Assembly: GCF_000518805.1 (NCBI RefSeq)
Contig: NZ_JAEH01000011.1
Span: 1-64,000, forward strand
Length of the DNA: 64,000 bases
Direction of reading: 5' to 3'
Source of the DNA: Shewanella waksmanii ATCC BAA-643
GTDB taxonomy: Bacteria; Pseudomonadota; Gammaproteobacteria; Enterobacterales; Shewanellaceae
The notes beneath the pieces are model-generated. The model worked only from the letters and a program-made list of their open reading frames with translations. It ran no database searches and was not told the DNA's origin. Made by a program: the position numbers and the translations under genes. This document shows, piece after piece, positions 1 through 64,000 of the stretch (position 1 is its first letter; each line of letters starts with the position of its first letter).

Positions 1-41
1 ATGGATGTGGTGAATGTCATTAATGCAGGAGCATTTAAGGA

Positions 42-100
42 CCTTGCCTCAGAACCGCTAAATTCTCACTGAGTGACTAAATGTTTATACTGATTGGTAT
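42..100 (+). repeat. Truncated right end of the 265-bp MITE-like repeat (copy A)
   Basis: This stretch matches the last ~59 bp of the repeats at 42122-42386 and 50675-50938 and ends in the terminal motif TTATACTGATTGGTAT (85-100). The bases before 42 do not match the other copies, so the copy is truncated or recombined rather than merely cut by the window edge. A second partial end, TGATTGGTATAA, follows at 109-120. No gene lies to its left within the window. Confidence 0.8.
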
Positions 101-132
101 AAGATAATTGATTGGTATAAAACAGCAGACAT

Positions 133-160
133 AAAAAAACCGGCTTAAGCCGGTTTTTTT
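133..160 (-). terminator. Bidirectional rho-independent terminator of rpsT
   Basis: A perfect 12-bp stem (AAAAAAACCGGC / GCCGGTTTTTTT) with loop TTAA lies 19 bp past the rpsT stop codon. Read on the minus strand it ends in a run of T, so it would end the rpsT transcript. It is equally good on the plus strand. Confidence 0.85.
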
Positions 161-178
161 AATTCGCTATACGAAAAA

Positions 179-445
179 TTAAGCAGCTAGTGCTTTAATT
201 TTTGCGTTTAGACGAGCCTTATGACGTGCAGCTTTATTCTTGTGAATAAGGCCTTTAGTCGCCATACGGTCAACGATTGGTTGTGCAGCATTAAATGCTT
301 CAGTAGCCGCTTTGTGATCGCCAGCTTGGATAGCTGCGATAACTTTTTTCACGTAAGAACGTAACATTGAACGACGGCTAGCATTGTGCTGACGACGTTT
401 TTCAGATTGAAGCGCGCGCTTCTTTGCAGACTTGCTATTAGCCAA
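179..445 (-). CDS. rpsT: 30S ribosomal protein S20
   Basis: Small basic primary 16S rRNA-binding protein of the 30S subunit. The 88-residue product beginning [20 protein letters not shown] and ending in an Ala/Lys-rich helix is typical in length and sequence for S20. The start is the TTG at 445-443: it follows TAGGAG at good spacing, and the next residues (ANSKSAKKR) are the family N-terminus; the ATG further upstream would add 21 non-family residues. E. coli rpsT also starts with UUG, a feature linked there to autogenous translational control, so the same may apply here (inference). Divergent from murJ. Confidence 0.97.
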
Positions 446-487
446 GGTGCAACTCCTAAAAGGGTTAGATATTTTTAAAGGTCGAGG

Positions 488-516
488 AATATGCCCTTTT
501 TTTGTCACTTTGTCAA
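488..516 (-). promoter_or_regulatory. Sigma70-type promoter for rpsT
   Basis: On the minus strand a consensus -35 TTGACA (516-511) is followed after 17 bp by CATATT (493-488) as -10. It lies about 40-70 bp upstream of the rpsT TTG start. It fits a strong ribosomal-protein promoter but was found by eye only. Confidence 0.6.
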
Positions 517-563
517 TGACAATGATCGAAACTTTATCTTAAAGATAAATTAATCGCTCATAC

Positions 564-592
564 TTGGCGTTTCTCAACCCAACTCGTGTAAT
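564..592 (+). promoter_or_regulatory. Possible sigma70 promoter for the murJ operon
   Basis: TTGGCG (564-569), a 17-bp spacer and TGTAAT (587-592) resemble a sigma70 promoter about 100 bp upstream of the murJ start. An overlapping TAATAT is an alternative -10. By-eye assignment. Confidence 0.4.
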
Positions 593-692
593 ATGGGGCG
601 TAATTCTAGCAGTATTTGAGGCTAGGCAACAGGGGGAAATCCACTTTTCTAGACGCTTGCCCAACCTTTTTTTGCACTTGTCTGGGGGCATT

Positions 693-2252
693 TTGAGCAA
701 GAAACTTTTTAAGTCAGGGATGATCGTCAGTGCTATGACACTGATTTCGCGCGTATTAGGTTTAGTTAGAGATGTGGTTATTGCCAACCTAATGGGGGCC
801 GGAAGCAGTGCTGATGTATTCTTTTTTGCTAACAAAATTCCTAATTTTTTACGCCGATTGTTCGCCGAAGGGGCTTTTGCCCAAGCATTTGTCCCCGTAT
901 TAACAGAGTATCAGCAAAAACAAACTGATGAAGCAGTGCGTGCTTTACTGAGCAAAGTAGCGGGTACTTTAGGTTTAGTCGTTACGATAGTCACCTTGCT
1001 CGGGGTGATTGGCTCTCCGCTATTAACAGCTTTGTTTGGTGGCGGGTGGTTTTTAGCTTGGCTTAATGATGAGCCCAATGGAGAGAAGTTCGAACTCGCC
1101 TCTTTGATGTTGAAAATCACTTTCCCCTATTTATGGTTTATCACTTTTACGGCGTTGGCTGGCTCGATTCTCAATACTCGGGGTCGATTTGCGGTATCGG
1201 CGTTTACGCCCGTTTTTCTTAACGTTGCTATCATTGCGGCTGCACTGTATATCGCCCCCAATATGACCCGACCAGAAATTGGTTTAGCGACTGGCGTATT
1301 TTTGGGTGGATTAATCCAGTTTTTGTTTCAAATTCCATTTCTTTATCGCGAGCGCGCTCTGGTAAAACCAAGTTGGGGCTGGCATCACCCTGGCGTGGTT
1401 AAAATTAGAACCTTGATGATTCCTGCGCTGTTTGGTGTGTCGGTCTCACAAATTAACTTATTGCTTGATACGTTTATTGCCAGTTTCTTGGTAACAGGTT
1501 CAATCAGTTGGCTGTACTACTCAGACAGACTGCTTGAGTTTCCATTGGGGTTATTTGGCATTGCCATTGCGACAGTGATTCTGCCTGCGTTATCAAAAAA
1601 GCATGTTAATGAACAAAGTGAGGGGTTCTCGCACACCATGGATTGGGGGGTTAAAGCGATTTTATTGCTAGGGCTACCCGCGATGTGTGGCTTAATCATC
1701 CTAGCAAAACCTATGTTAATGGTACTGTTTATGCGTGGTGCCTTTAGCTTCGATGATGTTGAAATGGCCTCATACAGTTTAATGGCCTATGGCAGCGGTT
1801 TACTGAGTTTTATGCTGATTAAGGTGCTAGCGCCCGGCTATTATTCACGCCAAGATACTAAAACTCCGGTTCGCTACGGCATTATTGCGATGGTGAGCAA
1901 TATGGTATTTAACCTAATTTTCGCTATTCCGTTTGGCTATGTTGGTTTAGCCATCGCCACCTCGCTATCGGCGCTACTTAATGCAACTTTATTATATCGC
2001 GGTTTGCATAAAGCGGGTGTATACCGAGTTACTCGCCAAACCTTAATGTTCTTTGCTAAAACCGTATTAGCATCTGCTGCCATGGTTTTGTTTATATATC
2101 AATTTGTTCCACCTATTAGTCAATGGGTAGATTTTAGCTTTCTAGTGCGGGTTTACTGGCTGTTTGGGCTGATCTTTGCTGGGGCTTTTGTGTATCTTTT
2201 GGCGATGATTTTGATGGGAATTCGACCTTGGAAACTGAAAGCTGGCTTTTGA
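693..2252 (+). CDS. murJ: Lipid II flippase MurJ
   Basis: Inner-membrane flippase moving lipid II, the peptidoglycan precursor, to the periplasmic face; MOP/MVF exporter superfamily. The product is 519 residues, mostly hydrophobic and consistent with about 14 membrane helices. The early motif ISRVLGLVRDV carries arginines matching those important in the family, followed by FFFANKIPNFLRRLFAEGAFAQAFVPVLTEY, given here only as a region near residue 45-75. The start is taken as the TTG at 693 (SKKLFKSGM), which follows GGGGG; an upstream in-frame ATG at 564 would add 43 residues foreign to the family. First gene of the murJ-ribF-ileS-lspA-fkpB-ispH run. Confidence 0.93.
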   Translation: MSKKLFKSGMIVSAMTLISRVLGLVRDVVIANLMGAGSSADVFFFANKIPNFLRRLFAEGAFAQAFVPVLTEYQQKQTDEAVRALLSKVAGTLGLVVTIVTLLGVIGSPLLTALFGGGWFLAWLNDEPNGEKFELASLMLKITFPYLWFITFTALAGSILNTRGRFAVSAFTPVFLNVAIIAAALYIAPNMTRPEIGLATGVFLGGLIQFLFQIPFLYRERALVKPSWGWHHPGVVKIRTLMIPALFGVSVSQINLLLDTFIASFLVTGSISWLYYSDRLLEFPLGLFGIAIATVILPALSKKHVNEQSEGFSHTMDWGVKAILLLGLPAMCGLIILAKPMLMVLFMRGAFSFDDVEMASYSLMAYGSGLLSFMLIKVLAPGYYSRQDTKTPVRYGIIAMVSNMVFNLIFAIPFGYVGLAIATSLSALLNATLLYRGLHKAGVYRVTRQTLMFFAKTVLASAAMVLFIYQFVPPISQWVDFSFLVRVYWLFGLIFAGAFVYLLAMILMGIRPWKLKAGF

Positions 2253-2317
2253 GTGCTGATTCTCGCGTCTAGCTGGTATATAATCCGCCAACTTATGCTT
2301 GCTAGTTATTGAATGTA

Positions 2318-3253
2318 ATGGAACTGATCCGCGGCATACACAATATTTTGCCAACACATCATGGTTGCGTGCTCACTATCGGTAATTTCGATGGGGTGCA
2401 TCGTGGTCATGCTGAAGTGATTAGTAAACTAGTAAAAAAGGCCGAACAATTTCAAGTTCCAGCTTGTTTGATGACCTTCGAGCCACAACCGCAAGAACTT
2501 TTTCGCGGTGATAGCGCGCCAGCACGATTGAGCTTGTTACGTGACAAGATGAGCTTATTAGATGAGCTGGGTGTTGAGCGATTGCTTTGTGCGAACTTTA
2601 ATAAAAAGTTGGCCAACATGCCTGCACAAGAGTTTATTGAGCAGCTACTGGTCAACAAGCTCGGTGTGCGGTATTTGGTGGTCGGAGATGATTTCTGTTT
2701 TGGCCGTGATCGCCAAGGCAATTTTGACATGCTTAAACGAGCCGGTGAACAATTTGGCTTTGCAGTCGTCAGTACGCAGAGTTTTTTGTTGGGCGACAAA
2801 CGAGTGAGTTCAACAGAAATTCGTCAACTACTGGCCAAAGGCAATTTAGAACAAGCAAGACGATTGCTCGGTCATCCCTTTACTTTATCGGGGCGCGTAG
2901 CACACGGCCAAAAAATTGGTCGAACCATAGGCTTTCCTACCGCGAATATTGCGTTGAAACGCAAAGTATCACCGGTAAGAGGCGTGTTTGCGGTCAAGTT
3001 ACATTGGCATGACAGCGACGTATACGAAGGTGTGGCTAATGTGGGGTTTAGACCCACAGTGAATGGCCAGACTTGTCAATTAGAAGTCCACTTATTTGAT
3101 TTTGATGGTGATCTGTATGGTCGAACTGTTGAGGTTGAATTGGTGGCGAAGATTCGTGATGAACAGCCATTTAAATCTTTAGATGCGCTGAAACGACAGA
3201 TTAAAAATGATGCTGACAGAGCCAAAGCTCTGCTTGGCTTTGATGCAGGCTGA
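2318..3253 (+). CDS. ribF: Bifunctional riboflavin kinase / FMN adenylyltransferase
   Basis: Makes FMN from riboflavin and then FAD, in the cytoplasm. The N-terminal adenylyltransferase domain shows GNFDGVHRGH and VSSTEIR; the C-terminal kinase domain shows GRTIGFPTANI and ends with the LEVHLFDFDGDLYGR segment. At 311 residues it has the normal length. ATG at 2318 (MELIRGIHNI) matches the family start; a TTG three codons earlier is also in frame. It sits 65 bp after murJ and 32 bp before ileS, the conserved gammaproteobacterial order. The product FAD is the cofactor expected for the halogenase-like proteins further along the window. Confidence 0.96.
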   Translation: MELIRGIHNILPTHHGCVLTIGNFDGVHRGHAEVISKLVKKAEQFQVPACLMTFEPQPQELFRGDSAPARLSLLRDKMSLLDELGVERLLCANFNKKLANMPAQEFIEQLLVNKLGVRYLVVGDDFCFGRDRQGNFDMLKRAGEQFGFAVVSTQSFLLGDKRVSSTEIRQLLAKGNLEQARRLLGHPFTLSGRVAHGQKIGRTIGFPTANIALKRKVSPVRGVFAVKLHWHDSDVYEGVANVGFRPTVNGQTCQLEVHLFDFDGDLYGRTVEVELVAKIRDEQPFKSLDALKRQIKNDADRAKALLGFDAG

Positions 3254-3285
3254 GCTCTTTTAGCTAAATAAATGGTATAGGATCA

Positions 3286-6108
3286 ATGAGCGACTATAAA
3301 TCTACATTAAATTTGCCGGAAACTGATTTTCCGATGCGCGGTAACCTGGCTAAACGTGAGCCAGAAATGTTGAAATCATGGACTAAGAATGGTTTATACC
3401 AAAAGATCCGTGAAAGCCGCACAGGCGCAAAACCATTTATTCTTCACGATGGCCCGCCGTATGCTAACGGCAGTATTCATATTGGTCACTCTGTTAACAA
3501 AATTCTTAAAGACATCATTGTAAAGTCAAAGACCCTGTCTGGCTTCGATGCGCCGTATATCCCTGGTTGGGACTGCCATGGTCTGCCGATTGAGCTAAAA
3601 GTAGAGCAAAAAGTGGGTAAGCCAGGCCATAAAGTGACCGCCGGTGAATTCCGCCAGAAATGTCGCGAATATGCTGCTAAGCAAGTCGATGGTCAGCGTG
3701 ATGACTTCATTCGCTTAGGTGTACTTGGTGATTGGCAAAATCCCTATCTCACAATGAACTTTGATACTGAAGCTAATATTGTTCGCTCACTAGCTAAAGT
3801 AATTGATAGTGGCCACTTGCATAAAGGTGTTAAGCCTGTGCATTGGTGTGCTGATTGTGGTTCGGCATTGGCTGAAGCAGAAGTTGAATATGAAGATAAG
3901 ACTTCACCTGCAATTGATGTTGGTTTTACTGCTGTCGACAAACCTGCACTGCTAGCCAAGTTTGGTGTTGAGGCATTGGATATTGATGTGTCGATGGTTA
4001 TCTGGACCACCACGCCCTGGACACTGCCAGCTAACCGCGCTTTGTCATTAGCAGGTGACATTGATTATGACCTCGTCGAATTTGTTAAAGAAGGCCAACG
4101 TGTGGCCATCGTGGTTGCCCAGGCGTTGGTTGAGTCATGCCTGGAGCGTTATGGCGCTGAAAGCCACAAGGTCCTGGGAACAGTTCAAGGCCAGGCGCTT
4201 GAGCTCATGCGCTTTAATCACCCGTTTTATAGCTTTGATGTGCCAGCGATTATTGGTGATCATGTCACTATCGATTCTGGTACTGGTGTGGTTCATACCG
4301 CGCCAGGTCACGGTCAAGACGATTTCGTGATTGGTCAGAAATATGGCCTAGAAGTGGCTAATCCTGTTGGTGACAACGGTGTATACAAGTCTGACACTGA
4401 GTTTTTTGCTGGTCAGCATGTTTTTAAAGCCAATGACAATGTGGTTGCCCTGTTAGAAGAAAAAGGCGCGCTACTCAATCATGTGGCATATCGTCATAGT
4501 TACCCACATTGCTGGCGTCATAAGACTCCAATTATTTTCCGTGCGACGCCGCAGTGGTTCATCTCAATGGACAATAAAGGTTTACGTACGCAGTCGTTAA
4601 AAGAGATTGAGCAAACTCAATGGATTCCTGATTGGGGACAAAGTCGTATTGAGAAGATGGTTGAGAACCGCCCAGACTGGTGTATTTCACGCCAGCGTAC
4701 ATGGGGCGTGCCAATTACACTATTTGTTCACCGCGAAACTGAAGAGTTACACCCAGATAGCGTGTCACTTATGGAGCGGGTTGCCAACCGCATCGAGCAA
4801 GAAGGAATTCAGGCTTGGTGGGACATGGATAGCGCAGAGCTGCTTGGCGATGAAGCTGAGCAATACCGTAAAGTGACTGATACTTTGGATGTGTGGTATG
4901 ACTCTGGCTCGACTTTCTCATCAGTCGTTGCTGCACGTCCTGAATATCATGGCCATGGTGTCGATTTGTACCTTGAAGGTAGCGATCAACATCGCGGTTG
5001 GTTCATGTCATCATTGATGATTTCAACGGCGATGAACGGCAAGGCGCCATACAAACAAGTGTTGACCCATGGTTTCACCGTCGATGGCCAAGGCAGAAAG
5101 ATGTCGAAGTCAGTGGGCAATGTGATAGCTCCTCAGCAAGTGACCAACAAATTAGGGGCTGATATCCTGCGCCTATGGGTTGCTGCGACCGATTACAGCG
5201 GCGAAATGACAGTCTCTGACGAGATTCTAAAACGCAGTGCTGATGCGTATCGTCGTATCCGAAATACCGCTCGTTTCTTATTAGCTAACCTAAACGGTTT
5301 CAACCCTGAAACGGATATGGTCGCTGTTGAAGATATGGTGGCATTAGATCGCTGGGTTGTGCGCCGCGCAGCCACACTGCAAACAGAGATTCTAGAAGCA
5401 TATGAGCAATATAACTTCCACCTAGTTACGCAAAAATTAATGCAGTTCTGCTCGGTGGAGCTAGGTAGTTTCTACCTTGATATCATTAAAGATCGTCAGT
5501 ACACGGCCAAGAGTGACAGCGTTGCGCGTCGTTCTTGTCAAAGTGCCTTGTATCTGATTGCTGAAGCGATGGTACGTTGGATTGCGCCAATTCTAAGTTT
5601 TACTGCTGATGAAATTTGGCAGTTACTGCCTGGTGAGCGCGAACAATATGTGTTTACTCAGCAATGGTATGACGGCCTACAATCAATCACTTTAGAGTCT
5701 GACTTAAGTGATGATTATTGGCAGAGCCTTATCACTGTACGTGATGAAGTGAATAAGAGTATTGAGCAGGCAAGACGTGAGCAACGCGTTGGTGGCTCGC
5801 TAGAAGCCGAAGTGACCTTGTTTGCTGATGAAGAACTTGCTGAGTCGTTAGCGACGCTAGGCGATGAGTTGCGCTTTGTATTGTTGACATCGAACACGCA
5901 GGTTGTGCCTTTAGCACAAGCAGGGGACGATGCGGTAGCGACTGAGCTTGAAGGGCTCAAGCTGCTCGTTGAAAAATCAACCGCACAAAAGTGCGATCGC
6001 TGTTGGCATCACCGCGAAGATGTGGGGCAGGTGACTGAGCATCCACTTCTGTGTACTCGCTGTGTAACCAATATTGAAGGTGACGGCGAAGTTCGTCAGT
6101 TTGCCTAA
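3286..6108 (+). CDS. ileS: Isoleucyl-tRNA synthetase
   Basis: Class I aminoacyl-tRNA synthetase charging tRNA-Ile, with an editing domain against valine. The 940 residues carry the HIGH signature in [11 protein letters not shown] near residue 60, the CP1 editing domain in the middle ([13 protein letters not shown]), KMSKS at about residue 605, and a C-terminal zinc-binding motif (CDRCWHHRE followed by LLCTRC), so it is the zinc-containing bacterial type. It starts at ATG 3286 and is followed after 13 bp by lspA, the usual pairing. Confidence 0.98.
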
Positions 6109-6121
6109 GGAAGCCATGTAA

Positions 6122-6649
6122 ATGCCAGCTAATTGGAAAGAGAGTGGCTTGCGTTGGTATTGGATAGTGGTGTTGGTGTTTGTTGCTGACCAACTATCCA
6201 AGCAATGGGTTCTGGCAAGTTTTGACTTGTACGAGTCAATTCAATTGCTACCGTTTTTTAATTTTACCTACGTTAGGAATTACGGTGCTGCATTTAGCTT
6301 CTTAAGTGATGCTGGTGGATGGCAACGTTGGCTGTTCACCTTTGTTGCTGTGGGCTTCAGTACCTTGCTGACAATTTGGTTGCGTAAACAGCCTAGCAGC
6401 ATGTGGCGCCTAAACCTGGCTTACACCCTAGTGATTGGCGGCGCGCTTGGTAACCTAATTGATCGTTTACAGCATGGCTTTGTGGTGGATTTCCTTGATT
6501 TTTACTGGAACAAAAGCCACTTTCCCGCATTTAATATTGCTGACTCAGCGATTTGTGTTGGTGCAGCGTTAATTATTATTGATTCGTTTATAACTGAACG
6601 CGAAGATAAGCAAGCGGCTAGGGCTGACAAGCCAGCGGCAAAGGAGTAG
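6122..6649 (+). CDS. lspA: Lipoprotein signal peptidase (signal peptidase II)
   Basis: Inner-membrane aspartyl protease that cleaves prolipoprotein signal peptides after lipidation. The 175-residue protein has four hydrophobic segments. The two catalytic aspartates are visible in GNLIDR and FNIADSAI, and the NYGAAFSF family motif is present. The C-terminus is a charged tail (EREDKQAARADKPAAKE). It lies in the ileS-lspA-fkpB-ispH operon, 3 bp before fkpB. The beta-hexosaminidase at 33 kb, which has a possible lipobox, would be one substrate (inference). Confidence 0.97.
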   Translation: MPANWKESGLRWYWIVVLVFVADQLSKQWVLASFDLYESIQLLPFFNFTYVRNYGAAFSFLSDAGGWQRWLFTFVAVGFSTLLTIWLRKQPSSMWRLNLAYTLVIGGALGNLIDRLQHGFVVDFLDFYWNKSHFPAFNIADSAICVGAALIIIDSFITEREDKQAARADKPAAKE

Positions 6650-6652
6650 GAC

Positions 6653-7075
6653 ATGACAAACCCTCGTTCATTAGTGTGTCATATGAACATTGTGCTTGAA
6701 GATGGTTCAACAGCTGATAGCACCAAGGCTTCAGGTAAACCTGCAAGACTCAATATTGGTGATGAAAGCCTAAGCCCTGCGTTTGAAGCCCAGCTTGCCA
6801 ATCTTAACGTCGGCGATCAGCATCAGTTTACGTTAGAGCCGGCTGATGCGTTTGGTGAGTCAAACCCTGATGCTATTCATCATCTAGACCGCAGTAAGTT
6901 TCCAGCAGACATGACCTTAGAAGAAGGGGTTATCGTCAGTTTCGGTGGCCCTGGTGGCAGTGAGATTCCGGGGATAGTGAGGGACGTTGCGGGTGACTCG
7001 GTGACTGTTGATCTTAATCATCCTTTGGCTGGCCGCAAGGTGACTTTTGAGCTTGAAGTCGTAGAGGTATTGTAA
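6653..7075 (+). CDS. fkpB: FKBP-type peptidyl-prolyl isomerase, SlpA/FkpB type
   Basis: Cytoplasmic FKBP-fold prolyl isomerase/chaperone of the SlpA-like group. The 140 residues begin with an FKBP strand pattern ([16 protein letters not shown]), then [20 protein letters not shown] and an IF (insert-in-flap) region with [11 protein letters not shown], and end with the [16 protein letters not shown] strand typical of the family. It is tightly packed between lspA and ispH (2-3 bp gaps), as in E. coli. Confidence 0.93.
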
Positions 7076-7077
7076 TT

Positions 7078-8031
7078 ATGGCGAGTCAACAGCAAGGCAG
7101 TTTACAAATTCAGCTTGCTAATCCACGGGGATTTTGTGCGGGCGTAGATCGGGCTATCAGCATTGTTGAACGTGCACTTGAGCTATTCTCGCCGCCGATA
7201 TATGTGCGTCACGAGGTGGTTCATAACCGTTATGTGGTGCAAAACCTAAAAGATCGCGGTGCGGTGTTTGTTGATGAGCTACATCAAGTGCCCGATGACA
7301 GTATTGTCATCTTTAGTGCTCACGGTGTATCACAAGCGGTGAGAGCAGAAGCTAAATCTCGTGGATTGAAGGTGTTTGATGCAACCTGTCCATTGGTCAC
7401 TAAGGTGCATTTACAAGTGACTCGCGCAAGCCGCAAAGGTATTGAGTGCATTTTAATTGGTCATGCCGGTCACCCTGAAGTTGAGGGGACTATGGGTCAG
7501 TACGATAACCCCGAAGGTGGGGTTTTACTGGTTGAGTCACCAGAAGATGTGGCTAACTTGGTGGTTAAAGATCCTGATAACTTGTGTTTTGTAACCCAAA
7601 CGACCTTGTCGATGGATGATACTGCCGATGTGATTGCTTCTTTGCAGAAACGTTTCCCTTCAATTAAAGGTCCACGCAAGGATGATATCTGTTATGCCAC
7701 GCAGAATCGCCAAGATGCGGTAAGAAACGTGGCCAACAATGTGGATCTTTTCATTGTTGTAGGTTCGAAAAATAGCTCTAACTCTAACCGGCTTAAAGAG
7801 TTGGCAATGAAGAAGGGCACTCAGTCCTATTTAGTCGATAATGCCGATGATATCGATTCAAATTGGTTTGACGGTATCTCCAAAGTTGCTGTTACCGCGG
7901 GAGCTTCTGCGCCAGAAGTGTTGGTTAAACAAGTGATTGATGCTATTGCTCAGCTTGCACCAAGTACTATTGTTGAAGTTGAAGGCCGTAAAGAAGATAC
8001 GGTTTTTGAAGTACCTGCCGAATTAAGGTAG
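7078..8031 (+). CDS. ispH: 4-hydroxy-3-methylbut-2-enyl diphosphate reductase
   Basis: Last enzyme of the non-mevalonate (MEP) isoprenoid pathway, converting HMBPP to IPP and DMAPP with a 4Fe-4S cluster. The three cluster cysteines are in [23 protein letters not shown] and [19 protein letters not shown] and SAHGVSQAV are also family motifs. The 317 residues are full length. It is last in the operon and is followed by a terminator at 8050-8073. Confidence 0.97.
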
Positions 8032-8049
8032 TGACTTGCCCAACCAAAT

Positions 8050-8073
8050 AAGGAGCCATATGGCTCCTTTTTT
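8050..8073 (+). terminator. Terminator after ispH
   Basis: A perfect 10-bp inverted repeat (AAGGAGCCAT / ATGGCTCCTT) followed by T residues lies 18 bp after the ispH stop codon. It separates the housekeeping operon from the pilus cluster. Confidence 0.85.
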
Positions 8074-8257
8074 ATTGCTTAAAATTTAGTCTGGATCTAA
8101 TGAATTAGATTTTTAGACACTAATATTACTAGCGTGTAACATCTGACTCATCTATGATTAACTAATACAGCATAAATATAGCTAAGATTAAGATTTTTAA
8201 AGGGTAAATCACTTTTTTGTAGTCAAAAATGTGACGATTTCAGAGGGTTTGACACTC

Positions 8258-8812
8258 ATGGTTCAAAATGGCAGAGGCTTTTCCTTAATTGAGGTCATGG
8301 TAGCGTTAGTGATCTTAGTCATTGGTTTAGTCGGTGTTTTTAACTTACATGTGGTTGCGAAACGAGGCAGTTTTGAGTCTTTTCAGCAAACCCAGGCATC
8401 TTATTATGCCAACGATGTCATTAATCGCATGAAGCTAAATCGCAATGAGCTAGCAAACTATGCGGGGAGTTATTCTGGCAACCTTTCTGAGCCGGCAAAA
8501 TCATGCGATGTTGCGGTGGCAGCGAATGCGATATGCACAACGACAGAAACTCGGCAATGGGATCTGTATCAGTGGGAGCAATTATTTACTGGCGCTGCTG
8601 AGCAAGTTGGGGGCAGAAATGTCGGTGGATTGGATACCCCAACAGCCTGTGTTTCGGTGCAAGGTAATGGCACGGTAACGGTAGTGATGGCATGGCGCGG
8701 TATTCGTGAGGTGTCTGATGGTGCAGCAAATAATGATAGCAGCTTTGTTAAAGGCTGCGGTACGGCGAGTGATCGGCGCCGAATTTTTGTTTTGAACACG
8801 GTAATTATATAA
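8258..8812 (+). CDS. pilV: Type IV pilus minor pilin PilV
   Basis: Minor pilin of the type IVa pilus, thought to help prime pilus assembly with PilW, PilX and PilY1. A short leader precedes the prepilin peptidase site G/FSLIEVMVALVILVIGLVGVF, with Glu at +5 of the mature protein and a long hydrophobic helix. The mature part is a 170-residue globular domain with three visible cysteines. ATG 8258 follows GAGGG; an upstream GTG at 8231 is less likely. First gene of a tight run (pilV, pilW, pilX, pilY1, pilE). Confidence 0.88.
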   Translation: MVQNGRGFSLIEVMVALVILVIGLVGVFNLHVVAKRGSFESFQQTQASYYANDVINRMKLNRNELANYAGSYSGNLSEPAKSCDVAVAANAICTTTETRQWDLYQWEQLFTGAAEQVGGRNVGGLDTPTACVSVQGNGTVTVVMAWRGIREVSDGAANNDSSFVKGCGTASDRRRIFVLNTVII

Positions 8813-9796
8813 ATGGGATTAACGCACAGACAAGCGATTATTCGCCAGGCAGGCATGTCATTAGTTGAGTTGATGGTGGCAATGGTGACTAGTCTTTTTT
8901 TAGCTGCGGGTGTGTTCGCCATGTTCAATATGTCAGCCACCAATGTGACAACGACTAGTCAGTTTAGTCAGCTGCAAGAAAGTGGCCGTATAGGTTTAGC
9001 GTTGATAGAGCGAGATATCACCCAACTAGGCTTTATGGCAGATATGACCGGAACAGATTTTGTGCTTGGCAGTAATACTCAGGTTTTGGCTGGTGCAGTT
9101 GGTAACGATTGTATTGGTGCTGGCCTTAATAACGCAACACTACCCAATAACCAACCGGCTCATTTTCGCCGCTTATGGGGTTATGAAGCCGGCGTTAGTG
9201 CTCAATCTTTTGCTTGTTTAAATGGTGTCGAGACTGGCACTGATGTCATTCAGGTTAAGCGTTTACTCGGGCCAAGCACATTAGCACCAAATAACCCTAC
9301 ACGTTACTACATAGGCGCGACAGCTAACCAAGCAATATTTTTTACCGGAGCTCAGGCTACACCGGTACTAGCTAATGGTAGATTTTGGGAGTATCAACAT
9401 CATATATATTTTATTCGCAATGATGGTGATATTCCCGTGTTACGCAGACGGACTCTATCGGTCAATAATGGCATGAACAATGAAGAGCAGCTAGTCGAAG
9501 GTATAGAGAATATGCGCATTCTATATGGGTTTGATAATGATGGTGACGATACGGCAGATACCTATATGCCAGTACAGAATGTTACAACGTTGATGTGGGA
9601 TAATGAACTATTTCAACGTCTGGTTTCTATGAGAATCTTTTTGTTGGTTAGGTCAACTGAAGCTGATCGTAGTTATACCAATAACACTCAATATACTTTG
9701 GGTGATAAAACGATTGCAGCGCCTGGGGATAACTTTAGGCGTAAGGTTGTGTCGAGTACTATCGTACTTGAAAACCCAGTAATGATAAGAAATTAG
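8813..9796 (+). CDS. pilW: Type IV pilus minor pilin PilW
   Basis: Large minor pilin (327 residues) of the type IVa pilus. The prepilin signal RQAG/MSLVELMVAMVTSLFLAAG lies at residues 11-34 with Glu +5. The C-terminal half (FDNDGDDTADTYMPV, about residues 240-255) matches the PilW-type domain with an acidic, possibly cation-binding loop. The start directly follows the pilV stop and the gene runs into pilX with a 12-bp gap, so they are surely cotranscribed. Confidence 0.88.
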   Translation: MGLTHRQAIIRQAGMSLVELMVAMVTSLFLAAGVFAMFNMSATNVTTTSQFSQLQESGRIGLALIERDITQLGFMADMTGTDFVLGSNTQVLAGAVGNDCIGAGLNNATLPNNQPAHFRRLWGYEAGVSAQSFACLNGVETGTDVIQVKRLLGPSTLAPNNPTRYYIGATANQAIFFTGAQATPVLANGRFWEYQHHIYFIRNDGDIPVLRRRTLSVNNGMNNEEQLVEGIENMRILYGFDNDGDDTADTYMPVQNVTTLMWDNELFQRLVSMRIFLLVRSTEADRSYTNNTQYTLGDKTIAAPGDNFRRKVVSSTIVLENPVMIRN

Positions 9797-9808
9797 TTGG
9801 TTACATTT

Positions 9809-10246
9809 ATGAATAAACAACAGGGCATGGTGTTATTTTTTTCGCTTATAGGCTTACTGATTATGACAGTGATTGGTGTAGCTTTAGCGACGAATTCCAG
9901 CCAGTCGATGCGAATGGCTGGAGCAGGTTCTGAGCGAGTCGAGGCTATGGCAGCAGCTCATGGGGCACAGGCGCGTGTTTTATCTACTGCAGCCGGCGCA
10001 ACCATGGCCAATATGAATGCAACGATGACGACTGTCGACAATACATTGGGGAGTGATGTCACCAATACATTAGCCCCATTGAATGTCCAAGATGTTAGCT
10101 GTCAACGAAGCACGAAAGCCAGTTCCGCAAATTTGATTAGTTGCCGACGTGTTGAGGTATCTAGTGCTGCTGCATTTGGTCGTAGCAATCTGGGGCAACT
10201 TACTGTAGTGGCAGGTGTAGAGCAAGAAGTTCTCACTGGGAGTTAA
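9809..10246 (+). CDS. pilX: Type IV pilus minor pilin PilX
   Basis: PilX-type minor pilin of 145 residues. The N-terminus MNKQQG/MVLFFSLIGLLIMTVIGVALA has a prepilin-type site and helix but lacks the usual Glu at +5 (Phe instead), as in several PilX proteins, which fits a position at the pilus tip complex. A Ser/Ala/Thr-rich middle and two to three cysteines follow. ATG 9809 is preferred to an in-frame TTG directly after the pilW stop. PilY1 begins 2 bp after its stop. Confidence 0.82.
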   Translation: MNKQQGMVLFFSLIGLLIMTVIGVALATNSSQSMRMAGAGSERVEAMAAAHGAQARVLSTAAGATMANMNATMTTVDNTLGSDVTNTLAPLNVQDVSCQRSTKASSANLISCRRVEVSSAAAFGRSNLGQLTVVAGVEQEVLTGS

Positions 10247-10248
10247 TT

Positions 10249-13200
10249 ATGTTTAACAAGTTTTTAATCGCACTTTTATTTGCGGTTGTCACAGCTTCAG
10301 GCGTGACGTTCGCCGATGATACAGAGCTCTATGTTTTTGAGTCTTCAGCGCGAACCGGGGTGAGGCCTAAAGTTCTTATTATTTTTGATAACTCTGGAAG
10401 TATGGATACCTATGAAAATGTACCCGATCCTGACTATATTCCACCACCAGGCTACGATTCTGACTATGATCCAAGCTATGACTACTCTGGTGATGGGTTT
10501 AAGGATATTGTCTACTTTTCAAAAGGTGTGAATAGTGAGCCGCCAGCACTTGGTTCGGATAGCCGTTTTTATACTAAGTACAATGGTTGCCATCAAAGTT
10601 GGCATTTACTTGCGCAATTCGGGACTTTTAAAGGTCATGTAAGTGAATATCGCAGTAAAAACAAAACCGGTACCTGGCAAGAGTTACGCACTAATCGCTC
10701 ATTGAGTCAAAGCCGAATAATTGAGTGTTGGGAAGACATTGAGATTGAAGATCCTATCAACTCGAGCGATTATGGAACAGCTGGTTTTCCTGTTGATGGT
10801 AAGCGGGAGAATAAGAAAAACATCCCTTACAACCATGTTTCAAGTGCGTCTGATGCTGCGTGGGATGGAGCTCTAGCAGCCGCAAAACAAACCAAAATTG
10901 GCCAAGGTGAGTCGGTGACTTTGTACACAGACAATTACCTAAGATGGTACGAGCAAACGCAAGCCGGTGACATTCCACAAGTTTCTAAAAAACGTATCGA
11001 TATCGCAAAGAAAGCAATTTCAGATGTGATTAACACCACCCCCTCCATTGATTTTGGTTTAGCGGTCTTTAATAACAACAGTAACGGTTATGACCGCGAT
11101 GGGGGACGTATAGTTGCCGGTATCACAGATATGACCGTAGGTACTGTAGATGGTGACTCAGCAAGAGATTCAATACTGACCAAGATTAACTCTTTAGACG
11201 CTGAAACATGGACGCCGTTATGTGAAACCTTAGTTGAAGCGCATCAGTATTTTGCCGGAGCTACCGTTAAATTTGGTCATAAAGATAGTAGTTCGCCTGC
11301 TTATGATATTAAAGCGGAGGTTGAGGGTGGCGGTACTTATGATTCACCTTTGAAAATTTGTCCAGATATTGCCTATGTTATTTATGTTACTGATGGAGCG
11401 CCTTCAAATGATTCTGACGCTAATGGCTATGTACAGACGCTGACTTCAGGAGCGGATCCGTTAGGAGATTACTCTGCTTATTATGCTAGAACTTATAACG
11501 GCTGGGCTGATAGTTACATGCCAGCTTTGGCTAGTTATATGTTTCAAAATGATTTAGTGGATAAAGAAGATCGTAATGGTGACAACCCAATGCAAACAGT
11601 AAGAACGTTTACTATTGGGTTCAGTAGTGGTGCAGATGATGCTGCGCCCTTATTAATAGAAACGGCAAAACGTGGAGGTGGCAAGTATTTCGCTGCTCAA
11701 GATAGTTTGGAGTTAAGTAGTGCTTTGTCAGACGCGCTGAGTTCGATTTTGGAGATTGATTCAAGCTTTACTTCCCCCAGTATTGCCAGCAATAACTTTG
11801 ACCGTACGCAAACCTTTGATGCGGCATACTACGCCATGTTTTTACCAGGAAAAGGACCTCGTTGGAGTGGTAACCTGAAAAAGTTGAAGGTGACTTCTGG
11901 TGGAACTCTCGTAGACAAAAACAATAACAACGCGATTGCTGACTCTGGCAACATTAAGCCAACGGCTTGTACCTATTGGTCAAAGTGTACAAGTGGTAGT
12001 GACGGCAACAAGGTTGAAGAAGGTGGCGTAGCAGAGACCATGCGAGCTATGTCTGAACGAAACATCATAAGTAATACGGGGTCAGGAGGCGCACTTGAAG
12101 CTTTAAGTGTTTCTAATGCTGCAGGAGGGGATTTAGCCGGACTGGCGGCGTATATGAATACTACTGAGTCTGAAGTAGCAAAATCCATTGCTTGGCTCGA
12201 AGGTGTTGATGTAGACGATGAGAATGAAAATCAAAACTCCACTGAAATTCGTAATGACATTATGGGAGATCCGTTACATTCTAAACCGTTAGCGATTAAC
12301 TTTGGCACTCCAGCAAGCCCTGATATACGTATCGTTTTAGGAACAAACCAAGGTTTGTTACACATGTTCCAAGATAACGATTCTAGCGTTACTGAATCTT
12401 GGGCGTTTCTCCCCTATGAGTTGTTACCCAACGTCACTAAGCTAAGAGATAACCTGTCTTCTGGAGGACATAGCATTTATGGTATGGATGCATCGCCTGT
12501 AGCTTATGTCAAAACTGGTAGTGGCGGAGTTGAACAGGCTTGGGTGTTTGCCGGTATGCGACGTGGTGGTTCATCTTATTACGGGGTGAATATTACCAGT
12601 CCAGATAATCCTAGCCTGATGTGGAAGATTGACCCGGATTCAGATGGTTTTGCTGAATTGGGACAAAGTTGGTCAGAGCCCGTCGTTACCTTTATTCCTG
12701 GCAATGATGATCCTGTGCTAATCATTGGTGGGGGTTATGATGTAACTTACGATACAACACCAAACTCCAGTCCTTTAGGTAGAACGGTGTATATCGTTGA
12801 TGCAAAAACAGGCTCCTTAATACATACCTTTGGTGCGGGCTCAGGTTCTGGTATTACACCGTTACCAGGGATCAGCGATAGCATTCCCAATTCTGTTGCG
12901 GTACTGGATAGCAATAGTGATGGTGCAACTGACAGAATTTATGCAACCGATACAGGGGGCAATGTATGGCGAATGGATTTACCCAGTAGTGACAAGACAA
13001 CATGGACGGCGTTTAAATTTGCCTCTCTAGGTGGGGGAACTGCGGCTAATGATAGGCGGTTCTTTGCGGAGCCTGTTGTAGCTCAAACTGTATTTAGCAA
13101 TATTTCTGAAGTGACGGTAACGGAATCGACACCAGAAGGTGATAGTTCCACAACAACCAAGACATATCAAAATGTTCCATATGATGCTGTGAGTGTCGGC

Positions 13201-13785
13201 AGTGGCAATCGTCCAAATCCTACAAGTACTGCAACGGAAGATATGTATTACGTATTGCAAGATCGTAATGTTATTACTCGTAGCTTTGATGGCAGTGAAA
13301 ACCCAATTCCTGCAACCATTGCATTAAATGACCTATATAACGTGACCAGCAAGGCGCCAGATACTGATAGCGAGAATATTGCTTTTGGTAAGAAGCTGGG
13401 CTGGTACTACGACTTTACGGGGTCTGGTGAAAAGAGTTTAACGGCAGGCTTGATTGTTGATGGTAAAGTTTATTTTACCTCTTACGTGCCACCTACCGAA
13501 GAATTATCGGATGAACTTTGTACGGTTTCTGGTGAAGGTCGATTGTATGTGTTTGATTTGCATAAAGGCACTCGAACTCATGATACCTTGTTTTACGAAT
13601 TAGGTGAACGTGTACCTGATACACCACAAATTGTGATACCAGCTCCTGATTCCGGTGAAGATCCTTACATTTACATTATTGGTGTCGGTAAAGGAGAGAA
13701 GGGAGCTGATGGGGAGTATACTGGTACTATTAATGTGGGGGCTGGTTTGGGTGTTAACAAAATATACTACCACATAGACGAATAG
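10249..13785 (+). CDS. pilY1: Type IV pilus tip adhesin/assembly factor PilY1
   Basis: Large (1178 residues) secreted PilY1 protein, acting at the pilus tip in adhesion and control of extension/retraction. It has a signal peptide (MFNKFLIALLFAVVTASGVTFA), an N-terminal von Willebrand A-like domain with the MIDAS motif FDNSGSMDTYE near residue 45 and TDGAPSNDSD near residue 380, then a C-terminal beta-propeller. Residues 887-901 (DSNSDGATDRIYATD) match the EF-hand-like calcium site of the PilY1 propeller. It lies between pilX and pilE, the standard order. Confidence 0.93.
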   Translation: MFNKFLIALLFAVVTASGVTFADDTELYVFESSARTGVRPKVLIIFDNSGSMDTYENVPDPDYIPPPGYDSDYDPSYDYSGDGFKDIVYFSKGVNSEPPALGSDSRFYTKYNGCHQSWHLLAQFGTFKGHVSEYRSKNKTGTWQELRTNRSLSQSRIIECWEDIEIEDPINSSDYGTAGFPVDGKRENKKNIPYNHVSSASDAAWDGALAAAKQTKIGQGESVTLYTDNYLRWYEQTQAGDIPQVSKKRIDIAKKAISDVINTTPSIDFGLAVFNNNSNGYDRDGGRIVAGITDMTVGTVDGDSARDSILTKINSLDAETWTPLCETLVEAHQYFAGATVKFGHKDSSSPAYDIKAEVEGGGTYDSPLKICPDIAYVIYVTDGAPSNDSDANGYVQTLTSGADPLGDYSAYYARTYNGWADSYMPALASYMFQNDLVDKEDRNGDNPMQTVRTFTIGFSSGADDAAPLLIETAKRGGGKYFAAQDSLELSSALSDALSSILEIDSSFTSPSIASNNFDRTQTFDAAYYAMFLPGKGPRWSGNLKKLKVTSGGTLVDKNNNNAIADSGNIKPTACTYWSKCTSGSDGNKVEEGGVAETMRAMSERNIISNTGSGGALEALSVSNAAGGDLAGLAAYMNTTESEVAKSIAWLEGVDVDDENENQNSTEIRNDIMGDPLHSKPLAINFGTPASPDIRIVLGTNQGLLHMFQDNDSSVTESWAFLPYELLPNVTKLRDNLSSGGHSIYGMDASPVAYVKTGSGGVEQAWVFAGMRRGGSSYYGVNITSPDNPSLMWKIDPDSDGFAELGQSWSEPVVTFIPGNDDPVLIIGGGYDVTYDTTPNSSPLGRTVYIVDAKTGSLIHTFGAGSGSGITPLPGISDSIPNSVAVLDSNSDGATDRIYATDTGGNVWRMDLPSSDKTTWTAFKFASLGGGTAANDRRFFAEPVVAQTVFSNISEVTVTESTPEGDSSTTTKTYQNVPYDAVSVGSGNRPNPTSTATEDMYYVLQDRNVITRSFDGSENPIPATIALNDLYNVTSKAPDTDSENIAFGKKLGWYYDFTGSGEKSLTAGLIVDGKVYFTSYVPPTEELSDELCTVSGEGRLYVFDLHKGTRTHDTLFYELGERVPDTPQIVIPAPDSGEDPYIYIIGVGKGEKGADGEYTGTINVGAGLGVNKIYYHIDE

Positions 13786-13821
13786 CTGTTTTGAAGCTAG
13801 ATAACCTAAGTAAAGGATGAA

Positions 13822-14214
13822 ATGAGCAAATTAAATCGTGGTTTTTCGTTAGTGGAGTTGATGGTTGCTGTCGCTATTATCGGTATAATTTCGGCAATTG
13901 TTTACCCATCATATACTGAGTACGTTACTGTAAGTGGTCGTGCAGAAGGCCATGCGGCGGTGATGCGCGTGGCTAACCTGCAAGAGCAATTTTATCTAGA
14001 TAACCGTATTTATACTGAAGATATGACTGATTTAGGTTTGACGGCTGATCCTCTTAAAACTGAACATGAACACTATAGTGTTGACTCAAGTGGCACCACA
14101 AGCTTTACGGTGACGGCTACAGCTTTAGGTAAACAAGCTGCTAGAGATACCGCTTGTGCAACCATTAGTGTGACGAGTGCAGGGGTGAAGTCGCCAAAGG
14201 AGTGTTGGCAATGA
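13822..14214 (+). CDS. pilE: Type IV minor pilin PilE
   Basis: Small pilin-like protein (130 residues), last of the minor pilin set. Leader MSKLNRG, then FSLVELMVAVAIIGIISAIVYPSYTEYV with Glu +5 and the typical Pro in the helix. The C-terminal cysteine pair (DTACATIS ... PKECW) forms the disulfide-bounded D-region of pilins. Its stop codon overlaps the start of the next gene (ATGA), indicating translational coupling. Confidence 0.88.
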   Translation: MSKLNRGFSLVELMVAVAIIGIISAIVYPSYTEYVTVSGRAEGHAAVMRVANLQEQFYLDNRIYTEDMTDLGLTADPLKTEHEHYSVDSSGTTSFTVTATALGKQAARDTACATISVTSAGVKSPKECWQ

Positions 14215-14498
14215 AGATTATTATGATTAGCTTGATATTAGCTTTTTCATCGGCTGTAGCTGCTGAAGAGAAAGGTGATTACAAGTGCTTTGTAGAAACG
14301 ACTGAAGGAGAGACGCTAATGTTTTTCCGCTGGAAAATCGCAGATGCCAAAAGGCAAGAACAAGCGCTTGTCGGTCAGACTTTTCAAGGCAAAAAACTCA
14401 AATCGAATTATGTAAAAAAAGTGATGGAATGCCAGCTAGATTATAAAAGCTTTGCTAATGCAAATGCGCAACGATTAGACAAAACTATGGTTCGTTGA
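14211..14498 (+). CDS. Small secreted protein, possibly TapY2-like, coupled to pilE
   Basis: A 95-residue protein with a signal peptide (MKIIMISLILAFSSAVAA) and a short mature domain with two cysteines (YKCFVET, MECQLDY). The ATG at 14211 overlaps the pilE stop (ATGA), so it belongs to the pilus operon. Its position and size recall the small proteins annotated as TapY2 next to pilE in Shewanella and relatives, but I recognise this mainly from context. No U-rich terminator is seen before the convergent gene at 14531. Confidence 0.6.
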   Translation: MKIIMISLILAFSSAVAAEEKGDYKCFVETTEGETLMFFRWKIADAKRQEQALVGQTFQGKKLKSNYVKKVMECQLDYKSFANANAQRLDKTMVR

Positions 14499-14530
14499 CA
14501 GCACGGCACTTCGTTCAATTAGTGATTAAA

Positions 14531-15070
14531 TTAGTTGCAATCAACTGCTCCGGTTTCAAACTGTATTCTGCCTGATGCCGAAATGGTTATGCCCCGAGAC
14601 TCTTCACTTGTTTTACTGCCTGGGCAATACACAAAAGTACCTGATGTTGAATTAGCTGCAACGAGTCCATCTGGGGTAAAGCTAATAGCATTACCGTCAA
14701 AAGTGACAAAATCACTCGTGTTGAATGCATCAAATTGCTGTAAAACTTCATCAGTCCCATCGATGCTATTGTCTGTGCCACCATCAATAAAAATATGATA
14801 ACCAGCGCTCCAATCGGTACCGCACCCTGCATTTGCTGTGGGACACATAGTGACTCGCGAACCGTAACTTACCGCATAGTTCCTAGTCAAAAGTAATGAC
14901 TGCTGGATGCGACGAACTTCCCCCTCGCTTCGATAAGCTTCATACATGCTTTTCATGGACGGTACGCCAACGGTTATCAAAATTATGGCAATGACCATAG
15001 TGACCATCAGCTCTACTAACGTAAAGCCCTGTGACCATTTACTTGAATAACCCTGCTGCAACCGTCGCAT
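14531..15070 (-). CDS. GspH/FimT-family pseudopilin, copy 1
   Basis: 179-residue pilin-like protein: leader with WSQG/FTLVELMVTMVIAIILITVGVP, Glu +5, then the GspH/FimT pattern (QSLLLTRNYAVSYGSRVTMCP and later VYCPGSKTSEESRGITISASGRI) and paired cysteines in the C-terminal domain. In many type IV pilus loci fimT/fimU starts the minor pilin operon; here it points against pilE from downstream. It is a paralogue of the next gene (15188-15706), sharing the IDG-D and CP...C pattern along the whole length. Confidence 0.82.
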   Translation of the reverse strand: MRRLQQGYSSKWSQGFTLVELMVTMVIAIILITVGVPSMKSMYEAYRSEGEVRRIQQSLLLTRNYAVSYGSRVTMCPTANAGCGTDWSAGYHIFIDGGTDNSIDGTDEVLQQFDAFNTSDFVTFDGNAISFTPDGLVAANSTSGTFVYCPGSKTSEESRGITISASGRIQFETGAVDCN

Positions 15071-15187
15071 ATATATCTCCCAATTATCCTGTTAAGTATA
15101 TGTGAGATTACACGGTTTTACAGCTCTGTATAGGAGCTTTTTCGAGCCAATTAATTGGCAAGCTGCTACAAATTGACGCTGTACGCA

Positions 15188-15706
15188 CTAATCTAAGCAG
15201 TCGATGTTATTTTTAGTCGAGAAACGTATGCGACCAGCCTGATTGATGACAACGGCCTGTGAAAAAGGGCTGGTTCGGCTTGAAGGGCAATAAGAAAGTG
15301 TCCCGTTCGTTCCTGAGGCTAGTCCATCTCGTTGAAAGCGTATTACTGCACGATTGTACAAAATGAAATCATGTTCATGGAAACTGTCGCTGGTTAGCAA
15401 TATTTGGTCTTGGCCGTCGATGACATTAGGTTCACCAGAGTCTATGAAAAGGGTGATGCCTTGCTGCCAGTCGTTATGACAATAGCCGTCGGTCAAAGGG
15501 CAGGCTGTAACTCGTGCGCCATAGCTTATCGCTGCATTACGTCCCAGCATGAGAGTACTTTGAATTGTGCGTATGGCCATATTCGCACGATAAGCCTGGT
15601 AGAGATCCGTTAACGATGGTAGAGCGATACTAACCAAGGTGATGGCTATCACTAGGGTTGTCATCAACTCAACCAGATTAAATCCAGTAGAAAGTTTCAT
15701 TTTCAA
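15188..15706 (-). CDS. GspH/FimT-family pseudopilin, copy 2
   Basis: 172-residue paralogue of the preceding gene: MKMKLSTG/FNLVELMTTLVIAITLVSIALP, Glu +5, then RNAAISYGARVTACPL, IDGQDQILL, SYCPSSRTS and a C-terminal cysteine (NNIDCLD). Residue +2 is Asn where copy 1 has Thr. It reads first in a likely two-gene minus-strand unit, with 117 bp between the two genes. A tandem duplication followed by divergence is the simplest origin. It is divergent from glnB. Confidence 0.8.
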   Translation of the reverse strand: MKMKLSTGFNLVELMTTLVIAITLVSIALPSLTDLYQAYRANMAIRTIQSTLMLGRNAAISYGARVTACPLTDGYCHNDWQQGITLFIDSGEPNVIDGQDQILLTSDSFHEHDFILYNRAVIRFQRDGLASGTNGTLSYCPSSRTSPFSQAVVINQAGRIRFSTKNNIDCLD

Positions 15707-15922
15707 TCCTTGAAAAGTTGTCGTGCATCCTGCACTGGCGGCAAAATTGTCGCCTGATTTGAAGTATAGACGAGCTTGCTGATGTTGCCGCTAAGATTTA
15801 TTCGATTTGGATTGCTAACTAAAACAGAGGTAAGTGGCTGTATTTATGCCTTTAGGCAATTTAATGCCCGTGGTAAGCTAGTGGCTATTCAACCCGTTAT
15901 GCGAACAATTTAGGAGCTGTAA

Positions 15923-16261
<339 letters not shown>

Positions 16262-16291
16262 TTTACAGAACAAGTCGCAGAGTATGAGTTA

Positions 16292-16323
16292 AAAAAGCCG
16301 CTAATATTTATTAGCGGCTTTTT
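16292..16323 (+). terminator. Bidirectional terminator between glnB and nagR
   Basis: A perfect 15-bp stem with a 2-base loop (AAAAAGCCGCTAATA / TATTAGCGGCTTTTT). It ends in T on both strands, so it can serve the converging glnB and nagR genes. Confidence 0.88.
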
Positions 16324-16357
16324 GTTTTCATTGACTGAATGCTCTATTTAGTTTTGA

Positions 16358-17371
16358 CTAAGTAGGGTGATTGGTAGAGTCTCGTATTACCGGCTCTGGA
16401 ACAAATACTCGACCCGTATCTGATTTAATGTTTGATTTTTTGGCGATCAACAACTCTGTTGCCACTTGTGCTATGCGTTCATTGGGTTGGTGAACTGTGG
16501 TGAGTTTAGGCCAAGTTTGCCTTGAAAATGGACTATCCTCAAAGCCGACGATAGAAAGTTGGCCCGGGATATCAACTCCTTCCAAGCGTGCGGCAAATAA
16601 TGCCCCAGCAGCTATCTCATCGTTACAAGCAACAATTGCGGTCGGCTTATCTGCTTGCTCTAATAAGCTACGCGCGCCTTCTACACCTGATTCAAATGAA
16701 TATTGACCCGGGACGATAAACTGCTCATTCACTGATAGGTGGTTGTTCTGCATTGCTTGTCTAAAGCCTGCTAGACGCTCTTTGGTTGATTCATGTTGAT
16801 GATCGCCGCTTAAGAACGCAATTGATTTATGGCCAAGATCAATTAGGTGCTGCGTAATTGAAATTGCACCGTGGCGGTCATTGACCAAAACGGCAATCCC
16901 TTCTTGTTCAGGGGCTTTCTCACCGGCGATGATACGTACATAATTTGCATTGGCTTCATCTAGTGCATTGAGCACTTTTGGGTCTTCAGATAGTGGCGGA
17001 GTCAGCACCAAGCCAGACAGCCGCGCTTGCTTAACCAGTGTTGTCAATTCTTCACAGATATTAGCCGACTTTGCATCGCAGGGGTGAATCAATAATTCAT
17101 AACCTGCGGCCTTACATGACGACAAAATACCATTTTGCATATCAATGACATAGTAAGCATTGGGGTTGTCATAGACAAAACCAATCACATAGGATTTTGT
17201 GCCGGCCAAGTTACGCGCTGCAACGTTAGGTTGATAGTTTAGTGCTTCAATAGCCTGATTAACTTTGTCTATTGTGGTTTGCTTTACCGAAGGCTCATTG
17301 TTGGTGACCCTTGATACGGTTTTAATTGAGACACCAGCATGTTTAGCTACGTCATTTATTGTTACTTTCAT
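16358..17371 (-). CDS. nagR: LacI-family repressor of the NAG regulon (NagR)
   Basis: 337-residue LacI/GalR-type regulator: N-terminal helix-turn-helix (VTINDVAKHAGVSIKTVSRV) with hinge helix (NVAARNLAGTKSYVIGF), then a periplasmic-binding-protein-like effector domain (IVACNDEIAAGALFAA, SIVGFEDSPFSR). ATG 17371 (MKVTIND) is the normal family start; an upstream start would add five residues. It is divergent from the first TonB receptor. Seven palindromes with a central CG, as LacI-family proteins bind, lie across the following 25 kb. In Shewanella a LacI-type NagR controls chitin/GlcNAc genes; assignment here is by context. The likely effector is GlcNAc-6-P or a related sugar (inference). Confidence 0.85.
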   Translation of the reverse strand: MKVTINDVAKHAGVSIKTVSRVTNNEPSVKQTTIDKVNQAIEALNYQPNVAARNLAGTKSYVIGFVYDNPNAYYVIDMQNGILSSCKAAGYELLIHPCDAKSANICEELTTLVKQARLSGLVLTPPLSEDPKVLNALDEANANYVRIIAGEKAPEQEGIAVLVNDRHGAISITQHLIDLGHKSIAFLSGDHQHESTKERLAGFRQAMQNNHLSVNEQFIVPGQYSFESGVEGARSLLEQADKPTAIVACNDEIAAGALFAARLEGVDIPGQLSIVGFEDSPFSRQTWPKLTTVHQPNERIAQVATELLIAKKSNIKSDTGRVFVPEPVIRDSTNHPT

Positions 17372-17810
17372 CAAACCTACACTCATCTTTTTAGCTGTAA
17401 TGCAGATGCAAATGCTTATCTGCGCATGTTACATATTGCGATTTTGTCACCAGTGAACTGTCAATTTACAGGCAATTTTTATCATTTCAGTGCGACTATA
17501 GTGCGAACTTTTATTCTATTTAGCAATAATCAAATTTAATTTGAGTATTACTTATATTCGAAAGTTTGTTCGGTCTTTTTGGTGTATGTTTTTATTTTAC
17601 AATAATTTAACAAAGTTCGTTAATTAAAAAACCTGTAAAAAAAATGTTCAATCGAGCAAGAAATTGAGTCTGATGGTTATTTTCTTGTGGCGCAACTGTT
17701 AATTCTTGTGTAATGTTTGTACTGCGACATGACAGCGTTGTCATTTTGTTAAGAAGTCAGTTGGCGGCGCTAAAAAATAAAATAATAGAAAGTTATGAAA
17801 GGGAAACGAG
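17372..17810 (+). promoter_or_regulatory. Divergent control region nagR / TonB receptor 1
   Basis: This 439-bp A+T-rich stretch has no convincing gene. TTGTGG (17685-17690), an 18-bp spacer and TGTAAT (17709-17714) can serve as promoter for the receptor. A NagR operator lies just past its expected start point. No operator is seen close to nagR itself, so autoregulation would have to act from the shared site, about 360 bp away. Confidence 0.5.
17729..17744 (+). promoter_or_regulatory. NagR operator 1 (before TonB receptor 1)
   Basis: ATGACAGCGTTGTCAT, a 16-bp near-perfect palindrome with central CG, lies 66 bp upstream of the receptor start codon and about 8 bp past the likely transcription start, a position suited to repression. 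Confidence 0.8.
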
Positions 17811-20534
17811 ATGCGACCATCTAATTTTAAGAAGACTCTACTAGCGACGAATATTGCGCTCTTGATGAGTGGCGCAATGTCAGTATCAGTCACCGCCGCC
17901 GAAGTTGGTGCTGATGATAACATTGAAAAAATTGAAGTACGTGGTATTCGAGCTTCGCAACAAGCGAATTTGAATACCAAACGTTTTTCAGAAGGAACAG
18001 TTGATGCGATCAGCGCTGAAGATATCGGTAAGTTTCCTGATAAAAACGTAGCAGAAACACTAGCACGTATTCCTGGTATTACGATTGACCGTACTTTTGG
18101 TGAGGGTCAAGGTGTAACCATTCGTGGTGTTCAGCCAGATCAAAACTTAACGTTGCTTAATGGCCAGGCTGTAGGTACTAGCCAATGGTTTGTTTTATCT
18201 GATGCGACGCGTAACTTTAACTTCGAATTGCTTGCATCAGAAATGGTTGCGGGTCTAGAAGTATATAAAACTTCTCAAGCTGATATCGACGAAGGTGCGC
18301 TAGGTGGTACGGTTATTTTACGTACTCGTAAACCTTTAGACCTAGAAGCAAACACTTTCCACGGTTCTGTTGAAGGTCAATATGGTGACCTTTCAGAAGA
18401 GGTTGACCCAGGTCTATCTGGTCTATACAGCTGGAAAAACGAAGAAGAATCATTCGGTATCCTAGTTTCAGCATCGCTACAAAATCGTTCAGTTCGTCGT
18501 GAAACGACAGAGGATTTCGGTTGGTTCGGACCTTCAATTGAACGTATTGATCCATTAATGGAAGCGCCAGCAGGAGCAGACGAAAAAGGGGCAACACCTT
18601 GGGGTATTGGTTCTGCGCTGTTTGAGCAAGAGCGTGAACGTATTGGTTATGACATTACAGCACAGTGGGCACCAACTGATGATTTAGACATGGCGCTGCA
18701 CTACATGAGCTCGACCATGAAAGCTGATAACGTTAACTCAAACCTTATCGGTATTCCTTTCCGTGGTGTGGCGTTCCTTGGCGAAGATACTAACCCAGGT
18801 ACTGTAGACAACAGCATCGTTGAGTCTCTGGATGTTACTGGTGTTGACCATCGCCCAGGTTGGGCTCGTCATATGGCATACGATAACATCTTCCGCGATG
18901 GCTCAGAAATGTCGACTTATGTCGCCGATTTCGAAGGTAACTGGTCACTAGATTCTGGTAAGCTGCACTGGCAAATCGGTACCACTGAAGGTAAAGGCAC
19001 AAACCGTGATTTCTTCACTGAATTTTGGGTAGATGCTACTGATCCTCGTGCTTCTTTTGATTTCACTAACCCAGGTGGTACTGCACCAGCAATCGACTTC
19101 ACTTCTGCTAGCCCATGGTTGGCAAACCCAGGTGATGAGATGTGGTTAGGCGGTATTTTTGATCAGTTGAACGAAACGACAGATAAAGAGACTTATGCTC
19201 AGTTAGATTACTCTTGGTTTGTTGATTTTGGTGGCGTAAACGAAATTAAGGTTGGTGGTAAGTACCGTGACCGCTCAATGGAGCAAAACCGTTGGAAGAC
19301 TGACCTTCAAGGTCTAGCACCAACAGGTGAAGGTAGCTTAGGTGCGGCGAGTGAGTTTTGGAAAGGCGATATGGTTAATGTAGCTCACGCTAACACAAGT
19401 AACCCAAGCCAAAGCTATTTCATGCCAGATCGCGATCTAATGTATCAAGCACTTTATGACGTCTCTGAGTGTACAGCGACAAGCACTGATCTATGTCGTA
19501 ATTCGAATGTTTTCGAAGGTGCATCTTCATTTGATGTTTCTGAGAAAATCTCTGCTTTATATGCCATGGCGAAGTTCGATGTTGAAGGTGTACGCGGTAA
19601 CGTAGGTTTACGTTATGTGACGACTGATTCAACTTCTTCAGGTACTGATGTCAATAGTGGCGAAGCTGTATCGTTTGATAATGAGTACAGTGAATGGCTA
19701 CCTAGCTTAAATGTTGCTTATGATCTAGCTGATGATGTTATTTTGCGTGCAGCAGCGAGCCGTGCGTTAACTCGTCCAGCACCGTTCCAACTAGCACCGG
19801 CTGTTAACCTTACTCCTGAAACGAGTTCTGGTTCTGCAGGTAACCCATTCCTTGAGCCTCTAACAGCTGCGCAATATGAAATGGGTGCAGAATGGTATTT
19901 CACTCCAGAGTCTATTCTTGGTGTGACTGCGTTTAAGAAAGACATTAATAACTTCATCTATACGACTACTGTTTCTCAAGAGATTAATGGCCAGCAAATT
20001 GACCAGCTAAGTACTCCTGTTAATGGTGGTAATACTTCAATTGACGGTGTTGAGTTCCAACTACAGCACGCATTTGAAAATGGTTTCGGTGGTTATGCTA
20101 ACTACACATACACTGATGTAGCTGACGCGAAAGTCACTGAAGCTGCAACAGTTACAGATGCAGACGGTAATATCACTGGCGCAACAACTGTTGACCGTTA
20201 TGTTGAGCTACCTAACACCTCAAAGAATTCGTATAACATCGGTGGTTACTACGAAAATGACTTGTTCAGTGCACGTATTAACTACAACTATCGTAGCGAA
20301 TACTTCATTGCTCAAACTGAGATTGGTAACCGTTACCGCGATGCGCAACAGCAGTGGGATGCCCAAGTTAGCTGGAATGCAACTGATTGGTTAACTATTA
20401 AGTTTGAAGCACTTAACTTAACTGACGAAATTTGGGAAAACTACTACATTCGTGAGTCTGATGGTGCTCGCTTAGGCGGTACTCAAAGTGCAAACGGACG
20501 TCGTTTCTACTTAGGTGCTAGCTTCCGCCTATAA
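17811..20534 (+). CDS. TonB-dependent outer-membrane receptor 1 of the NAG regulon
   Basis: 907-residue TonB-dependent transporter. Signal peptide (ends VSVTAA), TonB-box-like IEKIEVRGIRAS at about residue 43, plug domain (VDAISAEDIGKFPDKNVAETLARIPGITI; here residues 65-95), then a 22-strand barrel rich in aromatic residues and ending YLGASFRL. There is no N-terminal signalling (STN) domain, so it is a transporter, not a sigma-factor transducer. The sequence type is the sugar-associated group common in Alteromonadales and Xanthomonas/Caulobacter. A NagR operator precedes it and a terminator follows. The likely substrate is chitin oligosaccharides (inference from regulon). Confidence 0.92.
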   Translation: MRPSNFKKTLLATNIALLMSGAMSVSVTAAEVGADDNIEKIEVRGIRASQQANLNTKRFSEGTVDAISAEDIGKFPDKNVAETLARIPGITIDRTFGEGQGVTIRGVQPDQNLTLLNGQAVGTSQWFVLSDATRNFNFELLASEMVAGLEVYKTSQADIDEGALGGTVILRTRKPLDLEANTFHGSVEGQYGDLSEEVDPGLSGLYSWKNEEESFGILVSASLQNRSVRRETTEDFGWFGPSIERIDPLMEAPAGADEKGATPWGIGSALFEQERERIGYDITAQWAPTDDLDMALHYMSSTMKADNVNSNLIGIPFRGVAFLGEDTNPGTVDNSIVESLDVTGVDHRPGWARHMAYDNIFRDGSEMSTYVADFEGNWSLDSGKLHWQIGTTEGKGTNRDFFTEFWVDATDPRASFDFTNPGGTAPAIDFTSASPWLANPGDEMWLGGIFDQLNETTDKETYAQLDYSWFVDFGGVNEIKVGGKYRDRSMEQNRWKTDLQGLAPTGEGSLGAASEFWKGDMVNVAHANTSNPSQSYFMPDRDLMYQALYDVSECTATSTDLCRNSNVFEGASSFDVSEKISALYAMAKFDVEGVRGNVGLRYVTTDSTSSGTDVNSGEAVSFDNEYSEWLPSLNVAYDLADDVILRAAASRALTRPAPFQLAPAVNLTPETSSGSAGNPFLEPLTAAQYEMGAEWYFTPESILGVTAFKKDINNFIYTTTVSQEINGQQIDQLSTPVNGGNTSIDGVEFQLQHAFENGFGGYANYTYTDVADAKVTEAATVTDADGNITGATTVDRYVELPNTSKNSYNIGGYYENDLFSARINYNYRSEYFIAQTEIGNRYRDAQQQWDAQVSWNATDWLTIKFEALNLTDEIWENYYIRESDGARLGGTQSANGRRFYLGASFRL

Positions 20535-20561
20535 AGATATAGGGGTTGTAAGTATTGAGCG

Positions 20562-20590
20562 AAAAAGCCAGTCAATAGACTGGCTTTTTT
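20562..20590 (+). terminator. Terminator after TonB receptor 1
   Basis: A perfect stem AAAAAGCCAGTC / GACTGGCTTTTT with loop AATA and a trailing T run, 28 bp after the receptor stop. Because the halogenase gene starts 76 bp later with no own operator, some read-through or a separate promoter is implied. Confidence 0.85.
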
Positions 20591-20666
20591 ATCTGCAAGG
20601 TTAATCTGTAACTGAGCTTTCTCTATAAAATGCAGTACTTTTTGTTAATTAATGGAAACAACTAGA

Positions 20667-22184
20667 ATGAAGAATATTCCAAAGCAAATCGTTATATTAG
20701 GTGGTGGAACAGCCGGGTGGATGACAGCTAATTTGATGCACAAACGCTGGCAAGGTTTGGGTGTAGAAATAACATTGATAGAGTCGACGGTAGAGGGGAC
20801 CGTCGGGGTTGGCGAAGGGACAACACCTTTTATCCAAAGCTTTTTCGATTCCATTGATGTTAGCGAGTCCGAATGGATGCCAGAGGCTAATGCAACCTAC
20901 AAATGTGGAATAAGCTTCCCCAATTGGTCTACTAAGACTGGTTACGATAACTATTTTCATCCTTTTTACTCTCACGTTGATACTGCTCAGGTAGAACATT
21001 TTTTTAATAACGCTAACTTTCGCCGAGAAGGCATGGATACTCATGCTCACCCAGATGACTATTTCGTCACGTCCGCTTTGGCTAGGCAATGTCGTGCACC
21101 GATAAGCCAGGTATCGAAAGGGCAGCGGTTAGATTACGGTTACCATTTTGATGCTGAGCTATTAGGACGTTACTTAAAGCGCATCGGCACAGGTCGTGGA
21201 GTAAAACATGTCGATGATAAGGTCGTTGAAGTTGTTGGTGACAATAAAGGAAATATAGATAGGCTGATTCTTGCCGGAGGAGAGCATGTCTATGGTGATT
21301 TTTTTGTTGATTGCTCAGGCTTTAAAGGTTTATTAATACAGCAAACATTGGGTGAGCAGCTCAAAGACTATAGTCACTATTTATTCAACAACCGGGCAGT
21401 CGCTATTCAAACTCCGCTGTCGCAACAAGATTCGTTATCTTCTGAAACAGTTTCGCAAGCATTGAGCGCTGGCTGGGCTTGGAAGATCCCCTTAGCCAAT
21501 CGCTTTGGTAATGGTTATGTGTATAGTGGCGAGCATATAACCGCTGAACAAGCTGAAACAGAACTAAGAGCACATTTAGGTGACGCGAGTAAAGATGCTA
21601 AAGCACTGCACTTACAATGGAAGGTAGGCAGAGTCAGCAATCATTGGAAAGGAAATTGTGTTGCTATAGGCCTTTCCCAGGGCTTTTTAGAACCTCTTGA
21701 AGCGCCAATGTTAAATGTGATTCAGCAGACCCTTGAGCAGTTCGTAAAGTACTTTGAAACAGGCGAGTTTACAAATCAATATCAGACAATATTTAATGAA
21801 GAGGTCAATCACCTAATCGATGGTACTCGAGATTATTTACAAGCTCACTACCTACTAAATAGCAGAGTAGACTCCCCTTATTGGCGAGAATGTCGCGACA
21901 ACCCAGTAATGTCAACTTCGCTGAAAAACATCATCAACGGTTGGATTTCCACTGGTTCTTTCGATGCCGTATTGCGTGATAACTTGCATAATCAAGCTTA
22001 CTTTAAAACATCATGGTATTGCATTTTGGCGGGCATGGGCCATTTCAATCCAGTCTCAAAGCGTGGCTCACGTATCGCTGCACGAAACCACCAGAAAGCC
22101 AAACAAGCTTGTGAAGTCGAGGCGAGTCGTTATGTTGATCATCAACAACATATCGACAGTCAGAAAGCAGCAAGCAATGACTAG
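20667..22184 (+). CDS. Flavin-dependent halogenase-like protein 1
   Basis: 505-residue member of the tryptophan halogenase family (FAD-dependent monooxygenase fold). Visible: FAD loop ILGGGTAGWM (residues 10-19), catalytic Lys79 in NATYKCG at the same number as in PrnA, WxWxIP in GWAWKIPL, and the glutamate motif FLEPLE. These are the residues needed for hypohalous acid formation and transfer, so an active enzyme is possible, though the substrate is unknown. ATG 20667 has GGAAAC upstream; ATG 20652 is an alternative. It lies after TonB receptor 1 and converges on halogenase 2, sharing the four bases CTAG of both stop codons. Confidence 0.88.
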   Translation: MKNIPKQIVILGGGTAGWMTANLMHKRWQGLGVEITLIESTVEGTVGVGEGTTPFIQSFFDSIDVSESEWMPEANATYKCGISFPNWSTKTGYDNYFHPFYSHVDTAQVEHFFNNANFRREGMDTHAHPDDYFVTSALARQCRAPISQVSKGQRLDYGYHFDAELLGRYLKRIGTGRGVKHVDDKVVEVVGDNKGNIDRLILAGGEHVYGDFFVDCSGFKGLLIQQTLGEQLKDYSHYLFNNRAVAIQTPLSQQDSLSSETVSQALSAGWAWKIPLANRFGNGYVYSGEHITAEQAETELRAHLGDASKDAKALHLQWKVGRVSNHWKGNCVAIGLSQGFLEPLEAPMLNVIQQTLEQFVKYFETGEFTNQYQTIFNEEVNHLIDGTRDYLQAHYLLNSRVDSPYWRECRDNPVMSTSLKNIINGWISTGSFDAVLRDNLHNQAYFKTSWYCILAGMGHFNPVSKRGSRIAARNHQKAKQACEVEASRYVDHQQHIDSQKAASND

Positions 22185-23689
22185 CGGTGTATTTTAGTCA
22201 GTTGTTTTTCATGATTCACGAAATACTGGTTAGCCATTTTTTCACAGTAAGCAAGCGCTTGGGCGGTTGGTCCAGCTATGTTTGTCGGTGCTGCATTTTC
22301 AGGGAAGCGACCCATTCCTGCTAAGATGCAGTACCACGAAGGCCTAAGGTAGACTAACTCTTGCTTATATTTAGTTAATACTTGTTCAAAGTCCGCACCA
22401 CTGTCCCAGGTATGTATGAGTTCCGCGAGAGTATCTGAAATGATGCTGTCTTCTCTACATGCATGCCAATAATCGCTATCAGACCGTGAGTTTAGTTTGT
22501 AATGGGCAACAATATAATCTTTAACTCCATCGAAAGTTGCATTGATTTCGTCGTTGTACTGCTGCTGTTGTTTGGCTTGATCAAGTTTGGCATTCACTCT
22601 GGCAATAAACTTTTCTAGGGTAAATTGGATTAGCATCAGTGCCGTAGCCTCTAGTGGCTCGATAAACCCCTGGGATAGGCCGACTCCAAGACAGTTTTTG
22701 TGCCAATGGTTTTCGACTCTTCCAACTTTCATTTTTAGGTGTTTTGCATTAACGTCAGCATCGACCAAATTGAGTTTTTGTCTCAGTTCAAGCTCTGCAC
22801 TGTCGGCGCTTTGAAAAGCATCACTGTAGACGTAGCCGTTGCCGACACGGCTTGTTAACGGGATTTCCCATGCCCAACCATTAGTCAATGCTGTCGAAAC
22901 CGTATGTGGTGTTATCTTATCTAAAGGGATCGCTTCTGAAGGTATCGCAATGGCCGCGTTATTAAATAGACTACGGCTAAAACTTTGAAACGGTACTTTA
23001 AGGGCTTTATCCAATAGTAAACTGCTAAAGCCAGTACAATCGATATAGAGATCGGCGGTCAATGCCCCCGATTTTTTACATTGTACTCGGTCGACCTCAC
23101 CTTGTTGATTCGTTATCACTTCAGCCACATGATCAATGACATGGTGTAATCCAAGTTGTTTTGCTCGTTGCTTTAAAAAGCTACCTAGTTTTCCTGAATC
23201 AAAGTGGTAACCGTAATCAATATCGAATGGTAGTGATTGGTTAGTAATTGGAGAATGTTTTAACTGAACTAACTGTGAAGCAACGAAATAGTTTTCTGGG
23301 TGAACATCTGCTTCATGTCCTCTTCTTCGCAGTCCACAATTATGAAAGAACATCTCTGCAGGTTTTAGATCGAATTGAGAAAAGAAAGGATGAAAATAGC
23401 TTTCATATCCTTTTACTGTTGACCAGTTTGGAAAGGTGATACCCGCCTTATATGTGGCATCACAAGCTGTCATCCATTCCTTTTCTTCTATGCCTAAGTG
23501 AGAAAAGTACTGTTTTAGGTAAGGGGTTGACCCTTCACCTACACCAATTATGCCGATATCTTCCGACTCTACTAAGGTGATTTTTGTATTATCCCCCCAA
23601 GCGGCTAACAAACTTGTTGCAGCCATCCAGCCTGCTGTCCCACCACCAACAATTAATATTGAGCGTGGGACTTGCGTGGTCATCGACAT
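22181..23689 (-). CDS. Flavin-dependent halogenase-like protein 2
   Basis: 502-residue paralogue of halogenase 1 (shared pattern FPNWSTVKGYESYFHPF around residue 88). FAD loop IVGGGTAGWM (residues 13-22), catalytic lysine in DATYKAG (Lys81), GWAWEIPL and FIEPLE are all kept. The ATG at 23689 is chosen because GAGGA stands 7 bases before it; an upstream GTG at 23710 is in frame. It is the second gene of a minus-strand unit behind the SapC-family gene (54 bp gap) and so is probably driven from operator 3. Its 3' end overlaps halogenase 1. Confidence 0.88.
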   Translation of the reverse strand: MSMTTQVPRSILIVGGGTAGWMAATSLLAAWGDNTKITLVESEDIGIIGVGEGSTPYLKQYFSHLGIEEKEWMTACDATYKAGITFPNWSTVKGYESYFHPFFSQFDLKPAEMFFHNCGLRRRGHEADVHPENYFVASQLVQLKHSPITNQSLPFDIDYGYHFDSGKLGSFLKQRAKQLGLHHVIDHVAEVITNQQGEVDRVQCKKSGALTADLYIDCTGFSSLLLDKALKVPFQSFSRSLFNNAAIAIPSEAIPLDKITPHTVSTALTNGWAWEIPLTSRVGNGYVYSDAFQSADSAELELRQKLNLVDADVNAKHLKMKVGRVENHWHKNCLGVGLSQGFIEPLEATALMLIQFTLEKFIARVNAKLDQAKQQQQYNDEINATFDGVKDYIVAHYKLNSRSDSDYWHACREDSIISDTLAELIHTWDSGADFEQVLTKYKQELVYLRPSWYCILAGMGRFPENAAPTNIAGPTAQALAYCEKMANQYFVNHEKQLTKIHR

Positions 23690-23743
23690 ATTTTGGTCCT
23701 CAAACAGCACTATCTAACAGAGATAATAAGAGAAGCGAGTTGG

Positions 23744-24466
23744 TTATTTTTGTTTTGCATCATATTGATTTTGCTTCGCTATCAGTCTTGGTACCTGGTG
23801 TAGAGACGCTCTATGAGCATAAATTACGGGTAGTAAGCCTTTCTCTTTCAGCTCGATGAGTAACTCGTTTGACATATTATTGACCGTTTCATCATTGACC
23901 ATATAAATACCGCCAATATTGATATTGTTTTCTTCACTTGCGAGTTTAACGGTGAGCTGCTGAGGACTTAGCAAGTTTTTCTCTTCTAAATATTTTGAGA
24001 TGGCACTTGTTTGTTGTGTCATCGCCGCCATATCAAGTAAGGCATTGGCACGTTGTTTTAAGTACTCAGACTGTTCGCCACTCAGTGTGAATAGAGGGTT
24101 GCCTTCGGTTTCACTGACTAAGTTACTGTCTTCATCAATGCAGATCATGACATCATCACTATTCTCATTGGCTTTCATTAACGACAGTGGTGCATTGTTA
24201 AAGCCAAGAGGTTTAAGCGGGGCATCCCATTGTGGTGTTTGGCAGTATAAGTTGATGCCATTTTTGAGCCCCATCATTGCAACGGGCATAAACTCCTCGG
24301 TTTTCGCATTCTTGATAAATACGATTGGGTACTCTGAAGAAAGGGTAATAATTTCTCTAATCACTACAGGAACAATATGCTCCGTTGAGAAACGACTGTA
24401 ATCAGTCGACTCTTTGACGTTGGTTTTTAGATGTTTGTTTGACGTAAGCGGGACAATTTGTGTCAT
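23744..24466 (-). CDS. SapC-family protein
   Basis: 240-residue soluble protein with no signal peptide, matching the SapC family (named after an S-layer-associated gene): the N-terminal YSRFSTEHIVPVVIREI segment, SEYPIVFIKNAKTEEF near residue 50, and EGNPLFTLSGEQSEYL near residue 130. The biochemical role is unknown. Genes of this family recur beside TonB receptors and halogenase-like genes in sugar loci of marine bacteria, as here. It is the first gene of the minus-strand unit with halogenase 2, 160 bp downstream of a perfect NagR palindrome. Confidence 0.8.
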   Translation of the reverse strand: MTQIVPLTSNKHLKTNVKESTDYSRFSTEHIVPVVIREIITLSSEYPIVFIKNAKTEEFMPVAMMGLKNGINLYCQTPQWDAPLKPLGFNNAPLSLMKANENSDDVMICIDEDSNLVSETEGNPLFTLSGEQSEYLKQRANALLDMAAMTQQTSAISKYLEEKNLLSPQQLTVKLASEENNINIGGIYMVNDETVNNMSNELLIELKEKGLLPVIYAHRASLHQVPRLIAKQNQYDAKQK

Positions 24467-24625
24467 GGGGAAGACCTAATATTTTAGCTACTTGTAATAG
24501 CTTATTGTTTTAGAAGATGTCTGTAATCACTCATAGGGCAACCACAGTAGAACTTAAAATTTTTCAAGTTAACGTTTTATCATGTATATCTTTTGTTAAC
24601 CACCAATTGCTACATATAATTTGTT

Positions 24626-24641
24626 TTGACAGCGCTGTCAA
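24626..24641 (-). promoter_or_regulatory. NagR operator 3 (before the SapC-halogenase 2 unit)
   Basis: TTGACAGCGCTGTCAA is a perfect 16-bp palindrome and the most symmetric of the seven sites. It lies 160 bp upstream of the SapC-family start. Confidence 0.78.
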
Positions 24642-25050
24642 TTGCGGTGCTGTTGGTACATCAAATTCGCTCGATTCAGTATCGGGTTGCTCGGTATAAG
24701 TAACGACTTAATACTTGGGTTGCACCTTGTACCAAATGTAACAAATTTAATCATATTATTGGGACTATAATCGCATTAATTGGTACTTTACTATCAAAAA
24801 ATGTAGTTGTTTGTGGTTTAGAATAATACCTTGAATATCGTGTTAATTTATTGGGTTTTATTCTGCATTCGCTGTTAATTTTATCTTTTTCATCAATAAC
24901 CTGCTGTGTAATGATGCCTTGTTACTTTTTTTTAATGTCACACGATTCTCTAGTTGATTTTGATGCTTTAGTCGCTTCAATTTAGGTGTTAAGCTTTGGT
25001 TAAAAACATGTAGCGAACGCCATTTTAGTTGTGTAGTATTTAAGCTGTAC

Positions 25051-25066
25051 ATGACAGCGTTGTCAT
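25051..25066 (+). promoter_or_regulatory. NagR operator 2 (before TonB receptor 2)
   Basis: ATGACAGCGTTGTCAT, identical to operator 1 and at nearly the same distance (61 bp) from the receptor start. The flanking TTGTGTA element about 16 bp upstream is also shared with operator 1. Confidence 0.8.
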
Positions 25067-25127
25067 TCTCGGTTGGGGGTGGTCATGAGCATAAAAATGA
25101 TAAGAAAGCATAATAAGGGATATTGAG

Positions 25128-28112
25128 ATGCGACGATTTAACTTTAAGAAAAGTGTTCTAGCGACCAGCATTGCGGTTGTAATGACAAGCGGAGTAGCTC
25201 CTCTTGCTGTTGCGGCTGATGAGACTACAGCGTCTGATGAAAATATTGAGGTCATAGCGGTTCGAGGTATTCGTGCCAGTACTAAAGCCAGTATCAACAC
25301 CAAGCGATTCTCTGATTCTCAAGTAGATGGTATTTCTGCTGAGGATATTGGTAAGCTTCCAGATGTCACCATTGCAGATTCATTGCAACGTATTACCGGT
25401 GTTCAAGTAGAAAGAACTGCAGGCGAGAGTGGTCCAGTTCAAATCCGTGGTCTGCCTCAAGTTGATACCATGATGAATGGTGAGATCTTCTTAAGCGCGA
25501 CAACGATTGATTCATCAACCACTGATTTAGGTGATTTACCATCACAACTTTTTTCTGGTGTTGATGTTTATAAAACTAAAAATGCAAGTAATGTCGGCGC
25601 GGGTATGGCCGGTACTATTGATCTGAAAACTCGTCGTCCATTTGATATGGATACTGGATTTACATTCGCAGGTGGCGCGGAAGCGACACAAGGTTCTATT
25701 AGCGAAGAAACAGATCCAACGTTCCACGGTCTAGTATCATACAATGATGATAAATTCGGTGTTCTACTTTCTGCCGTAACATCTCAAGCGACGCTAGCAA
25801 CCGATTACAACGGTTTTAACGACACGTCAGAAAACGGCGGTTTGGGTTGGACTGGTAGCAGTGTGACCGATGGCGTTAACCACATCACTCCTCATGGTTT
25901 CACCGCGTTTAATAAGCAAGAAGAGCGTGACCGTGATGCATTACAATTTAGTCTTCAAGGTGATTTGGGCGAAGGTTTTGAGTTAACTTTTGACTATTTC
26001 TATACCAATCAAGAGCGCTTCAATGCGCGTCGCGGTTTTAACCACAACAGTCGCTGGCAGGGTTATCAAAACTATGCAGACGCAACTAGCTTTACCGGCA
26101 GTGGCTACACTCACCTAGAAACAGGTGAAGAGTGGCGTGCAGTAAACGGTTATCAAATGCGTCCTTACCGTATGCAGTCGTTTACTCAGGTTAACATTAA
26201 CGAAGAAAAATCTGAGAACTTCAACTTAGAGCTGAATTATGACAATGGTGGCGCGTTAACTGGTCAAGTTCGTGTAACTCACGCGACTGCGAAAGCAACC
26301 ATGCGTCATGCTTACGGTGAAGGCGATATCCTCAGTATTGATGAAGGGACACTAATTACTGGTCCTGGTGGATTAACTCCAGCTGAATATTGTAACAATG
26401 GCGAAGAGATTGTAGGTGACCAAGGTGGTTGCTACGGTAACTACTCAACTGGTATCCAAGATTCACAATTCCTGATCACTCATTCTTCTGCTGGTGCCTA
26501 CCCACACTTTGGTGGTTTTGACCAGATGGTTAACGGTGGTAAAGGTATGATGAGTGTTGCCGATTATATGGCAGACAAAGATTCATACCATATTGGTGCG
26601 TTCTCATCAGAAGGTAACACTGATGATAGAGGCGAGCTTGATACCTTTAGCACAGCATGGAACTATGCATTTGATGATCTAAGTTTCATCAGTAGTGTTG
26701 ATTTCGGTCTGCGCTATATGGAGCGTAGTGTTGATCATGACCAATTCACTTATACCTCTGATTTTGGTGGTGGATGTGATATCGCTCAGTGGAAAGCGGT
26801 TGACCAAGCCTACGGTGCAGATTGTGTCGGTGTTGAAGGCACGGGTGAGATGGTTAACGGTGAATGGGTACCTTATACACTACTTCCACCTACTGGAATT
26901 GATGAAGTCACGACAGCATCATTTCAAACTAACTTTGGTGGCGTAACGGGTATTCCAGGAGTTTGGTCAATTGATCCAAGTAACTTCCGTGACCCACGTG
27001 CATTCCATGAAAGAGTATTTGGTAATGTTGCTCGCACTGAAAATGGTGGTTCAACTTACGATGTTAAGCTCAAAGAAATGAGCTACTTCCTACAAGCGAA
27101 TATCGATTGGGAAGGCCTAACAGGTAACTTTGGCGTTAAAGTCGTAAATACTGATTTGTATGTTAAGCAAAATCTAGTTGGACCTAACTTACCGCATTCA
27201 GGTTTAGGACCTGATATTGGTGATGTGGTTACTGAGCGTAGCTATACCGATTATCTACCACGTGTGAACTTAAACTACGGTATCACTGAAGATCTTATCG
27301 TTCGTGGTGCTTACTCGAAAGAGATGATGCCACTCGATCTATCTGAGTGGGGTGAAGGTAAAGTCGTTGGTAATGCGTATAACGCAGAATGTGACTGTAT
27401 GCGTGTGGTTAACGGTCAGCTAAGGGGTAACCCAGAGCTAGATCCACTACGTTCAGACAACTACTCGCTTTCTGCTGAGTGGTACATGGCTGAAGCATCA
27501 ATGCTATCTGCTGGTCTATTCTTAATTGAAATTGAGAGTTTCACTACACCTGGTATCACCATGGTAGATGAGCCAGATTCAGACGGTGTTAAACGTGGTC
27601 CTTGGCCTTTCACTACAACCCTACAGGGAACTGGTGGCGAAGTTAAAGGCTTTGAATTAGCGGGTCGTGTTGCTTTTGGTGACTATACCGATATTGCTAT
27701 TCTAAATAACTTTGGTTTTGATGCTAACTACACCTACACAGATAGTAGCCGTGAAGACAAAGACGTATATGGCAATGATCTACCGTTCATTGGTATGTCA
27801 GAAGACACATACAATGCGGTACTTTGGTATGAGCAAGAAGAGTTTTCAGCGCGTATTGCATGGAACTCACGTAGCCCACGTCTGATCACTCCAGGTTCTG
27901 CTGGAACGGGCGGACAGTCTCTTTACCAAGATGACTATTCGCAGTTAGATGTGAACGTGACCTATAACCTCAATGAGAACTTTAGCTTCTATCTCAACGG
28001 TTCAAACATTACCGAAGAGATCCAGGAAACTTATGTTGAGTTCCCAGAGCAGAAAGCATTCCAGAATGCTTATGAAGCACGTTATACATTGGGTGCACGT
28101 ATGATTTTCTAA
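25128..28112 (+). CDS. TonB-dependent outer-membrane receptor 2 of the NAG regulon
   Basis: 994-residue TonB-dependent transporter, a paralogue of receptor 1: very similar leader (MRRFNFKKSVLATSIAVV), TonB-box-like IEVIAVRGIRAS, plug (SAEDIGKLPDVTIADSLQRI), then a barrel ending in Phe (TLGARMIF), the usual C-terminal residue for BAM recognition. It is about 90 residues longer, with extra extracellular loops carrying cysteine pairs (around NAECDCMRV and YCNNGEEI). No STN domain. It is controlled by operator 2 and followed by a terminator. It probably takes a different ligand from receptor 1 (inference). Confidence 0.92.
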   Translation: MRRFNFKKSVLATSIAVVMTSGVAPLAVAADETTASDENIEVIAVRGIRASTKASINTKRFSDSQVDGISAEDIGKLPDVTIADSLQRITGVQVERTAGESGPVQIRGLPQVDTMMNGEIFLSATTIDSSTTDLGDLPSQLFSGVDVYKTKNASNVGAGMAGTIDLKTRRPFDMDTGFTFAGGAEATQGSISEETDPTFHGLVSYNDDKFGVLLSAVTSQATLATDYNGFNDTSENGGLGWTGSSVTDGVNHITPHGFTAFNKQEERDRDALQFSLQGDLGEGFELTFDYFYTNQERFNARRGFNHNSRWQGYQNYADATSFTGSGYTHLETGEEWRAVNGYQMRPYRMQSFTQVNINEEKSENFNLELNYDNGGALTGQVRVTHATAKATMRHAYGEGDILSIDEGTLITGPGGLTPAEYCNNGEEIVGDQGGCYGNYSTGIQDSQFLITHSSAGAYPHFGGFDQMVNGGKGMMSVADYMADKDSYHIGAFSSEGNTDDRGELDTFSTAWNYAFDDLSFISSVDFGLRYMERSVDHDQFTYTSDFGGGCDIAQWKAVDQAYGADCVGVEGTGEMVNGEWVPYTLLPPTGIDEVTTASFQTNFGGVTGIPGVWSIDPSNFRDPRAFHERVFGNVARTENGGSTYDVKLKEMSYFLQANIDWEGLTGNFGVKVVNTDLYVKQNLVGPNLPHSGLGPDIGDVVTERSYTDYLPRVNLNYGITEDLIVRGAYSKEMMPLDLSEWGEGKVVGNAYNAECDCMRVVNGQLRGNPELDPLRSDNYSLSAEWYMAEASMLSAGLFLIEIESFTTPGITMVDEPDSDGVKRGPWPFTTTLQGTGGEVKGFELAGRVAFGDYTDIAILNNFGFDANYTYTDSSREDKDVYGNDLPFIGMSEDTYNAVLWYEQEEFSARIAWNSRSPRLITPGSAGTGGQSLYQDDYSQLDVNVTYNLNENFSFYLNGSNITEEIQETYVEFPEQKAFQNAYEARYTLGARMIF

Positions 28113-28138
28113 TAGAAATCATTTTAATTGGTGTATCT

Positions 28139-28166
28139 AAAGGTGCCGCAGTCGCGGCACCTTTTT
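28139..28166 (+). terminator. Terminator after TonB receptor 2
   Basis: Perfect stem AAAGGTGCCGC / GCGGCACCTTT, loop AGTC, followed by T. It isolates the receptor gene from halogenase 3, as in the first block. Confidence 0.85.
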
Positions 28167-28318
28167 GCGTTTTTATTGTCACAGAATACACATTTAATTT
28201 ATTGATAATATTTGATTATTAGTCCATTTTGTTGTCTAGTGATTAAATGCTGCAATGGTGTGATGTATCGCCGATAGGGCGGGTTTGTTGATGTTATATT
28301 TACTGAGTGGTAGCTAAA

Positions 28319-29839
28319 ATGGAAAGTTCAGCGAATGAAGTTAACTCGATTGTAATTGTGGGTGGTGGCACATCTGGTTGGATGACGGCTGCGGCCCTCA
28401 GTCAGCACTTTAAGGATAAGCCAGTCAGTATCACCTTGGTTGAGTCTTCACAAATTGGAACCATAGGGGTTGGAGAAGCGACGATTCCTACCTTAAGGCG
28501 CTTCTATGCCAAGCTGGGACTAACCGATACTGACGTACTAAAAGCGACTAATGCAACGTGCAAACTGGGTATTGAATTTAAGGACTGGTCAACGTTAGGT
28601 GACAGTTTTATTCACCCTTTTGGGATCTTTGGTCAAGGTACTAAAGAGACCGATTTTCACCACTATTGGCTGCGTGCGATGCAAGCGGGGCATACCACAG
28701 CATTCTCAGAGTACTCATTAGGTGTGCAACTTGCTCGGTCCAATAAGTTTACTTACCCCAGTACCAAGCCAGAAAGCCAATTGGAGGTCTATGACTGGGC
28801 GCTGCATTTTGACGCGTCACTGTTTGCCGAGTTAATGAAGCAAGTGGCTCTGCAAGCCAATGTAATGGTCATTGACGACAAAATTGAGCAAGTTAATACC
28901 GATAATCACAATGGACACATTTCGTCACTACAGCTTGCCAGTGGTGGTCAAGTCAAAGGCGATCTATTTATCGATTGCTCAGGTTTTCGTTCGATGCTGT
29001 TACAGCAGACATTAAACACAGGCTATTGCGATTGGAGCGAGTGGTTGTTATGCGATAAAGCGGTTGCTGTGCAGACAAAAGCGAGTGACGATCCGATTGC
29101 AAGAACCGTCTCCCATGCCCAGAAAGCTGGGTGGATATGGAAGATCCCACTGCAACATCGCACTGGTAATGGTCATGTATATTCGAGCCAGTTTATGAGC
29201 GAAGAGCAAGCGGAGCAATGCCTATTACAACAGCTAGATGGGCCTGTATTGCATGAACCTAGACACTTTAGTTTTACCCCAGGCCGTGCACAAAAAGCCT
29301 GGAACAAAAACTGTATCGCAGTGGGTCTATCTTCAGGCTTTTTAGAACCGCTAGAAAGCACCAGTATTGCACTAGTTGAAACCGCTATTGAAAAAATATG
29401 CCTATCTTTTCCAGCTAATCAATATACAACTCGTACAGTCGATAAGTTTAACGATGTTACTGCGGCCGAATATGAACGTGTCAGAGACTTCATTATATTG
29501 CACTACAAAGCGACCCAACGAAATGACTCACCTATGTGGCGTTATTGTCAGCAGATGGACATTCCTCAATCGTTAACCGATAAACTAGCGGCTTACCAAA
29601 AGAATGGGACAATGCTTGCTTATCCATGGGAGATTTTTGGCAAAGACAGTTGGCTGGCTATCTACCATGGCTTTGGCTTAATCCCAGAGCAATACGCGAC
29701 AAAAGCCGATAATATGGAGCAAGCTTACCTGCTTAAACATATGCATTATATGAAATCGAGAGTCGCTCAAAGCGTGAATAGCGCGCCGACCCACAAACAA
29801 TTTTTGTATGAAACCTGTGGATTTGAAGCTGGGAAGTAA
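28319..29839 (+). CDS. Flavin-dependent halogenase-like protein 3
   Basis: 506-residue tryptophan halogenase-family protein. FAD loop IVGGGTSGWM (residues 13-22), catalytic lysine in NATCKLG (Lys82), GWIWKIPL and FLEPLES are present. It is clearly closer to halogenase 4 than to 1 and 2: both have LGI-F--W, HPF, HHY and LARSNKF/LARTNRF patterns. ATG 28319 follows GAGTGG; an in-frame GTG is at 28307. No NagR operator is seen in the 194 bp after the receptor terminator, so it depends on read-through or an unseen promoter. It is convergent with halogenase 4, with 57 bp between. Confidence 0.87.
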   Translation: MESSANEVNSIVIVGGGTSGWMTAAALSQHFKDKPVSITLVESSQIGTIGVGEATIPTLRRFYAKLGLTDTDVLKATNATCKLGIEFKDWSTLGDSFIHPFGIFGQGTKETDFHHYWLRAMQAGHTTAFSEYSLGVQLARSNKFTYPSTKPESQLEVYDWALHFDASLFAELMKQVALQANVMVIDDKIEQVNTDNHNGHISSLQLASGGQVKGDLFIDCSGFRSMLLQQTLNTGYCDWSEWLLCDKAVAVQTKASDDPIARTVSHAQKAGWIWKIPLQHRTGNGHVYSSQFMSEEQAEQCLLQQLDGPVLHEPRHFSFTPGRAQKAWNKNCIAVGLSSGFLEPLESTSIALVETAIEKICLSFPANQYTTRTVDKFNDVTAAEYERVRDFIILHYKATQRNDSPMWRYCQQMDIPQSLTDKLAAYQKNGTMLAYPWEIFGKDSWLAIYHGFGLIPEQYATKADNMEQAYLLKHMHYMKSRVAQSVNSAPTHKQFLYETCGFEAGK

Positions 29840-29896
29840 TTGTTGTGTTAGCACGCTAGCCTGTTAATCGTCAAAGCTAACAGGCTAGGGTGTGGT

Positions 29897-31402
29897 TTAC
29901 CGCGTTGCAGCGCAGTGTTTAGCGATAAATTGCTCATGGGTCATGGCTTGGTTTGCTGCCTGTGTGATAGAGCGTTTCATTTGTTCTAAGTTGTTGATTA
30001 TGACTTGGTGCTCTACCGAGTCTGCACGGGGATCGTACCTTTTTGGCGTAACCCCGAAAGCATGGTACATAGTAAGCCAGCTTGCCGCCTCAAATGATTC
30101 ACTTTCATGAATAATGATATGGCCTCGGCTTTCAAATAACGCGATTTTATGTGCCAATGTGTCAGGGACAGGCATAGACTGACAATAACGCCAGAATTCG
30201 CTGTCTTGGCGGTCTGTGAGCTTATAGTGCAAGATAATAAAGTCCCTTACGTGCTCAAGTTCCGCATTATGTAGGCGGTTTACTTCTGCGATATCGTGTT
30301 GATTAAAACTAGTGTCTGGAAAGAAGTCTAGCAGCTTAGCAATCGCACTTTGGATTAATGAAATACTGGTCGATTCAATGGGTTCTAAAAAGCCGCTAGA
30401 GAGACCCACGGCAAAGCAGTTTTTATTCCAAATTTGTTTGCGTCTTCCCGGTGTAAAACGAAATTGTTTGGCTTGATTAGAGGGTTGACCCTCGATATTC
30501 CCAAGTAGGTTTTGCATCGCATGGTCATCATCTTCAAATTGGCTGGCGTAGATATAGCCATTTCCCATTCGGTGTTGCAGCGGTATGCGCCATTGCCAAC
30601 CATTACTATGTGCAATGGCCCGCGTATAGGGCGCAGGTTGTTGTTGCAGTTCGCTCTGTACAGCGATGGCTTTATCGCATAGTAACCACTCACTCCAGTC
30701 TTCATAACCAGTTTCTAGTGCTTGCTCAATCAGTAATCCTTTAAACCCTGTACAGTCGACAAAGAGATCGGCAGATACTCGTTGGCCGTTGGTTAGCGTT
30801 ACTGATTCAATAAAGCCGCTTTCTGCCTGACAATTTACCTGCTCAATCTTACTATCAATATGCACAACCCCCTGTTTGGTTGCATGTTGCTTGAGTAGGT
30901 TTGCATAGAGACCGGCATCAAAGTGATACGCATAAGAATAATCAGCTAATGGTGTCGCGGGTTGCGGGTGCGGCTGAGCAAAGCGGTTAGTGCGTGCTAA
31001 CACACTTGAAAAACTGTAATCACTTAGCTCCGTAGCAAACCCCGATTGCGATAACTTGTGTAAATAGTGATGAAATGGTACGCCATTGACGGGGATACCA
31101 TAGTCGCTAAAAGGATGAAAAAATGGCTGTTGGTTCTGAGTCCATTGCTCAAACTGTATCCCCAATTTGAAGGTGGCTTGGGTGGCTTTAATGAATTCAA
31201 GTTCATCAAGTCCAATTTGATGATTAAACTGCACAATACTGGGGATAGTCGCTTCGCCGACACCAACGGTAGCTATGTCAGTTGACTCAATAAGTGTGAT
31301 GTTCAGCTGCTTTCCCTGCGCATACTTGATTAGGCTTGCAGCTGTCATCCAGCCTGCCGTGCCGCCACCCAGAATCACTACATCTTTAATTGGAGCTGTC
31401 AT
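29897..31402 (-). CDS. Flavin-dependent halogenase-like protein 4
   Basis: 501-residue paralogue of halogenase 3. FAD loop ILGGGTAGWM (residues 10-19), catalytic Lys79 in QATFKLG, GWQWRIPL and FLEPIES are conserved. AGGTGAAAGG precedes the ATG. It follows the TSUP membrane protein gene on the minus strand (45-bp gap), so both are likely expressed from operator 4. Of the glutamate motifs in the four proteins, this one alone has Ile for the Leu between Pro and Glu. Confidence 0.87.
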   Translation of the reverse strand: MTAPIKDVVILGGGTAGWMTAASLIKYAQGKQLNITLIESTDIATVGVGEATIPSIVQFNHQIGLDELEFIKATQATFKLGIQFEQWTQNQQPFFHPFSDYGIPVNGVPFHHYLHKLSQSGFATELSDYSFSSVLARTNRFAQPHPQPATPLADYSYAYHFDAGLYANLLKQHATKQGVVHIDSKIEQVNCQAESGFIESVTLTNGQRVSADLFVDCTGFKGLLIEQALETGYEDWSEWLLCDKAIAVQSELQQQPAPYTRAIAHSNGWQWRIPLQHRMGNGYIYASQFEDDDHAMQNLLGNIEGQPSNQAKQFRFTPGRRKQIWNKNCFAVGLSSGFLEPIESTSISLIQSAIAKLLDFFPDTSFNQHDIAEVNRLHNAELEHVRDFIILHYKLTDRQDSEFWRYCQSMPVPDTLAHKIALFESRGHIIIHESESFEAASWLTMYHAFGVTPKRYDPRADSVEHQVIINNLEQMKRSITQAANQAMTHEQFIAKHCAATR

Positions 31403-31447
31403 CCTTTCACCTCTTTGTTATTTGTGTAGTCGCCAACAGGTTTTATA

Positions 31448-32332
31448 TTAGGGGTACATATGGATTCCGGAGATGATAATCCAAAATGCGAAAAATAATT
31501 TTAGCGATCTTACCGGTAAGTACAGTGCTAACTTTTTGGCTAGAATTCCACCGAGGATGGCTCCCGGGCCGGCAAACAGCACAATATTAAAATATGCATC
31601 ACTGCTAGGGTTTAAATGAATTGGGCTCACAGACCAAACCGTAATCGCGGTAACCATGACGCCAACCGCAACGGCCAAGGTTGGTGAGAAGCGACTTAAT
31701 ATCAGGTAAATCACCAATATTTCTCCCACCCCAACAGATAACCAAGCGGTGATCAGTCCACCGACAAAGCTCAATATGATTAGATGGCTTACCTCAAGGG
31801 GAGTAAGTGAGCGAGTAGAGTGCTGCTTTTGTGGGCGTAAGCCACTGTAGACAATGGCAATCCCTAAAATAATTGAGAACAGGCTAAAGCTTAGCTCCAA
31901 TGAAGCTGGCGCTGAAATACTCAGTAACTCTGCACACCAAATTCCCATAATGGATACAGGGGCGCATAGGCCGACTAAAATGGGTAGTAGCTGTGCAGAT
32001 TGTTTAAATTCAGCCTGTTTGAAGTGACGCCACCACGCGATGGAACCTGCGGTCATACCGAAACATTGAATCGCAAACGATGTTGATACGCTCTGGCTAT
32101 GGCTAAGTTCAAGGCTATTAAATACCGGAATAAAGATAACTCCACCGCCAGCACCTGTGGAGTTTGCGAAAATGGCGCCAGTTATCCCTAACATCACGTA
32201 GTGAAGGTAACTTTTGATTACATCCAATGTGTCAGTAAATTGCATCGCCCAGATAAACCAAATGGATACTAAGCCTGCGAGTAAAATGAGATGGCGCTGA
32301 TAGTCTTTTATTTTATTGAATTTTCTTATCAT
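31448..32332 (-). CDS. TSUP (TauE/SafE) family membrane transporter
   Basis: 294-residue polytopic membrane protein, about eight hydrophobic segments, with family-typical regions GAIFANSTGAGGGVIFIPVF (near residue 60) and FVGGLITAWLSVGVGEILVI. TSUP proteins move small anions such as sulfite, sulfonates or sulfoacetate; the substrate here is unknown. It opens the minus-strand unit with halogenase 4, with a NagR operator 67 bp before the start. Export of an acid, halide-like or sulfonate product linked to the halogenase is speculation. Confidence 0.82.
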   Translation of the reverse strand: MIRKFNKIKDYQRHLILLAGLVSIWFIWAMQFTDTLDVIKSYLHYVMLGITGAIFANSTGAGGGVIFIPVFNSLELSHSQSVSTSFAIQCFGMTAGSIAWWRHFKQAEFKQSAQLLPILVGLCAPVSIMGIWCAELLSISAPASLELSFSLFSIILGIAIVYSGLRPQKQHSTRSLTPLEVSHLIILSFVGGLITAWLSVGVGEILVIYLILSRFSPTLAVAVGVMVTAITVWSVSPIHLNPSSDAYFNIVLFAGPGAILGGILAKKLALYLPVRSLKLFFAFWIIISGIHMYP

Positions 32333-32398
32333 TATTCCACTCTGGTCGTTATCTTAGCTTAAAAGTGGCCAGCAAATCCATGTCGATGTTAGCAACAA

Positions 32399-32414
32399 TT
32401 GACAGCGTTGTCAT
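32399..32414 (-). promoter_or_regulatory. NagR operator 4 (before the TSUP-halogenase 4 unit)
   Basis: TTGACAGCGTTGTCAT, 66 bp upstream of the TSUP start on the minus strand, the same spacing as operators 1 and 2 to their genes. Confidence 0.8.
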
Positions 32415-32554
32415 TATTTTGTTAATGGGTGCGATTCTCGCAAAGCTAGGCTGCAAAGGGGATTGGAGCGCTATTGGGTCGCTCAACTAAAAAAACATGC
32501 TCAAATTTGTCAAAAATATGTAGAAATTCTGTTCGGGCTTGTGTATGTTTGTAA

Positions 32555-32570
32555 ATGACAGCGTTGTCAT
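32555..32570 (+). promoter_or_regulatory. NagR operator 5 (leader upstream of the hexosaminidase)
   Basis: ATGACAGCGTTGTCAT preceded by TTGTGTA, as at operators 1 and 2. It lies about 690 bp before the hexosaminidase ATG, so transcription from here would first produce a long leader that includes the hairpin at 32712-32767. Confidence 0.75.
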
Positions 32571-32711
32571 TTGCTTGTGTGACTCGTTTGTCTTGTAAGG
32601 TCTACATGGTTTAGGAAGAGGTCTCCTACTTCATGTGTTTGGCATCTGTATAACGAAAATTTATGCATTTGTGTTTGTTATTTCTAAATAGTCTCTCCCC
32701 AGAAACTAGAG

Positions 32712-32767
32712 TTGGCTAGGTGGTTTATCCAATCAGTATTTGATAAAACACCTAGCTATTTTTTCTT
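32712..32767 (+). terminator. Strong terminator or attenuator in the hexosaminidase leader
   Basis: A 15-bp stem (32715-32729 with 32742-32756, one mismatch) with a 12-base loop is followed by ATTTTTTCTT. It terminates plus-strand transcripts only. There is no recognisable gene between operator 5 and this hairpin, so it may end a short NagR-controlled RNA of about 170-180 nt or act as an attenuator for the hexosaminidase gene. Confidence 0.75.
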
Positions 32768-32869
32768 AGAAATACTAAGGCCTTATTAGGTACATTTTTA
32801 CCTGCTGGCGGCAAAACAATTACTATAACTCTTGCTTTATAATTAGAGCGCTTAAAAGAGGTGCTGCAA

Positions 32870-32956
32870 ATGAAAATAAAGCCATTTCTTGCCATTAGCA
32901 AAGCATATCAACGTTGGCAATTTAGCTTTCATCTGAGCCATATCATTACCTCTTAA
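32870..32956 (+). CDS. Possible 28-codon leader peptide
   Basis: Short reading frame MKIKPFLAISKAYQRWQF... of 28 residues with AGAGG 8 bases before its ATG. No family is recognised. It lies in the long leader of the hexosaminidase gene and could be a leader peptide or chance. Confidence 0.2.
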   Translation: MKIKPFLAISKAYQRWQFSFHLSHIITS

Positions 32957-33004
32957 TAGCTAGTAACTTGTTATACTCCCGTCAATAAATTACCGATAAC
33001 TGCC

Positions 33005-33172
33005 ATGCCAAAGCAGGGTGGTTACCATAAAATTTGCCGTAAATGTTTTAAGGTAAAGCTACGCAGCATTATCGCGTGGTTGCTAAGTGATAAATACAAA
33101 GACAATATTAGCAAACTTATTTTGGCCACTGGCATAGATAGGACTGCACCCCATCAGCGTGTTAGGTATTGA
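33005..33172 (+). CDS. Possible small basic protein, unknown
   Basis: A 55-codon frame beginning MPKQGGYHKICRKCFKVKLR, very basic with a CxxC pair. It has no clear ribosome-binding site and I do not recognise it. It may be a remnant of a larger gene or chance. Confidence 0.15.
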   Translation: MPKQGGYHKICRKCFKVKLRSIIAWLLSDKYKDNISKLILATGIDRTAPHQRVRY

Positions 33173-33257
33173 TGGGAGTGTCAGGGGGGGAACCAAGGGC
33201 TCCAGTGAAAGTACACTGAATTGTCAGTGGCTTATTAAACACGTTGAGAGGGTAGAG

Positions 33258-35906
33258 ATGAAAAAGAAGTTAATAGCGGTCGCAGTCGGTTTGATGATGA
33301 CTGCAACCGGATGTGCAGAAAGGACTAGCCAGGCGGCCCCAGCTGTAGAAGTGCAAGCAGGGCTAACTCAAAGTCAGCTAAATCAACTAAGCGCGACATT
33401 GGATGTCAAATATCGTCTACTATCCAACTTTCCTGAGCAATGCAGTGGTGATGGTGCGGGTGAACGCTGTTTTGCCGCACAAATAGAGTTAACCCCTGCA
33501 GCTGATTTTAATGACAAGACTTGGTCGATATATTTCAGCCAAATGCGCCCAGTGCAACAGGTTCTTTCGCAACAATTTGCCATAGAGCGAGTCAAGGGCG
33601 ATTTGCATAAAATTACCCCTACTGAACAGTTTGCTGGTTTTAAGGCCGGTGAAACGGTCACTATCGATTTTATCGGTCAGTCGTGGCAGCTGTCAGAAAT
33701 TGATGCAATGCCTAGTTATTACATTACTGCTGGCGAGTTAAGCCCGGCAGTGATTAAAAGTACTCAAGTTAGCATTGATAGTGAAACGGGCATGGAAGTA
33801 CGCCCTTATGTTGTTGACTTTGACGATGAACTAAATCATTACAAGCGCAGCAAGAGTGACCAACTACAGTGGGCTAAAAGTGATGTGCTTTTTGCCGCCA
33901 ATCAAACGATTGAACATGACAGCGCACAAGTGGTTGATGCGATTATTCCAACCCCTTTAAGTCAAGTTGTAAGCTCAACAGATCAAGCGGTCGATCTTAA
34001 TGCCGGTATCAAGGTGATATTAAATGGTGTTAAAGCCAGTAGTGTTGATGCGGCATTGAACCGCCTAGCACGTATCGGTGTCGCCCAAAGCAATAGTGGT
34101 TTACCGACTTTGCTGGAACTCGATAAGACGATTACCGGCGAGGGGGCTTACGAGTTAACTATTGGTGCAGATAGAATCGTCATTAACGCTAACAGCGATG
34201 CGGGTTTCTCGTATGGCTTAGCCTCGCTAACTAGCTTAGTAGATGTGAAATCTAAGAAAGTTAATGAGATGAAAGTGGTTGATGCCCCGCGTTATGATTT
34301 CCGCGGCATGCATGTTGACGTAGCGCGTAACTTTCATAGCAAAGCATTCATCTTAGATCTGCTCGACCAGATGGCCGCATACAAGCTTAACAAGTTGCAT
34401 TTGCATATGGCAGATGATGAAGGCTGGCGTTTAGAGATTGAAGGCTTACCAGAGCTAACAGATATTGGTGGTCAGCGCTGTCATGATCTTGCCGAGAATA
34501 ATTGTCTATTACCCCAGCTTGGAAGTGGGCCTAGCACAGATACGCAAGTCAATGGTTACTATAGCAAAGCAGACTATATTGAGATTTTGCAATATGCCGC
34601 AGCAAGGCAAATCGAAGTCATTCCTTCAATGGATATGCCAGGGCACTCACGTGCGGCCATTATTTCTATGGAAGCACGTTACCGTAAACTGATGGCGCAA
34701 GGGCTTGAGCAACAAGCCAATGAGTATCGATTGACCGACCCGCTAGATACCACAGTTTACTCTTCTGTACAGTACTATGATGACAACACCATTAACGTTT
34801 GTATGGAGTCTAGCTTCCACTTTGTTGATAAAGTCATTGATGAAATCGCCAACTTGCATGAGCAAGCTGGACAGCCGCTAAAAATCTATCATATTGGCGC
34901 CGATGAAACGGCAGGTGCTTGGTTAGAGTCACCTTTGTGTAAAGCTTTTATCGCCAACAACGATCAAGGAGTCACATCCGTTGATGAGCTGGGTGCTTAT
35001 TTTATTGAGCGTCTATCTAATCTGATTGCAAGTAAAGGTATTTTAGCTGCAGGCTGGAGTGATGGAATGAGCCATACTCGACCTGAAAAAATGGCCAAAA
35101 ACAACCAAAGTAATATTTGGGATGTTGTCGCCCATGGTGGTCATAAACGCGCCCATCAGCAAGCTAACCTAGGTTGGGATGCGGTGTTAGGTAATCCTGA
35201 GGTACTGTACTTTGACTTTCCTTATGTGAATGATCCGAAAGAGCATGGCTACTATTGGGCAAGTCGCGGCACCGATGAGAGAACTTTGCATAGTTTCATG
35301 CCGGATAATTTACCTGCCAACGCAGAGCAATGGACAGACATTGAAGGTAAGCCATTTGAAGCTGACGATCGAGTCACTAAAGATGACCAAGGTAAGCTTG
35401 TTTCAGGCCCTCTCAAACAAGGTGTTAAATTTGCAGGTCTGCAAGGTCAGATCTGGAGTGAAACACTGCGCAGTGACGAGCTAGTTGAGTATATGATTTA
35501 CCCACGTCTATTAGTGCTTGCTGAAAGAGCTTGGCACAAAGCGAGCTGGGAAGTGCCCTACAACTATGAAGGCGCTGTATATAACCAGCAAACGGGTACA
35601 TTTACCAATGAAATGCGAGCCGCTCAAAGTAAACAGTGGGGCGAGTTAGCCAATACGTTGGGCCAAAAAGAGTTGGTTAAACTCGATCTTGCTGGTATCG
35701 ACTACCGCGTTCCTACCGTGGGCGCTAAAATCGAACAAGGCATGCTGTATACCAACATTATCTACCCTGGCTTGAGTATTGAATATCGTGCTAATGGTGG
35801 AGACTGGCAAAAGTTCACCGCGCCGGTTGCGGTGACAGGCCAAGTCGAGGTTCGTGCAATTGCTGCAGATAATCAACGTAAAGGTAGAACACTTGTTGTG
35901 AATTAA
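33258..35906 (+). CDS. hex: Beta-N-acetylhexosaminidase (GH20), probable lipoprotein
   Basis: 882-residue exported GH20 hexosaminidase that cleaves terminal GlcNAc from chitin oligosaccharides. The signal peptide ends TATGC, a weak lipobox, followed by an N-terminal carbohydrate-binding CHB_HEX-like domain, a GH20b domain, then the catalytic barrel from RYDFRGMHVDVARNFHSK to about residue 760. HIGADETAGAW holds the catalytic Asp549-Glu550 pair. A short C-terminal beta domain closes it. ATG 33258 follows GAGAGGG; upstream frames lack a signal peptide. It supplies GlcNAc for nagP/nagK downstream. A perfect 11-bp hairpin without a T run (35920-35955) follows its stop. Confidence 0.93.
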   Translation: MKKKLIAVAVGLMMTATGCAERTSQAAPAVEVQAGLTQSQLNQLSATLDVKYRLLSNFPEQCSGDGAGERCFAAQIELTPAADFNDKTWSIYFSQMRPVQQVLSQQFAIERVKGDLHKITPTEQFAGFKAGETVTIDFIGQSWQLSEIDAMPSYYITAGELSPAVIKSTQVSIDSETGMEVRPYVVDFDDELNHYKRSKSDQLQWAKSDVLFAANQTIEHDSAQVVDAIIPTPLSQVVSSTDQAVDLNAGIKVILNGVKASSVDAALNRLARIGVAQSNSGLPTLLELDKTITGEGAYELTIGADRIVINANSDAGFSYGLASLTSLVDVKSKKVNEMKVVDAPRYDFRGMHVDVARNFHSKAFILDLLDQMAAYKLNKLHLHMADDEGWRLEIEGLPELTDIGGQRCHDLAENNCLLPQLGSGPSTDTQVNGYYSKADYIEILQYAAARQIEVIPSMDMPGHSRAAIISMEARYRKLMAQGLEQQANEYRLTDPLDTTVYSSVQYYDDNTINVCMESSFHFVDKVIDEIANLHEQAGQPLKIYHIGADETAGAWLESPLCKAFIANNDQGVTSVDELGAYFIERLSNLIASKGILAAGWSDGMSHTRPEKMAKNNQSNIWDVVAHGGHKRAHQQANLGWDAVLGNPEVLYFDFPYVNDPKEHGYYWASRGTDERTLHSFMPDNLPANAEQWTDIEGKPFEADDRVTKDDQGKLVSGPLKQGVKFAGLQGQIWSETLRSDELVEYMIYPRLLVLAERAWHKASWEVPYNYEGAVYNQQTGTFTNEMRAAQSKQWGELANTLGQKELVKLDLAGIDYRVPTVGAKIEQGMLYTNIIYPGLSIEYRANGGDWQKFTAPVAVTGQVEVRAIAADNQRKGRTLVVN

Positions 35907-36020
35907 CAGGGTGTTAACGAGCGTAACCACGCTGAATTATTGGTGTGGTTACGCTACAAGCCGCGTATTCCCTATGTTTTGACCGAAAGTAATAATTATG
36001 GATTGTGGTTAAAAAAGTAA

Positions 36021-36036
36021 ATGACAACGCTGTCAT
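36021..36036 (+). promoter_or_regulatory. NagR operator 6 with promoter before nagK
   Basis: ATGACAACGCTGTCAT, 96 bp before nagK. Its first half (ATGACA) can serve as -35, with TAACAT at 36045-36050 as -10 (18-bp spacing), so a bound repressor would cover the promoter. Confidence 0.8.
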
Positions 36037-36132
36037 TTATGTTGTAACATAGGGTTAACTTAGTCAGTAGGCAGAGCAAAAGTGACGACTATCTCTTTGC
36101 TTTGAATAATAAAACTGTTGAAGAGGTCTGTC

Positions 36133-37035
36133 ATGAGTGTGAACCAGACAAAGGAGAAACCGTTGTTTATAGGTATTGATGGTGGCGGCAGCAAGTGCCG
36201 AGCAACGATCTATTCAAACGAAGATGGCGTAATAGGTACAGGTGTTGCTGGACGTGCCAACCCTTTGCATGGCTTGTCTCAAACCTTTGAATCGATTCAA
36301 ATGTCTACCGAACTAGCGTTGAAAGATGCCGGAATGAGCCCAACAGAAAGTAAAGGCCTTATCGCGGGCTTAGGGCTTGCGGGAGTTAATGTACCGCGCC
36401 TTTATCAAGACATTGTCAATTGGTCTCATCCTTTTGCGGACATGTTTGTCACGACTGATTTGCACACAGCCTGCATTGGTGCTCACCGCGGTGGCGAAGG
36501 TGCAGTGATTATTACCGGAACAGGTTCATGTGGCTATGCCCATGTCGCTGGTAAACAGGTATGTCTTGGTGGTCATGGTTTTGCCCTTGGCGATAAAGGC
36601 AGTGGCGCATGGTTAGGTTTAAAAGCCGCTGAGCAAGTATTACTGCATTTAGATGGTTTTGCACAAAAAACAGCGTTAACTGAACAGTTACTCGCGCATT
36701 TTAAAGTCCACGATGCCATGGGCATCGTTGAGCATCTTGCTGGCCAGTCATCAAGCAGCTACGCCAAGCTAGCGCGAACTGTGCTGACTTGTGCCCACGA
36801 AAAAGATGAAGTGGCACAAAATATTGTTAAAGAAGGTGCGCAGTACATCAGTGAACTGGCCCGCAAACTGTTTGAAGTTAACCCTCCAAGGTTTTCAATG
36901 ATTGGAGGCTTGGCGGAGCCATTAGCGCCGTGGCTGGATAAAGATGTGGTGGCTAAGTTATCCCCCACACTCGCGCCACCGGAGCTAGGTGCTACCTATT
37001 TTGCTAGGCAGAGCTTCGATAAAAAAATGAACTGA
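36133..37035 (+). CDS. nagK: N-acetylglucosamine kinase (BadF/BcrA ATPase family)
   Basis: 300-residue ASKHA-type kinase phosphorylating GlcNAc to GlcNAc-6-phosphate in the cytoplasm. The N-terminal phosphate loop FIGIDGGGSKCRATI and GTGSCGYA, HGFALGDKGSGAWLG are typical of the family, which differs from E. coli ROK-type NagK. ATG 36133 follows GAAGAGG; a TTG five codons earlier is in frame. First gene of nagK-nagB-nagA. A 67-bp gap with an inverted repeat (37042-37071) separates it from nagB. Confidence 0.9.
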   Translation: MSVNQTKEKPLFIGIDGGGSKCRATIYSNEDGVIGTGVAGRANPLHGLSQTFESIQMSTELALKDAGMSPTESKGLIAGLGLAGVNVPRLYQDIVNWSHPFADMFVTTDLHTACIGAHRGGEGAVIITGTGSCGYAHVAGKQVCLGGHGFALGDKGSGAWLGLKAAEQVLLHLDGFAQKTALTEQLLAHFKVHDAMGIVEHLAGQSSSSYAKLARTVLTCAHEKDEVAQNIVKEGAQYISELARKLFEVNPPRFSMIGGLAEPLAPWLDKDVVAKLSPTLAPPELGATYFARQSFDKKMN

Positions 37036-37102
37036 TTGACTAGCGGCTTGATAGATTCTATCAGGCCGCTTTGCTAATGCTGACACAGGAATGGCCGTCA
37101 GA

Positions 37103-38101
37103 ATGACAGACACACTAATGGAAGCTGATACCAAAAGCGCTAGCCATTATATCGCTAAGCAGATTGAGGATAACCGCTCACTTATCGCAGCCATTGGCAG
37201 CAAAATACGCCAATATGCACCTAAATTTGTGATGCTCGTTGGCCGAGGATCTTCTGACAACGCCGCGGTGTTCGCAAAGTATTTAATTGAAATTGAAGCG
37301 GGTGTTGCCACTTTTTCAGCAGCGCCCTCGGTTGCAAGCGTGTATGGTAAAACACTGGCTCTTGAAGGAGCGATGGTGTTGATCATTTCGCACTCTGGCC
37401 AAAGCCCTGACATTATTGCGCAAGCAGAAATGGCTCGTAATGCAGGCGCCTATAGCGTTGCTTTAACAAGCGAAGTGGAAGGCCCACTAAAGCATCTTGT
37501 TGACGATATCATTCCTCTGCACATTGGTCAGGAACAGGGGGTGACTGCAACCAAAAGCTTGTTGGCAACACTAACTGGGTTATTGCAATTAACCAGTAGT
37601 TGGACAGGTAATCAGGAGCTGACTGCCGCTGTAGCATCGCTGCCTACCATTTTGCAGGAGGCAACCCACGCGCCTGCTAACTTGCGAGTAGAGCAGTTGC
37701 AGGGGGTAACTAATTTAGTGGTACTTGGCAGAGGGTTAGGGTTTGCTGTGGCTAAAGAAGTCGCGCTCAAACTTAAAGAGGTTTGTGCGATACATGCTGA
37801 AGCTGTTAGTAGTGCCGAGTTTCGCCATGGCTGCGCAGCGCTTGTTGCGCAAGATATAAAAGTGATTGATGTATGTATTAGTGATGAATCTTATCTCAAT
37901 CATTTAGAACAGCTGGAACATCTGCTGCAATGTGAAACACCTTTAGTACACCTTAATCAAGTGTTAACTGGCGTACATCCTCGGGTAGCACCGCTAGCAC
38001 TATTGCAACGCTTTTATATTGATATAGCCAAAATATCGACCCTGTTGGGGGCTAACCCCGATGAGCCAGAAGGGCTAAGTAAGGTGATGAAAACATGCTA
38101 A
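37103..38101 (+). CDS. nagB-II: Glucosamine-6-phosphate deaminase, SIS type (NagB-II)
   Basis: 332-residue protein of two SIS domains, like the isomerase half of GlmS: VGRGSSDNAAVFAKYLIE, ISHSGQSPDII and EFRHGCAALV. In Shewanella such a protein replaces the classical NagB and turns GlcN-6-P into fructose-6-P and ammonia. The ATG at 37103 has AGGA upstream; ATG 37091 is possible. It sits between nagK and nagA, in pathway company. Confidence 0.88.
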   Translation: MTDTLMEADTKSASHYIAKQIEDNRSLIAAIGSKIRQYAPKFVMLVGRGSSDNAAVFAKYLIEIEAGVATFSAAPSVASVYGKTLALEGAMVLIISHSGQSPDIIAQAEMARNAGAYSVALTSEVEGPLKHLVDDIIPLHIGQEQGVTATKSLLATLTGLLQLTSSWTGNQELTAAVASLPTILQEATHAPANLRVEQLQGVTNLVVLGRGLGFAVAKEVALKLKEVCAIHAEAVSSAEFRHGCAALVAQDIKVIDVCISDESYLNHLEQLEHLLQCETPLVHLNQVLTGVHPRVAPLALLQRFYIDIAKISTLLGANPDEPEGLSKVMKTC

Positions 38102-38167
38102 CAACTCACATTCACTTTATATCGGATTATAGCTAGTACGCATTTATAACGCTTTAGGAAACAACTT

Positions 38168-39298
38168 ATGAAACAGACATTTATTGCAGAGCAGGTGTTC
38201 GATGGCGAGCGCTTTCATCAACAACTACCTATTAGTGTAGAAGATGGCCAGATTGTCGCATTAGATACTGTTAAAGGCGCCGTAGAAACCCAGTTGCCAG
38301 GGACTCTCGTACCTGGTTTTATTGATGTTCAGGTCAATGGTGGCGGCGGGGTTTTATTAAACACTGACTGCACTGTCGCGGGTATTGAAGCGATTGGCCA
38401 AGCCCATGCTCAGTACGGCACGACCGGCTATTTGCCGACGCTTATTACCGACAATGTTGAAGTGATGCAGCATGCTGCCGATGCCGTAGCGCAAGCTGTG
38501 GCGAAAGGCAGTGCAGGGGTGTTAGGCGTACATTTTGAAGGGCCGCACTTATCCATTCCTAAAAAGGGCGTTCACCCTCAATCACACATTCGCCGTATTT
38601 CCGATGCAGAACTTGCGATTTTTAGTCGAGATGATCTCGGCACCAAAGTGGTGACCTTAGCGCCGGAAAATGTATCGGTCGATGTGATAAAAGCCCTAGT
38701 TGCGGCAGATGTACGTGTGTGTTTGGGACACTCAAATGCTGATTATGATACGGTTGTAGCGGCGTTAGAAGCTGGTGCTACAGGCTTTACTCATCTTTAT
38801 AATGCGATGTCACCATTAAGTTCACGAGACCCTGGCATGGTGGGCGCCGCAATTGAAAGCCAAGATGCCTGGTGTGGGCTTATTGTTGATGGTCACCATG
38901 TGCACCCAGCTGCCGCCAAGGTGGCGATTGCGGCAAAGCCACAAGGCAAAGTGATGTTAGTCACTGATGCAATGCCGCCTGTGGGCATGCCTGAAAACGC
39001 CACTTTCGAGCTATTTGGTATCGAAGTTGTTCGCCAAGGCGATAAGCTTAATGCCGTCACGGGTGAGCTCGCTGGCTGTGTGCTTGATATGATTGGTGCG
39101 GTGAATAACACGGTTAATATGTTAGGCCTGCCATTTGAGGAAGCACTGAGGATGGCGGCGCTATATCCTGCTGAGTTTATTGGTCATCAGCAGCGCGGGT
39201 TACTGAAGGTGGGTAGTCAAGCAGACATGGTGCTGCTCAATCAGCAGCGTCAAGTTGAGCAAACTTATATTGGCGGTAAAATCGTTTTTCAAAAATAA
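38168..39298 (+). CDS. nagA: N-acetylglucosamine-6-phosphate deacetylase
   Basis: 376-residue amidohydrolase releasing acetate from GlcNAc-6-P. Metal and active-site motifs are PGFIDVQVNGGGG, HFEGPHLS, LGHSNADYD, THLYNAMSPLSSRDPG and VTDAMPPVG, in the family order. Full length. AGGAAAC is upstream of ATG 38168. It closes the nagK-nagB-nagA unit and is followed by a terminator at 39310-39338. Confidence 0.95.
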   Translation: MKQTFIAEQVFDGERFHQQLPISVEDGQIVALDTVKGAVETQLPGTLVPGFIDVQVNGGGGVLLNTDCTVAGIEAIGQAHAQYGTTGYLPTLITDNVEVMQHAADAVAQAVAKGSAGVLGVHFEGPHLSIPKKGVHPQSHIRRISDAELAIFSRDDLGTKVVTLAPENVSVDVIKALVAADVRVCLGHSNADYDTVVAALEAGATGFTHLYNAMSPLSSRDPGMVGAAIESQDAWCGLIVDGHHVHPAAAKVAIAAKPQGKVMLVTDAMPPVGMPENATFELFGIEVVRQGDKLNAVTGELAGCVLDMIGAVNNTVNMLGLPFEEALRMAALYPAEFIGHQQRGLLKVGSQADMVLLNQQRQVEQTYIGGKIVFQK

Positions 39299-39309
39299 CC
39301 CGAACACTC

Positions 39310-39338
39310 AGCCTAAAGCGTTAGCTTTGGGCTTTTTT
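39310..39338 (+). terminator. Terminator between nagA and nagX
   Basis: Stem AGCCTAAAGC / GCTTTGGGCT (one G-T pair) with loop GTTA and six T. nagX starts 36 bp later without its own operator, so partial read-through is likely. Confidence 0.75.
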
Positions 39339-39373
39339 GTATCTATACAATCATAATAATAGAGGTTGGATAT

Positions 39374-40510
39374 ATGGAAGTGAGCCAAACCAAGAAGCCC
39401 AAGTTGCGTTTAATGTCTTTAGACGCGCTGCGCGGTTTTGACATGTTCTGGATTTTAGGTGGCGAGGCCCTGTTTGTGGGGTTGCTAGCTTGGACCGGTT
39501 GGCAAGGATGGAAAATAGCTGACGCACAAATGCATCATAGTGCATGGCATGGCTTCACTTTTTATGATTTGATTTTTCCTCTATTTATATTTCTCTCTGG
39601 AGTGGCACTGGGCTTATCGCCTAAGCGATTAGACAAAATGCCGATGGTGCAGCGTCTACCTCTGTACAAGCATGCTATTAAGCGTTTGGCATTACTACTG
39701 TTTTTTGGGGTGCTTTATAATCACGGTTGGGGCGGCGGTATGCCAGCAGCGGCCGATGAAGTACGTTATGCCAGTGTACTTGGCCGCATTGCATTTGCAT
39801 GGTTCTTTGCTGCGATGTTGGTTTGGCATACTAGTTTACGCACTCAACTGATTGTGGCTGCGGCCATGTTATTTGGATATGCGGCAATGCAGTTATGGTT
39901 GCCGGTGCCTGGAGGTAGCGCAGGAGATCTAACGCTGGCGGGTTCAATCAATGCCTACGTTGATACCCATTTACTGCCGGGAGTCAGCTATCAAAATCGC
40001 CCTATGGATCCTGAAGGAATACTGTCAACGCTACCTGCGGTAATTAATGCATTGGCAGGGGTCTTCACTGGTCACTTTATCGTAAAAGCGCATCCAAAGG
40101 GCGAATGGGCTAAAGTGGCTATTTTGGCCTTAGCCGGCGGGGTTACCTTGGCACTAGGCTGGTTGGCCGATTTTATCATTCCGGTAAATAAAGAGCTGTG
40201 GACCAGCAGTTTTGTATTAGTTACAACGGGGTGGAGCCTGATCCTATTAGCCTTGTTTTATGCTTTGGTCGATGTGCTTAAATGGTCTAAATTGGCATTT
40301 CCTTTCGTGGTAATTGGTTGTAATGCCATTATTATTTACTTGGCGTCGAGCTTAGTAAATTGGAGCTACACAGCGACGAGTCTATTTGGCGGCTTTATCT
40401 CGGCTCTACCAACCTCAGTTCAAGCGTTAGCGGCAACTGTAGCGCTGTTGTTGGTGCAGTGGCTACTATTGTACTGGATGTACAAACGCGGTATTTTCAT
40501 CAAGGTTTAA
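39374..40510 (+). CDS. nagX: NagX, multi-pass membrane protein (DUF5009/HGSNAT-like)
   Basis: 378-residue protein with about ten membrane segments, beginning with the family motif RLMSLDALRGFDMFWILGG and containing HGFTFYDLIFPLFIFLSGVA (residues 57-76). It is related to the heparan-alpha-glucosaminide acetyltransferase family. In Shewanella it is named NagX for its place in NAG operons and is suspected to act in inner-membrane passage or acetyl transfer of amino sugars; the activity is unproven. It follows nagA and precedes nagP. Confidence 0.85.
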   Translation: MEVSQTKKPKLRLMSLDALRGFDMFWILGGEALFVGLLAWTGWQGWKIADAQMHHSAWHGFTFYDLIFPLFIFLSGVALGLSPKRLDKMPMVQRLPLYKHAIKRLALLLFFGVLYNHGWGGGMPAAADEVRYASVLGRIAFAWFFAAMLVWHTSLRTQLIVAAAMLFGYAAMQLWLPVPGGSAGDLTLAGSINAYVDTHLLPGVSYQNRPMDPEGILSTLPAVINALAGVFTGHFIVKAHPKGEWAKVAILALAGGVTLALGWLADFIIPVNKELWTSSFVLVTTGWSLILLALFYALVDVLKWSKLAFPFVVIGCNAIIIYLASSLVNWSYTATSLFGGFISALPTSVQALAATVALLLVQWLLLYWMYKRGIFIKV

Positions 40511-40570
40511 GCCTTTGATGGTTAAATTGAATTTGATTTTTTGTGTTACCAAGTTAGTGATATTTTGTTT

Positions 40571-40606
40571 AAAACCCAAAATGACAGCGTTGTCTTTTTG
40601 GGTTTT
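40571..40606 (+). promoter_or_regulatory. NagR operator 7 nested in a 36-bp inverted repeat before nagP
   Basis: The core ATGACAGCGTTGTCTT (40581-40596) is the centre of a larger inverted repeat whose arms, AAAACCCAAAA and TTTTTGGGTTTT, extend the dyad: 16 of 18 positions pair. As RNA the same segment would form a hairpin 61 bp after the nagX stop, so it could be both operator for nagP and terminator for nagX. Confidence 0.72.
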
Positions 40607-40745
40607 ATGTTTTAACATCAGTGAAACAATCAACAAGATTAATAATCAATTTTGCCTTTCCTCCCTACGGATTTGGCCAAAATAAATAAAGCCGATATCA
40701 GTGCCATAGATATCAATATATTAATTACTATAAGAAAGTAGGCTT

Positions 40746-42047
40746 ATGGAAATGACAATAAATAATGAAAATAAACGCAGCAGCGTGATCCCGATGGCGA
40801 TCGTCGCTGGGCTGTTTTTTATTCTTGGTTTTGCAACTTGGTTGAACGGTTCGTTAATGCCGTACCTAAAGCAAATCCTGCAACTTACCCCGTTCCAAGC
40901 CTCACTTATTTTATTCTCTTTTTATATCGCAGTGACATTTACCGCATTACCTTCAGCATGGGTGATTAGAAAAGTCGGTTATAAATCCGGTATGGCACTG
41001 GGTATGGGCATTATGATGCTTGCTGGTTTGCTGTTTATCCCGGCGGCAAAAACACAAATTTTCGCATTGTTCTTATTTGCGCAGTTGGTCATGGGCGCTG
41101 GGCAAACATTGCTGCAAACGGCGGTTAACCCCTATGTTGTTCGCCTTGGCCCCGAAGAATCTGCGGCAGCACGTGTCAGCGTGATGGGTATCTTAAATAA
41201 GGGCGCAGGTGTTATTGCACCGTTAGTATTTACTGCTTTGATCCTTGATTCGTTTAAAGATCGAGTTGGCACCGAGTTAACCGCAGTACAAATTGATGAA
41301 ATGGCCAATAGCTTAGTGGTGCCTTACTTAGGTATGGCACTGTTCATTGGCCTTCTAGCTATCTTAGTGAAAAAGTCACCACTACCTGAATTAGAAAGCG
41401 ATGAAGAGCCCACTGAGTCCAATAAAGGTCATACTCGTGAAGCCTTATCTCACCCCAATCTTGCGCTTGGTGTAGTGGCATTGTTTTTCTATGTTGCAGT
41501 AGAAGTGATAGCAGGCGATACCATTGGTACATTCGCTTTATCTTTGGGTGTTGAGAATTACGGTGTCATGACATCTTATACCATGGTGTGCATGGTTGTG
41601 GGTTACACTTTAGGTATTCTCACAATTCCAAGGTTCATCTCTCAGCCTAAAGCGCTGATGATTTCCGCTATCTTAGGTATTGTGCTTACTGTAGGTATTT
41701 TGTTTGGCGACAACAACTCTTACGCTATCGCCAATGCTGTGTTAGTGCCATTGGGTGGTGCGATGTTACCTGATACCTTGCTGATGATTGCATTCTTAGG
41801 TTTAGCGAACGCGATTGTATGGCCAGCGGTTTGGCCGCTAGCGTTATCAGGTCTTGGTAAGCTAACCAGTACAGGTTCTGCATTGTTGGTTATGGGGATT
41901 GCTGGTGGGGCGTTTGGTCCTTTGTTCTGGGGACTAAGCTCTGGTACTTCACTGGGTATGCAAGGCGGCTACGCAGTAATGTTGCCGTGTTATATGTTCA
42001 TCTTATTTTATGCGGTCAAAGGCTATAAGATGAAAAGCTGGAAGTAA
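40746..42047 (+). CDS. nagP: N-acetylglucosamine permease NagP (MFS, FHS family)
   Basis: 433-residue inner-membrane sugar/proton symporter with twelve hydrophobic segments. FFILGFATWLNGSLMPYLKQ and QLVMGAGQTLLQTAVNPYVVR are signatures of the fucose/glucose/galactose permease branch to which Shewanella NagP belongs. A hydrophilic loop (ESDEEPTESNKGHTRE) divides the two halves. The start is ATG 40746; ATG 40752 is possible and has better Shine-Dalgarno spacing. It delivers GlcNAc to NagK. A terminator follows at 42064. Confidence 0.92.
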   Translation: MEMTINNENKRSSVIPMAIVAGLFFILGFATWLNGSLMPYLKQILQLTPFQASLILFSFYIAVTFTALPSAWVIRKVGYKSGMALGMGIMMLAGLLFIPAAKTQIFALFLFAQLVMGAGQTLLQTAVNPYVVRLGPEESAAARVSVMGILNKGAGVIAPLVFTALILDSFKDRVGTELTAVQIDEMANSLVVPYLGMALFIGLLAILVKKSPLPELESDEEPTESNKGHTREALSHPNLALGVVALFFYVAVEVIAGDTIGTFALSLGVENYGVMTSYTMVCMVVGYTLGILTIPRFISQPKALMISAILGIVLTVGILFGDNNSYAIANAVLVPLGGAMLPDTLLMIAFLGLANAIVWPAVWPLALSGLGKLTSTGSALLVMGIAGGAFGPLFWGLSSGTSLGMQGGYAVMLPCYMFILFYAVKGYKMKSWK

Positions 42048-42063
42048 GCATTTCAGTGTGAAT

Positions 42064-42091
42064 AAAAAAGGAGCCTAGGGCTCCTTTTTTT
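42064..42091 (+). terminator. Terminator after nagP
   Basis: Stem AAAAAAGGAGCC / GGCTCCTTTTTT with a loop of 3-4 bases, 16 bp after the stop; it marks the end of the NAG regulon. Confidence 0.88.
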
Positions 42092-42121
42092 GTGGCGATA
42101 GCGCAGCTGTTACCGCTAATA

Positions 42122-42386
42122 ATACCAATCAGTATAAGGATTTAATCTACTCAGCGCGCTTTTTGCAAACTAATTCAAGGCGGATAACTGAAACAATGGT
42201 TGCTCCCTTGTGAGGTTATTCAACGCAGAAATAGGCAGCAAAAAACGCGCCAGAATGGTGAGTTTTAGCGGTTATGATGCCGTGTTAACGAGTTTAACCG
42301 TAGAACAACTATGCTCTTCACTCGTTGCCTTGCCTCAGAACCGCTAAATTCTCACTGAGTGACTAAATGTTTATACTGATTGGTAT
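42122..42386. mobile_element. MITE-like repeat, full-length copy B (265 bp)
   Basis: Bounded by 16-bp perfect terminal inverted repeats ATACCAATCAGTATAA (42122-42137) and TTATACTGATTGGTAT (42371-42386). The inside has further inverted motifs (GTGAGTTTTAGCGGTT with AACCGCTAAATTCTCAC; AACGAG with CTCGTT), so it can fold extensively. It has no coding frame. It is about 90% identical by eye to copy C at 50675-50938. Such a structure fits a non-autonomous element moved in trans; TA flanks (element starting at CCAATCAG) would suit an IS630/Tc1-type transposase, which is inference. Confidence 0.85.
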
Positions 42387-42523
42387 AAGGGCTGTTTGTC
42401 GGCACGGACAATAGCGGTGTTTGAAGTAAGTTAGCGAAGGCTAGAGGAATGTGTTTGAAATCTAACGGGGGAGGTGGCTGTTTGTAACAGCAGAGCTAAA
42501 ATGAATAGCGTTGAAATTGAGGC

Positions 42524-42550
42524 AAAAAAAGCCACTCAATTGAGTGGCTA
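42524..42550 (-). terminator. Terminator of the tRNA-Phe/tRNA-Thr transcript
   Basis: Perfect inverted repeat AGCCACTCAA / TTGAGTGGCT; read on the minus strand it ends in seven T just past the tRNA-Thr 3' end. Confidence 0.88.
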
Positions 42551-42559
42551 TTCTTTATA

Positions 42560-42635
<76 letters not shown>

Positions 42636-42641
42636 TAATAG

Positions 42642-42717
42642 TGGTGCCCGAACCCGGAATCGAACCAGGGACACGAGGATTTTCAATCCTCTGCTCTACC
42701 GACTGAGCTATTCGGGC
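42642..42717 (-). tRNA. tRNA-Phe, anticodon GAA
   Basis: 76 nt on the minus strand: acceptor GCCCGAA/TTCGGGC, D arm GCTC-GAGC, anticodon stem GAGGA/TCCTC around TTGAAAA (anticodon GAA), T loop TTCGATT, encoded CCA. First gene of the two-tRNA transcript. Confidence 0.97.
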
Positions 42718-42718
42718 A

Positions 42719-43072
42719 ATTAACTAAGCGTTAATTAACTACTTCAAACTGGGTGTTTGTGACCCGTCTCGTTTGGAGTGCGCGTATAATATAGCGATGA
42801 TATTTTTCCTGCAAGTGCTTTTTTAATAATTTTTATCGCTTGGCTAGTAAATGTGCAAACTGCTGTAATTTTGTTTCATTGCTGATTGATAACACATCAA
42901 AATGCACGCAGTGAGGCGCTTTAGGGTTACAAAGTAAGCTAAGAGAAATCCACTCATTATGGTGAGAAAGCTAACCTTTCTAAAAAATAGAAAGGAATTG
43001 GCGAATATTAACAGTTTTTTATCAGCGAACACCGCTATATGCTTTTATGTATGTTTTACAGAGAAAGATATT
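42719..43072. other. Gene-free stretch between tRNA-Phe and the cytochrome b561 gene
   Basis: 354 bp with the tRNA promoter at 42786-42814. A small hairpin CCTTTCTA/TAGAAAGG (42975-42995) lies upstream of the cytochrome gene. A reading frame continuous with the cytochrome gene runs back to 42959 but shows no family similarity before the ATG at 43073. Nothing else recognised. Confidence 0.6.
42786..42814 (-). promoter_or_regulatory. Sigma70 promoter of the tRNA-Phe/tRNA-Thr operon
   Basis: On the minus strand TTGCAG (42814-42809), a 17-bp spacer and TATTAT (42791-42786) are followed by the G+C-rich discriminator ACGCGC, a feature of stable-RNA promoters under stringent control. Confidence 0.72.
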
Positions 43073-43624
43073 ATGTTTCGGAATAATAAACACGGCTATG
43101 GCCTGATTAGCATCTTACTGCACTGGCTAAGCGCAATAACCATTCTAGGCTTATTTGCTGTCGGATTTTGGATGGTGGACTTAACCTATTACAGCAGCTG
43201 GTACAAAACTGCACCTGAGATACATAAAGCGGTGGGGGTACTCTTGCTACTGGTGACGGTCTTTAGATTGTTTTGGCGCCTAGTTAACCCCAAGCCGATT
43301 AATGGCGGCCATAAGCTGTGGGAGAGGCGAGTCGCACATTGGACCCATGGGGCTTTGTACGCACTGTTGTTGTTGATTCTGGTTTCAGGTTATCTCATTT
43401 CGACCGCTGATGGCCGCGGGATCAATGTATTTGACCTTTTTGCCGTTCCCAGCCTTGGGGCGTTATTTGATAACCAAGCTGACTTAGCGGGTTTAGTTCA
43501 CCAATACTTAGCGTATACCTTAATTGCCCTGGTCGTTGTCCATATGTTGGGTGCGCTAAAGCATCAATTTATCGACAAAGACCAAACACTTTTAAACATC
43601 ATCAAACCTAAGGAAAATCGATGA
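43073..43624 (+). CDS. Cytochrome b561
   Basis: 183-residue four-helix di-heme membrane cytochrome of the prokaryotic b561 family. Heme-ligand-type histidines occur in SILLHWLSA, PEIHKAVG, AHWTHGALY and VVVHMLGALKHQF. ATG 43073 (MFRNNKHGYGL) matches the family start; the longer frame from 42959 adds 38 unrelated residues. Its stop overlaps the yceI start (ATGA), a pairing common in proteobacteria, where b561 and YceI are thought to act together in redox or isoprenoid-quinone handling (function not settled). Confidence 0.9.
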   Translation: MFRNNKHGYGLISILLHWLSAITILGLFAVGFWMVDLTYYSSWYKTAPEIHKAVGVLLLLVTVFRLFWRLVNPKPINGGHKLWERRVAHWTHGALYALLLLILVSGYLISTADGRGINVFDLFAVPSLGALFDNQADLAGLVHQYLAYTLIALVVVHMLGALKHQFIDKDQTLLNIIKPKENR

Positions 43625-44196
43625 AAAAATCACTTTATAGCATGATTGCTGCAACAGCGTTAATGGCATCATCTCAAGCCCTTGCTGCTGACTACGTTAT
43701 CGATACGCAAGGAGCGCATGCCTCGATTCAATTTAAAGTAAACCATTTAGGCTATAGCTTTGTGGTTGGCCGCTTTAATGAATTTGAAGGAAACTTCAAT
43801 TTTGATGCTAAGGCGGTTGCAAGCTCAAAGGTTAGCGTGAAAATTAATACAGCCAGCATAGATTCAAACCATGCTGAACGTGACAAGCACCTCAGGGGTG
43901 CGGATTTTCTCAATACCAGTAAATTCCCACAAGCGACGTTCGAGTCAACATCTGCGGTTGATAAAGGTGATGGTCAGTTTGTCCTCAATGGCAACTTAAC
44001 CTTAAATGGCGTGACTAAGCCAGTGGCCATTGATGCGACAATGATTGGTGAAGGTCAAGACCCGTGGGGGGGATATCGTGCTGGCTTTATTGGTGAGACC
44101 GAGTTTGCCCTTAAAGATTATGATATCAAAATGGACTTGGGCCCGGCATCTAGCCATGTACAACTATCGTTAGTGGTTGAAGGTATTAAGCAGTAA
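43621..44196 (+). CDS. yceI: YceI-family periplasmic protein
   Basis: 191-residue periplasmic lipocalin-like beta-barrel that binds polyisoprenoids. Signal peptide MKKSLYSMIAATALMASSQALA; family motifs DTQGAHASIQFKVNHLGYSF, the HAERDKHLRGADFLN segment and GNLTLNGVTKPVAID. Translationally coupled to the cytochrome b561 gene. Confidence 0.92.
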   Translation: MKKSLYSMIAATALMASSQALAADYVIDTQGAHASIQFKVNHLGYSFVVGRFNEFEGNFNFDAKAVASSKVSVKINTASIDSNHAERDKHLRGADFLNTSKFPQATFESTSAVDKGDGQFVLNGNLTLNGVTKPVAIDATMIGEGQDPWGGYRAGFIGETEFALKDYDIKMDLGPASSHVQLSLVVEGIKQ

Positions 44197-44202
44197 AACT
44201 AA

Positions 44203-44226
44203 AAAAGGCGCCGTTGGGCGCCTTTT
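44203..44226. terminator. Bidirectional terminator between yceI and yggX
   Basis: Stem AAAAGGCGCC / GGCGCCTTTT, loop GTTG. It serves both converging genes; the yggX stop codon is 2 bp away. Confidence 0.82.
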
Positions 44227-44227
44227 A

Positions 44228-44506
44228 TTATTCTTCGTCTTTTTGTGGCACATAGCCTTCAATTTCGACTTCTTTGCCTTCAAATAAGAAGTTAACCATC
44301 TGCTCTTCGAGATACTTCCTATCATCTACATTCATCATATTGAGCTTGTGCTCATTGATAAGCATTGTTTGCTTAGATTGCCATAGTGTCCAAGCTTCTT
44401 GGCTGATATTGTCAAATATACGTTTACCAAGCTCACCGGGATATAGCTGAAATGCTAGGCCATCTGCCTCTTTTTTAAGATATTGGCAATTTACTGTGCG
44501 AGCCAT
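44228..44506 (-). CDS. yggX: Iron-trafficking / Fe-S protection protein YggX
   Basis: 92-residue protein with the conserved [17 protein letters not shown] start (Cys7), [14 protein letters not shown] and EHKLNMMN. It helps protect iron-sulfur proteins against oxidative damage. It lies 2 bp after mutY, whose product has a 4Fe-4S cluster, as in E. coli. Confidence 0.96.
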
Positions 44507-44508
44507 GA

Positions 44509-45564
44509 TTACTCCTTAGTTGATACGGTTCCTAAATTGGCCAAGATTCGCTCGGTAGCAGCGGCGAGGCCAACTTTAGGTGGTGTGGCTATGTTATACC
44601 AGACCGCGAGGTCAGGTTCCATGATCTGATTGTGGCTCTGGCTGCTAAAAGCAACGTAGGCGCTAATATCAAGATGAAAGTGGCTAAAGGTATGCCTAAA
44701 GGCTGTTAGCTCTTCAGCGCGTAAATCAAGCTGATGTGTCTTTGCGTAAGTTCGGAGTTCATCTAGGCTGTTAAACTGAGGGAAACACCATAGGCCGCCC
44801 CAAATTCCCGCTGCAGGGCGTTTTATCATCATTGTTTGTTGCTCATCTATAATGGCGAGCATATATGCTGATTTAGCTGGGATCTGTTTTTTGGGCTTCT
44901 TACCTGGGTAGTCAGTTTGTTTGCCAGATAGCTGCGCCTGGCAATCTACCGCCACTGGACAGTGAGCGCATTGTGGTTTGCTTCTACTGCAAATACTGGC
45001 GCCTAAATCCATCATTGCTTGGTTATACTTTTGTATGTCAGTTTTTGGCGTGTACAGTTCTGTTTGCTGCCACAACCTGTTTTCGACTGATTTAGTTCCG
45101 GGCCAGCCTGCAATCGCGCCATGCCTTGCTAAAACACGCTTCACATTACCATCTAAAATAGGATGGTGTTGCCCTAAAGATAATGATAACACCGCGCCTG
45201 CTGTCGAACGACCGATCCCCGGTAGTGCCAATACTTGCTCAAACTCCTCAGGGAATTGTCCCTGATACTCATCTCGCATGATTTGTGCAGCTTTATGTAG
45301 GTTGCGGGCCCTGGCGTAATAGCCAAGCCCTGTCCAATAATGCAGCACTTCATCTTGCTCAGCGTTGGCCAATTCGGTAATGGTGGTAAACCGGGCTAAA
45401 AATCGTTCGTAGTAAGGGATCACTGTAGCCACTTGGGTTTGCTGCAGCATGATCTCAGATATCCAGACTTTATAGGGTGTTTTTTGTTGTTGCCAAGGAA
45501 GGTGTTTACGTCCGTGGTCGTTGTACCAACTGACGACACGTTGGCTAAAGCTTTTTGTTGTCAT
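44509..45564 (-). CDS. mutY: A/G-specific adenine DNA glycosylase MutY
   Basis: Removes A mispaired with 8-oxoG. 351 residues: catalytic Glu in [12 protein letters not shown], helix-hairpin-helix [14 protein letters not shown], catalytic Asp in [11 protein letters not shown], cluster cysteines C-x6-C-x2-C-x5-C ([17 protein letters not shown]), and a C-terminal MutT-like domain ([10 protein letters not shown]). The ATG at 45564 (MTTKSFSQ) matches the family; the frame extends 16 codons upstream. Divergent from trmB. Confidence 0.96.
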
Positions 45565-45627
45565 GGCGCCAGTGTAACCATGCCTTATAGCCATCACAAC
45601 AAATATTAACATTTAGTGATAGGCTAA

Positions 45628-45656
45628 TTCGCACCTTTTTGTATTCTTGGTATACT
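45628..45656 (+). promoter_or_regulatory. Possible extended -10 promoter for trmB
   Basis: TTCGCA (45628-45633), 17-bp spacer, TATACT (45651-45656) preceded by TGG (extended -10). It would give a 5' leader of about 150 nt before trmB. A second candidate lies about 45 bp downstream (TTGCAC then GATAAT). Confidence 0.4.
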
Positions 45657-45812
45657 TTGGCAACAATAAGGGTTGCACTGTCCAGTTAACTTTGGATAAT
45701 GCCTGCTCTTTGAAAATTATTCTACTGTCAGGGTTGTGTGTCGTCGCTTGGTGAAAACCAGCAGATGCAATAACCTACGGTATGGTCCAAGTGAGATAGA
45801 GGCACAAAGCAC

Positions 45813-46529
45813 ATGAGCGAAGTAACCACTGCTGAATTTAATGAAGAGGGTAAGTACCTTCGCAAAGTGAGAAGCTTTGTTTTACGCGAAGGGCGTTTGA
45901 CTAAAGGTCAAGCGCTTGCATTTGAACAGCAGTGGCCAACTATGGGCTTAGACTATTCGCCTGAGCCATTGGACTTAGTTAAGGTGTTTGGCCGCGAAGC
46001 GGACACCGTACTTGAAATCGGCTTCGGCATGGGGGCCTCGTTAGTCGCGATGGCGAAAGCGGCACCAGAACTTAACTTTATCGGTATTGAGGTTCATAAA
46101 CCCGGTGTTGGCGCATGCTTAGCGGATGCGGCAGAAGCGGGCGTCACCAATTTACGTGTTTTCCACCATGATGCCGTAGAAGTGCTAGAGAACAGTATCG
46201 TGCCGGCGTCATTAGCGCGTGTACAACTATTTTTCCCTGATCCTTGGCACAAAAAGCGTCATCATAAGCGTCGTATTGTTCAGCCTGAGTTTGTTGAAAC
46301 GATTCGGAGTGCGCTAAAAATTGGTGGTGTTTTCCACCTCGCCACCGATTGGGAAAACTACTCCGAGCACATGTTAGAGGTGATGACAGCTGCACCGGGC
46401 TATAAAAACCAATCTACAACTGGAGATGTGGTTCCACGCCCGGATCACCGACCGCTGACTAAGTTTGAAGCTCGCGGCCATCGCTTAGGTCATGGCGTTT
46501 GGGATTTAATGTTTGAAAGAGACCAATAA
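45813..46529 (+). CDS. trmB: tRNA (guanine-N7)-methyltransferase
   Basis: SAM-dependent enzyme making m7G46 in tRNA. 238 residues, with SAM motif [12 protein letters not shown] and the RNA-binding/catalytic segment [15 protein letters not shown], plus the C-terminal [17 protein letters not shown]. First gene of trmB-yggL-glsB. Confidence 0.96.
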
Positions 46530-46567
46530 TCTGTCTCAACTATCTACCTCACTAGGGAAATAAAATT

Positions 46568-46891
46568 ATGGCAACACGTAGTCGTCGTTTGCGCAAAAAG
46601 TTGCGTATAGATGAGTTTCAAGAATTTGGCTTTGATGTTAACTGGACTTTCAATGAGTCAGTAAGCGAAGCGCAAATTGATACCGCGGTTGATGCGTTTA
46701 TCGATACTGTGATTGAGCCAAGAAACCTCGGTTTCCATGGTGGTGGTCATAAAGAGTGGGAAGGCATTATCGCAACCCAGACTATTGGTAAGTGCACAGA
46801 GGAAGATCGTCAAGCGGTAAAAGCATTCTGGGATGGCCAAGACGTTAAAGATGTTGAAGTTAGCGACCTTTATGATATTTGGTGGAGTTAA
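46568..46891 (+). CDS. yggL: YggL, 50S subunit-associated protein (DUF469)
   Basis: 107-residue protein with the family N-terminus ([19 protein letters not shown]) and C-terminus ([12 protein letters not shown]). E. coli YggL binds the 50S subunit. The stop TAA overlaps the glsB start (TAATG), indicating coupling. Confidence 0.93.
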
Positions 46892-47805
46892 TGCCAGATG
46901 AGCAAATGCTCGAGCAAGTGCTCGAGCAAGTGCGACCCCTGCTAGGCAAAGGTAAGGTCGCCGATTACATTCCAGCGCTGGCAAACGTGGATGCCAATAA
47001 GCTTGGGATCGCTATCACCACGCTCGATGGCACCACCATTGGTGCCGGTGACTATTTAGAACCATTCTCCATTCAAAGTATCTCCAAAGTGTTTAGCCTC
47101 ACGCTTGCGCTAACGCTTTATGAAGAGCAAGAGATATGGTCTCGTGTGGGTAAAGAGCCTTCTGGTCAATCGTTCAACTCGCTGGTTCAAGTGGAGTTAG
47201 AGCGAGGCTTACCTCGAAATCCTTTTATTAATGCCGGCGCGTTAGTGATTGCCGATATGCTCCAAGGTCGCTTAGGCGCGCCTAAGCAACGTATGCTAGA
47301 AGTCGTCCGTAAGCTAAGCAACAACTCACATATTTGCTATGACAAAGCGGTCGCTGCTTCTGAGTATGAACACAGTGCCCGTAACGCCGCGATTGCCTAT
47401 TTGATGAAATCTTTTGGTAACTTCAACAACGATGTTGATACCGTGCTTAAAAGTTACTTTCATTATTGCGCGATGCGCATGAGTTGTGCTGATTTATCTC
47501 GGGCAATGTTGTATTTAGCGAATGCGGGCACCAGTATTCGAGGCGACCGGTTGGTTTCACCAGTACAAACTCGCCAACTTAACGCATTGTTGGCCACATC
47601 AGGGCTTTATGATGGCGCGGGCGAGTTTGCCTATCGTGTTGGTATGCCAGGAAAAAGTGGTGTAGGTGGCGGTATTATAGCTGTCATACCCGGTGACATG
47701 GCGGTGTGTGTGTGGTCGCCTGAGTTAGACAAAAATGGTAACTCACTGGCGGGAACTGCCGCGCTAGAATCGCTTTGCCAAGCACTCGGTCGTTCGATTT
47801 TCTAA
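46891..47805 (+). CDS. glsB: Glutaminase
   Basis: Hydrolyses glutamine to glutamate and ammonia; serine-dependent beta-lactamase-like fold. 304 residues with catalytic Ser-x-x-Lys in [39 protein letters not shown] and [16 protein letters not shown] 46891 overlaps the yggL stop. The codons for LEQVLEQV near the start are an exact 12-base direct repeat (CTCGAGCAAGTG twice), with a third imperfect unit before it. Confidence 0.95.
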
Positions 47806-48002
47806 TTCTGTTGGTCAATGTCACTAATTTTTAGTGGCAATGACTGCTATTTTCCTTCCATACTCCGCCAAATTATTAATAATTCTTTTAATTACAGTAA
47901 TTTAAAAAGTTGGCATGGCAACTGCTATAACTATTATCAATAGACAGCTAAAGACTTTAGGTCTTATCAGCAATTAGATTAAATGAGCAAAAGGATAAAG
48001 TG

Positions 48003-48830
48003 ATGAAGAAATTGGCCGCTTCAGTAGGGATAACCGCAATGGTACTGGCTACAACTGCGTCAGCATGGGCGCATGATGGTGAAGGTAACCATATTAGCTT
48101 TGGTGACAATAAGCAGTGTGATGTTGCGCTTAATTATGATGTTGCAGTTGAGCCTAAAAAGCTGACAGTAAGTGACGGTGGCAAAGAAGTCTATCGTGTA
48201 GAGTTTGGCAAACTGTTCGTTGAAGGCAAAGAGATCGCGTTGAACAGCAGTCAACAAGCACTGGTTAATGACTATAGCGAGCAAGTCTCTAAGCAAGTGC
48301 CAGAAGTTATCGAGCTTGTGAATGATGCGGTAGAAATTGCTACATCAGCCGTAAGTATGGCGCTAACGCCGCTATTGGGTGATGCCAGCGGCGCCAAGAT
48401 TGACACCATGATGGATGGGCTTAGTGAGCGCATTGAGTCTGTGGCCTACCAAAATGGCGACAAGTTTTATATTGGCGCCACCGAGTCATCATTGGAGCAA
48501 ACTTTTGGTGAAGACTTTGAAAAAGAGCTTGATCAGTTAGTACAAAGCTCTATTGGCAGCATGATGATGACCTTAGGCAGTGAAATGATGGCCGGTGACG
48601 GTGACACTTTCGAAGAGAAAATGAACTCTTTTGGCCAAAGAATGGAGCGTATGGGCCAAGATATAGAGCGTGAAATGGAGCAACAAGCCCAAGATCTTGA
48701 AGTACGTGCAGAGCGCGTTTGCGACAACTTTGAGCAGTTACTGGTCACAGAAAACAAACTACGTGCTCAAGTATCCAGTTTAAAGAATTACGCGTTGATT
48801 GATACCAGCAACCAACCTTTGCGTGAATAG
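48003..48830 (+). CDS. yggN: YggN-family protein (DUF2884), periplasmic
   Basis: 275-residue exported protein: signal peptide MKKLAASVGITAMVLATTASAWA, a His-rich mature start (HDGEGNH), then a helical region rich in Glu, Met and Gln (about residues 180-240) likely to form coiled coil. It matches the DUF2884/YggN family, whose function is unknown. The neighbourhood (trmB-yggL) agrees with E. coli, where yggN is also adjacent. ATG 48003 follows AAAAGGATAAAG. Confidence 0.82.
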   Translation: MKKLAASVGITAMVLATTASAWAHDGEGNHISFGDNKQCDVALNYDVAVEPKKLTVSDGGKEVYRVEFGKLFVEGKEIALNSSQQALVNDYSEQVSKQVPEVIELVNDAVEIATSAVSMALTPLLGDASGAKIDTMMDGLSERIESVAYQNGDKFYIGATESSLEQTFGEDFEKELDQLVQSSIGSMMMTLGSEMMAGDGDTFEEKMNSFGQRMERMGQDIEREMEQQAQDLEVRAERVCDNFEQLLVTENKLRAQVSSLKNYALIDTSNQPLRE

Positions 48831-49187
48831 CGACGCTATTCGTTAAGCTACATTTCTCCTTGTTGCGCCCAACCGCAATTGCAACGGCCTCAAATGATAA
48901 TTCATTTGGGGCTTTTTTATGCAATTGTGTTGTGGGGATTTTCTCTTATACTTTTGCATTATCTTTGTTTAAAAATACATATTAGAAATAATGGGCAAAT
49001 CTTTGGTATACTTAAAAAAATAATAACAATATCGATCAGATTTTTGACCAAATACTGATTGCGAAATTGACCCTACTTACGCATATTCTCGATTATTCAA
49101 TGCAGTGTGGATTAGCCGTTTAACATCCTTACCTATTTGATTATTAAAGAATAATATTGGTGTCGCAAATACCTGAAGGCGATTTAC
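48831..49187. other. Gene-free stretch upstream of the LysR regulator
   Basis: 357 bp. It holds the yggN terminator (48887-48918) and then a very A+T-rich stretch likely to contain the LysR promoter; no repeat, operator or RNA gene is evident. Confidence 0.5.
48887..48918 (+). terminator. Terminator after yggN
   Basis: Stem GCCTCAAATGA / TCATTTGGGGC (one G-T pair), small loop, followed by TTTTTT. Confidence 0.82.
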
Positions 49188-50132
49188 ATGTTAGAACTTT
49201 TGGAACCTATTGCTATTTTTACCCATGTTGCTAGGGCAGGAAGCTTTAGCTCTGCTGCACGCAAATTGGGCATATCTAAATCTAAGGTAAGTACTCAAGT
49301 TGCTGACTTGGAGCACAAATTAGGTGTGCAGCTAATACAAAGAACTACGCGCAGTTTGAGTCTGACAGAAGCGGGTCAACTGCTTTATACCCAAGGCGAA
49401 GAGCTATTACGAGATGCTGATCAAGCGGTGGCCAGTGTCCATAATCTTAATGATGCTACTCGCGGTGTATTGAAGGTAGGGATTTCTCAATCATTCGGTA
49501 CTATGCATATTATCCCCGCACTGCCAGAGTTTATGGCTAAGCATCCAGAGTTAGAGCTACAAGTTAGCTTGCTAGATCATAAAGTCGATGTCGTGAGCGA
49601 AGGCTTAGATCTGTTGTTGACGATGTCTGAGCAATTGCCTTTAGGCATGGTGGCTCGCCCACTGATGAAATGTCAGTTCCTTCTTACAGCTTCACCTGAA
49701 TATATTGCCAAACATGGTCAGCCAGAGCGTCCTGAGCAGCTTGTTGATCATAATTGTTTGGTGTATCACGGCGAATGGCACGAACACAGTGTGTGGCAGT
49801 TTAAGCGCGGTGAAGATTACTGTGAGATTGGCGTTTCTGGTAACTTTAGAGTGGATAATGCGCCAGCACTGAAATCTGCAGCAGTAAGTGGTTTAGGGGT
49901 TGTTTATTTAGCCAGTTACTTGCTTGAAGATGAGATTGCTAAGGGCACGTTAGTGCCTATTTTACCTGAGTGGCAATTGACCAACCATTTGCCGCTACAG
50001 GCTGTCTATCCTCGTCGTAAACACCTTGCGCCCAAAGTCAGTGCCTTTATTGACTTTATTAAAGAACATATTGGTACGCCTCCATATTGGGATGCGCCTT
50101 ATGCTGAACTTTATGCGAAGCGTAAGTCTTAA
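49188..50132 (+). CDS. LysR-family transcriptional regulator
   Basis: 314 residues: N-terminal winged helix (FTHVARAGSFSSAARKLGISKSKVS, residues 12-36) and C-terminal effector domain (LKVGISQSFGTMHIIPALPEF; VDNAPALKSAAVSGLGVVYL). It belongs to the CrgA/DsdC-like branch without a recognisable target. GAAGG precedes the ATG. There is no adjacent divergent gene to suggest its regulon. A terminator follows at 50228-50267. Confidence 0.9.
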   Translation: MLELLEPIAIFTHVARAGSFSSAARKLGISKSKVSTQVADLEHKLGVQLIQRTTRSLSLTEAGQLLYTQGEELLRDADQAVASVHNLNDATRGVLKVGISQSFGTMHIIPALPEFMAKHPELELQVSLLDHKVDVVSEGLDLLLTMSEQLPLGMVARPLMKCQFLLTASPEYIAKHGQPERPEQLVDHNCLVYHGEWHEHSVWQFKRGEDYCEIGVSGNFRVDNAPALKSAAVSGLGVVYLASYLLEDEIAKGTLVPILPEWQLTNHLPLQAVYPRRKHLAPKVSAFIDFIKEHIGTPPYWDAPYAELYAKRKS

Positions 50133-50227
50133 ATTAGGGACGATGTAAAATAGTAGATGAGCTAGTATTGTTGGCTTTTTGAACATTATAATTTTAGTTA
50201 TTCTGGAAACATTGTTTCATATCTAGA

Positions 50228-50267
50228 ACAAAAAGGCGGCACCTTGCAGTCGATCGCCTTTTTTGTT
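50228..50267 (+). terminator. Terminator after the LysR gene
   Basis: Stem AACAAAAAGGCG / CGCCTTTTTTGTT with a loop of about 16 bases and a T run. Confidence 0.75.
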
Positions 50268-50354
50268 AATTAAAACAAATGATTACGTGTTGTTATTGCT
50301 ACTTGTATTGTGCCGTTTTGTTTAGTTATTACTAATGGTGAGTGTGAGTTTTTA

Positions 50355-50382
50355 TTGTCATTTGTTCTGTAAATAATACAAT
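50355..50382 (+). promoter_or_regulatory. Sigma70 promoter of a candidate small RNA
   Basis: TTGTCA, 16-bp spacer, TACAAT: five of six matches in each hexamer. It stands in a gene-free region and points to the short terminator-bounded segment at 50388-50451. Confidence 0.5.
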
Positions 50383-50387
50383 GGTGG

Positions 50388-50451
50388 AAATTGAATTAGG
50401 GTGTCTGAGACCCTTAAGAAAGCTAAAGAATGACCCCTCTTGGCTTTTTTT
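50388..50451 (+). ncRNA. Candidate small RNA of about 60-65 nt
   Basis: Between the promoter hexamers at 50355-50382 and a T7 run at 50445-50451. It contains a first hairpin around AGGGTGTC-TGA-GACCCT and a terminator hairpin with stem 50416-50426 / 50440-50450 (A+T-rich, with G-T pairs). No coding frame with a ribosome-binding site. I do not recognise a known RNA family. Confidence 0.35.
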
Positions 50452-50546
50452 CGCAGACAGCGGCAACGCGGCTTTAATTCAATGCTGACAGCGGTTTAAG
50501 AACTAAAACAATGTCGGCTTTAAACCATCATCCTAGTTTTTGGTTT

Positions 50547-50575
50547 ACCCCGGCTTTTACCGGGGTATTTTTCTT
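50547..50575 (+). terminator. Second terminator in the gene-free region
   Basis: Stem ACCCCGG / CCGGGGT, loop CTTTTA, then ATTTTTCTTTTT. No gene precedes it within 400 bp other than the LysR gene and the candidate small RNA, so it may end a longer form of that RNA or a second RNA (about 50455-50570). Confidence 0.7.
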
Positions 50576-50657
50576 TTTAGGGTCAACTTCGCTAATCTCA
50601 TCCTTTATCTAACGGCGCTTTGTGCAAACGCACCTTCAACAAGTTTGTCTGTGAATC

Positions 50658-50673
50658 TTATACTGATTGGTAT
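50658..50673. repeat. Solitary terminal repeat abutting copy C
   Basis: TTATACTGATTGGTAT, the right-end motif of the MITE-like element, stands one base before the left end of copy C, making a perfect head-to-head palindrome of two ends. Confidence 0.8.
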
Positions 50674-50674
50674 A

Positions 50675-50938
50675 ATACCAATCAGTATAAGAATTTGATC
50701 TACTCAGCGCGCTTTGGGCAAACTAATTCAAGGCGAATGATTGAAACCATGGTTGTTCCCTTGTGAAATTATTCAACGCAGAAGTAGGCAGCCAAAACGC
50801 GCCAGAATGGCGAGTTTTAGCGATTCTGATGCTGTGTTAACGAGCTTAACCGTAGAATAACTATGCTCTTCACTCGTTGCCTTACCTCAGAACCGCTAAA
50901 CTCTCGCTGAGTGACTAAATGTTTATACTGATTGGTAT
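50675..50938. mobile_element. MITE-like repeat, full-length copy C (264 bp)
   Basis: Same organisation as copy B: 16-bp terminal inverted repeats at 50675-50690 and 50923-50938, non-coding centre with nested inverted motifs, same orientation. Differences from copy B are scattered single-base changes and a 1-bp length change, so the copies are not recent duplicates of each other. Confidence 0.85.
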
Positions 50939-51022
50939 AATTAATATTTGCCATAGCCTATTTGTCACAGCCCCATGGAAATCTTCGGTCAATTTCCTTT
51001 GATTGAATTGATAGCAAGCAAT

Positions 51023-51060
51023 AAAAAAGCCCCGTAAGCAACAATTTGCTGACGAGGCTT
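51023..51060 (-). terminator. Terminator of the DUF885 gene
   Basis: On the minus strand AAGCCTCGT pairs with ACGGGGCTT (one mismatch), with inner pairing AGCAAA/TTGCT, followed by a run of T, 20 bp after the stop. Confidence 0.75.
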
Positions 51061-51079
51061 AATGGTCAATACTGACGAA

Positions 51080-52924
51080 TTAGCTACTTTGCTTTATCCA
51101 AAGATCAATTTCACTTTCTAGTACATCTAATGGTACAGGGCCATTTTTGAGTACTATTGTGTGGAAATCACGTATATCAAATTTGTCGCCTAATGCTTGC
51201 TGCGCTTTTTCTCTTAGTGCCAATATTTTGATCATACCAACCTTATAGGCGGTAGCTTGGCCAGGCATCACAATATGTCTTTCGACCATTTTTACTGCAT
51301 CTGATTTTGCATTGGGCGTGTTCTGTACGTAGTATTCGATGCCTTGCTCTCTGGTCCACTTTTTGGCGTGAATGCCGGTATCGACTACTAGGCGACAAGA
51401 GCGCCAGAGCTCCATGGCCAAGCGGCCAAAGTCAGAGTAGGGGTCTGCATACAGCCCCATCTCCTTAGGGAAGTACTCACTGTATAAACCCCATCCTTCA
51501 ACATAGGCTTGGTAGCCACCAAAACGTCTAAATTTCGGCACGCCTTGTAGCTCTTGAGCGATGGCGATTTGCATGTGATGGCCGGGTGTACCTTCGTGAT
51601 AAGCCAATGCTTCCATTTGGTATTTAGGCATGGCTTCCATGTCGTACAGGTTGGCGTAATAAGTGCCTGGGCGAGATCCGTCTGGGGTTGGTTGATTGTA
51701 AAATGCCTTACCAGCAGATTTCTCTCTAAAAGCTTCAACCCGTTTAACAACCATTGGTGCCTTTGGCTTAATATTAAATACTTCATCGAGTCGCGAAGTC
51801 ATATTGTCGATAAGCGCTGTGGCTTCGGTCAAATAGGCTTGGCGGCCCTCATCGGTTGCTGGATAGTAAAACTGTTTATCTTCGCGCATGAAAGTGAAAA
51901 ACTCAGCTAAGCTCCCCTCGAAGTTAACTTGCTTCATGATGGCGCGCATTTCGTCATGAATACGATCAACCTCACTTAAGCCAAGTTGATGGATTTCATC
52001 TGCGCTCATATCTGTCGTAGTCGTGCGCGCTAACGCCATATTGTAAAACTGCTCGCCATTTTCAAAACGCCATACACCGTCTCGAGTATCGGCACGCTTC
52101 TCTAAGTCTGTCATATAGCTAATTAGGCTAGTGTAAGCGGGCTTAACCTGTTTGATGAGCGCTGATTTGGCTTGTTTTAGTAGCGCTTCTTGCTGTGATT
52201 GGCTTATATCGAGTAGGGCAACTTTGCGCTTGAAGTCAGCCCAAATCGCACTATCTTCGCCATTATCAAAAGGTGCGCCAGTTATGATGTTCTTACTGTC
52301 TGATAACACATAAGGGAATACAAACTTAGGTGCAATAATGCCTTTTTCAGCCCGGACTTCGAGTGATTGCGTGAGTTGATGTAGATTGCTCGGTACCGCT
52401 TGGAGGCGAGCGATATAGGCTTGTGCATCAGCTTCATTGCTAATTTGATGTTGATTGATCAGAAACGAGGCAATGAAAGAGTGACCGCCATACATTTGAT
52501 TGACAGGGTAACTATAATGACGCCATTGATGCTGATCTATTGCTTGAGTTAAGCGTGCTTTAAGTAAGTCGTAACTGAGACGAGTTTGTTGATCTAGCTT
52601 GTCAATGTTAATGCTATTGAGCTCAGCGAGGTGCTTTTGGCTGCGGATTAGTTTACGTTCATCCGCTTGCTCACCGCGCTCATCCCACTTGTCATAATCT
52701 GTTTTGATACCAAGTTGGGTTTGGGTGGTGGGGCTAGCCATCACATTATCCATAAAAATGCGTTCAAACAGCGCGTTGGCTTTTTCTGATTCACTATTAA
52801 GTGATTGTGCGACTGGTTGGTTGGGGCTTGATAGGCCAGCACCATTAGCGGCTAAGGTAACTGGTGAAGCAAGTAAAGCACTCAGGGTTAGTGCGATTAG
52901 GGTCGTTGTTGTTTTTATTTGCAT
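51080..52924 (-). CDS. DUF885 family protein, exported putative metallopeptidase
   Basis: 614 residues with a signal peptide (MQIKTTTTLIALTLSALLASPVTLA) and mostly helical sequence. The family signature AYHEGTPGHHMQIAIA (about residue 440) has the HExxxGHH-like pattern of DUF885, thought to bind metal; peptidase activity is inferred from fold relationships only. RDGVWRFENGEQFYN and AMPKYQMEALAYHE are other conserved blocks. Monocistronic, with its own terminator. Confidence 0.87.
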   Translation of the reverse strand: MQIKTTTTLIALTLSALLASPVTLAANGAGLSSPNQPVAQSLNSESEKANALFERIFMDNVMASPTTQTQLGIKTDYDKWDERGEQADERKLIRSQKHLAELNSINIDKLDQQTRLSYDLLKARLTQAIDQHQWRHYSYPVNQMYGGHSFIASFLINQHQISNEADAQAYIARLQAVPSNLHQLTQSLEVRAEKGIIAPKFVFPYVLSDSKNIITGAPFDNGEDSAIWADFKRKVALLDISQSQQEALLKQAKSALIKQVKPAYTSLISYMTDLEKRADTRDGVWRFENGEQFYNMALARTTTTDMSADEIHQLGLSEVDRIHDEMRAIMKQVNFEGSLAEFFTFMREDKQFYYPATDEGRQAYLTEATALIDNMTSRLDEVFNIKPKAPMVVKRVEAFREKSAGKAFYNQPTPDGSRPGTYYANLYDMEAMPKYQMEALAYHEGTPGHHMQIAIAQELQGVPKFRRFGGYQAYVEGWGLYSEYFPKEMGLYADPYSDFGRLAMELWRSCRLVVDTGIHAKKWTREQGIEYYVQNTPNAKSDAVKMVERHIVMPGQATAYKVGMIKILALREKAQQALGDKFDIRDFHTIVLKNGPVPLDVLESEIDLWIKQSS

Positions 52925-53037
52925 GTGTCGTCTTCCTATTATTATTGCTTGTTATCCTAATAAAGGTTGGCGATGATTTTCTAATATAATTGTTAGCAGA
53001 TGTGTATTATTGCGCAGAAAGTTGACGAATCTGTATA

Positions 53038-53098
53038 TAGCGACTACCGCGAGGCTAACGGGCTTTATCCTAGCGGCTACTCGCGATGTCAGTCGCTA
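53038..53098. repeat. 61-bp imperfect inverted repeat between hemW and the DUF885 gene
   Basis: Nested stems TAGCGACT/AGTCGCTA (outer, perfect), CGCGAG/CTCGCG (perfect) and GCTA/TAGC. It has no adjacent T run on either strand. It lies 32 bp after the hemW stop and 113 bp before the DUF885 start, so it may stabilise the hemW operon 3' end. Confidence 0.65.
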
Positions 53099-53130
53099 AT
53101 TGTACAATGTGGTTTCGGTCTAGCTCGGGC

Positions 53131-54273
53131 CTATTCGTCAAAAAATAGCCCCAGTAGTTCATTGACGAACATGCTACCTTTTGCGGTTAATTGCCAATGA
53201 TCACTGCTAACAGTCACTAAGCCTTTAGCTTGTGCTTGCTGCATGGGTTTTATTATTGATGTCGCCGCTAAGCCGGTACGTTGCTCAAACTCTACTTTAG
53301 GGATCGCGGCCATTAATCGAAAGCGATTCATTAAGTACTCTAGCGCACGATCGTTAAGTGCTATTTCATTCTTATCAAATAGATAATCTTGCTCAGACAA
53401 GTAGCCCTTAGGGTGTTTAACTTTGACCGTTCTAAATAGTTGTTGTTGGCTCAAGTCGGTAATTTTGCCGTGGGCACCACAGCCGATGCCGATGTAGTCT
53501 CCAAATTGCCAATAGTTGATGTTATGACGACATTGGTAGCCAGGTTTTGCATAGGCGGATATCTCATATTGTTGATACCCAAGCTCTGCCAACTTCTTCT
53601 GACCCTGCTCGTAAATGTGCCACAATGCTTCATCGTCAGGCAGCTGCGGTGGTTTAGAGTGAAACAGCGTATTAGGCTCAATGGTGAGCTGATACCAAGA
53701 CAAGTGCGGTGGGTTGAGCTCTGCAGCTTGCGCGATGTCAGCCATGGCTTGCTCGTAGCTTTGATTGGGCAAACCATGCATCAAATCTAAATTAAAGCTG
53801 TTAAATCCCGCTTTATGCGCCTGTTTAGCGGCAGCTTGGGCTTCGCCTTCATCATGGATCCGACCGAGCAAGTTAAGCTTATCTGTGGCAAAACTCTGTA
53901 CGCCAATTGATAACCTGTTGACGCCAGCACGCTGATAAGCGGCAAGGTCATCATGCTCTAAGGTGCCAGGGTTTGCTTCCATGGTAATTTCGATACTGTC
54001 TTCAAAGACAATTCGTGCCTGTACGCCATCGAGTAAGCGTTTGATTTGTTGAGCATCAAATAGTGAAGGCGTACCACCACCTATGAAGATTGAGTGCAAT
54101 CGACGGCCCTGAACGTAGGCTAAGTCTTGGTCTAAGTCTTCAAGCAGCGCGTCGACATATTCCTGTTGCGGTAACTCACCGTGTTGACCATGGGAGTTGA
54201 AGTCGCAATAAGGGCATTTTTGTACACACCAAGGAATATGGATATACAGACTAAGTGGTGGCAGTGTTAACAT
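53131..54273 (-). CDS. hemW: Heme chaperone HemW (radical SAM)
   Basis: 380-residue radical SAM protein, formerly called coproporphyrinogen oxidase-like, that delivers heme. The N-terminal CVQKCPYCDF (C-x3-C-x2-C) binds the 4Fe-4S cluster; FIGGGTPSLF, GVNRLSIGVQSF and the HemW motif CRHNINYW follow, with the C-terminal HemN-type domain. The four-cysteine pattern of true HemN (CxxxCxxCxC) is absent, since Asp-Phe follows. Its start overlaps the rdgB stop (TAATG). Confidence 0.93.
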   Translation of the reverse strand: MLTLPPLSLYIHIPWCVQKCPYCDFNSHGQHGELPQQEYVDALLEDLDQDLAYVQGRRLHSIFIGGGTPSLFDAQQIKRLLDGVQARIVFEDSIEITMEANPGTLEHDDLAAYQRAGVNRLSIGVQSFATDKLNLLGRIHDEGEAQAAAKQAHKAGFNSFNLDLMHGLPNQSYEQAMADIAQAAELNPPHLSWYQLTIEPNTLFHSKPPQLPDDEALWHIYEQGQKKLAELGYQQYEISAYAKPGYQCRHNINYWQFGDYIGIGCGAHGKITDLSQQQLFRTVKVKHPKGYLSEQDYLFDKNEIALNDRALEYLMNRFRLMAAIPKVEFEQRTGLAATSIIKPMQQAQAKGLVTVSSDHWQLTAKGSMFVNELLGLFFDE

Positions 54274-54875
54274 TAGTCGAGCACGCCTTTAGCTTGCATC
54301 TGGGTGAGTAAAAGCTGCATGGCTTTACCACGATGACTGAGAGCATTTTTTTCATCGCTAGTTAATTCGGCAGCGGTACAACTGTGGCCTTGAGGAATAA
54401 AAATTGGGTCATAACCATGGCCGTTATCGCCGGCAACCTTAAAGCCGATTTCACCTTCCCACGAGGCTTGGCAAATGATGGGCGTTGGATCAGCGCTATG
54501 GCGCATATAGACCAGCACACACTGGAAGCGGGCGCTACGGTTCTGTTTTTCGTCGGCAATGGCATCGAGTAGTTTCATATAGTTGTCGCTGTCTTTGGCG
54601 TTTTCACCACCATAGCGAGCTGAATAGATGCCTGGTGCACCATTGAGAAGGTCAACTTCAAGTCCTGAATCGTCTGCAATGGCAGGCATGCCGGTGACTT
54701 CAGCGGCGTGACGCGCTTTGATAATAGCATTTTCAACAAAAGTGGTACCGGTTTCGGCAACTTCAGATACGTTGAACTGGCTCTGTGGCATGACTTCAAT
54801 GCCAAACTCAGCCAATATTTCTGAAAACTCTTTTAACTTGCCTTTGTTACCGCTAGCTAACACTATTTTTTTCAC
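54273..54875 (-). CDS. rdgB: dITP/XTP pyrophosphatase RdgB
   Basis: Removes non-canonical purine nucleoside triphosphates. 200 residues: VLASGNKGKLKEF at the N-terminus, FVENAIIKARHAA, IADDSGLEVDLLNGAPGIYSARYGG (near residue 66-90), GHGYDPIFIP and LSHRGKAM. GTG 54875 is chosen because AAAGGTGAT stands at proper distance and MKKIVLASGN fits the family; ATG 54881 and GTG 54896 are alternatives. Coupled to hemW. Confidence 0.94.
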   Translation of the reverse strand: MKKIVLASGNKGKLKEFSEILAEFGIEVMPQSQFNVSEVAETGTTFVENAIIKARHAAEVTGMPAIADDSGLEVDLLNGAPGIYSARYGGENAKDSDNYMKLLDAIADEKQNRSARFQCVLVYMRHSADPTPIICQASWEGEIGFKVAGDNGHGYDPIFIPQGHSCTAAELTSDEKNALSHRGKAMQLLLTQMQAKGVLD

Positions 54876-54950
54876 AATCATCACCTTTCGGGCCACATTT
54901 TAGCGCGCCATGATACCCAAGGATGGCTGAAAACGGTAGTGAAGAAAACA

Positions 54951-54975
54951 ATCAAGGCAGCTTAGCTGCCTTGAT
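54951..54975 (-). terminator. Hairpin after the DUF4426 gene
   Basis: Perfect stem ATCAAGGCAG / CTGCCTTGAT with loop CTTAG; on the minus strand it is followed by TGTTTTC. A weak terminator that may allow some read-through into rdgB. Confidence 0.6.
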
Positions 54976-54978
54976 GGG

Positions 54979-55413
54979 TCACTCTACATAAAATTTCTGT
55001 TTGAATTTGAGCTGGGTATTGAGCTCGTTGTCATGCTTAATGGCGATTTGAAAGTTGATTTCTTGATCGTCTCGATAAGGTACTTCAGCAATATAGTAGA
55101 TGGCATCGCCTTCACGTATCTCTCTAAAGTTCAGGTTTATTCGTGCATCAAGCAGGTTATTGGCTATTCCTGATATATCTACCGGTACCGCAGGGTGACC
55201 TTGTAGATTATTTTGCTGCACCGAGATATTGATAATACCGGTATAACTGCTGCGTTTGATGCCATAGGTTTTGGCAATGGAGGGGGTTAGAAAGGTACTG
55301 CCTAATGCCACGTAGTGGATGTCAAAGTTGCCGACGACTTTTTTTTGTTCTGCTAGCGCATTGGGGCTATAGGTAATAACCAGTAAAAGGGTTGCGATCA
55401 GTAAACGTACCAT
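54979..55413 (-). CDS. DUF4426 periplasmic protein
   Basis: 144 residues with a signal peptide (MVRLLIATLLLVITYSPNALA) and a beta-rich mature domain (FDIHYVALGSTFLTPSIAKTYG, residues 30-51; ending QLKFKQKFYVE). It matches the DUF4426 family, usually found in this yggT-yggU-rdgB neighbourhood in gammaproteobacteria. Function unknown. Confidence 0.85.
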   Translation of the reverse strand: MVRLLIATLLLVITYSPNALAEQKKVVGNFDIHYVALGSTFLTPSIAKTYGIKRSSYTGIINISVQQNNLQGHPAVPVDISGIANNLLDARINLNFREIREGDAIYYIAEVPYRDDQEINFQIAIKHDNELNTQLKFKQKFYVE

Positions 55414-55508
55414 AGTGATACTCCTCGGTTGGCGCTTTTATCAAGTATAGGGGATAGCGCGGTTTCGATCTTGTTTTGCTGTATTTTGTTACGTTTTATT
55501 CAATTGAT

Positions 55509-55802
55509 TTATGGGTGCAGCCATTGCGCAATCACGGTTGGTATTTGCTTGGGGGCAATCACTTCCACTTGTTTATGGCGCCCAAGTGAGCCTTTGGTAA
55601 TCGTGATAGCTGATTTAGGCACCTTAAAGGCTTTAGACAGCCACTTAGTGAGGTGGGCATTAGCCTTACCATCTATGGGGGGCGCAGTGATGGCTACTTT
55701 TATCTCGTCCCCATGCAATCCCACCCACTGGTTACGACTGGCTTTAGGCTGAATATATAGCTTGAGCAGCAAGTTATCTTGCTGCTCAATTAATGCTGCC
55801 AC
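55509..55802 (-). CDS. yggU: YggU family protein (DUF167)
   Basis: 97 residues with the DUF167 pattern: [37 protein letters not shown] and [10 protein letters not shown]. Small alpha/beta protein of unknown function. Its ATG shares a base with the yggT stop. Confidence 0.92.
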
Positions 55803-56350
55803 TATACGTTAGCCCAAAACGGCACATACTGACTGAGCAATATGTTGAGGAAATTAAGGATTATCATCATAACGAGTAGCGATAAATCTAAACCACCCAT
55901 TGGCGGTAATAGTCGGCGAATGGGTGATAACAGTGGCTCTGTTAGTTGACCCATAACCATTTCAATTGGGTTATGCCCTTGGCTGACCCAACTTAAAATA
56001 GCGCGGATGATTAACATCCAGAAAAGTAACACCCCAGCCTCTTTTATTACTGACACGATAGAGATGATCAATATGGTGACAATGTCGATGTTGGCGCCTG
56101 CCATTAAGCTTAAGATCACAAACTTAGCCACGACCACTAATAGCGCCAGTACGACTGAAGCGGTATCTAAGTTGCCCATCGAAGGCAGTATTCGGCGCAT
56201 CGGTGCGACAATAGGGTGGGTTGCTTTAACGATAAATTGGCTAAACGGGTTGTAAAAATCAGCGCGCGCCAGTTGTAACCAAATGCGTAAAATTACCACC
56301 ATTAGGTATAGATCAAATAGGGTGCTGACTAAAAAACTAAATGCGTTCAT
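55802..56350 (-). CDS. yggT: YggT family membrane protein
   Basis: 182-residue inner-membrane protein made of two YGGT repeats, each a pair of hydrophobic helices followed by the motif P-FRRILP: here [18 protein letters not shown] and [18 protein letters not shown]. Function not settled; linked to cation homeostasis or division in other bacteria. It lies between proC and yggU. Confidence 0.93.
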
Positions 56351-56380
56351 TGTTGGTCTCTATTATTGGTCAGGGATCAA

Positions 56381-57199
56381 TTAATATTGCTTGGCCATCT
56401 CTTCTGCTCTGGCAATACAGTCATGCATTGCATTACGCACAATACCACGCAAATCGGCTTGTTCAAACGCTGCAACAGCCTGTGCTGTTGTACCGCCTTT
56501 TGATGTCACATTCTCTCGCAGCTGGGCTGCACTGAGTTGTGGGTTTTGTTTAACCATTGCAGCCGCTCCCATTGCGGCCTGTTGTACAAGTGCTCTTGCA
56601 GCTTGTTCATCAACGCCATCTTGCTTGGCGCTGTCAATCATCGCTTCCATCATAAGGAAAAAATAGGCAGGAGAGCTACCCGCTAATGCTATAACTTGAT
56701 TGAGCTCATCTTCTTGATTCACCCAAACGACTTCACCGCCGCTAGCCATAAGCTGCTCTACATAATCTTTGTCGCTTTGAGAGACCTTGTCATCGGCGAA
56801 AAGCCCGGTCATGCCTACGCCTATTTGCGTGGGGGTATTTGGCATGGTGCGTACTAACTTAATTGGCTGGTTAAAGTAATCTTGATAACGGTTGGCAGTG
56901 ACCCCCGCAGCAATGGTAATAACTAATTTGTCAGTCATATCGAGCTGGCTTAACTGCTGACAAACACTTTCCATTAGGTGCGGTTTAACACATAACACAA
57001 CCACATCAGCTTCTGCTGCGGCTGGTAGGTTATCATTAGAGGTTTTAATGCCCAGTTGTTGAGACAATTTATCCAGCTTGGCTTGGCTTGGGTTCGTTGC
57101 ATGGATGAGTTGTGGGTTATAGCCACTTTTGACCAATCCACTAGTTATGCTGCTGGTCATGTTACCTGCGCCGATAAAGCATATCTTTTTCTGTATCAT
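56381..57199 (-). CDS. proC: Pyrroline-5-carboxylate reductase
   Basis: Last step of proline synthesis. 272 residues: NAD(P)-binding FIGAGNMTSSITSGL, VKPHLM, RTMPNTPTQIGVGMTGL, and the family signature with AGSSPAYFFLMMEAMIDSA (near residue 172-190) and VTSKGGTTAQAV. It is 30 bp before yggT and 117 bp after yggS. Confidence 0.96.
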   Translation of the reverse strand: MIQKKICFIGAGNMTSSITSGLVKSGYNPQLIHATNPSQAKLDKLSQQLGIKTSNDNLPAAAEADVVVLCVKPHLMESVCQQLSQLDMTDKLVITIAAGVTANRYQDYFNQPIKLVRTMPNTPTQIGVGMTGLFADDKVSQSDKDYVEQLMASGGEVVWVNQEDELNQVIALAGSSPAYFFLMMEAMIDSAKQDGVDEQAARALVQQAAMGAAAMVKQNPQLSAAQLRENVTSKGGTTAQAVAAFEQADLRGIVRNAMHDCIARAEEMAKQY

Positions 57200-57316
57200 T
57201 ATTGCTCTCTAAGCTCCTGCCTATGAGGGGTAACTAGCATTCCTACCGCGCGCTAATTACCAGTCATCTTACTAAATTGTTGTCGAATTTAACTCATTTA
57301 GCCGCTGGGCGGCATA

Positions 57317-58012
57317 TTAGGAATAGTCTCGTGCGCCAAATATCGCTGTGCCTATGCGTACCATGGTAGAGCCGTGGGTGACAGCCGCTTCTAAATCGTT
57401 ACTCATCCCCATCGAAAGCGTATCAATACTGGAATGTTGCTGCTGCAATGTTTGATACAGGGTTTGCATGGCGCTGAGCTCATGTTGCTGCTGCTCGGGT
57501 GAGCATTCGGCACTGGGAATCGCCATAATGCCGCGCAGACACAGGTTAGGCAGTTTTTTGATGTCACTGGCCAGTTGCAGTGCTTGTTCGACACTGCAGC
57601 CAGATTTGCTGCTTTCGTTACTAATATTAATTTGAATACAGACATTTAGCGGTGCTTTTCCCGCTGGGCGCTGTTCGTTTAAGCGCTTGGCGATTTTATC
57701 CCGTGATAGCGTGTGTATCCAATCAAAGTTTTCGGCGACAATTTTACTTTTGTTTGACTGCAATGGGCCAATGAAATGCCAAATGATTTCAGGGCATTGT
57801 GTGGCTAACTGCTTAACCTTTTGTTCGCCTTCTTGTACGTAATTTTCACCAAATTGGCGCTGCCCAGCGGCATAAGCGGCTTGGATTTGCGAAATCGGCT
57901 TGGTTTTACTGACTGCCAGTAAATGAATATCGCTTGGATCTCGCGCTGCTTTTTGCGACGCTTGGGTAATTCTTAGGTGGGCGTTAGCCAGTCTGTCTGC
58001 TATTGTTGTCAT
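57317..58012 (-). CDS. yggS: PLP homeostasis protein YggS
   Basis: 231-residue single-domain PLP-binding protein of alanine racemase fold. The PLP lysine lies in LLAVSKTKPISQI (near residue 36); FGENYVQEG, WHFIGPLQSNKSK and SMGMSNDLEAAVTHGSTMVRIGT follow (the last at about residues 201-223). Divergent from pilT with 35 bp between the starts, the same neighbour as in E. coli. Confidence 0.96.
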   Translation of the reverse strand: MTTIADRLANAHLRITQASQKAARDPSDIHLLAVSKTKPISQIQAAYAAGQRQFGENYVQEGEQKVKQLATQCPEIIWHFIGPLQSNKSKIVAENFDWIHTLSRDKIAKRLNEQRPAGKAPLNVCIQINISNESSKSGCSVEQALQLASDIKKLPNLCLRGIMAIPSAECSPEQQQHELSAMQTLYQTLQQQHSSIDTLSMGMSNDLEAAVTHGSTMVRIGTAIFGARDYS

Positions 58013-58047
58013 GATGTAAGTTTTTGGTTGAATGGATGTCCCGAACT

Positions 58048-59085
58048 ATGGAAATCACAGAGTTACTTGCCTTTAGTGTAAAACACAACGCTTCAGATCT
58101 ACACCTTAGTGCTGGCGTTTCGCCAATGATACGTGTTGATGGTGAAGTCAGAAAGATTAATCTGCCTGCTTTAGATCATCAAGGCGTACATAGCTTAGTC
58201 TATGACATTATGAATGATAAGCAGCGTAAAGATTACGAAGAACATTTAGAGATAGATTTTTCTTTTGAAGTGCCTAATTTAGCACGATTTCGTGTCAATG
58301 CTTATAATCAGTCTCGCGGCGCTGCAGCCGTTTTTCGTACCATTCCCAGTGATATTCTGAGCTTAGAGCAATTAGGCGCTCCAGAAATTTTTAAGAAAAT
58401 CTCTAGTTACCCGCGGGGTTTAGTACTGGTTACCGGGCCTACTGGTTCTGGTAAAAGTACCACTTTGGCGGCGATGATTGATTACGTGAATGAAAATCGC
58501 CATGACCACATTCTGACTATTGAAGACCCAATAGAATTTGTACACCAAAACAAGCAGTGCTTGATTAACCAACGTGAGGTTCATAAGCATACCCATAGCT
58601 TCAATGCCGCACTAAGAAGCGCTTTACGTGAAGATCCCGATGTTATTCTAGTGGGTGAGATGCGTGACCTTGAAACCATTCGTTTGGCGATGACGGCAGC
58701 GGAGACCGGTCATTTAGTATTCGGCACCTTGCATACCACCTCAGCGGCAAAAACCATTGACCGTGTGGTGGATGTTTTCCCTGAAGGTGAAAAAGGCATG
58801 GTGCGGACCATGCTCTCTGAGTCATTGCAGGCGGTGATTTCGCAAACCCTGATTAAGAAAGTCGGCGGTGGTCGAGTGGCGGCTCATGAAATTATGATGG
58901 GTACCCCTGCGATTCGAAATCTAATCCGTGAAGATAAAGTGGCGCAGATGTATTCGGCGATTCAGACCGGTATGGCTCATGGCATGCAAACACTGGATCA
59001 ATGCCTGCAAAATCTAGTCAATCGTGGCCAAATCACCCGCGAAGACGCCATGCAAAAAAGCGCGAATAAGCAAACGACATTTTAA
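58048..59085 (+). CDS. pilT: Type IV pilus retraction ATPase PilT
   Basis: Hexameric ATPase powering pilus retraction and twitching. 345 residues: MEITELLAFSVKHNASDLHL start, Walker A GPTGSGKSTT, Asp box, Walker B VILVGEMRD, His box GHLVFGTLHTTS, and the PilT-specific AIRNLIRE. ATG 58048 gives the normal length; the frame runs upstream to 58024. Confidence 0.97.
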   Translation: MEITELLAFSVKHNASDLHLSAGVSPMIRVDGEVRKINLPALDHQGVHSLVYDIMNDKQRKDYEEHLEIDFSFEVPNLARFRVNAYNQSRGAAAVFRTIPSDILSLEQLGAPEIFKKISSYPRGLVLVTGPTGSGKSTTLAAMIDYVNENRHDHILTIEDPIEFVHQNKQCLINQREVHKHTHSFNAALRSALREDPDVILVGEMRDLETIRLAMTAAETGHLVFGTLHTTSAAKTIDRVVDVFPEGEKGMVRTMLSESLQAVISQTLIKKVGGGRVAAHEIMMGTPAIRNLIREDKVAQMYSAIQTGMAHGMQTLDQCLQNLVNRGQITREDAMQKSANKQTTF

Positions 59086-59098
59086 GTAGGAAGATAAT

Positions 59099-60211
59099 AT
59101 GGATGTCCTCCCATTTTTAAAGGTAATGATTGAGCGCAAAGCGTCTGATTTATTCATTACTGCGGGCTTTCCACCTAGTGCGAAAATTGATGGTGAACTA
59201 AGGCCGTTAGCGGAAAACCCATTTTCACCTGAGCAATCGCTAGCGTTTGTTGAGTCGCTAATGACAGATGTGCAAAAACAGGAGTTTCATGAAAGCCGTG
59301 AATGTAACTTCGCTTTTGCTGCGAAAGATTTAGGGCGTTTTCGTGTGAGTGCATTTTGGCAACGAGAGTCGCCAGGGTGTGTGATGCGTCGTATCGAAAC
59401 CCAAATTCCTCTGGTTGACGACCTCAAGCTACCGCCTATCTTGAAAGACTTGGTGATGAGTAAGCGTGGTCTGATTATTATGGTTGGCGGTACCGGTACA
59501 GGTAAGTCAACTTCGCTGGCTGCACTGGTTGGTTACCGCAACTCTAATGCCCGAGGGCACATCTTAACCATTGAGGATCCGGTTGAATTTGTCCACGACC
59601 ATCGCAAAAGTATTATTACTCAGCGTGAGGTTGGCATCGATACAGACTCATTTGATGCCGCGCTTAAGAGCTCATTGCGCCAAGCGCCCGATGTGATTTT
59701 GATTGGTGAGATCCGTACCCAAGAAACCATGGAGTTTGCGTTATCGTTTGCTGAAACCGGGCATTTATGTATGGCAACCTTGCACGCCAACAACGCCAAC
59801 CAAGCGCTGGACCGCATCATGCATTTAGTGCCAGAGAATAAGCATCAGCAATTGTTATTTGATTTATCTTTGAACTTGCGCGGCATTGTTGCTCAGCAGC
59901 TCATTCCCAAGAGTGATGGCAGCGGCAGGCGTGCAGCAATCGAAGTGTTGATTAACACGCCAAGGGTTGCCAGCTTAATTGCCAAAAATGAGCTGCACGT
60001 GCTGAAAGAAACCATGGCTAAATCAAATGAGCAAGGAATGCAGACATTTGACCAAGCTTTACTACAGTTATATAGCGAAGGTGAAATCTCCTACGCAGAT
60101 GCACTGCATCACGCTGACTCGCCTAATGACTTGCGTCTGATGATTAAGCTACAAAATTCAGACTCACCGAGTTCAGGTTTTATGGAAGGGGTGACCCTAG
60201 ACCTCGACTAG
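59099..60211 (+). CDS. pilU: Type IV pilus retraction ATPase accessory protein PilU
   Basis: 370-residue PilT paralogue that supports retraction together with PilT. Walker A GGTGTGKSTS, VILIGEIRTQET, GHLCMATLHANNANQAL. The C-terminal tail (SSGFMEGVTLDLD) is typical of PilU. It is 13 bp after pilT, as usual, and is followed by a terminator. Confidence 0.95.
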   Translation: MDVLPFLKVMIERKASDLFITAGFPPSAKIDGELRPLAENPFSPEQSLAFVESLMTDVQKQEFHESRECNFAFAAKDLGRFRVSAFWQRESPGCVMRRIETQIPLVDDLKLPPILKDLVMSKRGLIIMVGGTGTGKSTSLAALVGYRNSNARGHILTIEDPVEFVHDHRKSIITQREVGIDTDSFDAALKSSLRQAPDVILIGEIRTQETMEFALSFAETGHLCMATLHANNANQALDRIMHLVPENKHQQLLFDLSLNLRGIVAQQLIPKSDGSGRRAAIEVLINTPRVASLIAKNELHVLKETMAKSNEQGMQTFDQALLQLYSEGEISYADALHHADSPNDLRLMIKLQNSDSPSSGFMEGVTLDLD

Positions 60212-60230
60212 TTGCAATATAGTCGTATGA

Positions 60231-60264
60231 AGTAAAGCAGGCAGTCGCCTGCTTTACTTTTTTT
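60231..60264 (+). terminator. Terminator after pilU
   Basis: Stem AGTAAAGCAGGC / GCCTGCTTTACT with loop AGTC and TTTTTT. Confidence 0.88.
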
Positions 60265-60310
60265 GTATGCAAAGTGACGGATAAAAATTCCCTCACAAGG
60301 ATGAGTGATC

Positions 60311-61441
60311 ATGAAAACACGCACCAAACCTACTCCAAAACTGCATCACTTTTGGCGGTTATGCCTATTGGGCATGGCGTGCTCTGCAACCCAAGCCAAC
60401 GCTATTCCGATCAATGATGAATGGGATGTGGGTGGCGCACTTCGAGTTAACTATGGTTGGAAAGATTATGATAACGACGATTCAATTGAATTTGAGTTAT
60501 TTCGAGTCGATGTCAACTACCAGTCAGATATCCTCTATGGTTCGGCCCAGTATCGCTGGTACAAAGACATTGATGTTATCCACCATGCGTATATTGGCTA
60601 CAACATTGATAAGCACAATAAAATTCAGTTAGGGGTGACTCAAGTCCCTTTTGGTTTGCTGCCTTATAATTCGCACTCTTTCTGGTTTAGCGCTAATTAT
60701 TACCTTGGTTTTGAAGATGATTATGATACCGGTTTCCACTGGATACATGATCGCGGCGATTGGCGTTGGGATGTGGCTTACTTTATCAGCGATGAATATG
60801 CTGACGGCACTGAGTTTGACCGTTACTCGTTTGATGTGGCAACCACCGCCGAAGCGCCTTATGAAGAAGCGGGTCAGGTTAATTTACGCGGTGAAAATAT
60901 TATTAAATCTGGTGATGCCACCCATAAAATTGGTGGGTCGTTACAATGGCAGCAACTGGAATATCAGCCAAACACGGTAGGTGCTGATCCCGGTGAGGAT
61001 ATTGAAGGTTATGCTGGGGCAGTGCATTGGCAAATGGATTGGCAGCAATGGCAAACACAATTGCAGTATATGCGCTACCACTATGATACGCCGGCAGATA
61101 AGCGCATAGCGTTATCTGCATTTGCTTTCCCCTTTGAGATAGCAAATGAAGCTGATGTGGTAACGGCAAACATTGCTAAAGGCTTTGACGTTGACTGGGG
61201 CCCAATCACTCACCTCAATTGTTATAACGACTACAGCCAAATCTTTGTGTCAGGTCAAGGTCAAGCAGACTCGATTCAAAACGTCACGGGTTGTGCGATC
61301 ACGGCTGGCAAATTTTATTCATACGTGGATTGGATTGCTGGTAACAATATGTGGTTTATTAATGGACCCGGTATCGGTATTGATGAAGGTGAGCAGCGCT
61401 GGAGTTCTCGTCTGAACGTCAATATTGGTTTTTATTTCTAA
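60311..61441 (+). CDS. Outer-membrane beta-barrel protein, porin-like
   Basis: 376 residues: signal peptide ending ATQANA, then alternating aromatic/charged strands (WDVGGALRVNYGWKDYDNDD; LFRVDVNYQSDILYGSAQYR) and a C-terminal Phe (VNIGFYF), all as in outer-membrane barrels of about 16 strands. It resembles phosphate-selective or general porins in style, but I cannot name a family with certainty. One cysteine pair (NCYNDYS, TGCAITAG) is present. The ATG at 60311 follows AAGG. Flanked by pilU and a peroxidase-like gene. Confidence 0.75.
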   Translation: MKTRTKPTPKLHHFWRLCLLGMACSATQANAIPINDEWDVGGALRVNYGWKDYDNDDSIEFELFRVDVNYQSDILYGSAQYRWYKDIDVIHHAYIGYNIDKHNKIQLGVTQVPFGLLPYNSHSFWFSANYYLGFEDDYDTGFHWIHDRGDWRWDVAYFISDEYADGTEFDRYSFDVATTAEAPYEEAGQVNLRGENIIKSGDATHKIGGSLQWQQLEYQPNTVGADPGEDIEGYAGAVHWQMDWQQWQTQLQYMRYHYDTPADKRIALSAFAFPFEIANEADVVTANIAKGFDVDWGPITHLNCYNDYSQIFVSGQGQADSIQNVTGCAITAGKFYSYVDWIAGNNMWFINGPGIGIDEGEQRWSSRLNVNIGFYF

Positions 61442-61531
61442 ATACCGTACGCCATTGATTAGAAATGTGCTTTGTTATGATCCAAATAGTGCGGTTACAC
61501 GTATCGACACTTAACTAATTAAGGAGTCGTT

Positions 61532-62074
61532 ATGAAAAGCCGCATTATTATTTCAAGCTTATTGGCCTTGATGGCTGTGCCGAGCGTATTCGCCCAAGGG
61601 CAGTGTCCCGCCTTTTTAGATGTTACTGCTAGAAAATTGCACTCAGAGAAACAGGTCGATTTGTGTAAATTGACTGAGGGTAAGCCGGTGTTAATCGTCA
61701 ATACCGCCAGCAACTGTGGCTACACATCGCAGTTTAAAGGGCTAGAGTCATTACATAAAACCTATAAAGACCAAGGGCTGGTGGTACTGGGCTTCCCATC
61801 TAATGATTTCAATCAAGAAGAAGCTGAAGAGGTTAAAACCGCCGATGTATGTTACATCAACTATGGCGTCACTTTTACCATGCTAGCGCCAGGAAAAGTT
61901 AAAGGTCAGGGCGCACAAAGCGTTTTTAACCACCTTTCTGCACAAACCAGCGAGCCAAATTGGAATTTTAATAAGTACTTAGTCAGTGCTGATGGTAAAG
62001 TAGTGCAAAAATTTAATTCGAGTGTTAAACCTGATTCAGATGCCCTTGTTGAGGCGATAGAGCAGCAACTATAA
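61532..62074 (+). CDS. Exported glutathione peroxidase-family protein
   Basis: 180 residues: signal peptide MKSRIIISSLLALMAVPSVFA, then a thioredoxin-fold GPx domain with the peroxidatic cysteine in VNTASNCGYTSQFKGLESL and the Trp-Asn pair in PNWNFNKYLV. The second GPx motif, usually FPxNQFxxQEP, reads FPSNDFNQEEAEEV, so the family glutamine is Asp here. It is a Cys-type, probably thioredoxin-like peroxidase in the periplasm. AAGGAG precedes the ATG. Confidence 0.85.
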   Translation: MKSRIIISSLLALMAVPSVFAQGQCPAFLDVTARKLHSEKQVDLCKLTEGKPVLIVNTASNCGYTSQFKGLESLHKTYKDQGLVVLGFPSNDFNQEEAEEVKTADVCYINYGVTFTMLAPGKVKGQGAQSVFNHLSAQTSEPNWNFNKYLVSADGKVVQKFNSSVKPDSDALVEAIEQQL

Positions 62075-62103
62075 CGTCGTATGGTGCGTATTAAGGAGAT
62101 AAG

Positions 62104-63111
62104 TTGAACAAGTTTGTTGGAATGACCAAAGAGCAAGGCCACCAAAAAAGAGCCAAAGTGGCTGTGTTATTAATGAACTTAGGCACGCCTGATGCGCCAA
62201 CTGCTGCATCGGTTAGAACTTACCTGGCAGAGTTTTTATCCGATCCGCGAGTGGTTGAGATCCCCAAACTGCTGTGGATGCTAATTCTACACGGCATTAT
62301 ATTACGGGTAAGGCCCGCCAAATCTGCTGCACTATACAAAGAAATTTGGCAGCAAGATGGGTCACCTTTAATGAGTATCACTCAGGCACAAACCAATAAA
62401 CTGCGCGAGCAAATAGGCAGCGACACTGTTTTGGTCGACTTTTGTATGCGTTATGGCAATCCGTCGGTCGATGAAGTGTTAAATCGTCTCCATCAACAAG
62501 GCGTGGATAAAATTGTCGCGCTGCCACTTTATCCTCAGTATGCGGCGCCCACCACCGGCTCTGCTTTTGATGCCATTAGCAAGGTGTTAACTAAGTGGCG
62601 CTTCTTACCCTCTTTGCACTTTATCAATACATATCATGACAACAGCGATTACATTGATGCCTTAGCAGCGTCAATCCAAGCTGATTTTGACAAGCATGGT
62701 AAGCCGCAAAAGCTGGTGTTGTCATATCATGGCATGCCTGAGCGTAATCTTCACCTTGGCGATCCTTATTACTGCTACTGCAAAGTCACCACCCGTCTTG
62801 TGGTAGAGAAGCTTGGCTTGAGCGAAGATGAGTGCATCACTACTTTTCAGTCTCGATTTGGTGAAGCTAAGTGGCTGGGTCCTTATACCGATGCTACGCT
62901 GGAGGGGCTACCTGAAAAGGGCGTCAAAGATGTCGCCATTGTCTGTCCAGCCTTTAGCAGCGATTGTCTAGAGACCTTAGAAGAAATTGAATCAGAAAAC
63001 AGAGAAGTGTTTGAACAAGCTGGTGGTGAGCGCTATCGCTATATTGCTGCGCTCAATGACGGAGACAGCCATATAAAGATGATGGCCAATTTGGTTAAAC
63101 CCCATCTATAA
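62104..63111 (+). CDS. hemH: Ferrochelatase
   Basis: Inserts Fe2+ into protoporphyrin IX, the last step of heme synthesis. 335 residues: VAVLLMNLGTPDAPT, the catalytic histidine in LSYHGMPERN, TTFQSRFGEAKWLGPYTD and CPAFSSDCLETLEEI. The start is taken as TTG 62104 because AAGGAG lies 6 bases before it; ATG 62122 is the alternative. Confidence 0.95.
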   Translation: MNKFVGMTKEQGHQKRAKVAVLLMNLGTPDAPTAASVRTYLAEFLSDPRVVEIPKLLWMLILHGIILRVRPAKSAALYKEIWQQDGSPLMSITQAQTNKLREQIGSDTVLVDFCMRYGNPSVDEVLNRLHQQGVDKIVALPLYPQYAAPTTGSAFDAISKVLTKWRFLPSLHFINTYHDNSDYIDALAASIQADFDKHGKPQKLVLSYHGMPERNLHLGDPYYCYCKVTTRLVVEKLGLSEDECITTFQSRFGEAKWLGPYTDATLEGLPEKGVKDVAIVCPAFSSDCLETLEEIESENREVFEQAGGERYRYIAALNDGDSHIKMMANLVKPHL

Positions 63112-63123
63112 GCCAATTTTGCT

Positions 63124-63153
63124 AAAAAAAAGCAGCCATTTGGCTGCTTTTTT
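63124..63153. terminator. Bidirectional terminator between hemH and ruvX
   Basis: Stem AAAAAAGCAGCC / GGCTGCTTTTTT with a 4-base loop, between two converging genes. Confidence 0.88.
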
Positions 63154-63171
63154 ATGTTTTAGCGACGGCAA

Positions 63172-63591
63172 TTAATACTGGTTTTCAAAATAGCTTTCAA
63201 TGATTAATACTGCAGACATAGAGTCGACTTGGCCCTTGGTAAGTGCTTTGTAGCCACCAAATTCAAACAGCCTAGCTTTCGCATCTGCGGTCGTTAGGCG
63301 CTCATCTTGGGTGGCTATTTTGATGCCAAAGCGACCATTAATACGATTAGCGAACTTACGGGCTCGCTGGGTCATCTCTTGCTCAGTACCGTCCATATTA
63401 AGCGGCAGGCCGACCACGACTATATCTGGCTGCCACTCTTCAATAAGTGCAGCGATGTCCTCCCATTTGGGGATGCCATCATTTGCCTTAAGCGAGGTGA
63501 GAGGTCTGGCACTGGCGGTAATGGCCTGGCCAATAGCAACACCAATACTCTTAGTGCCAAAATCAAAGCCCAGTACTGATTGAGTACTCAT
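63172..63591 (-). CDS. ruvX: RuvX/YqgF Holliday junction resolvase-like nuclease
   Basis: 139-residue RNase H-fold protein: [29 protein letters not shown], and [16 protein letters not shown] with the acidic residues. YqgF is implicated in pre-16S rRNA processing. It follows yqgE on the minus strand, the conserved order. Confidence 0.95.
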
Positions 63592-63643
63592 GTGTAAATC
63601 CTAATGGCTATTATGCGTTCAATAAAACGGGTTGAGGCCGCAG

Positions 63644-64000
63644 CTAGGCTCGGCCTGATTGATGTGATAGTTGCCAAACATCGAACCCTAGCGATTGGGT
63701 GGCTTGTTGCCAACGTTCGTCATGGGCAATGCTATAAAGAATATCGGCGCTGGCAGGAATCGATAGCCAAGAATTGTCGGCAAGCTCTTGCTCTAACTGG
63801 TCTCGGCCCCAACCTGCATAACCTAAGGCGACAATATAGTGCTGCGGTGATCTGTCTTTTCCGAGCGCAGCAAGCACGTCCCTAGAGGTGGTAAGCATGA
63901 CTTCATCGCTAAGTTGTTCGCTGTTACTCCAGTGAGGTTGCGGCGTATGTAATACAAAGCCACGTTCAGGGTTAACCGGACCGCCAACCAACACCTTAGT
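63644..64000 (-). CDS. yqgE: YqgE/AlgH family protein, 3' part
   Basis: The C-terminal about 118 residues of a UPF0301 (YqgE/AlgH) protein: [49 protein letters not shown] and NSWLSIPA. The 5' end lies beyond the window, and the usual length of about 187 residues implies about 70 missing. Function not firmly known. Confidence 0.93.

Follow-up and report, generated by a model that had tools for sequence, protein, structure and literature searches.

The halogenases BrvH (6frl, Brevundimonas BAL3) and Xcc4156 (6y1w, Xanthomonas campestris) do not halogenate free tryptophan, and a peptide-like substrate has been proposed for them by the authors of PMC7336383 in passages of that paper. The natural substrate of halogenases of this type is stated as unknown in parts of PMC5945002 and PMC7336383, in agreement with the sequence-only reading of the DNA studied here, which had called it unresolved. 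The BrvH gene is adjoined by another halogenase gene, according to a passage of PMC5945002. Halogenases acting on free tryptophan have been divided into groups A and B, for which two Trp4 patterns are available (PMC8269204). The regulatory counterpart of the present locus is the NagR regulon of Shewanella oneidensis, which includes the LacI-type NagR, nagK, nagB-II, nagA, nagP and the TonB receptor SO3514; as described in parts of PMC3223726, SO3514 is NagR-bound and is de-repressed in a nagR mutant. The main text of PMC3223726 does not use the word halogenase, whereas the present locus combines the same elements of GlcNAc use with two TonB receptors and four halogenase-like flavoproteins, for which FDH1 to FDH4 is used below as shorthand.

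The positions of these genes in the window, that is, the whole 64-kb stretch of DNA analyzed, are collected in Table 1. As in a NagR regulon, the Nag genes are preceded by operators and accompanied by a LacI-type regulator, and all four predicted FDH transcription units are headed by NagR-like operators. Exact NagR-like sites number 11 in the genome, with 6 of them in the window, and the reversed pattern gave none in the genome. Across the family loci described below, a site with at most one mismatch lies within 450 bp upstream of 29 of 30 Nag-locus receptors, compared with 2 of 60 receptors at other FDH loci. Judged from sequence, then, this is a predicted LacI/NagR-type GlcNAc-chitin uptake locus, and the earlier placement of the FDHs inside a GlcNAc/chitin regulon is backed by the operators and the Nag pathway genes. 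The accompanying statement that no biosynthetic cluster surrounds them holds for the 39 of the 52 window ORFs (at least 120 aa) that were scanned, among which no PKS, NRPS or RiPP-type Pfam family was matched; the scan did not take in the remaining 13, which overlap or are shorter (120-193 aa).

Table 1. Coordinates of the receptors, FDHs, NagR-like operators and Nag genes, with positions counted from the first letter of the window
Feature	Position	Strand	Remarks
LacI-family regulator, probable NagR	16358..17386	-	PF00356 and Peripla_BP_3; adjoins NagR-like operators
NagR-like operator TGACAGCGTTGTCA	17730..17743		67 bp upstream of TBDR1
TBDR1	17811..20534	+	TIGR01782-class TonB-dependent receptor; 667 bits vs cut-off 310
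FDH1	20652-22184	+	PF04820; longest ORF (ATG of the sequence-only reading at 20667); predicted co-transcription with TBDR1
FDH2	22181-23710	-	PF04820; EPLEATA; predicted co-transcription with SapC
SapC-family protein	23744..24466	-	PF07277, 209 bits; function unassigned
NagR-like operator TGACAGCGCTGTCA	24627..24640		upstream of SapC-FDH2
NagR-like operator	25052..25065		upstream of TBDR2-FDH3
TBDR2	25128..28112	+	TIGR01782-class TonB-dependent receptor; 503 bits
FDH3	28307-29839	+	PF04820; BrvH-type halogenase-like; EPLESTS
FDH4	29897-31402	-	PF04820; BrvH-type halogenase-like; EPIESTS; predicted co-transcription with TauE
TauE/SafE-family membrane protein	31448..32332	-	PF01925, 81.5 bits
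NagR-like operator	32400..32413		between TauE and GH20
NagR-like operator, second	32556..32569		between TauE and GH20
GH20 beta-N-acetylhexosaminidase	33159..35906	+	PF00728, 317 bits
NagR-like operator	36022..36035		upstream of nagK
Nag gene block	36118..42047	+	NF046059 and NF046060 exceed cut-off
nagK-like	start 36118	+	
nagB-II	start 37091	+	
nagA	start 38168	+	
nagX-like	start 39374	+	assigned by position alone; without Pfam match
NagR-like operator, 1 mismatch	40582..40595		upstream of nagP
nagP	start 40746	+	

The four proteins score 415, 416, 589 and 614 bits (FDH1 to FDH4) against PF04820, far above a cut-off of 21 that is loose enough for a few unrelated FAD proteins in control genomes to exceed it. 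Each carries the FAD loop (GGGTSGW in FDH3, GGGTAGW in the others), the catalytic lysine (K84, K88, K86 and K79 by longest-ORF numbering), the WxWxIP motif (WAWKIP, WAWEIP, WIWKIP and WQWRIP) and the glutamate motif (EPIE in FDH4, EPLE in the others), so that the motifs read from the letters earlier are borne out in all four; the lysine positions then given, 79, 81, 82 and 79, are those obtained by counting from internal Met starts. EPxE is kept in 243 of the 264 FDH proteins compared (FDH1 to FDH4 included), and the lysine and both tryptophans of WxW are kept in every one of these 243, FDH1 and FDH2 among them, a co-conservation that far exceeds chance. Because lysine and glutamate are so strongly conserved, a real FADH2/O2-dependent function is likely; that the genes have a real function had also been suggested in the sequence-only reading. 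Two PF01613 flavin reductases are encoded elsewhere in the genome. A crude check revealed no apparent signal peptide at the N-termini of the four FDHs.

Among PDB sequences, FDH3 (578 bits) and FDH4 (521 bits) match BrvH best. They share its ESTS segment and, like it, do not have a Trp4 pattern; with BrvH as their closest solved relative, both are assigned to the BrvH/Xcc4156 type. They differ from BrvH in their setting, a NagR-type regulon beside a receptor, whereas the main text of PMC5945002 does not contain the word TonB. For FDH1 and FDH2 the best sequence match is AbeH (8fov; 318 and 321 bits); other Trp halogenases are level with it. In the AF2 model of FDH1, the modeled member of the four (pLDDT 88.6), the overall fold is predicted to be that of a halogenase: the best 48 rows of a VIA-align comparison with the PDB carry titles of Trp-halogenase-type enzymes (Z 39.8-46.9), headed by Xcc4156 (Z 46.9, rmsd 2.3 over 479 residues) in a tie with AbeH (46.0). 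Identity between FDH1 and Xcc4156 is 30%. Neither Trp4 pattern is present in any of the four, FDH3 having only the fragment YHG, which by this motif places all of them outside groups A and B of PMC8269204; FDH1 and FDH2 further differ from the AbeH/PyrH-type tryptophan halogenases (8fov, 2wet) in having no Ser-Thr-Gly after the glutamate.

PrnA-type enzymes bind halide at residues that follow the catalytic glutamate. At these positions FDH3 and FDH4 have Ser-Thr-Ser, the same as BrvH, so by letters the Ser-Thr-(Gly/Ser) segment is present in both; it is absent from FDH2 (Ala-Thr-Ala) and from FDH1, whose Ala-Pro-Met is found in 1 of the 243 EPxE-bearing proteins. The halide region of Xcc4156 is Thr-Asn, according to a passage of PMC7336383, where FDH1 has Pro-Met. 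The halide site of FDH1 looks altered, and the description of all four enzymes as catalytically intact is too strong for FDH1 and FDH2. These deviations are what might be expected if the FDHs were halogenase-fold flavoproteins that oxidize without halogen, for example by hydroxylating or oxidizing a receptor-linked substrate, with FDH1 and FDH2 as such derived forms. Among paralogs in multi-FDH arrays, 20 do not have EPxE and 14 of these 20 do not have the lysine either, so the fold can be retained after these residues are lost. However, the lysine and WxW accompany EPxE without exception, also in FDH1 and FDH2, and alanine is often the residue directly after the glutamate (63 of the 243, including 59 of the 119 family FDHs) and may therefore be tolerated; oxidation without halogen is considered unlikely.

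The FDHs were compared across a family set of 58 genomes (90 FDH loci, 119 FDHs) and a wider named set (80 loci, 145 FDHs). A TonB receptor occurs in 89 of the 90 family loci, the remaining one ending at a contig edge, and in 70 of the 80 named loci, these locus counts being based on repaired gene calls. Position counts for single FDHs come from a gene caller that favors long ORFs and missed receptors at some loci: in the family, 100 of 119 FDHs lie downstream of a TonB receptor in the same-strand run, and of the 145 named FDHs, 73 lie downstream of a receptor, 30 are divergent from one, 22 are within 6 genes, and 20 either lack a receptor at that distance or are close to a contig end. The family loci comprise 30 of Nag type, 28 of mal type, 28 of TBDR3 type and 4 others, and both in the family and in the source genome the pairing recurs at a GH13 (maltodextrin-type) locus and at another receptor locus. 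All seven full-length FDHs of the source genome belong to loci of four of its eight TIGR01782-class receptors above cut-off. Four FDHs is the highest count among the 30 Nag/GH20 loci (1 in 23, 2 in 6, 4 in 1). Four FDHs together in a regulon is no singular case, however: among the 80 named loci, 8 have 4 or 5 FDHs, and 39 have two to five. That FDHs are nearly always near a TonB receptor, whatever the sugar, suggests a function for the receptor system and not for chitin itself, and their link with chitin looks incidental. The sequence-only reading took a link between halogenase-like genes and TonB receptors as already known from Xanthomonas and Caulobacter. Among the matches listed in the openly licensed literature, judged by title and start of abstract, no description of a receptor-halogenase link was found; as this covers openly licensed literature only, the link is not claimed as unpublished.

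Receptor and FDH distances are correlated (Mantel r 0.69 for 126 pairs, permutation maximum 0.08; r 0.55 for 50 named pairs, permutation maximum 0.16), values that include shared species history. Among the Mantel pairs TBDR2 and FDH3 have identical five nearest loci, and loci of Microbulbifer, Caulobacter and Niveispirillum supply the receptors nearest to TBDR2 in the set. In related loci it is the first FDH, not the second, with which FDH4 groups. With two receptors but four FDHs in the locus there is no one-to-one match, and such linkage can also arise through joint regulation or transfer, with no common substrate involved.

This pattern bears on what the enzymes could act on. The FDHs are co-regulated with the GlcNAc genes, judged by the operators, and the sequence-only reading had proposed modification of a ligand, of chitin-derived aromatics or of the receptor, or an oxidation without halogen. 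Modification of the transported glycan or of a chitin-derived aromatic is nonetheless very improbable; the pairing at GH13 and other loci speaks against it, as does one family Nag locus (L334) with receptor, GH20 and nag genes but neither FDH nor SapC. Moreover, receptor ligands reach the periplasm, yet the FDHs have no apparent signal peptide by the crude check, and sugars are not electron-rich aromatics. A diffusible indole-type or phenolic small molecule, halogenated as a signal, defense or detoxification step that is switched on with sugar uptake, is a doubtful but more serious candidate: passages of PMC5945002 and PMC7336383 report that BrvH and Xcc4156 accept indole in vitro, and FDH3 and FDH4 have BrvH as their closest PDB sequence, with conserved catalytic residues. 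Against it, the indole activity of BrvH is low and indole is doubted as its natural substrate by its authors (in parts of PMC5945002), the scanned ORFs have no PKS, NRPS or RiPP-type families, and tight, correlated linkage to the receptors of differing loci would be unexpected for a free metabolite. Cupin_8 and DUF6445 proteins accompany the FDHs at a sister locus. These companions resemble protein hydroxylases, in keeping with a polypeptide substrate. They also resemble tailoring enzymes, and together with the FDHs they could point to a RiPP pathway in which, as with MibH, the product of a neighboring gene, a small ribosomal precursor peptide, is tailored. A scan for ORFs with an RBS-like site (at most 110 aa, at most 6 kb from an FDH, with little overlap with larger ORFs) found no small-ORF family widely shared across the 90 loci, the largest clusters covering 11 and 10 loci of one locus type each, and we give this possibility very little credence. 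One 6-member small-ORF cluster presumably resembles the PII protein GlnB.

The reading preferred here, tentatively and as possible rather than probable, is that the locus carries two TonB receptor-FDH units, TBDR1-FDH1 with SapC-FDH2 and TBDR2-FDH3 with FDH4, whose BrvH-type halogenases act on a polypeptide, perhaps the receptor before its export. In its favor are the linkage to receptors at loci for differing sugars, the correlated receptor and FDH distances, the conserved catalytic residues and the missing Trp4 patterns. The FDHs would be cytosolic, as suggested by the lack of an apparent signal peptide, and would be induced together with the receptors once GlcNAc relieves the repressor. A general flavin reductase could supply FADH2, and an enzyme-bound HOX or lysine haloamine would be formed; FDH3 and FDH4 should then brominate as BrvH does, and in FDH1 and FDH2 the halide site may be weaker and the preference different. 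With less certainty, the target would be an aromatic side chain in a polypeptide, not a free metabolite or a sugar, and the most economical candidate is the co-encoded TonB receptor before export or that receptor's partner protein. The general proposal that dedicated BrvH-type flavoenzymes halogenate or otherwise oxidize the aromatic side chains of a widespread class of outer-membrane sugar receptors while these are still in the cytosol and not yet exported, each receptor lineage with its own modifying genes, is at present unlikely.

The receptors themselves were compared with this proposal in mind, and no aromatic residue that tracks FDH presence was found in them. In the TBDR1 clade (17 receptors with FDH, 2 without), both members that have no FDH have lost 3 of 412 invariant residues (P, T and T, with no Trp, Tyr or His among them), and since these two receptors are sisters, the loss is one event. 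Two of the three lost residues lie in the signal peptide; other FDH-less receptors keep LAT there, and a signal-peptide link was rejected. In two wider clades (26 and 30 receptors with FDH) the FDH-less receptors have lost no invariant residue. For tests by alignment column, identical sequences were removed (163 to 153 linked, 62 to 58 unlinked receptors) and the contig-edge receptor L295 was dropped. One column has Trp in 36% of FDH-linked and 0% of unlinked receptors, but the 55 receptors with this Trp sit together in a single unbroken block of the receptor tree, so that descent is a confounder, and the column was rejected as evidence for a receptor target. Twenty unlinked receptors from phylum-level loci (within L277-L305), which could be mislabeled, having short flanks and in some cases an FDH about 2 kb away, were then removed and 38 kept; in bulk the Gly-Trp count is 2.18 in linked and 0.74 in unlinked receptors, and that of the G-W-G type 0.86 and 0.37. 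This enrichment of Gly-flanked Trp was also rejected, as the bulk difference is missing in eight close receptor pairs (G-W-G type up in 3, equal in 3, down in 2). Trp content is alike in the two groups, and Tyr content is slightly lower in the linked one. The FDH-linked receptors are clustered in the tree, with 10 label changes compared with at least 28 in shuffles, and descent therefore confounds such residue tests.

Altogether, the survey places BrvH/Xcc4156-type halogenases with TonB receptors and not with biosynthetic clusters or one sugar. The search for the substrate becomes narrower through this association and can be taken up in laboratory strains open to genetics, such as Shewanella oneidensis MR-1, in which a halogenase-like gene probably lies beside the NagR-controlled receptor SO3514. 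If receptors or partner proteins do carry halogenated residues, the bacterial cell envelope would hold a kind of protein modification that was not expected there. If receptors are modified as proposed, SapC and the Cupin_8 and DUF6445 proteins are possible partners at some loci. An AlphaFold run on four SapC sequences gave a mean pLDDT of 46, and the genome has two SapC genes, each adjoining FDHs.

TonB receptor loci are, as a general rule, the home of this halogenase class, and this rule is the useful result of the analysis; the sequence-only observation behind it proved real and informative. The genome of S. waksmanii encodes seven full-length halogenase-like PF04820 flavoproteins (FDHs), four of which (FDH1-FDH4) are found in the window beside the TonB-dependent receptors (TBDRs) TBDR1 and TBDR2. 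Two others belong to a TBDR-SapC-Cupin_8-DUF6445 locus and one to a GH13 amylase-TBDR locus, and FDHs occur in the loci of four of the eight TIGR01782-class receptors above cut-off. The emphasis on chitin in the sequence-only reading was misplaced, because the pairing is also found at these other loci. A family set was assembled from 58 genomes of Shewanella's family, in which every listed search match above 340 bits was kept (87 loci) and matches below 60 bits were left out; with the window and two own-genome loci it comes to 90 loci, which together encode 119 FDHs 400 aa or more in length. A receptor was detected by HMM in 88 of the 90 loci and by Pfam in L087, leaving L108, which begins at a contig end, without one. 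Most of these FDHs (100/119) lie downstream of the receptor in a same-strand run.

The pairing extends to a wider named set from a genome scan with a seven-protein alignment; it comprises the best 80 of 588 relatives and is thus biased towards the query. Receptors were detected in 69 of its 80 loci by HMM and in L190 by a plug domain; six of the ten loci where none was found are on stretches of at most 10.2 kb. Among the 145 FDHs, 73 are downstream in a same-strand run, 30 are divergent and 22 are otherwise within six genes of a receptor, while for the remaining 20 a contig end is close or no receptor is found within six genes. Two or more FDHs are present in 39/80 loci, and four or five in 8/80. 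In a phylum sample, 118/299 genomes gave a PF04820 match over the cut-off, but this figure does not count halogenases, since at most five candidates were scored per genome and the loose cut-off admits other FAD proteins (5/14 control genomes, E. coli included, score positive).

Gene content indicates that the FDHs are dispensable for the sugar pathway: a Nag locus of one family genome (L334) has LacI, a TBDR1 ortholog, GH20, nagK, nagB, nagA and a nagX-like gene, with FDH and SapC absent. Placement of the four genes in a GlcNAc/chitin regulon is supported by the palindrome TGACARCGYTGTCA, found at six exact sites in the window and at ten with up to two mismatches (0.98 expected; ten reached in 0/100 shuffles). 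The whole 4.97-Mb genome has 11 exact sites and none of the reversed pattern. Sites precede TBDR1-FDH1, SapC-FDH2, TBDR2-FDH3, TauE-FDH4/GH20 and nagK, as well as nagP, there with a mismatch; co-transcription of the window units is inferred from strand and spacing. In S. oneidensis, NagR is described as binding ahead of nagP, nagK, mcp, SO3514 (a receptor gene) and cbp, all of which are raised by nagR deletion (excerpt of PMC3223726). The Nag families of the window are of the S. oneidensis type, and a named Shewanella locus, L231, is arranged in a matching way. A site with at most one mismatch within 450 bp upstream accompanies 29 of 30 family Nag-locus receptors, including the two of the window, vs 2/60 receptors at other FDH loci. 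In the gap between SapC and TBDR2, two NagR-like operators are separated by 425 bases, which points to two divergent promoters.

The four reading frames were confirmed as strong PF04820 members where the sequence-only reading had placed them, with every letter of its motif list right and its lysine numbers correct when counted from internal Met starts. FDH1 and FDH2 are 43% identical; FDH4 shares 46% with FDH3, 34% with FDH1 and 32% with FDH2. Among solved structures, BrvH is the top match for FDH3 (578 bits) and FDH4 (521 bits), and AbeH for FDH1 (318 bits) and FDH2 (321 bits), where other Trp halogenases tie. For FDH1, AlphaFold (alignment of 40 sequences) gave a model with pLDDT 88.6 that superposes on Xcc4156 over 479 residues at Z 46.9 and rmsd 2.3, with AbeH tying at Z 46.0. 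Both patterns of Trp4, the substrate motif of free-tryptophan halogenases, as taken from part of PMC8269204, were absent from FDH1-FDH4 in a pattern search (0/4), FDH3 holding only YHG.

Catalytic residues were compared across 264 PF04820 proteins of 420-620 aa, FDH1-FDH4 included (119 from the family loci, 145 from the named loci, themselves the best 80 of 588). EPxE is kept in 243, all of which have the lysine and both WxW tryptophans. The triplet after the glutamate is STS in 160, ASA in 30, ATS in 22, STG in 10, STA in 9, ATG in 6, ATA in 4, and STN and APM in one each; Ala forms (63/243) come mainly from the family set (59/119). APM is that of FDH1 alone and FDH2 is one of the ATA proteins, so there is good support for calling FDH3 and FDH4 catalytically intact, whereas extending the description to FDH1 and FDH2 overstates it. 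Of the 21/264 proteins without EPxE, 20 cluster together in the tree, and the lysine is missing as well from 14 members of that cluster. Arrays of several halogenases often include one such degenerate paralog (tabulated examples and relatives), perhaps a non-catalytic partner.

Receptor and FDH appear to have descended together. With shared species history included, receptor and first-FDH distances correlate with r 0.69 (126 pairs, those of 128 found in both trees; permutation maximum 0.08), and with r 0.55 in the named pairs alone (n=50; permutation maximum 0.16). The relatives of TBDR1 are the family's Nag receptors. Among paired loci, the same five supply the five nearest receptors of TBDR2 and the five nearest FDHs of FDH3: L180 (Niveispirillum), L181 (Caulobacter), L182, and the two Microbulbifer loci L183 and L235. 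The second half of the window locus thus represents a receptor-halogenase type that other genera also have, at large distances (1.1-1.5 substitutions per site). FDH4 falls inside the FDH3 clade (support 0.993), where it groups with the first rather than the second FDH of these loci. The full FDH tree also places in this clade L169, a locus without a detected receptor. That this half was acquired as a single piece is a guess.

It is hypothesized that the receptor may itself be the FDH target, on the indirect basis of linkage, correlated descent, the peptide-like substrate suggested for BrvH and Xcc4156 (in part of PMC7336383) and companion oxygenase-like families. Residue tests were weak or null, and no widely shared ORF was found in a small-ORF scan around FDH loci under the filters used. 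A single conserved aromatic kept only for modification should decay after loss of the FDH. Among the 17 FDH-linked receptors of the TBDR1 clade, 412 residues (10 Trp and 24 Tyr included) are invariant; three, none aromatic, are lost in both FDH-less receptors, a weak test with one loss event, and 16 pseudo-loss pairs lost 0-2 each. No invariant residue was lost with the FDH in two wider receptor clades. Trp content does not differ between linked and unlinked receptors, and Tyr is slightly lower in linked ones. Gly-Trp was considered as a modification sign (2.18 per linked receptor, n=153, vs 0.74 per unlinked, n=38), but the G-W-G type does not bear this bulk difference out in eight close pairs. 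Many Nag receptors also have an unusually constant signal peptide, from which the two halogenase-less orthologs depart at P3 and the T of LATN.

Coordinates of features in the window and in surveyed loci (L numbers)
Feature	Position	Detail
Nag receptor signal peptide	window 17811-17870	MRPSxFKKxxLATNIA; also L322, L324
SapC-family protein	window 23744-24466	
SapC-TBDR2 gap	window 24467-25127	661 bases
TauE/SafE-family membrane protein	window 31448-32332	
DUF6445 protein, sister locus	L011:6846-7586	
Cupin_8 protein, sister locus	L011:9169-10188	
Degenerate paralog	L208:3464-4945	EPxE-less group
Degenerate paralog	L172:4941-6470	EPxE-less group
Degenerate paralog	L220:4849-6414	EPxE-less group

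Both genome copies of the SapC-family gene adjoin halogenases, and SapC is found in 22/30 Nag, 24/28 TBDR3-type and 0/28 mal-type loci. The DUF6445 and Cupin_8 genes of the sister locus are placed between and after halogenases, and by eye both proteins carry an HxD and, far from it, a His, as Fe(II) oxygenases do. The TauE/SafE-family protein has a counterpart in 16 of 30 family Nag loci, as counted on the locus map.
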